Positions 1-35,084 of a stretch of DNA of 35,084 nucleotides are shown here, piece by piece. The notes below the pieces were generated by a model. The model had not been told where the DNA came from. It was given only the letters and a program-made list of their open reading frames with translations, and ran no database searches. Source of the stretch: a virus; IMG/VR virus record IMGVR_UViG_3300046665_000761, positions 1 to 35,084 of that record; one strand, written 5' to 3'. A program made the position numbers and the translations under genes. Position 1 is the stretch's first letter. Each line of letters begins with the position of its first letter.

Positions 1-198
1 TTAAGGTTGTTCCAGCTGCCTCCAGGGAAAGCTTTCACCGCTTACGTATAGGCAGTTTTCCAAGTGCTGGAAAGGAAGCTCGTTGTCGATTTCCTTCTGT
101 GTTGCGCTGCATTTCCGGCAAATCACGCTATCGCCGTCCAGCCTCCACAGCGCGTTCCAGTCTATTAATTCACTACTAGTGGCCATCGTTGAGCGCAT
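1..198 (-). CDS. Small CCHC zinc-knuckle-like protein (paralog A)
   Basis: This is a 65-residue protein of unknown role. It shows CxxC (CRKC) followed by LPFQHLENC, giving a C-x2-C...H-x3-C pattern that looks like a small zinc-binding knuckle, and it ends in a PWRQLE motif. The same arrangement occurs in the divergently oriented protein at 517-810 (LIxW, CxxC, LPFxHLxxC, PWxxL), so the two are paralogs. A second start at 186 is equally possible; neither has a good ribosome binding site. Zinc binding is inferred from spacing only. It probably belongs to the chromosome flanking the prophage. Confidence 0.55.
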   Translation of the reverse strand: MRSTMATSSELIDWNALWRLDGDSVICRKCSATQKEIDNELPFQHLENCLYVSGESFPWRQLEQP

Positions 199-516
199 CC
201 ATATGATTTCTGTGTGAATTTATATGCACTCATACGAGTGGTTTTCGGTACATTTGACCACGCTTGCAGTGGAGTATTGCACGGCGGACGCAATGCCTTT
301 CATGTTCAATTGCCTCACACAGAAAAGCCCATGACTGGTGGTCGACAATTGTCTGGTTTCTTTGTCTGTTGCCTGACAAACCGGCTGCTTATGACTTTTC
401 GACTCCGTACTTTTGCCCGCAATAGCCAATCATTCCTGGGCCAGATGATGATTTACGCTATAGATGGGATAGGGAGGAATTCGGATGTTCCTCCTCCGCG
501 CATAAGGAGATGTGTG
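199..516. other. Divergent intergenic region with an open frame
   Basis: This stretch separates the two paralogous zinc-knuckle genes. The frame of the right-hand gene stays open back to 214, which would add 101 residues. The only strong ribosome binding site (AAGGAG at 504-509) serves the ATG at 517, so the upstream part is treated as leader. A short inverted repeat, CACTC-atac-GAGTG, lies near 230. No tRNA or other RNA gene was recognised. Confidence 0.35.
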
Positions 517-810
517 ATGCCTCAAACATTTGATGTGAATAGCTACTGCCAAAACCTTAGTAAAAGCGACGTGCTCAGCGCCAGGCTGATTGGCTGGACA
601 GGCCGATGGTCCTTGTGCGGAAGCTTCGTCCTCTGTTGTCAGTGTCTGAGCCTTCAGACTGTCAATGAAGCCAGCCTGCCGTTTAAGCATCTTAAAGGCT
701 GCTCAGCCTCCGGGATTGGCCGCTACCCGTGGCAAGAGCTGCGAGAGGTGATAGGTGCAGTTGATACCCCATCGCTCACCAAGGCGATCAAGAAAGCTGA
801 TAACCACTAG
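517..810 (+). CDS. Small CCHC zinc-knuckle-like protein (paralog B)
   Basis: This is a 97-residue protein of unknown function. The ATG at 517 was chosen because AAGGAG lies seven bases upstream. The central part repeats the pattern of the divergent gene at 1-198: LIxW, CCQC as the CxxC, LPFKHLKGC giving H-x3-C, then YPWQEL. The N-terminal and C-terminal tails (ending TKAIKKADNH) have no counterpart in the shorter paralog. A strong hairpin terminator follows within 15 bases, so it is probably monocistronic. DNA, RNA or protein binding through one zinc ion is plausible but is inference from the cysteine and histidine spacing. Confidence 0.6.
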   Translation: MPQTFDVNSYCQNLSKSDVLSARLIGWTGRWSLCGSFVLCCQCLSLQTVNEASLPFKHLKGCSASGIGRYPWQELREVIGAVDTPSLTKAIKKADNH

Positions 811-823
811 ATCATCACACTCC

Positions 824-863
824 AAAAAAGCCCACCTTGCTCGACACTGCGGTGGGCTTTTTT
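824..863 (+). terminator. Rho-independent terminator
   Basis: An A-run leads into the stem arm GCCCACC, followed by a loop of about 14 bases, the arm GGTGGGC and a T-run. It lies 14 bases after the stop of the 97-residue gene. The flanking A and T runs could make it act in both directions. Confidence 0.85.
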
Positions 864-986
864 GCGATCGCTAGACGCCAGAACCTGTGGCCTGGCCATG
901 GCCAACCTTGGGCTTAGATGGACGGGATGTTGCGCAACTGCTCATCTGGTATTGTGTAGGCGTTTTTTTTCACCGGTGATAGTTCG

Positions 987-1445
987 ATGCTCAAACCCAT
1001 ACTTCTGGTTGAAGACGATCTAAAAGATTTAGAGCTGATCCTGCTCGCCTTGGAGCGTACGGGCTTGGCGAATCATGTGATCATTCTTCGGGATGGCGTC
1101 GAAGCTTTGGATTACCTATTTCGCCGCAAAGAATTTGCCGACCGTCCAGAAGGTCATCCAGCTGTCGTGCTGCTCGATTTGAAGCTGCCTAAGGTCGACG
1201 GCTTGGGTGTTCTGGAAGCAGTCCGAGCAGACGAGCAACTGCGCCATATCCCGATCGCGATGCTCACTAGCTCCAGGATAGAGTCTGACCTCGCTCGGGC
1301 CTACGAACTTGGTGTGAACTCCTTTGTAGTGAAGCCGTTTGAGTTTGACGGCTTCATGGAAGCTATTTCCAAGCTGGGGCTATTCTGGGCTGTTGTGAAC
1401 GAGCCGCCGCTGGGGTCTGTTCGTCGGACCTTCCAGCGAGCTTGA
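987..1445 (+). CDS. Single-domain response regulator (CheY/Rcp1-like)
   Basis: This 152-residue protein is a stand-alone receiver domain with no output domain. It carries the acidic pair near D10/D11 (LLVEDD), the phosphoacceptor D64 in VLLDLKLP, T94/S95 in MLTSS and the conserved K116 in VVKPF. The family accepts a phosphoryl group on the aspartate from a histidine kinase and acts by protein-protein contact. The long loop before D64 (FRRKEFADRPEG) is typical of Rcp1-like regulators paired with phytochrome-type kinases. No kinase gene lies beside it here. The ribosome binding site is weak. A terminator follows at 1531. It is most likely a chromosomal gene. Confidence 0.88.
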   Translation: MLKPILLVEDDLKDLELILLALERTGLANHVIILRDGVEALDYLFRRKEFADRPEGHPAVVLLDLKLPKVDGLGVLEAVRADEQLRHIPIAMLTSSRIESDLARAYELGVNSFVVKPFEFDGFMEAISKLGLFWAVVNEPPLGSVRRTFQRA

Positions 1446-1530
1446 GCGCAGTGGGCTGTTCCCACGTTGACGCAACTATTACCTGCAGTTCCCATAACGC
1501 CGTTTATGTTCAATCGGCCCCCACAGAAGA

Positions 1531-1552
1531 GCCCGCCCCGGCGGGCTTTTTT
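1531..1552 (+). terminator. Rho-independent terminator
   Basis: The stem GCCCGC/GCGGGC closes a four-base loop (CCCG) and is followed by six T residues. It lies about 85 bases after the response regulator stop and ends that transcript. Confidence 0.88.
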
Positions 1553-1646
1553 GCGACCACTGGAAACCAGCCCCCCTATGCCTGGTCTACCATTTAAGGT
1601 GCTCGCGTATGAGCAACACCGACTATCAGGAGAATAGGAGGACCGC

Positions 1647-2021
1647 GTGTCCCTTCCCATCACCGCCCGCCAACTGACAGCGCTGCGGGCGTTGCAACAG
1701 GATGACCCCGATTTGGGCGAACTGGCCGCCGCGATCGCCCTGGCCTTCGATGCGTCGCAGATCGATAACCCGCAGCTGGCCCGGATCATCCTGCAGAACA
1801 CCTGCCGACGCATCGCCGCCGATCAGCCAGGCGGTCCTGAGGCGTTGATTCAGCACCTGGAGACCTTTGGCCACTTGAACTGTCTGTCGTCGACACAGGT
1901 CACTGACTTTACCGACCGCATCAAGAAGATGAGCCAACATGCCTCAATGCATCCAGGAAGAAGCGCTGCGCGCCATGATCGAGGGCGGCGCCGTGCGGGA
2001 AGTGCTGGTCAGTCGTCATGA
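1647..2021 (+). CDS. Hypothetical protein, 124 residues
   Basis: The GTG start at 1647 is supported by AGGAGG five bases upstream. The first 95 or so residues look like a real, mostly helical protein (leucine- and alanine-rich, acidic patches, LGELAAAIALAFDAS). The last 25 residues turn arginine-, glycine- and serine-rich exactly where the frame overlaps the next gene by 83 bases, so the tail may be incidental or selected only weakly. I do not recognise the family. With the downstream 79-residue gene it forms a two-gene unit that converges on the integrase. Confidence 0.6.
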   Translation: MSLPITARQLTALRALQQDDPDLGELAAAIALAFDASQIDNPQLARIILQNTCRRIAADQPGGPEALIQHLETFGHLNCLSSTQVTDFTDRIKKMSQHASMHPGRSAARHDRGRRRAGSAGQSS

Positions 2022-2178
2022 GGAGAAATGGACCCTGGCCGTGCGCCTGGGCGGCGCTGGTAGTCGCTGGTTGCCGGTGCGCTCGCGGCGTGAAGCCCTG
2101 CGCACCTGGGCGAGCCTGACCGCTGTGGGTCGGTTCGCCGAGTCGGCCGGTATCCGCGCCTTCCAGGTCGAAACCTGA
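1939..2178 (+). CDS. Small protein, possibly ParC-type partition-associated
   Basis: This is a 79-residue protein. Its body (AVREVLVSRHEEKWTLAV, WLPVRSRREALRTWASL, VGRFAESAGI) reads like a short beta-beta-alpha protein and recalls small proteins annotated as ParC-family partition-associated in Pseudomonas mobile elements; that link is from memory and weak. It overlaps the preceding gene by 83 bases and ends 10 bases before the convergent integrase stop. No ParA or ParB partner is present. It could belong to the phage edge or to the host; no attachment site was found to decide. Confidence 0.55.
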   Translation: MPQCIQEEALRAMIEGGAVREVLVSRHEEKWTLAVRLGGAGSRWLPVRSRREALRTWASLTAVGRFAESAGIRAFQVET

Positions 2179-2188
2179 TCAGCCCCAG

Positions 2189-3337
2189 TTAGGTTTGGGA
2201 GGCGTTCACCATCGGCACGCTCAGATCGTAGACATCCATCATCGCCCCATCTCGATGGCCGCTGGCTTCCTGCTTGTCGGCCCGGTTACCTGCCGTATCG
2301 GTAATGCCCCGGCGTTTCAAGTCGTGCAGGCCAAAGCGTTGTTCTGCCGTAATGGTCCCGTCCTCAATGGCCGAGGTAATGAAGCGCTGCCAGGCCGTAT
2401 CCAAACTCGATTTGCGCAGTGCACCGCCATGACTGGCGACGATGATGTAGCGCCGATCGGGGCGCAGCGGAATGACCGTTGATTTACTCGCCCAGACCTT
2501 GGCCCGATAAGCCTTTGCCCCGTCCCAGGCGGCGCGCAAGCGCGGCGTCCAGCGCACTATGTTGTCGCGGCTGCCCTTGCGCCGATTGGTCATGACCCCT
2601 TCGGCCAGCTCATGGGCATCTGTCAACGTGATTGTCTCGATCCCCCGCAGCCGGCACAGATACGAGATCTCCATGACGTAGCTCAAATACTGCGGGCAGC
2701 CACCTTTCTCGTTCCTGGCCAGGCGGCCGAATGCCAGCGCGCGGTCGACCAGGGCCTCCATGGCCGGGTGCCCGGGCAGGCGTCGGAGTTTGCGCTCCAC
2801 TGGCGCTTCAATGCCCTGGGCGGGGTTGCTCTCCAGGAACCCACGGTTACGACCCCACTGCAGCACGCGGCGCAGATAGCGCAAGGCATGGGCCGCTTTT
2901 GACGGCGTACCTTCGTCGGCCAGGCGATCGACAATCCGCTGGACCAGCGCGGAGGTGAATTTCTTCACCTGCAGGTCGCCCAGTGGCTTGCCCAATTTGG
3001 TGGGGATGCCCAGCAAGACGTCACGCGAATAGCAGTAGTCGTCATGGGTATTGGGACTGAGCTTTTTGTACCTGTCGCTCTGGTGGAACTCTTCACAGAG
3101 ATAGCGCAGGGTGCCGCGCTCGGTGCCGGAGGTGTGTTCCATGATCTGGTGCAGCTCGGCCAGGGTCACGGTCGCGGGGGCCACGTTGCGGCGCCGCTGC
3201 TTGCCCCCCTCGTCGTAGTGCAGCGTGTACCAGACGCCGGCGTTGCGATGATCAAAGTAAATGGCCGCTGGGAGAGCGGCCTGGTCGATGTGGTTGGGGA
3301 TGTGCGGATTGTGCTTCCGCTTTCTGGCTTTCCTCAT
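2189..3337 (-). CDS. int: Phage tyrosine-recombinase integrase
   Basis: This 382-residue protein catalyses site-specific integration and excision of the prophage. The N-terminal half holds an arm/core-binding SAM-like region (about residues 65-170). The catalytic half shows R231 in the R-x-x-E box, K254 in the beta-hairpin, H338 and K341 in HDLKRRG, H361 in SGHRD and the nucleophile Y370 in DVYDLS. The second arginine of the usual HxxR box is lysine; from memory this is typical of a Pseudomonas/enterobacterial integrase subgroup with HDLK boxes. The start overlaps the DUF4224 stop as ATGA, so the two are translationally coupled. It lies at the left end of the prophage. Confidence 0.93.
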   Translation of the reverse strand: MRKARKRKHNPHIPNHIDQAALPAAIYFDHRNAGVWYTLHYDEGGKQRRRNVAPATVTLAELHQIMEHTSGTERGTLRYLCEEFHQSDRYKKLSPNTHDDYCYSRDVLLGIPTKLGKPLGDLQVKKFTSALVQRIVDRLADEGTPSKAAHALRYLRRVLQWGRNRGFLESNPAQGIEAPVERKLRRLPGHPAMEALVDRALAFGRLARNEKGGCPQYLSYVMEISYLCRLRGIETITLTDAHELAEGVMTNRRKGSRDNIVRWTPRLRAAWDGAKAYRAKVWASKSTVIPLRPDRRYIIVASHGGALRKSSLDTAWQRFITSAIEDGTITAEQRFGLHDLKRRGITDTAGNRADKQEASGHRDGAMMDVYDLSVPMVNASQT

Positions 3338-3546
3338 AGGATGTCAGCGTCGTACCGATCTGCTGCAGCGGGCGTCATGCCGGCGGCCTGGTTGATGAGG
3401 TCCAACGTTGTCCAGGGCCCGGTGCGGCCCCGGAACAGGCGAATGCCCTGGGCGATCAACGACCGTTCCACATCCGAGCGGCGTTGGTAGCCGGTGATGC
3501 GCTGCAGGTCAGTGAAGGCCAGGACATTGTCCGATCGGGAAGTCAT
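3334..3546 (-). CDS. DUF4224 family protein, excisionase-like
   Basis: This is a 70-residue protein with the core LTFxxLxxITGYxRxxxxxxxLxxxGI pattern (here LAFTDLQRITGYQRRSDVE, then LIAQGIRLFRGRTG), typical of DUF4224 proteins encoded directly upstream of phage integrases. The fold is probably a small winged helix, and a recombination directionality role is inferred from the gene pairing. AGAGGA precedes the ATG at 3546 by seven bases. Its stop overlaps the integrase start by four bases. Confidence 0.8.
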   Translation of the reverse strand: MTSRSDNVLAFTDLQRITGYQRRSDVERSLIAQGIRLFRGRTGPWTTLDLINQAAGMTPAAADRYDADIL

Positions 3547-3571
3547 TGCTAGTCCTCTATCATGTGGAGAA

Positions 3572-3600
3572 CCCCGGCCAGTCTAGCGTCGTGGCCGGGG
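3572..3600 (-). other. Perfect 9-bp intra-operon hairpin
   Basis: CCCCGGCCA pairs with TGGCCGGGG across an 11-base loop. It lies between the stop of the 91-residue gene and the DUF4224 start, in the leader of the DUF4224-integrase pair. There is no T-run on either side, so it is not a classic terminator. Attenuation, RNA processing or a partial barrier to read-through into int are possibilities. Confidence 0.5.
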
Positions 3601-3627
3601 CATCGGTGTTAGAACATGGGGGACGGT

Positions 3628-3903
3628 CTACTGATAAGCAGGACCAGCGGGTGCGCAGGTGAAGATCTCGATACCCGGGGCCGGTACCGGCTGGTGCTGG
3701 GCCTGCAGCGACTCTATGTCGAGGTTGAGTTTACGAACGATGGCCCGAGCGGCATCCAGGGCGCTCATGGTGCAACTGGCGGATGCCTTGAGCCCGGCAA
3801 TTCGTGCGAGGTAGGTCATGCCGGTGTATCGCACCATGATGACGTGGGGTGTCTGGCGGCTCATGGATGGGTCACAAAGTTCAGTGCTGTTGGGATTGTT
3901 CAT
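3628..3903 (-). CDS. Hypothetical protein, 91 residues
   Basis: This is a small early-region protein of no recognised family. It has a central MTYLARIAGLKASASCTMSA segment and a predicted helix DAARAIVRKLNLDIESLQAQ; the tail is proline- and alanine-rich. GAGGTGA lies just upstream of the ATG at 3903. An in-frame methionine (MSRQTPHV) would give a shorter form of 78 residues. It sits eight bases downstream of the next gene in the operon, so the two are co-transcribed. The pattern (small, cysteine-containing, conserved helix) resembles proteins of unknown function in other Pseudomonas prophages. Confidence 0.65.
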   Translation of the reverse strand: MNNPNSTELCDPSMSRQTPHVIMVRYTGMTYLARIAGLKASASCTMSALDAARAIVRKLNLDIESLQAQHQPVPAPGIEIFTCAPAGPAYQ

Positions 3904-3911
3904 GCGTCACC

Positions 3912-4142
3912 TCAAAGGGTCTGTACGGTCGCGAGGGTGCGGGCTACCAGGTCGGCGTCGGCGTCGCTGATCTCGCCCTGGCTGTGCGCCTGAGTGACCA
4001 GGCTCTGCAGTCGGGTTCGGGCATCTGGGGTTTTGTGGATCTGGAAGCCGATCAGCGCGGCCCCGATGATGGCGGTGGCCAGCAGATGCTGACCCGGTGT
4101 GATAGCCTTTGTCCCGCCACTGCTTAGGTGTTGTGCTTGCAT
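3912..4142 (-). CDS. Hypothetical protein with one hydrophobic segment
   Basis: This is a 76-residue protein with a hydrophobic stretch around residues 18-35 (HLLATAIIGAALIGFQI) that could be one membrane span, followed by a charged helical tail (LVTQAHSQGEISDADADLVARTLATV). AGGAGAAG precedes the ATG at 4142 by about five bases. It lies in the early operon between the 98-residue and 91-residue genes. The membrane call rests only on hydrophobicity, and its function is unknown. Confidence 0.62.
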   Translation of the reverse strand: MQAQHLSSGGTKAITPGQHLLATAIIGAALIGFQIHKTPDARTRLQSLVTQAHSQGEISDADADLVARTLATVQTL

Positions 4143-4167
4143 TGCGCTTCTCCTGGTTGTGGTTGGT

Positions 4168-4192
4168 GCCGAGGAGGTGCGAACTCCTCGGC
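4168..4192 (-). other. Perfect 9-bp intra-operon hairpin
   Basis: GCCGAGGAG pairs with CTCCTCGGC around a seven-base loop, in the gap between the 98-residue gene and the 76-residue gene. It has no T-run. It resembles the hairpin at 3572-3600 in size and placement, which suggests that both tune expression or stability along the early transcript. Confidence 0.5.
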
Positions 4193-4231
4193 GCCTTTCA
4201 TTTACCGGCGTTGCCGGCGTCCTGTCCGGTG

Positions 4232-4528
4232 CTAGGTTTCAGCCTTACGCACCAAGTGAATTACCAAGTTTTCAAACTCCCCTGCGTCGTTGCAGGATTG
4301 CCACTCCAGCACGGCCTGCACTTGTTCCCGTGAGCAATCCATGACGAAGATCTCGCTTTGGCCTCCGCAGGCCCGAACCTCAAGGATCTGGACCAGGCCG
4401 TCAGCGCCATAGGCCTCGGCGAACACGGTCCGACCCTCGTAGCCGAGCTGGACCATCACCGCGTTGATCCGGCGAATTTCCTCTATTGCGTTGCCCTGTT
4501 CCTGATCGACGATCAACTGGATGTGCAT
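4232..4528 (-). CDS. Hypothetical protein, 98 residues
   Basis: The start is set at 4528 (MHIQLIVDQEQG) because GGGAG lies eight bases upstream and the frame upstream overlaps the primase gene. It begins five bases after the primase stop, so it is in the same operon. The protein mixes strands and helices (MHIQLIVD, AIEEIRRINAVMVQLGY, GLVQILEVRA, EIFVMDCSREQVQAVLEW). It has no recognisable motif. The conserved position behind the replication gene suggests an accessory role in replication or its control, but this is only context. Confidence 0.65.
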   Translation of the reverse strand: MHIQLIVDQEQGNAIEEIRRINAVMVQLGYEGRTVFAEAYGADGLVQILEVRACGGQSEIFVMDCSREQVQAVLEWQSCNDAGEFENLVIHLVRKAET

Positions 4529-4533
4529 GGCGA

Positions 4534-7245
4534 TTACTCCCGGAAGATGAAGCAGCGCATGGTTGAAGGGATGTGGGAAGTCGGAGCCATATCCTGCTGG
4601 CGCGCACGGATCGCGCTTTCCACGCGCTTCTGAGTGTCCAGGCACTGGTGAGCACGACAGTCTTTAAGCAGTCGGCGCAGCACTGCCAGGTCGGGAATGC
4701 GCTGGCGGTGCTCTATGGCTACCTCGGCGAACTGGTTGAGGTTGACGGCGATCACACCTGCTTTTTTGCTGTGGTTGACCAACGGGGCCGAGGGCAGCGA
4801 CTCCAGGTAATCAAACACCTGCCAGAACTCGTTCACTTCCTTCGGATCGGTGCTGATCGCCGCCTGCCGCTCATTGGCCGCTGTCAGCAGGTATTTACGG
4901 CAGGCCTGGACCATGTTGTCCGGGATGGCGATGACCAGCTGCAGGCAGTCGAGCAGGGCCAGCATCATGCTGTGGTTTTTGATGACCCGATCGGAGGCCA
5001 GGTTGCGGCTGGCCCACAGCTCGGCGCGGTATTTGGGATACAGCTCGGCGAAGCGCTTGAGAACCATCGACTCCGCGCGCATGGCCTTCACCATGAAGTG
5101 GCTGACATGTTCCAGTTCAGTCTGAACGATCGCATCGGCCGCTTTGCGGCTCTCCTCGGTAATGACGGGCTTGAGGAAAGGCAGCCGAACGATACGGCTG
5201 ATGATCGCTTCATGGCCGGTAACAATAGCGTTCTGAGCGATCACGATGGAGGCGCGAAACGGCGGTTCGTAGGTGTCGTTGTTGTTGGATTTGACGCCCC
5301 GGGTACGCAGCGTGCCGCCGCCATAGAAGTCCTTGAACTGGTCCCACTCGAAGGCCTTGGCGCTGTCCTCGTTGGTGTTGCGGTCAGCTTCGAGGAGCAC
5401 CAATGGTAGGTTGGCCACCTGGCCCATCGCTCGGCTCAAGCCAGAGGGCGAACTTTTGGCCGGGTCGAAACCCTCATAGGTCCGCCCGAACAGCTTCCAG
5501 ATGAATTTGATCAGCGTCGTTTTGCCAGAATCCGGCTCGCCCGACATTTCAAGGAACGGGAAACTCTCATGTTCTGCCCTGATCTGTTCTGCGAACAACG
5601 AGCCAAACCAGTAGGTCAGGGCCAGAATGCCGTTCTCGCCGAACACGGTCCAAAGGCCAGGCAGCCAGTCATCGCGATAGCCCTTGCTGTCCAAGGCCAT
5701 CTTGATTTTTAACGACTTCATAAGGCATTTGACGCGCTGCTTGCCGAACTCGAAATAGTCCTCCTCGTTGGCCTTGTAAACAGAACCGCCATGGATGGCG
5801 ATGTCGTTAAAAATGTAGGCCTTGTGATCGCGGCTATAGCCAAGAAAATCGATGGTCTCAACGGTTTTCAGGCGTTCGGTTTGGCGAATGATGATCTGGT
5901 CCAAATGCTTCTGCGTACCAAGCCAGGTGGCCCCGGAATACATGAGTCGCGTCTTGAATTCGCTGCTCGAGGAAATCTGCTTGGGCGTAAAGGTGTAGTT
6001 TTCGCCGTGGTCGTCGTGGATCCCCAGTACCTGGAAGTAAAACCACGCTTCGTTGGTGACGTCGTTCACCTGTTTGTACAGCGCCTCAAATCGGCAGTTG
6101 GCCAGGAGCTTTAAGCTGCAGACGTTCTGCAGCACTTTGCGCCGCGCGGCCTTGTCATTGAGCTGCTGGTCGTCGTGCTCTTCGCTGGTGGCCAGCGCTT
6201 TCTGTTCCTCCTCGAGCTTCGACAGATCGAACTTGGCCCAGTAGGTTTGGTTGCCGAAGTCGAAGGCGAACTCCGGGAAGCCTTCTTCCCAGGTGTACAT
6301 CAGCAGGGCTTTCTCTTTCGGTGAGGGGGCCAGCAGCAAGTTGCCCTCATGGCGCGCAGCATCCAGATCACGCTTGCGCTTGTCACTGCGTGCCTTGCCT
6401 TCTTCTTCGAACTGCCAGCGTTGATGCAGGTCGTTCCAGTCGACTTTTTTGTCCCGCTGCGGAATGAGCGCTGCTTTGCAGGTAAAGCCCATTTCACGTG
6501 CTTGCTTGACCCAGCGCAGCAGATAGCCACGAGCGGTAGGCTCATTGTCCAACGCCCATACCAACGTGGGGAGTTTGCCCGGGCGCAGCTCGAGCAGTTG
6601 CTTCAACGCTTCCAACGGGAAGTTCACACTCGACATGGCTGACACCGCGTCGACGTCGTTTTGCACCAGGGCGGTGGCGTCGAAGATGCCCTCTACAATC
6701 CATAGTTCTTTGACGTTGGCCAGATCCACGCTCGGCGGGCACCACCATTCGCCCTGGGCGCTATATTTGGGTTTGAAACGGGCTTTCATCTTGCCGAAGC
6801 GGGCAGGGCGATCAATCAGGCGTTCCCAGTAACCCCCATTCGGCAGTGGGAATCGAATCGTTGCACTGGACTCGTTCGTTTCGTGGTTGACGTAGCTCTC
6901 CTGGGTGAACCAGCCGGTCATATTGCCGGTGTTCAAACCACGAGCAAATTCCAGGTACGCACGGGCAGTCACGGTCGGATCGTTGTCAGTCGCCGGCGCG
7001 CGCTTGCTCCAGTCCTCGAACAGGTCTTCATAAATTTCTTTGACGTGCTCGATGTGGCCGCAACGCTCCGGCCTACCGCAACGGATCTGCCAGGGGTTGT
7101 CGTGGCGGGCATACAGCTCTTTCTTACCGCAGGCAGGGCAAACCCCGCCCCGCATGTAGTTCGTGCCCGTGCGCAGCTTCAGACCGAAGTCGCTTTCCAG
7201 CCGCTGAAGCACTTGAGTGCGGATATCATCATTCATCATTGACAT
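4534..7245 (-). CDS. Phage DNA primase-helicase (zinc finger, TOPRIM, AAA+ NTPase)
   Basis: This 903-residue protein is the replication enzyme. A zinc-finger primase head is visible at residues 36-64 (C36, C39, C56, C62/H64). A TOPRIM-like domain follows, with the acidic motif LWIVEGIFDAT and a later LVWALDNE about 50-60 residues on. The C-terminal half has a Walker A motif, GEPDSGKTT with K575, and a Walker B-like LPLVLLEAD, as in superfamily 3/P4-alpha-type helicases. It would prime and unwind the phage DNA in the cytoplasm. It overlaps the 77-residue gene by one base (TAATG). P2 itself uses a rolling-circle initiator (gpA) instead, so this is a different replication module attached to P2-type structural genes. 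Confidence 0.88.
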   Translation of the reverse strand: MSMMNDDIRTQVLQRLESDFGLKLRTGTNYMRGGVCPACGKKELYARHDNPWQIRCGRPERCGHIEHVKEIYEDLFEDWSKRAPATDNDPTVTARAYLEFARGLNTGNMTGWFTQESYVNHETNESSATIRFPLPNGGYWERLIDRPARFGKMKARFKPKYSAQGEWWCPPSVDLANVKELWIVEGIFDATALVQNDVDAVSAMSSVNFPLEALKQLLELRPGKLPTLVWALDNEPTARGYLLRWVKQAREMGFTCKAALIPQRDKKVDWNDLHQRWQFEEEGKARSDKRKRDLDAARHEGNLLLAPSPKEKALLMYTWEEGFPEFAFDFGNQTYWAKFDLSKLEEEQKALATSEEHDDQQLNDKAARRKVLQNVCSLKLLANCRFEALYKQVNDVTNEAWFYFQVLGIHDDHGENYTFTPKQISSSSEFKTRLMYSGATWLGTQKHLDQIIIRQTERLKTVETIDFLGYSRDHKAYIFNDIAIHGGSVYKANEEDYFEFGKQRVKCLMKSLKIKMALDSKGYRDDWLPGLWTVFGENGILALTYWFGSLFAEQIRAEHESFPFLEMSGEPDSGKTTLIKFIWKLFGRTYEGFDPAKSSPSGLSRAMGQVANLPLVLLEADRNTNEDSAKAFEWDQFKDFYGGGTLRTRGVKSNNNDTYEPPFRASIVIAQNAIVTGHEAIISRIVRLPFLKPVITEESRKAADAIVQTELEHVSHFMVKAMRAESMVLKRFAELYPKYRAELWASRNLASDRVIKNHSMMLALLDCLQLVIAIPDNMVQACRKYLLTAANERQAAISTDPKEVNEFWQVFDYLESLPSAPLVNHSKKAGVIAVNLNQFAEVAIEHRQRIPDLAVLRRLLKDCRAHQCLDTQKRVESAIRARQQDMAPTSHIPSTMRCFIFRE

Positions 7246-7478
7246 TATTTGGCTGCCTTTAGGCTGTGAGTTAGTGCTGCCATGAGGCGTTTTTGCGCTG
7301 CCATTACCGGGACGTGGGCGAGAATTGCGCCGTGGCGCATACCGTCCGCAACAAGGCGGAATTGGTCGGCGTACCAGTGTTCTTGCAGACTCGAGCTGTA
7401 CTGTTCACGCAGGGCTGCCAGCAACGCTTCGGCCTCTGCCGGTGGCAGTTGGGTGGTGATAGTTACGGCGTTTCCCAT
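7245..7478 (-). CDS. Hypothetical protein, 77 residues
   Basis: The ATG at 7478 (MGNAVTITTQLPPAEAEAL) is preferred, with GAGG eight bases upstream; a GTG at 7508 would add ten residues. The protein is largely helical (EAEALLAALREQYSSSLQEHWYAD, MAAQKRLMAALTHSL). No motif is recognised. Its stop shares a base with the primase start, so the two are translationally coupled. Confidence 0.65.
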   Translation of the reverse strand: MGNAVTITTQLPPAEAEALLAALREQYSSSLQEHWYADQFRLVADGMRHGAILAHVPVMAAQKRLMAALTHSLKAAK

Positions 7479-7552
7479 TGTGAAACCTCGAATTCGGGCG
7501 CAGCTCACCCATACCCATGGGGATACGGGGTGGGTAATTTGTTGAGTTAGGG

Positions 7553-7918
7553 TTACGAGTTGGCTAAGCGATAACGCCCGTTGTCGGGTGCGTTGATGAT
7601 GCGGTCATAGATCAGGCTTACCGGGATTGCCCAGGCGTTGCCGGTTGCGGGGTCGACGATGACGGAATGTGTCGTCGAGCTGCTGACCACATCCAGGCGT
7701 TGCCGGTCGCGGATAGCATTCATGTCGCTATAGGCAAGGTGAACCATCTTCTCCGCCAGCGAGGTCAGCACGTCGTAATCTGCGACCAGGTGGCGAACGG
7801 CTCGGGTGATCAACTGTTGATCATCACTGAGATGCTCGCAGTGGTGACGCTCTAGAAAGGCGAGGGCAGCTGCCTTCAAAACGTCCTGGTATTCCGTGAC
7901 AGCGGGTACGTTGTTCAT
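7553..7918 (-). CDS. Hypothetical early protein, 121 residues
   Basis: This is a soluble, mostly helical protein (DVLKAAALAFLERHH, DVLTSLAEKMVHLAYSDMNAI) with a short strand-rich end (THSVIVDPATGNAWAIPVS). It has no motif that I recognise. The start at 7918 overlaps the stop of the YmfL/CII-like gene as ATGA, so it is coupled to that regulator. A gap of about 75 bases separates it from the next gene. Confidence 0.65.
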   Translation of the reverse strand: MNNVPAVTEYQDVLKAAALAFLERHHCEHLSDDQQLITRAVRHLVADYDVLTSLAEKMVHLAYSDMNAIRDRQRLDVVSSSTTHSVIVDPATGNAWAIPVSLIYDRIINAPDNGRYRLANS

Positions 7919-8424
7919 TTGGCTGGCCCTGATTTGGCGCGGTAAAGGTCGATAGCTGCCAGCACCTCGGCGTGACGTGCAGCCAAGTGCAGGTTGTGCG
8001 CGTTGAGAATGTGCTCGGCCTCGGCTTCGCTGATGACACCATCAGCGAGCGCTTTGGCAATCTCCTGGTCAACACAGCCGCGCTTCGCCGCCACTTGGAC
8101 GGAGAGGGCGTACATTTCCACGTTGTCCATGGTGTCGATGTCCGGCACCGGGACGAACAAGCCGCCATACATGGACGCAACGTAGTTGGGGAAATGTTGC
8201 GTGCCGGTTTCCTGCTCGAGCTGATAGAGCTGGATGTCGGTCAAAGGGCGACTGTTATTGTTCTCGTAGGCGTGGTTGTCGAACTTCTTCAACGCCAGGC
8301 CGATGCGTGCCGCGGCACATTCGCGGCCACCGGGGTAGCTGCAGATAATTGCGCTTACGACTTCGCGGCGTGTCTTTAGAACTAGGCTTTTCATGTTCTG
8401 CTTTTCCCTGCTGGCCCGTGTCAT
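7915..8424 (-). CDS. YmfL/CII-family phage regulatory protein
   Basis: This 169-residue protein matches the remembered YmfL pattern: MKSLVLKTRREVVSAII, YPGGRECAAARIGL, KKFDNHAYENNNSRPLTD, LEQETGT, NYVASMYGG, a second helical part with GVISEAEAEHIL, and HLAARHAEV. Members are DNA-binding regulators that act in the early lysis/lysogeny decision, in the place of CII. The listed start at 8424 overlaps the Cro-like stop as TAATG; a start at 8394 (MKSLVL) would agree better with the usual family N-terminus. It is co-transcribed with the replication genes downstream. Confidence 0.82.
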   Translation of the reverse strand: MTRASREKQNMKSLVLKTRREVVSAIICSYPGGRECAAARIGLALKKFDNHAYENNNSRPLTDIQLYQLEQETGTQHFPNYVASMYGGLFVPVPDIDTMDNVEMYALSVQVAAKRGCVDQEIAKALADGVISEAEAEHILNAHNLHLAARHAEVLAAIDLYRAKSGPAK

Positions 8425-8633
8425 TACTGTGCTATTACGCCGTCTTTGATCCCCAGCAAAACTGCGGCGCGATGTGCCTCCCCCCGGCGACCTTTAAGCC
8501 GCCCATTCAAAAGGTCGCTGACTAAATTTTTGTTCAGATCATGTTTTCTGCTGAATTCCGCAATGCTGATCCCTCTTTTCTCAAGATCTGCTCGGGCTTG
8601 CTCCGGCGTAACGGTGGCGGGCATAGTGCGCAC
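8424..8633 (-). CDS. Cro-like HTH protein (BcepMu gp16-like family)
   Basis: This 69-residue protein is almost entirely one helix-turn-helix unit: EQARADLEKRGISIAEFSRK, then HDLNKNLVSDLLNGRLKGRRGEAH and a short tail. The pattern resembles the BcepMu gp16 family of phage DNA-binding proteins. It is the first gene of the leftward early operon and is divergent from the repressor, which is the position of Cro. It would bind the control region 8634-8705. An ATG three codons inside (MPATV) is an alternative start. Confidence 0.8.
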   Translation of the reverse strand: MRTMPATVTPEQARADLEKRGISIAEFSRKHDLNKNLVSDLLNGRLKGRRGEAHRAAVLLGIKDGVIAQ

Positions 8634-8640
8634 TCTGTTT

Positions 8641-8680
8641 GTTTGTGGTCGTTCGTGTTGATTCGTGGCGATTCTTGGTC
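8641..8680. repeat. Four tandem 10-bp operator-like repeats
   Basis: Four consecutive 10-mers start at 8641, 8651, 8661 and 8671: GTTTGTGGTC, GTTCGTGTTG, ATTCGTGGCG and ATTCTTGGTC. Positions 2-3 (TT) and 6-7 (TG) are the same in all four. One unit per DNA turn places every copy on the same face of the helix. They lie between the divergent Cro-like and repressor genes, and the last copy overlaps the predicted leftward -10 box, so cooperative repressor or Cro binding is likely. Confidence 0.6.
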
Positions 8681-8699
8681 AAAATTTTGATTGCGTCAA
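8671..8699 (-). promoter_or_regulatory. Predicted leftward early promoter
   Basis: On the minus strand TTGACG (8699-8694) is followed by a 17-base spacer and AAGAAT (8676-8671), a good -35 and a fair -10 box. Transcription would begin near 8664 and run into the Cro-like gene at 8633. The -10 box lies within the fourth 10-bp repeat, as expected for a repressed early promoter. Confidence 0.55.
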
Positions 8700-8705
8700 T
8701 GGTGG

Positions 8706-9065
8706 ATGATCAAAAAAATGCTTATTGCGGACGGAGTAGGTGTACGCCTAAGGGAAGAGCGCGAGCGCCTAGGGTTGAATCAGCTGGAGTTTGGGGAGCT
8801 GGTAGGAGTCAGTCGCGGTACGCAAAAAAATTATGAGCTGGGTGCAAACTCTATCGATTTGCGCTACGTGTCGGCTCTCGTGAAGAACAATGTTGACGCG
8901 GGCTACGTCCTGACAGGCCGCCACACGCCTGCCCCTGGCGAAGGGCTTCAGGCTGACGAAGAGGAGCTGATAGAGCGTTACAGAAAGTTGCCGAAGGATG
9001 ATCAAAAATCCATTCACCGATACGTAAATGCCCTCAGTGCTATGGCTGCTCAAGACCGGAAGTGA
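8706..9065 (+). CDS. CI-like HTH repressor lacking a cleavage domain
   Basis: This protein of about 119 residues starts with an XRE-type helix-turn-helix (RLREERERLGLNQLEFGELV, then GVSRGTQKNYELG). It continues with DLRYVSALVKNNVDAGYVLTG, a feature of many short phage repressors, and a C-terminal helical part (EELIERYRKLPKDDQKSIHRYVNAL) likely for oligomerisation. There is no S24/LexA-type peptidase domain, so RecA-stimulated self-cleavage is not expected. Start choice is uncertain: TTG 8691, ATG 8706 and ATG 8718 are in frame and none has a strong ribosome binding site. Confidence 0.85.
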   Translation: MIKKMLIADGVGVRLREERERLGLNQLEFGELVGVSRGTQKNYELGANSIDLRYVSALVKNNVDAGYVLTGRHTPAPGEGLQADEEELIERYRKLPKDDQKSIHRYVNALSAMAAQDRK

Positions 9066-9165
9066 TTTGTAACAATTCATTTCTGCCGCCTCTTACGCTT
9101 CGGTTCTAACCACATGCCTGTCCCGCTACCGTGCGATCCAGCAATGCACTAATGGAGTTGTTCGC

Positions 9166-9354
9166 ATGTTGGATCAGGTAGAAAAAGATTACGTATGTGT
9201 TGGAAATAGTGAGTTTGAATGGGGCGCTCTTAGCCGTTCCGAGCGCTGTCTTATTCAGTTTTATCGCCGTATGACAGAGCAAGAGCAGCAGGCACTTTTA
9301 CGCCTCACTAACGGTATGGTCACAGCTGCGATCCAAGAACAGCACGACAGCTGA
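9166..9354 (+). CDS. Hypothetical protein, 62 residues
   Basis: This small protein lies downstream of the repressor on the same strand, 100 bases after its stop. Its C-terminal half (LIQFYRRMTEQEQQALLRLTNGMV) resembles the helical tail of the repressor (LIERYRKLPKDDQKSIHRYVNAL): both have an aromatic-R-R/K-hydrophobic step followed by a polar turn and a helix. It may be a partner that contacts the repressor oligomerisation tail; this is inference. There is no DNA-binding motif. Confidence 0.6.
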   Translation: MLDQVEKDYVCVGNSEFEWGALSRSERCLIQFYRRMTEQEQQALLRLTNGMVTAAIQEQHDS

Positions 9355-9385
9355 CACACCAGAATTACTTCGCTCTCCCTTGAAC

Positions 9386-9406
9386 GCCAGCCCTTACGTG
9401 GCTGGC
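9386..9406 (+). terminator. Weak hairpin between convergent genes
   Basis: GCCAGCC pairs with GGCTGGC around a seven-base loop, between the stop of the 62-residue gene and the convergent Ogr-like gene. There is no clear T-run, so any terminator activity is uncertain. Confidence 0.35.
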
Positions 9407-9418
9407 CTTCCAGCCAAT

Positions 9419-9679
9419 TCAGGCCACAGCCTGCGTGCCCAACTTATCGAACAGCTCGCGCTGTTTAGCCCTGGGCAAATCCTTCAAACGATCAAATAGC
9501 AACCGGTCAAATGACTGCGCCGAGGGGCTTAGCGTGTGCGAAAAAGTTAGGTTGGCCACCCATGTATGACCGCACTTTGGGTCAAGGCATTGGCAATAAA
9601 GTTTGGCAAATTTAGCGTCAAGATCGTCCCTCGATCCGATCCGCCCCTTATGCCCACAAGCTGTGCAATAGATCCGCAT
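9419..9679 (-). CDS. ogr: Ogr/Delta-like late transcription activator
   Basis: This is an 86-residue zinc-binding protein. It begins MRIYCTACGHKGRIGSRDDL and continues to YCQCLDPKCGHTW. The cysteine pattern C5-x2-C8...C31-x4-C36 is that of P2 Ogr and P4 Delta, which bind upstream of late promoters and recruit RNA polymerase through its alpha subunit. The start at 9679 has a strong GGGGAGGGG upstream, so the longer frame to 9724 is not used. The gene sits beside the portal gene, and its targets should be the divergent P and O promoters near 12600-12756. Confidence 0.86.
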   Translation of the reverse strand: MRIYCTACGHKGRIGSRDDLDAKFAKLYCQCLDPKCGHTWVANLTFSHTLSPSAQSFDRLLFDRLKDLPRAKQRELFDKLGTQAVA

Positions 9680-9748
9680 TGCGCCCCTCCCCAGGGATGT
9701 CCAGTAGCCACTATTTTGCCACAATCTGTAGTGGCATTCTCTGCTGAA

Positions 9749-10786
9749 CTAATTGGATGTAGTGGTTTCAGCTTCCTTTGGTGGCTCCACCCAGTTGATA
9801 TGCCTGTCAGGGCGTAGGGTGTCGTTCACTTGGTTGAACAACTGGCAGATCGGCCGGATCTCGTTGTTTGTGTACACCTGGTCGATCTTCACGATGTCGC
9901 CGAAGCCCGCGACGTTCTCCGGGATGATCCCGGCCAGGGCGGGGTTCATACGCCAGGCCGCGATCACATCGTTGCGGGTGATGTTCTTGACCTTCTCCAG
10001 CTCGTCCTTCGCTTGAAAGTCACCGACCGGGATGATCTGAATGGCTTTTTCGCTGCCGCCTGGGATGTTCACGAACATCGACCGGAAGTTGCCCACGCCC
10101 TTTGCATCGGCGATCTGCGACTGCAGGTGGTCTTCGTCCTCCTGGCTCATGTTTGGGTCGCTGGAATAGAAGATGTAACCAACGTGCGCGCCGTTGCTGT
10201 AGTAGCGCCGGCGGAACAGCGTGGCGGCTTCGTTGAGCAACAGCGCCTGAAGGCCGCCAAGGTAGTCCGGCACGCCGTAGATCTCCTGCTCTACGTCGTA
10301 GTTGTAGATGTGCTCGATCTCATCCTGGTCGAAGTCCTCGTACTTGCCGTCGCGCAGTAGCATCCGGAAACCGCCGTCCAGCCTCACGCGCATGTTGATC
10401 GCGGGCAGGTGCTGCAGCTCCAGGACCTGGCCAAACGCATTGCGCTTGCGCAGCAGGTAGGTCTCGCCGAACACCACATAGTCCAGGGCTGCCCGGCTCA
10501 TGGTCTGCATTGAAAAGCCTGCAGACGGAATGAACTCACGCAGAATCAGGTTGCGCTTGAACGGCGGGATCGCGCCGTGGTGCGCGTTCGCCTTAAGCAG
10601 CTTGGCCAACCCGGGGCGCGACACCGGCGGCGTGTAGATCTGCGCGTCGTGGCTGGCGAACACGCCCAGGTACTGGCCGATGTTCTCGGTCAGCACGGCC
10701 TCGGGCGCGCCGAACGTGAATGAACGCATTGGCCCCTTGGGCGCGTGCGCCGGCGTGGTTGCCTGCTTTTGGTGACGTTTGGGCAT
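9749..10786 (-). CDS. Q: Phage portal protein, P2 gpQ family
   Basis: This 345-residue portal protein forms the dodecameric vertex through which DNA enters the capsid. Features of the P2 Q/PBSX family are seen: SRPGLAKLLKANAHHGA near residues 56-72, the core DYVVFGETYLLRKRNAFGQV, YGVPDYLGGLQALLLNEAATLF, and near the C-terminus IPENVAGFGDIVKIDQVYTNNEIRPI. The length matches P2 Q (344). It is transcribed leftward behind the terminase gene, which it overlaps by 194 bases. It has an ATG start just inside the terminase C-terminal coding region. Confidence 0.95.
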   Translation of the reverse strand: MPKRHQKQATTPAHAPKGPMRSFTFGAPEAVLTENIGQYLGVFASHDAQIYTPPVSRPGLAKLLKANAHHGAIPPFKRNLILREFIPSAGFSMQTMSRAALDYVVFGETYLLRKRNAFGQVLELQHLPAINMRVRLDGGFRMLLRDGKYEDFDQDEIEHIYNYDVEQEIYGVPDYLGGLQALLLNEAATLFRRRYYSNGAHVGYIFYSSDPNMSQEDEDHLQSQIADAKGVGNFRSMFVNIPGGSEKAIQIIPVGDFQAKDELEKVKNITRNDVIAAWRMNPALAGIIPENVAGFGDIVKIDQVYTNNEIRPICQLFNQVNDTLRPDRHINWVEPPKEAETTTSN

Positions 10787-12599
10787 GGGTACCTGATCCG
10801 CTGGTGACGTAGCGGCTGCGCCGCTGCTTGTTGATGTTCAAGGGTTCGTTTGCCAGGGCGTGCATGATTGCCCAGGCAACGTCCGCGTGGCCGGTGGCCT
10901 CGGTCCGCGAGGCGCTGTAGGTGATCTGGCCGCTGCTGGTGGTGCCGCGCTTGATCGTCAGGAAGGCCTGGGCAATGTCGTTCCAGCCGGCGTCCCACTC
11001 CAGCCGGCGGCCGGTGATGGTGTCCTGGGCTTTGAGCACAAGGGCGTTCTTGGCTTCCAGGCTGTAGTGAATGGCAGTCGCGCGCGGGTAGAAGTCGCGC
11101 ACCAGGTCGAACACCCCGTAGCCGATGCCCGTGGTGTCGATGCCGATGTGCTGCACGTTGAAGCGCTCCACCAGCTTTTTGACTTGGGCGGCCTGGTGCG
11201 TGAACGACGTCCCGCGCCAGCTGTGCTTCTCCAGGATCCGGAACTTGGCCCCGGGTTCGAGTGGCGGCGCAATGACGACGCAGGTGGCATCGTCGCGGGT
11301 ACGGCTTGGGTCGTAGCCGATCCAGACCGGACTGTTGCCGTAGGGGCGCGGGTCGTCGGGATCGTAGTCGGTCCACAGCGACAGATCGGAATAGCAGCGC
11401 TCCAGGTCGCCCAGGGAGAAGGCGCTCTGCGTGCTGTCGATGAACTTGCACATGAACAGCTGCTGGAACTTGTCGTCGTCGTACTCCAGCTGCAGCTGCT
11501 CGAGGTCGAAAAGTTCGCAGCCGCCGGCAATGGCATCCAGGATGGTGATGACCTTGCGCCATTGGCCGTCCGGACATAGCGCGCCACCGGTGTACTGGGC
11601 GGAACCTGGCCATGGATCGCGGGCTTTCTTGCGCTTGCTGTTGCGGAACGTCTCGCCGGTCCAGAACGGATAGGCCTGGTGCGTGACCGCGCTGGGCGTG
11701 GAAAAGTAGGTCTTGCGCCACTTCTTGTGGGTGGCCATCGCCGACGCCACGGTGTTCAGCTTCTCGAAGTCGCGGATCCAGAAATATTCGTCGATGTAGA
11801 CGTGGCCATGGTGACCCTGGGCGGTGCTGCTGTTGGTACTCAGGAAACGCAATTCGGCCCAAGGCTGGCCGTCTTTACTGAGCACGATCGGGTTGCCAGT
11901 CAGCTCCAGGCCGAACCACTCCATGGCAAACGAAATGATGTAGCTGCGGAAGATCTCGGACTGGGCGCGGCTCGCCGATAGGAATACCTGGTTATCGCCG
12001 GTCAGCACGGCATCCATGAAGGCTTCGCCGGCAAAGTAGTACGTCAGGCCTACCTGACGCGACTTGAGGATGTTCCGGATCCGGGCGGTCAGCGGGTTCT
12101 GTTTGGCGGCGAACAGCTCCTTTTGATAGCCGAACATCTTGCTGATGAACTTGTCCAGGAAGTCGACTTCTGTCAGGCCGGCAATGTCGTTCTTGATCTT
12201 CTTTTCCTTTTTGCGGTCGCCGCGCTCGCGCCGCTCGCCACGGTCACGGCGCTTTCCATCGTCGCGTTGGCCATCTCCTTCAGGTGGCGCTTCGGCCGTC
12301 GCCGGCGACGGCTTGGCACATTGCTTGGCCAGGCGCTCGCGCAGGGTAGTGAGCCGGTCCAGTTCGTCCAGCTCGCCTTTGGTAAGCGTGTCGGTCTTCT
12401 CCAGGAGAAGGGTGATGCGTCGGCTGCAGGCGGTCAGCGGTTCCTCGTCCGTGAGCATGTCTTCCCACCCGCCCTGGCGGATCCAGTAGTAGACGATCCG
12501 TACGTGGGGCAGGTTGAGTTGCGCCTGAATTTCCTTGGCCTTGTGGCGGCGCAGAAACAGGCGTTTGGCGGCTTCTTTAACTTCGGCTGAATAGAGCAT
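10593..12599 (-). CDS. P: Terminase large (ATPase) subunit, P2 gpP family
   Basis: This 668-residue DNA-packaging motor starts at 12599 (MLYSAEVKEAAKRLF), where the N-terminal HTH-like part of gpP begins. The ATPase shows an SRQVGLTYYF Walker A-like element and VYIDEYFW as Walker B. The nuclease part has WIGYDPSRTRDDATCVV with its metal-binding aspartate. It is longer than P2 P (590). An arginine/lysine/aspartate-rich insert (DGKRRDRGERRERGDRKK and around) lies near residues 120-145, and a C-terminal tail of about 65 residues lies in the portal overlap. The tail is arginine- and alanine-rich, as expected from an off-frame reading of the portal gene. Confidence 0.93.
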   Translation of the reverse strand: MLYSAEVKEAAKRLFLRRHKAKEIQAQLNLPHVRIVYYWIRQGGWEDMLTDEEPLTACSRRITLLLEKTDTLTKGELDELDRLTTLRERLAKQCAKPSPATAEAPPEGDGQRDDGKRRDRGERRERGDRKKEKKIKNDIAGLTEVDFLDKFISKMFGYQKELFAAKQNPLTARIRNILKSRQVGLTYYFAGEAFMDAVLTGDNQVFLSASRAQSEIFRSYIISFAMEWFGLELTGNPIVLSKDGQPWAELRFLSTNSSTAQGHHGHVYIDEYFWIRDFEKLNTVASAMATHKKWRKTYFSTPSAVTHQAYPFWTGETFRNSKRKKARDPWPGSAQYTGGALCPDGQWRKVITILDAIAGGCELFDLEQLQLEYDDDKFQQLFMCKFIDSTQSAFSLGDLERCYSDLSLWTDYDPDDPRPYGNSPVWIGYDPSRTRDDATCVVIAPPLEPGAKFRILEKHSWRGTSFTHQAAQVKKLVERFNVQHIGIDTTGIGYGVFDLVRDFYPRATAIHYSLEAKNALVLKAQDTITGRRLEWDAGWNDIAQAFLTIKRGTTSSGQITYSASRTEATGHADVAWAIMHALANEPLNINKQRRSRYVTSGSGTHAQTSPKAGNHAGARAQGANAFIHVRRARGRADREHRPVPGRVRQPRRADLHAAGVAPRVGQAA

Positions 12600-12756
12600 A
12601 GGCCGCAGTCTATGCGGCGAAAACGCGGAAAACGTGCGGAGAAAATCCGGGTTCGTCCTAGATATCGAAAATAGGAGAAAGGCAAAACCCAACCGTTTGT
12701 TTGGAGGTGGCCACGTCCCTATCTTGGGGCCTCACATCACCGATTGAGCGCAGTAC

Positions 12757-13671
12757 ATGCCCCGTTCCCTTGTCAGTTTTTGGAAACGTGTCGCCACCAG
12801 CGGCCCGACCGCCGATGGCCGCGTGATCACTCCCCAGGAGCTGCGCGATATCGCTGAGACCTACACGTCCGAGACCTACACTGCCGTCATCTGGTCGGAG
12901 CATGAACGCTGGCCGGGCTCCTACGGCACCGTGTTTGCCGTGCGCCTGGTTGAAGAAGACCCCAGCCTGAAACCGGGTCAGATCGGCCTGGAAGCCCAGC
13001 TCAAACCCAACGACAAGCTGCTGGCTCTCAATGACCAGGGCGAGAAGCTGTTTACCAGCATTGAAGTAACGCCCGACTTTGCCAACACCGGCAAAGCCTA
13101 TCTGACCGGCCTGGCGGTCACCGACTCGCCGGCCAGCCTCGGCACCCAGGAACTCTACTTTTCCCGCAAAACCGGCAAACCCGTGCATTACGGCGCCGGT
13201 GTGCCCCTGGGTTCGTTCGAAGACGAAGAGCCGGCGGGCGAGATAGGCAAGCTTTTCAGCATGTTCCGCAGCCTGTTCAAGCGCTTCGGTATTGATGAAG
13301 AGACCGGCACGACCACCCCGACAACTCCCGAAGAGACCAACCAAATGGATGAAACCACCGCCACGGCGATCAAGGCGCTGCGCGATCAGATCCTGATCGT
13401 CGTCGCAGGCCTGGACGCTGTGATCGTAGCCGCCGCGCCCACTGCTCCCGAACCCGAAGCTGCGCTCACCGACGATGTGCAAACCGCCGTCGACGCGGTT
13501 GTGACCAGCGCCGAAACCGAGTTCAAAAACAAGCAGCAGGCCCAGGGCAACCAGACCTTGGCTGCCGCCTTTTCCGCGATGCAAAAAGAATTCACCGCGT
13601 TGAAGGATTCCACCACCAGTCGCGTCGTGCCACGTACCACCGGCACCCCTGACAAACCGCGAGTGCTCTGA
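12757..13671 (+). CDS. O: Capsid scaffold and maturation protease, P2 gpO family
   Basis: This 304-residue protein is both internal scaffold and serine protease for head maturation. The triad known for P2 gpO maps to D20, H49 (WSEHERW) and S124 (TDSPASLG). The C-terminal part is rich in alanine, glutamate and threonine and likely helical, as needed for scaffolding. It is divergent from the terminase and the first gene of the rightward head operon. The upstream ribosome binding site is poor. It is followed one base later by the capsid gene. Confidence 0.94.
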   Translation: MPRSLVSFWKRVATSGPTADGRVITPQELRDIAETYTSETYTAVIWSEHERWPGSYGTVFAVRLVEEDPSLKPGQIGLEAQLKPNDKLLALNDQGEKLFTSIEVTPDFANTGKAYLTGLAVTDSPASLGTQELYFSRKTGKPVHYGAGVPLGSFEDEEPAGEIGKLFSMFRSLFKRFGIDEETGTTTPTTPEETNQMDETTATAIKALRDQILIVVAGLDAVIVAAAPTAPEPEAALTDDVQTAVDAVVTSAETEFKNKQQAQGNQTLAAAFSAMQKEFTALKDSTTSRVVPRTTGTPDKPRVL

Positions 13672-13672
13672 C

Positions 13673-14695
13673 ATGGCCTATTCACTGAGCGCATACGGCG
13701 CGCAAATGTTCGCCCAGATGCAAGTCGCCATGGCCGAGACCTACGGTGTCGAGCTGGCTTCCAAGGTGTTCAGCGTTGAACCCTCGATTGCCCAGGAGCT
13801 GAACGACGCGATCACCGCGAAGGCCGACTTTCTGGAGCGGATCAACGTCATCCCTGTGACCGAGATCAAAGGTCAGAAAGTGTTCCTGGGCACTTCTGGC
13901 CCGGTCACTGGCCGTACCAACACCAAGACCAAGGACCGTGAAGCCAAGGATGCGTCAGCGCTTCACGACGACCAGTACGAGCTGGCGTCCACGGAATCCG
14001 ATGTCAGCCTGTCCTACGCGAAGATTGATGCGTGGGCCAAGTTCCCCGACTTCCATGTGCGTTATTCCGCAGCTGTTCAAAAACAGATCGCGCTGGACCG
14101 CATCATGATCGGTTTCCATGGCGTCGAAGCTGCAGAGCAAACCGACCTGGTCGCTCATCCTCTGCTGCAGGACGTGAACAAAGGCTGGCTGCAGATCGCC
14201 CGCGAACAGATCCCTTCGCAAGTGCTTGCGGAAGGTAAGGTCGCTGGCAAGCTCACAATGGGCCCAGGTGGCGATTACGAAAACCTCGATAGCCTGGTGC
14301 ATGACACCAAGCAGATGGTCGACGAGCGTGTTCGTGATGGCGGCGATCTGATCGCAATCATCGGTTCCGATCTGCTGGCGGCCGACAAGGCCAAGCTGTA
14401 CGCCAACCAGGCCGGCAAGCCGACCGAAAAAGAGCGCATCGAAAACCAGCAAGTCATCGCCACCTACGGCGGCCTGCCGGCATTCAGCGTGCCGCACTTC
14501 CCGGCCACTTCCGTGTTGGTCACCAGCTTCGACAACCTGTCGATCTACTACCAAGCATCCAGCTGGCGTAAGCAGACCGTCGACAACGCCAAACGCAGCC
14601 GCGTCGAGGACTACAACAGTCGCAACGAAGGTTACGTGATCGAGCAACTGGAGAAGTTCGCGCTGGCTGAAAACGTCGAAGTGGTGGCCGCGTGA
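13673..14695 (+). CDS. N: Major capsid protein, P2 gpN family
   Basis: This 340-residue protein is the HK97-fold shell protein. P2 family signatures are ELNDAITAKADFLERINVIPV near residues 43-63, VFLGTSGPVTGRTNTK, HDDQYELASTESDVSLSYAKIDAWAKF, and later GSDLLAADKAKLY and the GLPAFSVPHFPA region. In P2 the N-terminal residues are removed by the gpO protease. The gene lies one base behind the scaffold and overlaps gpM by four bases. The length is close to the 357 residues of P2 N. Confidence 0.95.
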   Translation: MAYSLSAYGAQMFAQMQVAMAETYGVELASKVFSVEPSIAQELNDAITAKADFLERINVIPVTEIKGQKVFLGTSGPVTGRTNTKTKDREAKDASALHDDQYELASTESDVSLSYAKIDAWAKFPDFHVRYSAAVQKQIALDRIMIGFHGVEAAEQTDLVAHPLLQDVNKGWLQIAREQIPSQVLAEGKVAGKLTMGPGGDYENLDSLVHDTKQMVDERVRDGGDLIAIIGSDLLAADKAKLYANQAGKPTEKERIENQQVIATYGGLPAFSVPHFPATSVLVTSFDNLSIYYQASSWRKQTVDNAKRSRVEDYNSRNEGYVIEQLEKFALAENVEVVAA

Positions 14696-15483
14696 GTCTC
14701 GCACTGGCGCACAAGCGCCGTGTGCTGGCGCAAGGCAATGCGGTCGCGTCCGCCAGTGCTAACCCTGTGGCCTATTCGTCTGGTGCTGCCCTGAACAGCC
14801 CGGCCAACGCGCAGAAGCACCTGAAGCTGATGGAAGTGGCGTTGGCCGGCGACCTCGATCGCCTGCACCAATTGAACAGTCTGGACCAGCGTCAGCAGCT
14901 CAAGCGTTCCGAGCTGCTGCCCAAGTACCAGGAGTACGTGGCCCGTTACCGCGAGTCGGGCCTGAACTTCCCCAACCAGGTGCTGATGTACGTCCTGGTC
15001 TGGCTGTTCGACACCGGCGAGTTTTTAGCCGGCCAGGAGCTGGCGGACTTCGCCATGTCCCAGGGCCAGGAGCTGCCTGAGCGCTTCCGCCGTGATGTCC
15101 CGACCTTCGTGGCTGATGCCGTGATCGAGTGGGCCGAGGCCGAGCACAAGGCCGGTCGTAGCCCGGAACCGTATGTGTCGGATCTGCTGCCCCGGGTTGA
15201 TGGCGAATGGAAGCTGTTCGAGCGGATCCCGGCGCGTTACCACCGGATGCTGGGTTTCCTGGCCATGGATCGCAAGGACTGGGTCCAGGCCGTCACTCAC
15301 CTGGAGCGGGCCGAGGCGCTGTACCCGGAAATTCGCGTCGAGACCCGCTTGAAAGGTGCCCGCAAGGCTCTGGCCAAGCAACTGGCCCAGGCCACCGACC
15401 CGACCGCTGAAACCGCTATGCAGCTGGATGCAGAGCTGCAGGCGAACGCTACGCAAGACAACGCCGGCAACGGCACCGAATAA
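14692..15483 (+). CDS. M: Terminase small subunit, P2 gpM family
   Basis: This 263-residue protein starts with GTG at 14692, overlapping the capsid stop. The N-terminal segment MSLALAHKRRVLAQ is typical of the small terminase subunit of P2-like phages, followed by helical regions (KHLKLMEVALAGDLDRLHQLNSLDQRQQLKRSELLPKY is partly seen as conserved DNA-binding helices) and a C-terminal part with WVQAVTHLERAEALYP. It recognises and nicks cos DNA with gpP. It ends in an acidic, glutamine-rich tail. Confidence 0.9.
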   Translation: MSLALAHKRRVLAQGNAVASASANPVAYSSGAALNSPANAQKHLKLMEVALAGDLDRLHQLNSLDQRQQLKRSELLPKYQEYVARYRESGLNFPNQVLMYVLVWLFDTGEFLAGQELADFAMSQGQELPERFRRDVPTFVADAVIEWAEAEHKAGRSPEPYVSDLLPRVDGEWKLFERIPARYHRMLGFLAMDRKDWVQAVTHLERAEALYPEIRVETRLKGARKALAKQLAQATDPTAETAMQLDAELQANATQDNAGNGTE

Positions 15484-15579
15484 CCGACTACCCCCTGCAG
15501 GGAGCTGCCACGGAACGACCAGGTCATTTATGACCCCGGTCTGCCCCGAAGCCGCACCTGCCCTATTTGAGCGTCGAGC

Positions 15580-16044
15580 ATGAGCGGCTTTTCAGGTAAA
15601 CCCACCACCTTTGTGGACCAGGCAGTAGAGAACGACGGCTTTTGGCCCGACCTCTCCGTGTCTGAGTTCCAGAAGGGGTACCGCCTTCCGGCGGAATACC
15701 TGGTCGACATGCTGGCCGCTGACCTGACCATGGCCATGCACGAGGTAAACCTCGACCTGGCTACGTGTAAAGCGCGCTGGCAGGGCGCTGGAGTGTCAAG
15801 CGTTGAGTCTGCAGACACCACCGTCCTGCCGGAGCGCACCTTTAAAGTCGACCTGTACAAGCGCGCCGTCTACTGCCGCGCCAAGGCCAGCTTGCTGACC
15901 CAGTTCGCCACCGTCACCCGCCGCGACTCTGCCGAGAACACTGGCAAGGACCTGCCCGAGCGCTCCGACACCTTCCTGACCTTCAGTCAGCAAGCCGTGC
16001 GAGCTATCCAGGGTCGCGGCCGCATTACGGCGAAGTTGCTGTGA
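15580..16044 (+). CDS. L: Head completion protein, P2 gpL family
   Basis: This 154-residue protein closes the connector after packaging. Family pattern: MSGFSGKPTT, FWPDLSVSEFQKGYRLP, LVDMLAADLTMAMHEVNLDL and YKRAVYCRAKASLL. It is spaced 96 bases after gpM. A 17-codon open frame ending in ATGA at its start (15530-15583) could help translation. It overlaps the tail completion gene R by four bases. Confidence 0.88.
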   Translation: MSGFSGKPTTFVDQAVENDGFWPDLSVSEFQKGYRLPAEYLVDMLAADLTMAMHEVNLDLATCKARWQGAGVSSVESADTTVLPERTFKVDLYKRAVYCRAKASLLTQFATVTRRDSAENTGKDLPERSDTFLTFSQQAVRAIQGRGRITAKLL

Positions 16045-16487
16045 TCAAGCTCCGGGCGTTGACCGCCTACCTGATCGGTCGCCAGCTGGTGGCCACCGAG
16101 CAGCTCGACAGCTGGACCGACAACGTTCAGGTCGACCTGATCTGGAAGCCCGATGAAAAGGGCATGTACATGGGCGACCTGAACTACACCGCGACGATCT
16201 CGTTTGAGCGCTTCGCCGACAGCCCGGCGCGACTGATCGCCCTGGTGGGCAGTTGGCTGGAAGCGAACGACGAAGACCGCGAAGACCTGGCCGCGCCGAC
16301 CTTCGCCATCGACATGCTCGATGACGACCTGGCCGACGTCGAGCTGACCCTGCAGTTCAGCGAGCCGCAGTACCTGGCCGAGGATCCTGCAGGCGAAATC
16401 GAGGTGTACGGCAAGACCTGGTCGGCCGTTCCGTTTGAGCTGTGGGTCGCCGAGAGCGGCGAGGTAGTGCGCCATGACAGCGTCTAG
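16041..16487 (+). CDS. R: Tail completion protein, P2 gpR family
   Basis: This 148-residue protein acts in completing the tail. It begins MIKLRALTAYLIGR, and the body has a DLIWKPDEKG, YTATISFERF and LIALVGSWLEANDEDRE. It fits the P2 R family in length (155) and position. It starts with GTG and overlaps both neighbours, L by four bases and S by 14, in a tightly coupled operon. Confidence 0.85.
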   Translation: MIKLRALTAYLIGRQLVATEQLDSWTDNVQVDLIWKPDEKGMYMGDLNYTATISFERFADSPARLIALVGSWLEANDEDREDLAAPTFAIDMLDDDLADVELTLQFSEPQYLAEDPAGEIEVYGKTWSAVPFELWVAESGEVVRHDSV

Positions 16488-17154
16488 CCCGCTCAACCTC
16501 GACATTCGCGGCCTGCTGGGCGCCGAGGATCTGCTCGCCCTGCTGGAGCTGCCACCGGTGAAACGCCGGCGTCTGCTGAACAACGTCAGCAAGCGCGTGC
16601 GCAGCTTGAGCCGTGGCCGCGTGCGCAACCAGGAGAACCTGGACGGCTCGTCGTTCGCGCCTCGCAAGGACAGCACCAAGTCCAAGAAGAAGATGGAAAC
16701 CGGCCTGGCCAAGCTGCTCGATGTCGTGAAACTGACCGCCCAGGAGGCGGAACTCGGCTGGCGCAACCGTCTGACCCAGTACGTCGCCTCGCAACAGAAC
16801 AACGGTGGCAGCGAGCGTGTCACCGCGCACCAGATGCGCGAGCTGAATAAGGTCCCGCCCGGTACCGCCGCCACGGAAAAGCAGGCCAAGCGCCTGCGCC
16901 AGCTCAACTACCGGATCCGCTTGCCCGGGAAGAAAAAGCCTTCAAAGCCCAGCGTGGCCTGGATTCAGCAAAACCTGGAATACACCAAGGCCGGTCTGTT
17001 GATCCGCGTCCTGGACACCGAACACAAAGCCTCAACCGGTAAGCAGGCCTGGAACATCCAGTTGCCCGCCCGCCAATTCCTGGGCGCGAGTGCCAGTGAG
17101 ACCAGCCAACTGGTCAACCTGGTGCTGCGCCAAACCATCACATCCCCGCGATAG
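16474..17154 (+). CDS. S: Virion morphogenesis/tail completion protein, P2 gpS family
   Basis: This 226-residue protein has the S-family start (LLALLELPPVKRRRLLNNVSKRV, RSLSRGRVRNQENLDGSSFAPRK) that is shared with Mu gpG-type morphogenesis proteins. It is longer than P2 S (150), with an extra middle part around residues 70-150 rich in lysine, arginine and glutamine (for example AATEKQAKRLRQLNYRI). It overlaps R by 14 bases and is followed nine bases later by the tail sheath gene. Confidence 0.85.
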   Translation: MTASSPLNLDIRGLLGAEDLLALLELPPVKRRRLLNNVSKRVRSLSRGRVRNQENLDGSSFAPRKDSTKSKKKMETGLAKLLDVVKLTAQEAELGWRNRLTQYVASQQNNGGSERVTAHQMRELNKVPPGTAATEKQAKRLRQLNYRIRLPGKKKPSKPSVAWIQQNLEYTKAGLLIRVLDTEHKASTGKQAWNIQLPARQFLGASASETSQLVNLVLRQTITSPR

Positions 17155-17163
17155 AGGCATCCC

Positions 17164-18282
17164 ATGGCACTCGGCAGAGTCTCAGTCATTAACCAAAACC
17201 TCGGCCAAGGCACCGCCACCGAGGTCGAGCGTCTATTCCTGTTCATCGGGCCAGGCGCCAAGAACATTGGCCAGGTCATCGCTCTCAACACTGAAAGCGA
17301 TCTGGACGTCCAGCTGGGCATCCCGGCCAGCGACCTGAAAACCCAGATCATCGCCGCCCGGGCAAACGGCGGCGATCGCTGGAACGCCCTGGCCATGCCG
17401 ATCGCGGCCGATGGAGCCTGGTCGGACGCCTTCACCTATGCCCAGCAACATGGCTACGACGTCGAAGCCGTGGTCATCACCAAACCGGTGACCACTGTTG
17501 TCGAGCTGGCCAGCATGAACGCCGCCGCTGTAGGTGTGCAGAACACCTACGGCCGGCGCCTTTTCATCATTGCGGCCACTGCCGGCATCGACAGTGCCAC
17601 CGCTACATGGGCCGAGTACCAGACCGCCCAGCGCGACCTGGTCAAGGACCTGGTGGCCGATCGAGTGATTGCGGTCCCGCAGATGCACGGCAATAACTTG
17701 GGCGTGCTGGCCGGGCGCCTGGCCAATGCAGGCGTCAGCATTGCCGACACCCCCATGCGGGTGGCTACCGGCGCACTGCAGGGCCTGGGTGAAACTCCAA
17801 CGGACAAGGACGGCGTGCCGCTGCAGACGGCCACCAGCGCCGTGCTGGATGCTGCCCGCCTGTCCGTGCCCCAGACCTATGCCGGTTACCCGGGCATGTA
17901 CTGGGCCGACGGCAACATGCTGGTTGCCCCCGGCTCTGATGCCGATGTGATCGAGCACCTGCGCGTGCTCGACAAGGCAGCCCGCCGCGTTCGCGTGCTG
18001 CTGATCCAGCGCATCGGCGATCGCCGCCTGAACAGCTCGTCCGCCAGCATGGAAGTGAACCGCACCGCACTGATGGCGCCGCTACGCCAGATGGCCAAGT
18101 CCACCAAGGTCGGCGCCAACATCTTTCCGGGCGAGATCGAGCAACCCGGGAAGGACTCAATCACGTTGGCCTGGACCAGCAAAACCGCAGTCGTCGCGTA
18201 CCTGACCCTGCGCCCCCTCAACTGCCCGAAAGACATCACCGCCAACCTGGCGCTGGACCTTTCGCTGTCCGAAACGGAGTAA
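17164..18282 (+). CDS. FI: Contractile tail sheath protein, P2 gpFI-like
   Basis: This 372-residue protein is the sheath subunit of a contractile tail. It starts MALGRVSVINQNLGQG. The C-terminal half has WADGNMLVAPGSDADVIEHL, RRVRVLLIQRIGDR and EVNRTALMAPLRQMAKS, the polymer-linking region conserved in sheath proteins. The N-terminal half differs from the P2 FI pattern, which suggests a variant closer to Vibrio K139-like phages; this is from memory. It is three bases upstream of the tube gene. Confidence 0.9.
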   Translation: MALGRVSVINQNLGQGTATEVERLFLFIGPGAKNIGQVIALNTESDLDVQLGIPASDLKTQIIAARANGGDRWNALAMPIAADGAWSDAFTYAQQHGYDVEAVVITKPVTTVVELASMNAAAVGVQNTYGRRLFIIAATAGIDSATATWAEYQTAQRDLVKDLVADRVIAVPQMHGNNLGVLAGRLANAGVSIADTPMRVATGALQGLGETPTDKDGVPLQTATSAVLDAARLSVPQTYAGYPGMYWADGNMLVAPGSDADVIEHLRVLDKAARRVRVLLIQRIGDRRLNSSSASMEVNRTALMAPLRQMAKSTKVGANIFPGEIEQPGKDSITLAWTSKTAVVAYLTLRPLNCPKDITANLALDLSLSETE

Positions 18283-18285
18283 CCC

Positions 18286-18738
18286 ATGGCAGCAAAGATT
18301 GGCGGTAAGAATTTTGATATCTCCCTGGGTGACACCAAGATTCATTGCGAAGCCTGCACTCTGGACATCACCGATAACACCGCCGTGGCGCAAACCCGGG
18401 GCGTTCCCAACGGTCACGTCGACGGCGACGTAGCAGCAGCCGGTGAACTTGAGGTCGACATCACCAACTTCAAGCTGATCACCGAACAGGCAGGCACTGC
18501 CGGCAGTTTCCGCGAGCTGGAGCCGTTCGACATCGTGTTCTACGCCAAGGCAGGCGAGGAAGAAATCAAGTACGAGGCCTTCGGCTGCAAGCTTCGCGTG
18601 TCCAGCCTCCTGAGCCTGGACCCCAAGGGCGCCACAAAGTCCACTGTGAAGCTGCCTTTCGACGTGACGTCGCCGGACTTCATCAAGATCGATGACGTGC
18701 CGTACCTGGCTGCCTCGGAAATCGAGGACCTGACCTAA
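18286..18738 (+). CDS. FII: Major tail tube protein, FII-like
   Basis: This 150-residue protein follows the sheath gene by three bases, the usual place of the tube protein. It has a beta-rich start (KIGGKNFDISLGDTKIHCEA), an ITDNTAVAQTRGVPNGHVDG segment and FREL.EPFDIVFYAKAGEEE. These fit a tail-tube fold that polymerises around the tape measure. The stop overlaps the TraR-like start by one base (TAATG). Confidence 0.85.
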   Translation: MAAKIGGKNFDISLGDTKIHCEACTLDITDNTAVAQTRGVPNGHVDGDVAAAGELEVDITNFKLITEQAGTAGSFRELEPFDIVFYAKAGEEEIKYEAFGCKLRVSSLLSLDPKGATKSTVKLPFDVTSPDFIKIDDVPYLAASEIEDLT

Positions 18739-18947
18739 TGGTTTGCCCGTTCGACCGTGCCCAGGCCCTGGAACAGCGTCAACGTGACCAGGCTATCGCC
18801 GCCGCGTTGGCTCTGGCGCGGCCGACCGGGCCCAGCCTCACCCATTGCGAAGACTGCGACAAGCCGATCCCCGAAGCGCGCCAGGCGCTGGGCGGCATGA
18901 CTCGCTGTGTGCCGTGCCAGACCGTCCACGAAGGAAAGCGCCGATGA
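18738..18947 (+). CDS. TraR/DksA-type zinc-finger protein
   Basis: This 69-residue protein has C-E-D-C and C-V-P-C pairs with GG and arginine between them (C-x2-C-x17-C-x2-C), the C4 zinc finger of TraR/DksA proteins. The helical N-terminal part (ALEQRQRDQAIAAAL) would insert in the RNA polymerase secondary channel, as TraR does. It is in the lysis region of the late operon, where P2-like phages commonly carry such a gene, so it may shift host transcription late in infection. Confidence 0.85.
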   Translation: MVCPFDRAQALEQRQRDQAIAAALALARPTGPSLTHCEDCDKPIPEARQALGGMTRCVPCQTVHEGKRR

Positions 18948-19261
18948 CTGCTCGAGCAACCCCAAAAGCCACCGGTGCCGAACGCCTGGGCAAAGCTGAA
19001 AGCGATATCGCCGTGCTCAAGCACCAGGTGCGCCAGCTCGAGGATCGCCATGAGGCTGTGCCCGGGCGTGTCACCCGCCTGGAAGGCCAGTTTGAGCACA
19101 TGTCGGGCCAGCTTTCCCAACTGAATGAGGGCCAGCAGAAGCTGACCGTGGTGGTCTCCGATATCGGCAAGAAGATCACCTGGGCGTTGGCGATCGCCAG
19201 CACCTTGTGGGCGATCCTGCAGATGGTCGGGCCCACCCTGTTGCGAGTGGTGTTCCCTTGA
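18944..19261 (+). CDS. Holin-like protein with one C-terminal membrane span
   Basis: This 105-residue protein starts at ATG 18944, four bases inside the TraR-like gene. It has a long coiled-coil-like part (AESDIAVLKHQVRQLEDRHEA, RLEGQFEHMSGQLSQLNEGQQ) followed by one hydrophobic segment (ITWALAIASTLWAILQMVG). This layout resembles XhlA/DUF-type holin-associated proteins. Position directly upstream of the endolysin supports a role in lysis. The N-terminal part is predicted cytoplasmic. Confidence 0.72.
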   Translation: MTARATPKATGAERLGKAESDIAVLKHQVRQLEDRHEAVPGRVTRLEGQFEHMSGQLSQLNEGQQKLTVVVSDIGKKITWALAIASTLWAILQMVGPTLLRVVFP

Positions 19262-19782
19262 ACCTGCGCGGCAAGATCGCCGCCGGCGTCCTGGTGCTCT
19301 GCAGCGGAACGCTTACTGCGTTTCTGGGCAACTGGGAAGGTAACGGCCAAAACACCGTGTACCCCGACAGGCTGGCCCGAGGTCTGCCCAGCGTGTGCAA
19401 GGGCATTACGAAGCACACCAGCCCCTATCCGGTGGTGGTGGGTGATTACTGGTCGGACGCGCGCTGCGCCGAAGTCGAGCACCTGGTGATCAGCAAGGGC
19501 CAGCTCGAACTGGCGGACTGCATCACCAACCAGGCTGTCGGCCAGAACACGTTCGACGCCCTGACCAGCCATGGCCACAACGTTGGCAACCCGAACACCT
19601 GCGCCAGCCGCGCCGTGGGCCTGATCAACGCCGGCCGTATCGCCGAGGGATGCAGGGCCTTGGCCTACGCGCCGGACGGCTCACCCGTCTGGTCCTACGT
19701 AACCCTGTCCAATGGCCGCAAGCAATTCGTCCAGGGCTTGCACAACCGCCGGATCGCCGAAATGGAGCTGTGCCTGAAATGA
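19258..19782 (+). CDS. Phage endolysin (lysozyme, GH24-like) with SAR-like N-terminus
   Basis: This 174-residue protein starts at TTG 19258, overlapping the stop of the holin-like gene; a GTG at 19207 is less likely. The N-terminal segment AAGVLVLCSGTLTAFLG is weakly hydrophobic and rich in glycine, alanine, serine and threonine, as in signal-arrest-release (SAR) domains. It is followed by catalytic E27 in WEG, D37 in YPD and GLPSVCKGIT with T51. The enzyme cleaves peptidoglycan. A cysteine (C15) lies inside the SAR segment and C47 near the active site, as in the P1 Lyz type. Confidence 0.87.
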   Translation: MNLRGKIAAGVLVLCSGTLTAFLGNWEGNGQNTVYPDRLARGLPSVCKGITKHTSPYPVVVGDYWSDARCAEVEHLVISKGQLELADCITNQAVGQNTFDALTSHGHNVGNPNTCASRAVGLINAGRIAEGCRALAYAPDGSPVWSYVTLSNGRKQFVQGLHNRRIAEMELCLK

Positions 19783-20264
19783 CCATTAGCCCGTTACGAC
19801 TTGTCCTGGTGCTCCTGGTTGTCGGCCTTCTCGGTTGGGCCTGGCTCGATCACGTTGCCGACCAGCGCGACACCGCCCAGCGCGAGCTGGCCACCGCCAC
19901 GACCGAAGTCAACGGGCTGCGCGCTACTGCCGTGCTGGCCGGCGAAATGCTCGCCGCCCGCGACCAGATCGACCAACAACGCACCGAGGAACTGAACCAT
20001 GAACGCGCTGAAAACGCGGCTTTGCGCCGTGACGTTGACGCTGGCAATCAGCGGCTGCTCGTCCGTGCCACCTGCAGCCGCCCCGCAATGTCCGCCAGTG
20101 CCGGCGCCGGCCGCGTGGCTGATGCAGCCACCGCCGAACTCGCAGCAGACGCTCGACCAGATTATTTCACCCTCCGCGACGAACTCGCCCTCAGCCGGGA
20201 AATGATCCTGGGCCTGCAGGACCACATCCGCCAGTTGTGCCTGCGCATGCCGGCACAACCCTGA
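19779..20264 (+). CDS. Rz: Rz-like inner-membrane spanin subunit
   Basis: This 161-residue i-spanin starts at ATG 19779, overlapping the endolysin stop. It has a single N-terminal membrane span (LRLVLVLLVVGLLGWAWL) and a long periplasmic coiled-coil region (QRDTAQRELATATTEVNGL). Its C-terminal region would contact the lipoprotein partner Rz1, whose gene is nested inside it at 19999-20205. Rz and Rz1 join the inner and outer membranes and fuse them in the last step of lysis. Confidence 0.85.
   Translation: MTISPLRLVLVLLVVGLLGWAWLDHVADQRDTAQRELATATTEVNGLRATAVLAGEMLAARDQIDQQRTEELNHERAENAALRRDVDAGNQRLLVRATCSRPAMSASAGAGRVADAATAELAADARPDYFTLRDELALSREMILGLQDHIRQLCLRMPAQP
19999..20205 (+). CDS. Rz1: Rz1-like outer-membrane spanin lipoprotein, nested in Rz
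   Basis: This 68-residue protein is read in another frame entirely inside Rz. The N-terminus (MNALKTRLCAVTLTLAISGC) is a lipoprotein signal with a lipobox ending ISGC, followed by a serine and then the proline-rich segment SSVPPAAAPQCPPVPAPAAW, as in Rz1 lipoproteins. The mature protein would be about 49 residues. Overlapping Rz/Rz1 coding is the known arrangement. Confidence 0.88.
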   Translation: MNALKTRLCAVTLTLAISGCSSVPPAAAPQCPPVPAPAAWLMQPPPNSQQTLDQIISPSATNSPSAGK

Positions 20265-20290
20265 ATCTCCTCAAACCAATGGAAAGCACC

Positions 20291-20593
20291 ATGACCACCA
20301 CTACCAACGACGCCGTACGCGAAATCACCCTGGAAGTCAGCGACCAGGAGTTCACTTTCAAGCTGGATCCCCAGGTCGTGACGAAGTACTTCAACTCGAC
20401 CACCCAGGCCAACAAGGTCGCCCCGGCCAACAACCTGTTGATCAACACCGTGCTGCAGGACCAGCGCGCCGCACTGAAACCGTTCCTGGTTAACCCGGTG
20501 ACCGTGATGGAGCTGGCCGGCGCGCTGCTGGAGGAATACGCGCCAAGCCTTGATGTGATCGTAAAAAAGTCCTCGAGCACGCTGACCGCCTGA
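20291..20593 (+). CDS. E: Tail assembly chaperone, gpE-like short product
   Basis: This 100-residue protein lies between lysis genes and the tape measure, as P2 E does. ATG 20291 has GGAAAG five bases upstream; an ATG at 20279 is in frame but lacks one. It has strand segments (REITLEVSDQEFTFKLDP) and helices (VTVMELAGALLEEYAPSLDVIV). The end is reached after the slip sequence A AAA AAG, so a longer form is expected by -1 frameshifting (see the next entry). It would bind the tape measure until assembly. Confidence 0.82.
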   Translation: MTTTTNDAVREITLEVSDQEFTFKLDPQVVTKYFNSTTQANKVAPANNLLINTVLQDQRAALKPFLVNPVTVMELAGALLEEYAPSLDVIVKKSSSTLTA

Positions 20594-20757
20594 CCGAAGA
20601 CAGCTTGGGCCAGTTGGTGGCACTGACCACCCGCTGGCTCCCCGGTACCGAACTCACCATTGAAGCAATGGGCACAGCCAAGTGGCTGGAGGACGAGCAC
20701 TGGCGCCGCATGGAAATCGCCGTCGCCAACGGCATCGCTTACGCACTGAACGGATAA
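20291..20757 (+). CDS. gpE-E' frameshift product of the tail chaperone
   Basis: This is the predicted 155-residue fusion made by a -1 shift at 20563-20569. The first 93 codons match the short protein up to the two lysines. Then the frame starting at 20569 stays open for 62 codons to TAA at 20755-20757, seven bases before the tape measure. The shifted part (VLEHADRLTEDSLGQLVALT, ending AVANGIAYALNG) reads as a normal soluble helical protein and has no ribosome binding site of its own. The E/E' frameshift is conserved in P2, lambda (G/GT) and others. Confidence 0.78.
20563..20569 (+). promoter_or_regulatory. Programmed -1 frameshift slip site
   Basis: The heptamer A AAA AAG is in the reading phase needed for tandem lysyl-tRNA slippage (GTA AAA AAG in the zero frame). 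The zero frame ends 24 bases later at TGA, whereas the -1 frame stays open for 62 codons. A GGTGG/CCACC hairpin with outer CCAG/CTGG pairs lies at 20610-20637, further than the usual spacing, so its role as a stimulator is unsure. Confidence 0.75.
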
Positions 20758-20763
20758 CCCTCA

Positions 20764-22794
20764 ATGGCCGATCGCTCCGCCCGCCTGGCTTTCATTCTCA
20801 GCCTGACCGATAAGGTCAGCGCGCCGTTGGGCAAGGTGAAAACCACCTTCTCCGACTTGGCTGCTGCAGGTGAAGCCAACATCAAGCAGATGGGCCTCGG
20901 CCTGGGCGGCATGATCGGTGCGGCGAAGGGCATCACCGAGTCCCTGGAACCGGCGCTTGAGATGAACCGAGCGTTGGGACAGGTGCGATCCCTGGACGTC
21001 GCCGGGGACGCCCTGGACGCGCTGAACAAGAAGGCTCTGGCTTTCTCTGTCCAGTACGCCACCAGCGCGTCCGAGTTTGTGGAGTCGGCCTACAGCATTT
21101 CCGGGGCCATCAAGGGCCTGGCCGGCGACCAGTTGGCCACCTTCACCAACACGTCCAACCTGCTGGCCAAGGCCACCAAATCCGACGCCGAGACCATGGG
21201 GCAGTACGTCGGCACGATGTACAACATCTTCAAGGCCGGCGCCGACGCCATGGGTAAGGACAAATGGGTCGAGCAACTGGGCGGCCAGACGGCAATGGTG
21301 GTGAAGCTGTTCCGCACCGATGGCGCGCAGCTCAAGGACGCATTTAAGGAGGTCGGCGCCATCGCGACCTCCTCCGGCATGAGCATTGCGGAGCAGTTCG
21401 CGGTGATCGGCACGCTCAGCAGCACCATGGAAGGCGGCGACGCCGGCGGCCGATTGAAGGCCTTCTTTGAGAACGCGGCCAACGGCGCCAAGACCCTGGG
21501 CGTCAAGCTGACCGACGCCAAGGGCAATATGCTCCCGATAATGGACGTGCTGGCCAAGCTGCAGGGCAAGCTGGGCGACCTCACCACCGCATCGGCCAAC
21601 GCCAAACTGTTGGCCGCATTCGGCGGCGAAGGCGCCCAGGTGATCGGTGCCCTGGCCAAGGACACCGACCGACTGAAAAACGGTATCGCCGAGTTGGGCA
21701 AAGTCCGCGGACTCGAGTCGGCCGAGAAGATGGCCCAGGCCATGGTCGATCCGTGGCAGCAGTTCGGCGCCGCCGTGCAGGCCCTGCGCATTGCCTTCGG
21801 CCAGGCGCTGATCCCCATGCTCACGCCGTTGATGGAAAAGCTGGTGGCTATCGCGTCGACGTTGACCCGTTGGACCCAAATGTTTCCCAACATCACCCGT
21901 GTAATCGGCATCACCACGTTGGTGGTGTTCGGGCTGATCGCGGCCATGTCGGCCATGACCCTGGTCGTGGGCATGTCAAAAATGGTCTGGCTGTCGATGG
22001 TGACGATCTGGAAGGTGCTGACCTGGACCGGTTTCCGCTCGATCGCCATGTTCCTCTACCACACGGTCATGATCTCGGCCTTCGTGGTCGGCATGGTGGC
22101 CATGTACACCTGGATGGGCCTGGTCCGGGGCGCCATGCTGCTGTGGCAAGGCGCTATCTGGCTGGTGAACGCAGCCATGTACGCCAACCCGGTCGGGCTG
22201 ATCATTGCCGGCGTCGTCGCCGCGATCGCGGTCATCGCCGCCGCCGTCTACTACTGGGACGACTGGACCAGCGCCCTGATGGATACGGCCGCATTCCAGT
22301 GGGTGAGCGCCAAGCTGCAGGCGCTGTCGGACTGGTTCGGCTCTATCGGCGGCTGGACCGGCCTGGCCAGCGCTGCCTGGGACGGCATCGTCAACATCTT
22401 CAAGAGCGCGATCAGCAGTCTGATCGACATGTTGAACAAAATCCCAGGCGTGCAGATCGACGCATCGTTTGGTGACATGCCCAAGGCGCCGGAGCTGCCC
22501 GGCATCTCCGCGCCCCTGGTCGCCGGGCCGCAAGTCCCCCAGTTGGTCAGCGTGCCATCCCTGGGCGAGCAGGCCGACCAGACCCGCGAACGTATCACTG
22601 CCAACACCGCCAGCATTTCGCCGCTTCGTCCCAACGCCGTGCCGGCGGGCGGCCTGCTGCGCTCGATTCAGAACACCACCAACAACACCCAGACGCAACA
22701 AGGCATCCATGTGGAAAACCTGACGATCAAGAACGACAAGCCGATGACCCCGCTTGAGCTGGAAAACATGGTCAGCATGGCGGTGCCGGGATGA
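20764..22794 (+). CDS. T: Tail tape measure protein, P2 gpT-like
   Basis: This 676-residue protein fills the tail tube and sets tail length. It has the phage tail tape-measure core near residues 55-310 (ALEMNRALGQVRSLDV, SASEFVESAYSISGAIKGL, AMVVKLFRTDGAQLKDAFKEVG), four or so hydrophobic segments around residues 380-500 (ITTLVVFGLIAAMSAMTLVV, VGLIIAGVVAAIAVIAAAV), and a hydrophilic end. It is shorter than P2 T (815), which would mean a shorter tail. It follows the chaperone by seven bases and overlaps the DUF2590 gene by four. Confidence 0.93.
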   Translation: MADRSARLAFILSLTDKVSAPLGKVKTTFSDLAAAGEANIKQMGLGLGGMIGAAKGITESLEPALEMNRALGQVRSLDVAGDALDALNKKALAFSVQYATSASEFVESAYSISGAIKGLAGDQLATFTNTSNLLAKATKSDAETMGQYVGTMYNIFKAGADAMGKDKWVEQLGGQTAMVVKLFRTDGAQLKDAFKEVGAIATSSGMSIAEQFAVIGTLSSTMEGGDAGGRLKAFFENAANGAKTLGVKLTDAKGNMLPIMDVLAKLQGKLGDLTTASANAKLLAAFGGEGAQVIGALAKDTDRLKNGIAELGKVRGLESAEKMAQAMVDPWQQFGAAVQALRIAFGQALIPMLTPLMEKLVAIASTLTRWTQMFPNITRVIGITTLVVFGLIAAMSAMTLVVGMSKMVWLSMVTIWKVLTWTGFRSIAMFLYHTVMISAFVVGMVAMYTWMGLVRGAMLLWQGAIWLVNAAMYANPVGLIIAGVVAAIAVIAAAVYYWDDWTSALMDTAAFQWVSAKLQALSDWFGSIGGWTGLASAAWDGIVNIFKSAISSLIDMLNKIPGVQIDASFGDMPKAPELPGISAPLVAGPQVPQLVSVPSLGEQADQTRERITANTASISPLRPNAVPAGGLLRSIQNTTNNTQTQQGIHVENLTIKNDKPMTPLELENMVSMAVPG

Positions 22795-23108
22795 GTGAAT
22801 ACCTTGACCTGCTGATCGTCGACAACGACCTGGTGCTGGACCTCGGCCGACAGCCGGAATTAGTAGTCGATAGGGCCTGTATCGCCCAGGACATCGGCCA
22901 CATGATCCGCGACAGCGGCCTGCTGGTCTCCCTGGTCGCCGAGCGCAGCAACCTGATCAAGCGCGACTACCGCCAGCAACTTGAGCTGCTGGTGGAGACC
23001 GACGTGCGCCTGGTACCGGGCACCGCCCGGGTTAAAGACCTGGGCAACGGCCAGTACCTGATCACCGCCAAAACCCTGCAGTTCGGCGACGTGGAGGTGA
23101 TCCTGTGA
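22791..23108 (+). CDS. DUF2590 family tail protein
   Basis: This 105-residue protein reads like the DUF2590 family found behind the tape measure in some P2-like phages of Vibrio and Pseudomonas: MSEYLDLLIVDNDLVLDLG, then a QPELVVDRACIAQDIGHMIR, GLLVSLVAERS and a LELLVETDVRLVPGT. By position and acidic beta-rich start it may be the equivalent of gp25/gpW, a baseplate wedge part. The start is ATGA-coupled to the tape measure, and its stop overlaps the baseplate J start. Confidence 0.78.
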   Translation: MSEYLDLLIVDNDLVLDLGRQPELVVDRACIAQDIGHMIRDSGLLVSLVAERSNLIKRDYRQQLELLVETDVRLVPGTARVKDLGNGQYLITAKTLQFGDVEVIL

Positions 23109-24280
23109 GCGATATCGATTTCAAACAGGCCCTGGCCGACTCCGGGATCCCGACCACCGACGCCGCGCTGCGTGCTGCCTGGGAAGCGGAAGTGACCGCC
23201 CAGGGCGCCACGGTGGCCAACACATCGTCCTATTCGCCGTTTTGGCGTGTGGTCACGGCCCTGGTCACCAAACCGGTGCTGTGGATCCTGACCTTTTTCA
23301 GCGACACAGTGCTGCCCAACTTTTTCGTCAAAACCGCCGGTAAACAGTGGCTCGATACCCTGGCCTGGGCCGTGAACATTGCCCGCAAGGGCGAAAGCAA
23401 GGCGATCGGCACTGTGCTGTTCACCCGTTCCGGATCCTCGGGCGTGCTGCAGCTGCCCGCCGGTACCGTGGTGCAGTCAACACCCATCAACGGCAACGTG
23501 TACCAGCTGCTGACCAGCGAAACCGCGCAGTTCGCTGACGGACAGACCACGGTCCTGGTGCAGGTGATCGCAGCCCTGCCCGGCAGTGGCCACAACCTGG
23601 CCCCGGGTTATTACGGCGTGCTGCCGACGCCGATTGCTGGCGTCATCGCTGTCACCAACCCGGAAGGCTGGTTGACCACACCAGGCGCGGACGACGAGCC
23701 CGACGACGAACTGCGCCTGCGCGTGCGCAACCAGTTCAGCGCAGTGAATCAGTGGCACACCGACGCCGTGTACAGGGCGCTGATCTCCGCGTTCCAGGGC
23801 GTGCAGCCCAACGGCGTGTATTTCGAGCATGGGGCCCCACGTGGTCCCGGTACCGCCAATGCCTATGTGCTGTTTGAGGCCGATGTGCCGGCGCAATCGT
23901 ACCTGGTGCAGATCAACAGCAAGATCATGGACGAAGGCAACCATGGCCACGGCGACGATCTGCTGGTGATGGTGATCCCGGAGACGCAGAACGATATCGC
24001 CATGGCGCTGTGGCCGAAATCAACCCTGACAGCGGCCGAGCGCGACACCTTGAAGGCCAATGTCGAGCTGTTCATTCGGGCCGCGTTCCGCGAGAGCACC
24101 GACAGCGACTATCAGCCGACCCTGACCTACCCGCAATCGCGTTTCTCGTTCTCCCGCTTGGGTGAGGAACTGCACCAGCAGTTCGCCGGCATCGACTCGT
24201 TGCGCTTCACCAACAGCGACATCGTGTCCGAGCTGACCATTCCACGCATTCACACGCTGCAGGTGACCTTCGGTGATTAA
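23105..24280 (+). CDS. J: Baseplate wedge protein, gpJ-like
   Basis: This 391-residue protein is a baseplate J-like component. It has the family layout: N-terminal helices (FWRVVTALVTKPVLWILTFF), a strand-rich middle (GTVLFTRSGSSGVLQLPAGT, VQVIAALPGSGHNLAPGYYG), DDEPDDELRLRVRNQFS, and a C-terminal end (SRFSFSRLGEELHQQFAGID). The central PAGTVVQS segment and the GxxxNL sequence are characteristic. GTG start at 23105 overlaps the upstream stop; the stop overlaps gene I by eight bases. Confidence 0.92.
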   Translation: MSDIDFKQALADSGIPTTDAALRAAWEAEVTAQGATVANTSSYSPFWRVVTALVTKPVLWILTFFSDTVLPNFFVKTAGKQWLDTLAWAVNIARKGESKAIGTVLFTRSGSSGVLQLPAGTVVQSTPINGNVYQLLTSETAQFADGQTTVLVQVIAALPGSGHNLAPGYYGVLPTPIAGVIAVTNPEGWLTTPGADDEPDDELRLRVRNQFSAVNQWHTDAVYRALISAFQGVQPNGVYFEHGAPRGPGTANAYVLFEADVPAQSYLVQINSKIMDEGNHGHGDDLLVMVIPETQNDIAMALWPKSTLTAAERDTLKANVELFIRAAFRESTDSDYQPTLTYPQSRFSFSRLGEELHQQFAGIDSLRFTNSDIVSELTIPRIHTLQVTFGD

Positions 24281-24797
24281 GCTCGAACTACCTTTTTGGC
24301 TCGATGCCGGTGAGCTGGCCAAGCTCAAGGCCAGCGCCCAGGCCTGGTGGGAAAACGTCGAGGGCTGGCTGCAGTGGCCGCTCCTGCAGCTGGATCCGGA
24401 GACCTGCCACCTGACCGTGCTGGACCTGATGGCCTGGCAGCGCGATATCACCCGATTCAGTGGCGAACCCGAAAGCCTGTACCGCCTGCGCGTGAAGTAC
24501 GCCTTCGTCAACGCGGTGGACGCCGGCAGCACTGCAGGCCTTAAACGCATTCTGGTGCGCCTGGGCGTCGGCTACATCGAGATCGAGGAGCGCATGCCGG
24601 ATCGGGACTGGGACGTGATCCTGCTGCGCCTCTCTGACTCGCAGCTGTCGCAAAACCCCGAGCTGCTGCGAATCATCGTCCAGCAGTACGGCCGCACCTG
24701 CCGGCGCTATGACTTCGTGACCATCACCCGCGTGTCCATGCATGTGGCCATTGCCGACTTTAACGACGATCAGCAAACGCTGATCGCCACCCTGTAG
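24273..24797 (+). CDS. I: Tail protein I-like baseplate protein
   Basis: This 174-residue protein follows J with an eight-base overlap and a GTG start, the normal J-I order. It has a LLQLDPETCHLTVLDLMAWQRDI, then RFSGEPESLYRLRVKYAFVNAVDAG, features typical of gpI-type proteins. gpI links the baseplate and tail fibre. It ends 10 bases before the fibre gene. Confidence 0.82.
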   Translation: MIKLELPFWLDAGELAKLKASAQAWWENVEGWLQWPLLQLDPETCHLTVLDLMAWQRDITRFSGEPESLYRLRVKYAFVNAVDAGSTAGLKRILVRLGVGYIEIEERMPDRDWDVILLRLSDSQLSQNPELLRIIVQQYGRTCRRYDFVTITRVSMHVAIADFNDDQQTLIATL

Positions 24798-24807
24798 GAG
24801 CCAACCC

Positions 24808-25731
24808 ATGGCTGCCAGTATCACCTTTGCCGGCGAATCTCTGATTGCACAGAAGCAAGCCGCCAACCTGCCGTTGAACATCACCCATTTCATCTTTGCC
24901 AACGTGCCCGGGCTGGACACGGCCGGCGCGGTCGATCGGGCGGCCGCGAAGCCACCTGCAGGCCAGATCGTCTACAGCTCTGCGATTCCGTCCTGGGCGG
25001 CGGGCTACGTTAATCCCAACCAGGTGGTCTACAGCGCCCAAGTGGGCAGCGATGTCGGCGACTGGGACTACAACTGGATCGGCCTGGTGTCCGACGGCGG
25101 TGTGCTGTTCGCAGTGTCGTATGTGCCGGTGCAGCAGAAGCGCCGCAACATCCCGCCGCTGCAGACGGGCAACAACATTACACGCAACTTCCTGGTGGCC
25201 TTCGACGGGGCCCAGGCGCTGACCGGCCTGACGGTCGACGCCAGCACTTGGCAGCACGATTTCACGGTGCGCCTGGTTGGCATCGATCAGCGCGAGCGCC
25301 TGAGCAATCGCGATATCTACGGCCGGGCCGCGTTCTTCGATACCGCCTTGCTCCTGGAGAAGATCGCCGGCGCTTATCAGGTCGCCCCGGGTATTGCCTA
25401 TGGCGAAGGCATCCGGATTGAAAACGCCTCACATGTGATCGTCGCGCCGCCGTCTTTCCCGACCACGGCCTATTTGGATTGCGCCCTGGAGCGGCAGCTT
25501 AACGACGTGGTGGCCACCTGGAAGATCGCTTTCGGTACCGGCCTGGCGGACTACCTGGACAGCGTGGCCACCCAGCACTACGTGATGCCGATCGCCCACT
25601 TGCCCAACGCAAACACCATTTTAGATCTGCGCCCTGTTGTGAAGCTGGGCACGAACGGTAGCGGCCTGGCCGAACAGATCCAGGCGGCAACCCCGAAACG
25701 CTCCCACCTCTACTACTTCGCTCAATTTTAA
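24808..25731 (+). CDS. Tail fibre N-terminal domain protein (DUF3751-like)
   Basis: This 307-residue protein opens with the phage tail-collar/fibre N-terminal pattern: the first residues (ITFAGESLIAQKQA), the LNITHFIFANVPGLD part, then GDWDYNWIGLVSDGGVLFAVSYVP. This domain attaches fibres to the baseplate. The strong AGGAG lies before the ATG at 24808. The protein lacks a long repeat shaft or a receptor-binding tip; those may be supplied by the next two genes. It is the first gene of a module whose base composition changes compared with the baseplate genes. Confidence 0.85.
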   Translation: MAASITFAGESLIAQKQAANLPLNITHFIFANVPGLDTAGAVDRAAAKPPAGQIVYSSAIPSWAAGYVNPNQVVYSAQVGSDVGDWDYNWIGLVSDGGVLFAVSYVPVQQKRRNIPPLQTGNNITRNFLVAFDGAQALTGLTVDASTWQHDFTVRLVGIDQRERLSNRDIYGRAAFFDTALLLEKIAGAYQVAPGIAYGEGIRIENASHVIVAPPSFPTTAYLDCALERQLNDVVATWKIAFGTGLADYLDSVATQHYVMPIAHLPNANTILDLRPVVKLGTNGSGLAEQIQAATPKRSHLYYFAQF

Positions 25732-25741
25732 AGGATCAGTC

Positions 25742-26044
25742 ATGCCCGCATTCTTTGGGTCCGCGCTGCTTGTCGCTAATACCACCACATTGATTTACGA
25801 ACACACCGGTACCACGGCGCTCACGGTGAATATCCGTATGGCCAACCAGAACAACGCCGACGTGAATTACTGGGTCTGGATGGGACCAACCGCCATTCCC
25901 GAAAAGTGCATCACGCCTGGCGTGCCCGTTGACGGCAATGCTCCTTGGGAGGACGTCGGCATGCGTATGGATCCTGGCGAAAAGATTTGGGCCATGGCTA
26001 CTAAAGGGAATGTATCTGTGCGTGTATTTGGAGCGGAGGATTAA
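25742..26044 (+). CDS. Small beta-rich tail-fibre-region protein
   Basis: This 100-residue protein of unknown function has AAGGA before its ATG. It has alternating strand motifs (TTLIYEHTGTTALTVNIRMA, VNYWVWMGPTAIPEKC, EKIWAMATKGNVSVRVFG), consistent with a small beta sandwich. It lies between the fibre N-terminal gene and the propeller gene, two bases before the latter. It could be a fibre adaptor or decoration protein; this is inferred from position and the strand pattern. Confidence 0.7.
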   Translation: MPAFFGSALLVANTTTLIYEHTGTTALTVNIRMANQNNADVNYWVWMGPTAIPEKCITPGVPVDGNAPWEDVGMRMDPGEKIWAMATKGNVSVRVFGAED

Positions 26045-26046
26045 CT

Positions 26047-27171
26047 ATGGGCTTTTTATCAACTAGCTCGTCCTCGAGCAGCGCCGGCGGGAATGTTCCG
26101 CTTGGTGGATATGCTGATGTATTCGCAAGCGGCGATGCATATAAGGCAGTCGGATCGATGATTCGGCGTTCTCAGTACCCAAAAATGTCAGCGGCATTCC
26201 CGCGACAATCTGCCTATTCGGCGGCGTCCTCCACCGCTGTACAGTCCGGCTACTTCACTGCGATCGGCTACGGTAACGGTCTGTTTGTTGCGATGGGTGG
26301 TGTCAATGGCGCAGAACAGAGCACCTGCCTCACTACTCCGGATGGGGTTGTGTGGAACGTCCGGCAGATGCCAGCAAGCCTCGCGTGGAATGGTGTTGCT
26401 TACGGCGCAGGTAAGTGGGTAGCAGTAGCCACGGCGCCGGGCAATACGGCCAACACGATTTGCGCTACGTCGATCGATGGAGTCACCTGGACCGCCAACG
26501 CCAACATGCCAGCCGGGCAATGGCGAGCCGTTGTATGGAATCCCACCCTCAATCTATTTGTCGCCATCTGTGGCGGGACCGTGGCCTACCAGATGGCTGC
26601 GACATCGCCTGACGGTGTGGTCTGGACCGTGAGAGCTCTTCCTTCTTCGGGCACCTGGGCGGCGTTAGCTGTAGGGGCCCAGGGCGTTGTCGTTGCTACC
26701 TCACTTGACGGAAGAGTCGCCCGCAGCGTCGACGGCATCACCTGGACGGTGGTTAACGCTCCGGCGGGAATTACGAGTCTGGCCTCTGTAACTTGGGGCA
26801 AAGGTCTCTTTGTGTCCTGGAACTCTCAGGCCAATCAGGTGATGTCTTCGGCTGACGGTATTACATGGACGGTGAAGTCGATCGTTCATAACGGGGCATC
26901 GGGAGGGAAGGTTGTATTTGCAGAGGGCCTGTTCGTGGTCGCCTGCCTGAATGCTCCCTACGCCTTTACGTCGAACGACGGCATTAATTGGTTTGTCCGG
27001 TCTTCGGCTTTAGCCCTCGCTGTCGGCGGAATCGCTTACGGCGCTGGGGTTGTTGTTTATGGCAGCTCAACCAGTTCTGCTCTGTTCGGCTTGATCTACG
27101 CCGAAAACGATACGGATAGCGATTACATGTTCATCTCCGGCACCGCTGGCAAATTTGTGAGGGTTAAATAG
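26047..27171 (+). CDS. Tail-tip protein with six Asp-box-like repeats
   Basis: This 374-residue protein has an S/G-rich start (STSSSSSSAGGNVPLGG), a hinge, and then six repeats of a [S/T]-x-D-G-[VI]-x-W motif: TTPDGVVW, TSIDGVTW, TSPDGVVW, RSVDGITW, SSADGITW and TSNDGINW. These are Asp-box-like blade turns, as in sialidase/BNR beta-propellers. This fits a six- to seven-bladed propeller. The position between fibre and fibre-assembly genes suggests it is the receptor-binding tip. No sialidase catalytic set was seen, so binding rather than cleavage is favoured. Base composition is lower in GC than in the flanking baseplate genes. Confidence 0.78.
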   Translation: MGFLSTSSSSSSAGGNVPLGGYADVFASGDAYKAVGSMIRRSQYPKMSAAFPRQSAYSAASSTAVQSGYFTAIGYGNGLFVAMGGVNGAEQSTCLTTPDGVVWNVRQMPASLAWNGVAYGAGKWVAVATAPGNTANTICATSIDGVTWTANANMPAGQWRAVVWNPTLNLFVAICGGTVAYQMAATSPDGVVWTVRALPSSGTWAALAVGAQGVVVATSLDGRVARSVDGITWTVVNAPAGITSLASVTWGKGLFVSWNSQANQVMSSADGITWTVKSIVHNGASGGKVVFAEGLFVVACLNAPYAFTSNDGINWFVRSSALALAVGGIAYGAGVVVYGSSTSSALFGLIYAENDTDSDYMFISGTAGKFVRVK

Positions 27172-27570
27172 ATGGCCGTTCATTTTATCTATAACTCACA
27201 AGGCTATTTGACTGGCGTTTATGAGGGCGACGGTGTGCCCGAGAACTCCACTACTCAGCAGCCGATTTACACGATCGGGTTAACGCCACAGAGGGTTGAT
27301 GGCGTCTGGATTGATCAGGCCGCGATGCCGATCCTCCGGCCCAGTGACTTTTTCATGTTGTTCCTGGCTGCTGAGGAAGTCGCAATCAGAAAGCTGATTG
27401 CTGATGATCCTGACAGCGAGCTGGCTATCTGGTGGGCTCGATTGAACAGCGATCTCAAGGAGATAAACCTTGGTCTGAAATCTGTCCAGGATGGCCTGAC
27501 TAATCTAGTTGCCCAGGGCGTGCTGACCAAGGATCGAATGGACGAGATTCTGACGGGGCGAGCGCAATGA
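27172..27570 (+). CDS. Tail fibre assembly-like protein
   Basis: This 132-residue protein begins directly after the stop of the propeller gene. The first half is strand-rich (VHFIYNSQGYLTGVYEGDGV), and the second half is helical (FFMLFLAAEEVAIRKLIAD, then LKEINLGLKSVQDGLTNL). Such a layout resembles tail fibre assembly/chaperone proteins encoded behind fibre genes. It may help fold or attach the propeller protein. The stop overlaps the next gene by four bases (ATGA). Confidence 0.65.
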   Translation: MAVHFIYNSQGYLTGVYEGDGVPENSTTQQPIYTIGLTPQRVDGVWIDQAAMPILRPSDFFMLFLAAEEVAIRKLIADDPDSELAIWWARLNSDLKEINLGLKSVQDGLTNLVAQGVLTKDRMDEILTGRAQ

Positions 27571-28508
27571 TTCCGCTCAACTGGATGCCCGTCGCCATGC
27601 AGTGGCCCGAGGAGGCCACGGCATGGATGAGCAAGCTGGACGAGGCCAAGGACATGGCGGCGGCCGACCTACAGAGCACGGCCGATCGCCTGAACGGCAT
27701 TGCCGATCTGGTCACCACCGACTTGAGCCTGATCGGCGATATCGCAAAGGGCGCCGTGACGATCGGCCGCGAAGCCCTGGACGGCCAATTTGGCGAGATC
27801 CCGCGCTGTATCACCGTGACACCGTTCCAGTCCGGGGTTGGCGAGAGCAATGGTTATCAGTGCTCGCTGTCTGCCCCGGGCGTAGTACAGCGCTTGGCCG
27901 ACAAGCTGCAGGACAGCTCAGATCCGAACCGCCCGGACGGCGACGACCAGCACGCGGTCGTTGTCCTGTTCCTGGGCACGCAGTACGACGGCATGTCGAG
28001 TCTGTTGGGCAAGTTCAATGCCCTGATGCCGATCGGGGATCTGCAGCGCGCAGAGCGCCGGGCACAGAACCTGGTGCAACTCGAAACCGAGAAGTGGCAG
28101 ATCCCGGCGGCTGGTGATGAGCCGCGATGGTTCACTGCGCCGATGGAGCGCTGCACGGTGCTGCGCGAGGCCAGCCAGGCGTTCAACACCCAGTTGGCCA
28201 ACCTGGAAGCCTACGCCGCCAACAGCTCACCGCTGAGCGACCTGGCCGAGCTGGCCCAGCGCAAGGCTGACCAGGTGCTCGAGCAGTCCGATCGACTCGC
28301 GGCGCTGCGCGACGTGCTCAACAGCGGCACCGACAACGCCGGCATGCAAGCCCGCATGATCGGACCAGGCGACACGGCCGAGCTGCGCAAACAACTGCTT
28401 GAGGAGGACGACAGCACCCCCGGGCACGAATGGGTCATGTCCGCCGGCGTCATGTTCGTGGGATCCCTCAAAGGGCTGAGCTTTGTAAAGGAGATGATGG
28501 GCCTATGA
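27567..28508 (+). CDS. Hypothetical baseplate-region protein, helical
   Basis: This 313-residue protein has a long helical start (AAADLQSTADRLNGIADLVT), a globular part (IPRCITVTPFQSGVGESNGY, VVVLFLGTQYDGMSSLLGKFN) and a second helical region (AQNLVQLETEK). It has the SPLSDLAELAQRKADQVLEQ stretch near the C-terminus. I know of no function. It is the first gene of a four-gene overlapping block (27567-30692) that ends in a spike-like protein, so a structural or assembly role in the baseplate centre is likely. Confidence 0.72.
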   Translation: MIPLNWMPVAMQWPEEATAWMSKLDEAKDMAAADLQSTADRLNGIADLVTTDLSLIGDIAKGAVTIGREALDGQFGEIPRCITVTPFQSGVGESNGYQCSLSAPGVVQRLADKLQDSSDPNRPDGDDQHAVVVLFLGTQYDGMSSLLGKFNALMPIGDLQRAERRAQNLVQLETEKWQIPAAGDEPRWFTAPMERCTVLREASQAFNTQLANLEAYAANSSPLSDLAELAQRKADQVLEQSDRLAALRDVLNSGTDNAGMQARMIGPGDTAELRKQLLEEDDSTPGHEWVMSAGVMFVGSLKGLSFVKEMMGL

Positions 28509-29038
28509 CGTTGCTCCTGGACGGGTCACAGATCCGTGGCCATAGCCTCAAGGTCACCGGCAATCTGCGCATTGAAAGCGATGACATGTCAGGCCAGACC
28601 AGTGCCACCGACTCGGCGGACAAGGGCTTTAAGCCCAAGACGCTAACCATCGCGATGAAGATCAAATACAAGGACTCGGCGGACCTGGCCGCCCTGATGA
28701 GCATGGCCGAGGCGACGGAAAGCGGTGGCCAGCGCAAAACCTACCGCGTGGTCAATGACACGGCCGAGGCCTTCGGTGTGCGCCAGGCGCAGTTCAGCGA
28801 GAGCGTCAGCGCCCGGGAAGACGACACCCTGGCGCAATGGATCATCCAGTTCACCCTGGCTGAAAAGCTGTCCAACCCCGAGAAAACCGAGCAGCGCCGG
28901 GAGGCTAACGGCACCAACAGCCAGGCCGCCCCGGGCGACAGCGTGGCCGGCAGCGGTACCGGCGGCGAACCGGAGCTGACCGGCTTCGAAAACGTGCTCA
29001 AGAAGGTGGACGGCTGGCTGGGCGGTGACAAGAAATGA
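28505..29038 (+). CDS. Baseplate complex protein, small
   Basis: This 177-residue protein starts at ATG 28505, overlapping the upstream stop. It begins MTLLLDGSQIRGHSLKVTGN, then has LRIESDDMSGQTSATDSADKG and FKPKTLTIAMKIKYKD, followed by a second beta-rich domain (LAQWIIQFTLAEKLS) and an acidic glycine-rich tail. It resembles the small tube-like domain proteins that precede hub genes and may act like a tube initiator or LysM-type adaptor between baseplate and tube. Function is inferred from place and strand pattern. Confidence 0.7.
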   Translation: MTLLLDGSQIRGHSLKVTGNLRIESDDMSGQTSATDSADKGFKPKTLTIAMKIKYKDSADLAALMSMAEATESGGQRKTYRVVNDTAEAFGVRQAQFSESVSAREDDTLAQWIIQFTLAEKLSNPEKTEQRREANGTNSQAAPGDSVAGSGTGGEPELTGFENVLKKVDGWLGGDKK

Positions 29039-29733
29039 GCATGAAGCTGCACCAGGTACTGGCCATTGCCGGCACCGTCTACCCGATGGTCAAAGACGAT
29101 GTGCGCCTCGATCTAAAAAGCCCAGGACGGGCTATTTTCACGATCAAGGCCGAGTCCGCGGTAAAAGGCCTGGTCACCCTGGACATTGGCTACAACGACA
29201 GCACGCTGCAGCGACATTTCCTGGGCTACGTCGAGCGTTGCACCACCACCAACCGCATGGAACAGGTGGTCGCCTGCCGCGAGCTGGCTGGGATCCTGGC
29301 CAACCCGCTTCCGATGAACCTGCGTCACGTCGACATGCGCCAGGTCCTGGTCGAGGTCAGCAATCAGACCGGTTTGTCGTTCAAGGTGCCTGACCAGGAC
29401 TACACCCGGGTAAAGGCGCCGTTCTTTTACAGCCTGGCGTCTGGATACCTGGCCCTAGACAGCCTGGCCAAGGTCTACGGCATTCCCGACTTTATCTGGC
29501 AGCAGCAGGGCAATGGCGAAGTGTTCGCCGGCAGTTGGACGGACAGCTTCTTTGGCGCCCGATCCGCGCTGCAGCTGCCCCTGGAACTGTTCAACGACTA
29601 CCAGGGCAACCAGAGCGCCGTTATTGCCGCGCTTCCCGGGTTGCGCCCTGGTGCATCGATCAACAATGGCGAGCGGGTCACCAGCGTGGCCCTCGCCGGC
29701 ACACAGATGGCCATCAAATGGACGACGCAGTAA
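29035..29733 (+). CDS. Baseplate hub-like protein
   Basis: This 232-residue protein overlaps the upstream gene (ATGA) and the downstream spike gene by 16 bases. It has beta-rich start (DVRLDLKSPGRAIFTIKAES, VTLDIGYNDSTLQRHFLGYVE), a CRELAGILANPLPMNLRHVD and VLVEVSNQTGLSFKVPD. This is reminiscent of gpD/hub-type proteins that connect the tube to the spike, though shorter than P2 D (387). The second half (SLASGYLALDSLAKVYGI) is another small domain. Confidence 0.7.
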   Translation: MSMKLHQVLAIAGTVYPMVKDDVRLDLKSPGRAIFTIKAESAVKGLVTLDIGYNDSTLQRHFLGYVERCTTTNRMEQVVACRELAGILANPLPMNLRHVDMRQVLVEVSNQTGLSFKVPDQDYTRVKAPFFYSLASGYLALDSLAKVYGIPDFIWQQQGNGEVFAGSWTDSFFGARSALQLPLELFNDYQGNQSAVIAALPGLRPGASINNGERVTSVALAGTQMAIKWTTQ

Positions 29734-30692
29734 AACGCAGCGTAGAGCGGCAATTCCCGGAACTGTCCGGCCAATACCACTTGCCCAGGTTCGCCCAGGT
29801 GGTCGCCGTCGCGGATCCGCCTGCAGACGCGGGCATGTGTGACGACTTCCGGCCACGTTACGCGGTGGACCTGCAGGTGCTAACCCCGGACGGTATGCCC
29901 GACTCAGGTATGCCGCTGCTGCCCGGTGTGCCGTTGCCGGTACCGACTGGTGGAGATGAAATGGGCATGTATGCCTTCCCGCATGAGGGAACCCGGGTTG
30001 TGGTCTGTTTTGCTTACGGCCTGCCACATTGCCCCTACATCCAAACGATCCTGCCGCACGGCCTGAGCCTGCCCAAGGTGCCGAAAGGGGATCATGTCTG
30101 GCAGCACAGCGATCTGGCCCAGCAGCGCGTCGACGCTGCCGGCAACTGGACCCGGACCACTGATGGCAAGATCAGTGACCAGTCCCTGGAACGCCAGGTC
30201 GATAGCGGCACCAATCAGGAGAAGTACCAGAGCCACGACCAGGACGTGGCCACGCACTCGACGGAGCAGGTGGGGGGCATCAAACGTATCGACGCCCTGG
30301 GCGCGCTCAAGCTGAATTCCGCCGGCACTGCCACACTCGCCGCCCTGGACGACATGCACCAGGCCACCGGCCGCGACCTGAACCTTGTGGTGGGCAAGAA
30401 GCACAACGCGGCCGTGGGTGGCGACATGTCCGAGCGTATCCAGGGCCTACGCGAGAGCATCACCCAGGAAAGCCAGCGACTGCAGGCGCCGAAAAGCTGG
30501 GTAGGGTCGGGAAACGTCAATATCTTCAAGGTGTTGTGCGATACCCTGGATTTGCTCCAGGAGATGAACACGCAGATCGCGGCGCACGGTCACCCGCAAC
30601 TGGGGGCGCCTCCGAACAATGCTGCGGCATTTGCCGCAGATGCGGGCAAGGCTGCATTGATGTCTGCGCTGCTTGGATCGATCACACTGTAA
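29718..30692 (+). CDS. Baseplate spike-like protein, gpV/Gp5-like
   Basis: The start is ATG 29718 (MDDAVKRSVERQFPELSG), overlapping the hub gene by 16 bases; 324 residues. The N-terminal part looks like an OB-fold domain of baseplate spikes (FAQVVAVADPPADAG, YAVDLQVLTPDGMP, GVPLPVPTGGDEMGMYAFP, GTRVVVCFAYG). The rest has repeating strands (KISDQSLERQVDSG, HSTEQVGG, RIDALGALKLNSAG), a typical trimeric beta-helix, then a C-terminal helix (NIFKVLCDTLDLLQEMNTQI). It would form the membrane-piercing tip. Its place after the fibre genes, not before J, is unlike P2. Confidence 0.8.
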   Translation: MDDAVKRSVERQFPELSGQYHLPRFAQVVAVADPPADAGMCDDFRPRYAVDLQVLTPDGMPDSGMPLLPGVPLPVPTGGDEMGMYAFPHEGTRVVVCFAYGLPHCPYIQTILPHGLSLPKVPKGDHVWQHSDLAQQRVDAAGNWTRTTDGKISDQSLERQVDSGTNQEKYQSHDQDVATHSTEQVGGIKRIDALGALKLNSAGTATLAALDDMHQATGRDLNLVVGKKHNAAVGGDMSERIQGLRESITQESQRLQAPKSWVGSGNVNIFKVLCDTLDLLQEMNTQIAAHGHPQLGAPPNNAAAFAADAGKAALMSALLGSITL

Positions 30693-30804
30693 GCATCAGC
30701 GCTTTATCGGAGGGCTTAAAACCTATTACTCTGTAACAGCTTCCCCGGTCACCCAAGCTCCCCTGGAAAAAGCGACCGATTTGATAACCGAGCAGGATCG
30801 TCAC

Positions 30805-31710
30805 ATGGATGATGAGATTACGATATTAGAAATGCCTAATAAGATGACCTTCGCTTGGTGGAACACAAGCTTGTCGCCTAGGGCCAAAAGCCGTTCAAAA
30901 GTTGAAGTTCAGCAATTTGCTCTGAGCGTGATCGAACATATGATCTCCTATCAAGGTGCAGACTTTATTGCGCTGGGTGAAGTGTCTGAGCTTGATATGA
31001 CTTACTTTACGCAAAATAACTCATTCTTGAATTTTAAATATGTGTCTGCGGTCATTGATAGCGGCACAACAAAAGTTGATCTAGGCTACGTATATAATAC
31101 TGGATTTATATCTATAATTGATGACATCCCCATCATCACACCTATTGCAAAAAAAAAGCACAAGGTGGCTCAGCGGGTTAGGCTTGAGATTTTAGGATAC
31201 GACTCTATTCTTTCGGTGTTTATTTCTCACTGGCCTAGCCGCATGTACGTTGATAGCAATCATCCGAAGCGACATGCAATTAGCCTTTCTTTGCGCTTAA
31301 AAGTAGATCAGGCTTTAGATTTAGACGAGCGCGAGCTTGTCATACTTTTGGGTGACTATAATGATGAGCCTTATAATGTTTCACTTAGTGAACATTTGAG
31401 GGCGTCGAGGGATCGAAGCCTTGTACGGAAAAACGCCACTCTGCTCTACAATCCTTTTTGGAGCTTCTTGGGCGATTTGTTATCAGAGCCAACCGAATTA
31501 GGCAGCTATTATTATCCGAAAGGGGAAACGACTAGATGGTTTGCGTTTGATCAAATGATCTTTTCACACGGATTTATTCTCGGCAAACACTGGGTGTTAT
31601 CTGATACGTCCGTTTATATCGCACGAATACCCGATCTTTTAGAGCGAGTCCTAAGTGCTAAACATAAATTCGATCATCTGCCAATATTTGGCACAATTGA
31701 AAAGGTTTGA
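30805..31710 (+). CDS. Endonuclease/exonuclease/phosphatase (EEP) family protein, cargo
   Basis: This 301-residue protein starts at ATG 30805, with AGGA eight bases upstream. It has the EEP fold signatures in order: N20 in FAWWNTS, E59 in IALGEVSE, H142 in SHWPSR, D184/N186 in LLGDYNDEP, a second aspartate in FDQMIFS, and D290/H291 in FDHLPIFG at the C-terminus. These are the metal, phosphate-contacting and general base positions of DNase I-like enzymes, so a phosphodiesterase or phosphatase acting on nucleic acid, nucleotide or lipid phosphate is expected. No signal peptide or export domain is seen, so it would act in the cytoplasm. It is clearly AT-rich against the late genes. It forms a pair with the next gene three bases on. 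Confidence 0.88.
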   Translation: MDDEITILEMPNKMTFAWWNTSLSPRAKSRSKVEVQQFALSVIEHMISYQGADFIALGEVSELDMTYFTQNNSFLNFKYVSAVIDSGTTKVDLGYVYNTGFISIIDDIPIITPIAKKKHKVAQRVRLEILGYDSILSVFISHWPSRMYVDSNHPKRHAISLSLRLKVDQALDLDERELVILLGDYNDEPYNVSLSEHLRASRDRSLVRKNATLLYNPFWSFLGDLLSEPTELGSYYYPKGETTRWFAFDQMIFSHGFILGKHWVLSDTSVYIARIPDLLERVLSAKHKFDHLPIFGTIEKV

Positions 31711-31713
31711 ACT

Positions 31714-32154
31714 ATGGCTGACTTTAAGAAATCGTTCAATAAAGGTCTCGACGCAGCTGAGCATTCTAAGAAAAACAAAATGGAAATTCATGCGGTTTTC
31801 GAGGATCTTAAAAACCAGATTCTCGAAGCTACAGAAGGCAGGGTTGTTATCTTCTTGGATGAAGGTTTTAAGGCTTCCGGAAATATTTTTGGTGGAGGCG
31901 CTAATAATTTGGCGAAGGCTCTATCTGCCGGGATTAGAAAAGCCTATTCAGTTTGTTGCTCGCTTGCGGATGACAAAAGCAGTAAAGAAACACTTGCGGA
32001 ATATGTTATGGGAGTTGCGGGCTATCCTTTTGAACTTCATTTTAATAATCAGGAGTTTGTGTGCCGAGACCGTCAAGCTCTTGAGGTGGCTCTAGAGACA
32101 CTGCTAAGCAATCCTGTTGTAGGTGAAAAAATCCAAAGGGTCATGGCTCTTTAA
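31714..32154 (+). CDS. Unknown protein paired with the EEP enzyme, 146 residues
   Basis: This protein begins three bases after the EEP stop and is equally AT-rich, so both came as one cassette. The N-terminal helix (ADFKKSFNKGLDAAEHSKKN) is basic and amphipathic, followed by MEIHAVFEDLKNQILEATEG, a strand VVIFLDE, a glycine-rich loop (GNIFGGGANNLAKAL), a further alpha/beta part (YVMGVAGYPFELHFNN), and a helix-rich end (LEVALETLLSNPVVGEKI). The E26-like acid positions and FLDEG are not a catalytic set that I know. It may be a sensor, inhibitor or regulator of the nuclease. No known family. Confidence 0.75.
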   Translation: MADFKKSFNKGLDAAEHSKKNKMEIHAVFEDLKNQILEATEGRVVIFLDEGFKASGNIFGGGANNLAKALSAGIRKAYSVCCSLADDKSSKETLAEYVMGVAGYPFELHFNNQEFVCRDRQALEVALETLLSNPVVGEKIQRVMAL

Positions 32155-32186
32155 TTATATATTTGATCCGGACGCTGGTTAGTGCG

Positions 32187-32206
32187 GCAGGGGCACCAAC
32201 CCCTGC
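32187..32206. other. 7-bp hairpin at the end of the cargo cassette
   Basis: GCAGGGG pairs with CCCCTGC around a six-base loop (CACCAA), between the convergent cargo pair and the small SOS-operon gene. Neither side has a strong T-run. It may end transcription in both directions weakly. Confidence 0.4.
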
Positions 32207-32231
32207 TATCTACAGCGACCCTATTTTAAAG

Positions 32232-32519
32232 TTAAAGGCCCCTGCTTCGATCTGCCATCCAAGAAGCTTTTGAGCGCTCAGAACATCCATGTGTTGGTAG
32301 ATCCGTCTCCCAATCGATCAACTCCTGGAACGCCCATTCCAAGGCAGCATCGGCCATCTCCAGCATGTCGCACAGCAGGTCGCGGTTGACGGTCCCGGCG
32401 CTGACCATAGCGTGTGCCTCTTGGATCAGCAGCTTATGTCTTGCGCCTGGGGCGGTGAGCAGCGGTGGCTGGTCATACAGCACTGCCATCCATACGGCCC
32501 AACCTGGATCGTCAGTCAT
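32232..32519 (-). CDS. Small protein coupled to umuC
   Basis: This 95-residue protein starts at 32519 in an ATGA overlap with the umuC stop. It begins [20 protein letters not shown] and has two helical stretches ([38 protein letters not shown]). It has no known function; from memory similar small genes follow umuC in other Pseudomonas. As the last gene of the LexA-controlled operon it would be made with UmuDC during DNA damage. Confidence 0.72.
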
Positions 32520-33790
32520 TTTACGGTCCATAGCTGATCTATGCGGGTGGTGTAGCTCTGACTCATCAATGAACGCTGCATGCCCCAGTCCGGCGCCGCT
32601 GGCACGCCTCCAGTGCGCAGCGTGCCACGTCCCCATCTATTATTGATCTGATCCAGTACGCCCATAACCTGGTCCGAGGTCGCAGGCTGATGTTCAGCGA
32701 ACAGATCGTCTGTGAACTCACCAGGTTGGCGCAGATCGATCAACAGCACCTCTGCTTTGCTGTACCGAAAGCCTGGCCGGAAAATCCTGTCTACGGCCGC
32801 CACGGCGAACTTTGTCATTAGCCGCACATCGTTCGTTGGGTAGGGCAGCTCCACTAGGGCGCCCTGGGCGTACTTCGCTTCTTCCGGGTTGAACATCCCT
32901 GTCCGAATACTGACCCTCACTTTTTTGCAGAGTGAGCCCTGGGCGCGCAGCTTTTCCGATGCTCGCATCATGTAGGTGGCTACCGCTTCCTTGATCGGCT
33001 CGATCTCTGTCAGCCGCTTACCGAACATGCGACTGCAGCATATTTCTTGTTTCGGTGGGTCCGGGTCATCAAGTTCCAGGCATGGCGTGCCGGCCAGCTC
33101 CCGGGCGGTCTTCTCGACAACGATGCTGAATTTCTGTCTCAACATAGACGGATCGGCGTTGGCCAGGTCCATGGCAGTCTTGATTTTCATTCCCTCCAGG
33201 TGCGCGTTCAGACGTCGCCCAATGCCCCACACCTCGCTCACTTCGGTATTGCGCAATACCCAAGCCCGTTTGAACTCGTCGCATATGTCCACAACGCCAC
33301 CAGTTTGCGCCTGCAGACGCTTTGCGGTGTGGTTCGCCAACTTGGCCAGGGTTTTCGTCGGCGCTATCCCAACACCCACTGGGATGCCCGTCCGTTTGAA
33401 GATGGTGCTGCGGATCTGGCGCCCGAACTGGGTAAGGTCGCCCGGAATGCCCGAGAGGTCGGCGAATGATTCGTCGATCGAGTAGACCTCTGCGGCCGGC
33501 ACCATTGATTCAATGATATTCATGACGCGCTCGCTCATGTCGCCATAGAGCGCATAGTTGCTGCTGAACGGCACGATACCCAAACGCCTCAGATCGTCCT
33601 TTATCTGAAAGTACGGTGCGCCCATCTTCACATAGGGCTTTGCATCGTAGCTGCGGGCAATAACGCAGCCGTCGTTGTTGCTCAGCACCACAATTGGGGT
33701 CTTAGCAAGGTCTGGCCGGAACACACGCTCACAGCTCGCATAGAAGCTATTGCAGTCGATCAGTGCGAAAACCTGATCAGACTTTGTCAT
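32516..33790 (-). CDS. umuC: Translesion DNA polymerase V subunit UmuC (RulB-like)
   Basis: This 424-residue Y-family polymerase copies over damaged bases, with low fidelity, as UmuD'2C. The first acidic motif is D12 in [17 protein letters not shown]. The second is D106/E107 in [32 protein letters not shown] and the helix-hairpin-helix-like [17 protein letters not shown] follow; a C-terminal little-finger region is complete. It has full length (422 in E. coli), overlaps umuD by 14 bases and is not interrupted, in contrast with rulB copies that carry element insertions in some pseudomonads. Confidence 0.95.
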
Positions 33791-34208
33791 GGGCGCGCAC
33801 GCTGTATCGAACTACACCCCACACCAGAAGATCATCGCCTTCCATAATGTGGATCGGCGGAAACCCTGGATTCTCAGACTGCAGCACCACAAGCCCATCA
33901 CGACGGTGCAGCCGCTTGCACATTGGCTCGCAGTTGATCGCGGCAATCACGATATCGCCATGCTCAGCTTCCCGGCCACGGTCAACGATCACAAGGTCAC
34001 CCGCGAATATCCCGGCGCCCTGCATGCTGTTGCCCTCGATCTTCACAAGGTAGACATGGGGCGCGCGGATCTCCAACAGCTCATCGAGCGAGATTTTCTT
34101 TTCCAGGTGATCGGCCGCTGGTGAAGGGAAGCCGGCAGGCACTTGGAACGAGTAGAGCGGGAGTTCAGCGCCCCCGGCCGTCAACGGGCCAAGAATGGTA
34201 ATGCTCAT
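33777..34208 (-). CDS. umuD: UmuD-type S24 peptidase subunit (RulA-like)
   Basis: This 143-residue protein is the SOS-activated subunit of polymerase V. Self-cleavage, stimulated by RecA filaments, is expected at A25-G26 (VPAGFPSP). The serine is S61 in GNSM and the lysine K98 in MCKRL, matching S60/K97 of E. coli UmuD. The sequence [20 protein letters not shown] is typical. It overlaps umuC by 14 bases and has a LexA box at 34231-34246, about 25 bases upstream of the start. Confidence 0.94.
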
Positions 34209-34230
34209 GACACACCTGGTATCGAAATTA

Positions 34231-34246
34231 CTGTATGTGCATACAG
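34231..34246 (-). promoter_or_regulatory. LexA operator (SOS box) of the umuDC operon
   Basis: CTGTATGTGCATACAG fits the CTG-N10-CAG consensus with near-perfect dyad symmetry. It lies 23 bases upstream of the umuD start and should repress the operon until LexA is cleaved. No other SOS box of this quality was seen in the window. Confidence 0.92.
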
Positions 34247-34259
34247 TAAACGTCGAAAT

Positions 34260-34724
34260 TTCCCACGGGTCAACGGACGGCGACGATCAGTCGACAGGTG
34301 ACGCGAAAGGATCGCGGAAAAAATATCTGCGGAAATAAAAAATTATCGGAAAAAACACTTATCCCCCCCTCGCCGACGGGCTTTGTGTCCCTTTTTAGTG
34401 CAAACCACGGGGGTGGTGCTAACCAGGCTCCAGCCCAGGCCCGCCGTGGGCTCTCTCAGCCGATCGGCCATTGCACTCAGTGCAAACTTTTGCAGAGAAA
34501 TGTCATGCGGTTGCACGACGGCTGGGGAGTCGTGACGACAACGCCGATAGGGGGAAGCCCAGGATTCATTGGGCGAAAAAATGAAAAATGGCTGGATCTG
34601 TGGCTTTTAATTTTCAGGCGGGGAGTTTTTGAAGCGTCTCGCTGACCAGCAGCCGAAACGCTTTATCTAGCTGGAGCCCACGCGCGCCAAGGGCTGTAGC
34701 CAGCAAGCAGCTTTGCACAGAGCC
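34260..34724. other. Gene-free region with AT-rich tract and inverted repeat
   Basis: No convincing gene is seen. An open frame at 34298-34645 reads as low-quality sequence without a ribosome binding site. The left part is AT-rich, with three CGGAAA-type motifs near 34315, 34330 and 34347. The 9-mer AGTGCAAAC occurs twice (34397-34405 and 34479-34487), the second inside the perfect inverted repeat at 34471-34485. A regulatory region, an RNA or a prophage boundary are possible. Confidence 0.4.
34471..34485. repeat. Perfect 15-bp inverted repeat
   Basis: TTGCACTCAGTGCAA is a 7-bp dyad around a central C. It overlaps the second of two AGTGCAAAC copies. It has the form of an operator for a dimeric regulator, though the length is too short to exclude chance. 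Confidence 0.45.
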
Positions 34725-35084
34725 TCATAGCTGTTCTGAGTCTGCAAATCGAAGGTGGGGTAGTTCATTCAGCTTCTGCAGGCGCGTGAATTCATTCTTT
34801 ACGATCGGGATCAGCAGGCGTTCCAGGGCGTCATGCAGCTGCACTGCCTGGTGTTCGGTCAGCTTTTTCACCGAGCCCGTAACGCTGCTTGCACACAGGA
34901 TGTTGGCGGGGGGAATGCCAAGTACGTCCATGGACCCATCAATGTAGCCGCCGATATATTCCCGACGCTTGAACAGAATCGAGCTTTCCGGGGCTTCTTG
35001 ATAATCCCAGTGAACCTCCCACGTAGAGCCGTTCTTCTTAATTTCAATGATCGGTTCCGCTGCTTCGGACGCTGGTTTACGCAT
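34725..35084 (-). CDS. Hypothetical protein at the window edge
   Basis: The frame begins with an ATG exactly at the last base of the window, so the true start may lie outside and the protein may be longer. The 119 visible residues have beta-rich start (EIKKNGSTWEVHWDY, then SSILFKRREYIGGYIDGS) and a helical end (EHQAVQLHDALERLLIPIVKNEFTRLQKL). No family is recognised. It shows no phage-specific feature and could be chromosomal. Confidence 0.6.
   Translation of the reverse strand: MRKPASEAAEPIIEIKKNGSTWEVHWDYQEAPESSILFKRREYIGGYIDGSMDVLGIPPANILCASSVTGSVKKLTEHQAVQLHDALERLLIPIVKNEFTRLQKLNELPHLRFADSEQL

Follow-up and report, generated by a model that had tools for sequence, protein, structure and literature searches.

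What do two low-GC genes, lying next to each other behind the late operon of a P2-like prophage, do for the phage or the cell that carries them? The question is raised by the viral record IMGVR_UViG_3300046665_000761, whose 35,084 bases were analysed as a whole and are referred to here as the window. A first-pass annotation had proposed that the two genes form a two-component defence or superinfection-exclusion system, composed of an endonuclease/exonuclease/phosphatase (EEP) effector and a small sensor or inhibitor. Our comparative analysis supports the two-component defence reading, with the defence function itself remaining unproven, and identifies the EEP gene and its partner as a mobile two-gene module that had not previously been named.

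A low-GC gene pair in a variable cargo slot

The window phage is P2/HP1-like, in agreement with its earlier assignment to the P2 type. Among named phages it stands closest to UFJF_PfPro, a Peduoviridae phage of Pseudomonas fluorescens; the element is a Pseudomonas prophage. The following features of the window are referred to throughout:

29535-30692, + strand, last late (baseplate) gene, left neighbour of the slot (phrog_4011, E 4e-133; match from about 29718)
30656-32267, no strand, cargo slot, the block not common to the window and its close relative L149 (blastn)
30805-31710, + strand, gene for an EEP-fold hydrolase of 301 residues, the proposed effector (PF19580, conserved catalytic residues, AlphaFold/Foldseek)
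31714-32154, + strand, partner gene, 146 residues, three bases after the EEP gene (profile link to phrog_24185 and phrog_10179, unknown function)
32516-33790, - strand, umuC-like gene, right neighbour of the slot (PF00817, 2.5e-34)
33777-34208, - strand, umuD-like gene, right neighbour of the slot (PF00717, 9.9e-30)

The first-pass annotation had placed both open reading frames at these positions and had described them as AT-rich genes that interrupt a high-GC prophage after its last structural gene. All of this holds: the G+C content is 41.2% in the EEP gene and 42.2% in the partner gene against 62.0% for window positions 13000-30692, and the preceding gene is the last baseplate gene. Among the 60-base lines for which G/C counts had been quoted, those for 31741-31800 (24) and 29221-29280 (40) are correct, whereas 31081-31140 contains 20 and not 21. 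A scan of the window for promoters and terminators returned about as many hits as were obtained in shuffled sequences, with none at the edges of the cassette.

The extent of the slot follows from a blastn comparison with L149, in which the flanks are about 83% and 89% identical and the block between them (30656-32267) is without similarity. We further fetched nine relatives of the last baseplate protein and examined the eight whose sequence continues past the baseplate gene. None of these eight close relatives, with baseplate proteins 68-95% identical, carries the EEP-partner pair downstream of this gene. Instead, the same slot contains other cargo, mostly of low G+C content, such as a PemK-like gene (recognised by eye) in L157 and unrelated antisense genes in other relatives. 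UFJF_PfPro carries a glycosyltransferase gene at this site. Thus, the cargo at this position varies, and this type of phage can do without the pair. In L152, the slot (L152:5027-8079) contains a DUF2971-like gene and an OLD-like ATPase gene with a toprim-like neighbour, all assigned by eye without a profile.

The umuDC-like error-prone polymerase genes that flank the slot (window 32516-34208) also occur near the pair in an unrelated Acinetobacter phage (L002). In L066, two HP1-like baseplate gene copies lie about 5.9 kb apart, perhaps as parts of tandem or remnant prophages.

Since the pair comes behind the late operon and shares its strand, it could in principle serve the phage life cycle in DNA processing, lysis or virion structure, and an essential structural or lysis role had been named as a finding that would refute the defence reading. 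Such a role does not apply, because the nearest relatives lack the pair. A life-cycle function of any kind appears highly improbable, given this absence from eight closely related phages and the presence of the pair in a filamentous phage, in plasmids and in chromosomes.

An EEP-fold enzyme with conserved catalytic residues

The EEP gene starts with an ATG at 30805, preceded by AGGA nine bases upstream; in its homologues, the start is often close to the ATG at 30844. Its product matches the Exo_endo_phos_3 family (PF19580) with 68.1 bits, against a curated cut-off of 27 (E 8.8e-19). When its AlphaFold model (pLDDT 93) was compared with the PDB using Foldseek, the best solved folds were those of Nocturnin (E 8e-14; one entry with NADPH), TDP2 and CNOT6L. 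Each of the catalytic residues proposed earlier (N20, E59, H142, D184, N186, D290 and H291) is found in the window protein and is retained by 98-99 of the 99 non-redundant members, and N216, D249 and Q250 show a conservation equal to theirs. Judged by these residues, the active site is intact. From fold and residues together, we predict that the protein is a Mg2+-dependent phosphoester hydrolase, hydrolysis itself being inferred. Nucleases, phosphatases and cofactor hydrolases all share the EEP fold, and neither fold nor residues can decide between a nucleic acid and a cofactor as substrate. R146 occupies the position that we take to correspond to an arginine with which Nocturnin contacts its substrate; no more than 75 of the 99 members retain it.

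The subfamily is marked as a separate clade by the motifs W-N-T-x-L-S-P, S-H-W-P-S-R, G-D-Y-N-D-E-P and Y-N-P-F-W, and some of its members are already held in phrog_24714, a family of unknown function. CdtB of the cytolethal distending toxin is an EEP enzyme found in some P2-like phages. We rejected this identity for the window protein: its N-terminus (MDDEITILEMPNK) shows no signal peptide by eye, the partner comes from a different family, and neither CdtA nor CdtC is among the families listed for the neighbours of the pair.

A partner protein without a known family

The partner had been described as matching no known family, and our searches bear this out. Neither protein of the pair matches any NCBIfam family or, at E up to 1, PADLOC-DB 2.0.0; the partner, moreover, has no match in Pfam, and a fold search against the PDB yielded none (best E 0.6). 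Its PDB sequence matches are confined to designed repeat proteins and coiled coils with weak E-values, which we took as chance. The AlphaFold model (pLDDT 87) comprises a long N-terminal helix (residues 4-39), five strands and two C-terminal helices, without a recognisable DNA-binding domain. Members of the family have 130-180 residues, more where they are tailed, and share the motif GYPC...C(E/R)D...LE.aL..LLs.p.vG. In one Pseudomonas-related group (L026, L027, L030, L031, L051, L096 and L113), the partner ends in a lysine/alanine-rich C-terminal tail, which is mostly long. Similarly rich tails of AlgP-like proteins bind DNA, an analogy that hints at contact of the tailed partners with nucleic acid.

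Strict pairing and joint inheritance

Searches with the EEP protein gathered 48 viral loci (found with a three-sequence alignment query), three phage records, nine plasmid loci in full and 80 genome loci. Single-protein scans of viral contigs with either window protein gave no match, and tblastn with the partner against phages and plasmids returned Acinetobacter pairs only, or nothing. Using a partner profile, we found the partner beside the EEP gene at all 48 viral loci, at 63 of the 80 genome loci and at all phage and plasmid loci read. The 17 partner-less genome loci contain remote EEPs, with the exception of L125, and the 13 that were placed in a tree form a clade of their own with 100/100 support. 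L125 was discounted as a partner-less member, its contig ending 185 bases after the EEP gene. The partner is thus found beside every assessable EEP of the subfamily.

The existence of more than 120 homologous pairs rules out that the window genes are a chance pair of reading frames. The partner lies directly downstream of the EEP gene at 122 loci, of which 117 show a spacing of -20 to +14 bp, with overlapping or abutting genes at 74 of these; at the remaining five, one gene is damaged. The order is swapped in L098, where the partner gene comes first, and no EEP-partner fusion occurs among the fetched loci.

Repeated co-occurrence with EEP genes in unrelated prophages or defence islands, which the first-pass annotation had expected of a genuine system, was found without exception in any genome sampled. 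In a draw of 398 Pseudomonadaceae genomes, the partner is present in five and the EEP subfamily in the identical five; in a draw of 398 Pseudomonadota genomes, both are present in the identical three, and eleven remote EEPs occur without a partner (G001 was picked beforehand, and two genomes are common to both draws). A partner found mainly without EEP genes would have spoken against a system; this is not the case in the bacterial genomes sampled, and solo homologues are known from lytic Acinetobacter phages (see below).

The distance matrices of the two proteins correlate with r = 0.835, a value reached in 0 of 2000 permutations, none of which exceeded 0.145. This points to long joint inheritance and not to contact, since the shared ancestry of a linked pair yields the same correlation. 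At 98 of 99 loci, the G+C content of the pair is below that of its flanks. Decay is seen in both genes: a broken EEP gene accompanies an intact partner in L003, L050, L052 and L089, and an intact EEP gene accompanies a frameshifted partner in L055 and L123. With decay occurring in both directions, no asymmetry of the poison-antidote kind is seen. An 8.4-kb Klebsiella plasmid (L053) appears to be a fusion of two related ColRNAI plasmids, in which one copy of the pair is intact and the other has decayed.

Carriers and genomic neighbourhood

The pair is carried by P2-like, HP1-like and siphovirus-type (pro)phages, a Vibrio filamentous phage, plasmids and chromosomal islands, the last of these in six phyla. 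Klebsiella, E. coli and Edwardsiella plasmids of 3.1-3.5 kb contain little besides replication genes and the pair, and the complete pair is present in A. baumannii prophages and other A. baumannii records. No copy was detected in 5,426 E. coli genomes with two DNA queries. The pair seems rare or absent in E. coli, which may be the reason why E. coli-based screens missed it.

At three loci (L016, L019 and L046), the pair lies between the replication gene gpA (PF05840) and the portal gene gpQ (PF04860), and it adjoins gpQ at several others; further sites are found after an integrase gene and between conserved Proteus genes. According to the study that describes it, the gpA-gpQ interval of E. coli P2-like phages is a validated hotspot for anti-phage systems (PMC9122126). 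Neighbours of the pair that match defence models include DitA (8e-68) and Aga_Nuclease (3e-81), and Abi genes stand beside it at some loci. The pair fulfils the general expectations for a two-gene defence system, namely an obligate pair, mobility and residence in hotspots with defence genes, but known defence neighbours occur at a minority of loci, and no shuffled control or enrichment statistic stands behind the neighbour evidence. Prophage cargo slots hold non-defence genes too.

PADLOC matches to DinG (L070) and to a TnpB/Cas12f-like protein (L112) probably represent housekeeping or transposon genes and were excluded from the defence count. A CBASS cyclase gene (E 9e-158) and a 2TM-sized effector gene lie directly upstream of the pair at L021:3894-7268, placing two systems in one phage cassette; a SLATT-type effector was reported among the scanned neighbours of this locus. 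A UG17-like reverse transcriptase gene, split across two reading frames, is located just upstream of the pair at L104:5155-7103.

The wandering location of the pair and the lack of a recurrent metabolic neighbour also argue against a metabolic operon, the other finding that would have refuted the defence reading, for which there was no direct test. In the Photobacterium plasmid pdp3, hcp and vgrG lie just downstream of the pair, as might be expected if the pair were a nuclease effector, either secreted or delivered by a T6SS, and the protein that confers immunity to it. We rejected this scarcely credible reading: the linkage is seen at one of more than 120 loci and at no other fetched locus, the 301 EEP residues include no signal peptide or delivery domain, and the pair sits in phage cargo slots.

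Solo partner homologues in Acinetobacter phages

A fold search with the partner against viral models returned, as its best match, a 115-residue protein of vB_AbaM-IME-AB2 (E 6e-3, probability 1.00), which the partner profile confirmed (E 5e-15). With 22-27% identity, this homologue is only distantly related to the partner, whose variable middle part is absent from it. It occurs in about 56-58 Acinetobacter phage records; it is missing in near relatives such as AB1, whose terminase is 97% identical. The accessory gene is found at L158:18290-18637 (IME-AB2) and in L159-L164, all Obolenskvirus phages, which we take to be lytic. No EEP gene was found in the examined 43,000 bases of IME-AB2 or alongside the solo homologues.

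That lytic phages have a solo partner but no EEP gene suggests, as far as distant sequence similarity allows, a counter-defence mimic. T4 Dmd is an antitoxin mimic directed against RnlA/LsoA (PMC10286901), and by analogy the small component alone in a lytic phage is reminiscent of such mimics. The solo homologue is our best clue that the partner would restrain the EEP enzyme and that the enzyme would harm lytic phages, an inference drawn from distant homology. The counter-defence prediction that it provides makes the function directly testable.

An antitoxin mimic would also fit an addiction module, in which the EEP protein is the toxin, the partner is the antitoxin, and the pair merely stabilises its carrier, phage protection being secondary. 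The 3.1-3.5 kb plasmids and the many overlapping or abutting genes are compatible with this reading, and tiny plasmids carry addiction modules too. We nevertheless regard it as unlikely: the toxin-like gene comes first, an order that most type II pairs do not show, no DNA-binding domain can be recognised in the partner, an intact EEP gene persists beside a frameshifted partner in L055 and L123, and location in a proven defence hotspot points beyond addiction.

Alternatively, host immunity might lose a nucleotide signal or a cofactor to degradation by the EEP protein, allowing carriers of the pair to escape CBASS- or Thoeris-like systems. This would suit a pair carried mainly by phages and plasmids, an enzyme whose closest solved fold, Nocturnin, was solved with NADPH, and the adjoining CBASS operon in L021. 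However, the pair is found among the cargo between A and Q of P2-like phages, at other cargo sites and in chromosomal islands, and lytic phages, which are most in need of counter-defence, were found with the partner only and without the enzyme, leaving this alternative improbable.

Proposed function

We consider it probable that the pair has an anti-phage or anti-element role, whatever the mechanism, although no experiment has addressed it. Somewhat more guardedly, we favour a mobile module that guards the cell and the prophage against phages and other elements, with the EEP protein as effector under the control of the partner. This proposal builds on strict pairing, joint inheritance, an intact active site, mobility, defence-hotspot location and solo homologues in lytic phages, all of which are observed. 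When a phage or another mobile element enters, the module would shield the cell and its resident prophage through the EEP protein, a predicted Mg2+-dependent hydrolase whose target would be nucleic acid or a nucleotide cofactor. The partner would bind the enzyme and keep it inactive, or else provide the trigger, until infection occurs, and the shortened solo partner of lytic phages would probably silence the enzyme. Complex formation, inhibition as opposed to sensing, the trigger, the substrate and the anti-phage outcome are all inferred.

Only tentatively, and with rather more doubt than confidence, do we suggest that the pair represents an undescribed and widely mobile class of immunity, with an EEP effector and a regulator of new fold, countered by a stripped-down copy in Acinetobacter phages. 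In such a class, the effector is possibly a Nocturnin-like cofactor or nucleotide hydrolase rather than a nuclease. If true, prokaryotic immunity would gain both an effector class (EEP) and a regulator fold that are new to it, in a module of about 1.35 kb that is small enough for filamentous phages and 3-kb plasmids.

Comparison with known systems

No EEP-based defence pair was found in the published literature, with supplementary tables and subscription papers outside the scope of the search, and none is named in the main text of the DefensePredictor and E. coli functional screen papers. Sequence families of unknown function already hold some members of the EEP protein (phrog_24714) and of the partner (phrog_24185 and phrog_10179), and nothing that we found links the three as one system.

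The EEP protein shares its fold and catalytic residues with Nocturnin/CCR4-type hydrolases and TDP2, from which it differs as a separate, motif-marked clade with an obligate partner gene. The systems encoded between gpA and gpQ of P2-like phages, such as old, tin and the cassettes of Rousset et al. 2022, resemble the pair in occupying the same slot (three P2-like loci in our set) and in being short, low in GC and variable between relatives; the text of the 2022 study describes no EEP pair (PMC9122126). In comparison with toxin-antitoxin and abortive-infection pairs such as toxIN and RnlAB, the enzyme is of the EEP type (DNase I/Nocturnin/TDP2) and not of the RelE, HEPN or ToxN type, the fold of the partner is unrecognised, the enzyme gene comes first, and no poison-antidote asymmetry is seen. 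Like them, the pair places the gene for a small protein next to that for an enzyme which putatively cuts nucleic acid, and it has a putative mimic of the small component in lytic phages, for which Dmd is the precedent (PMC10286901).
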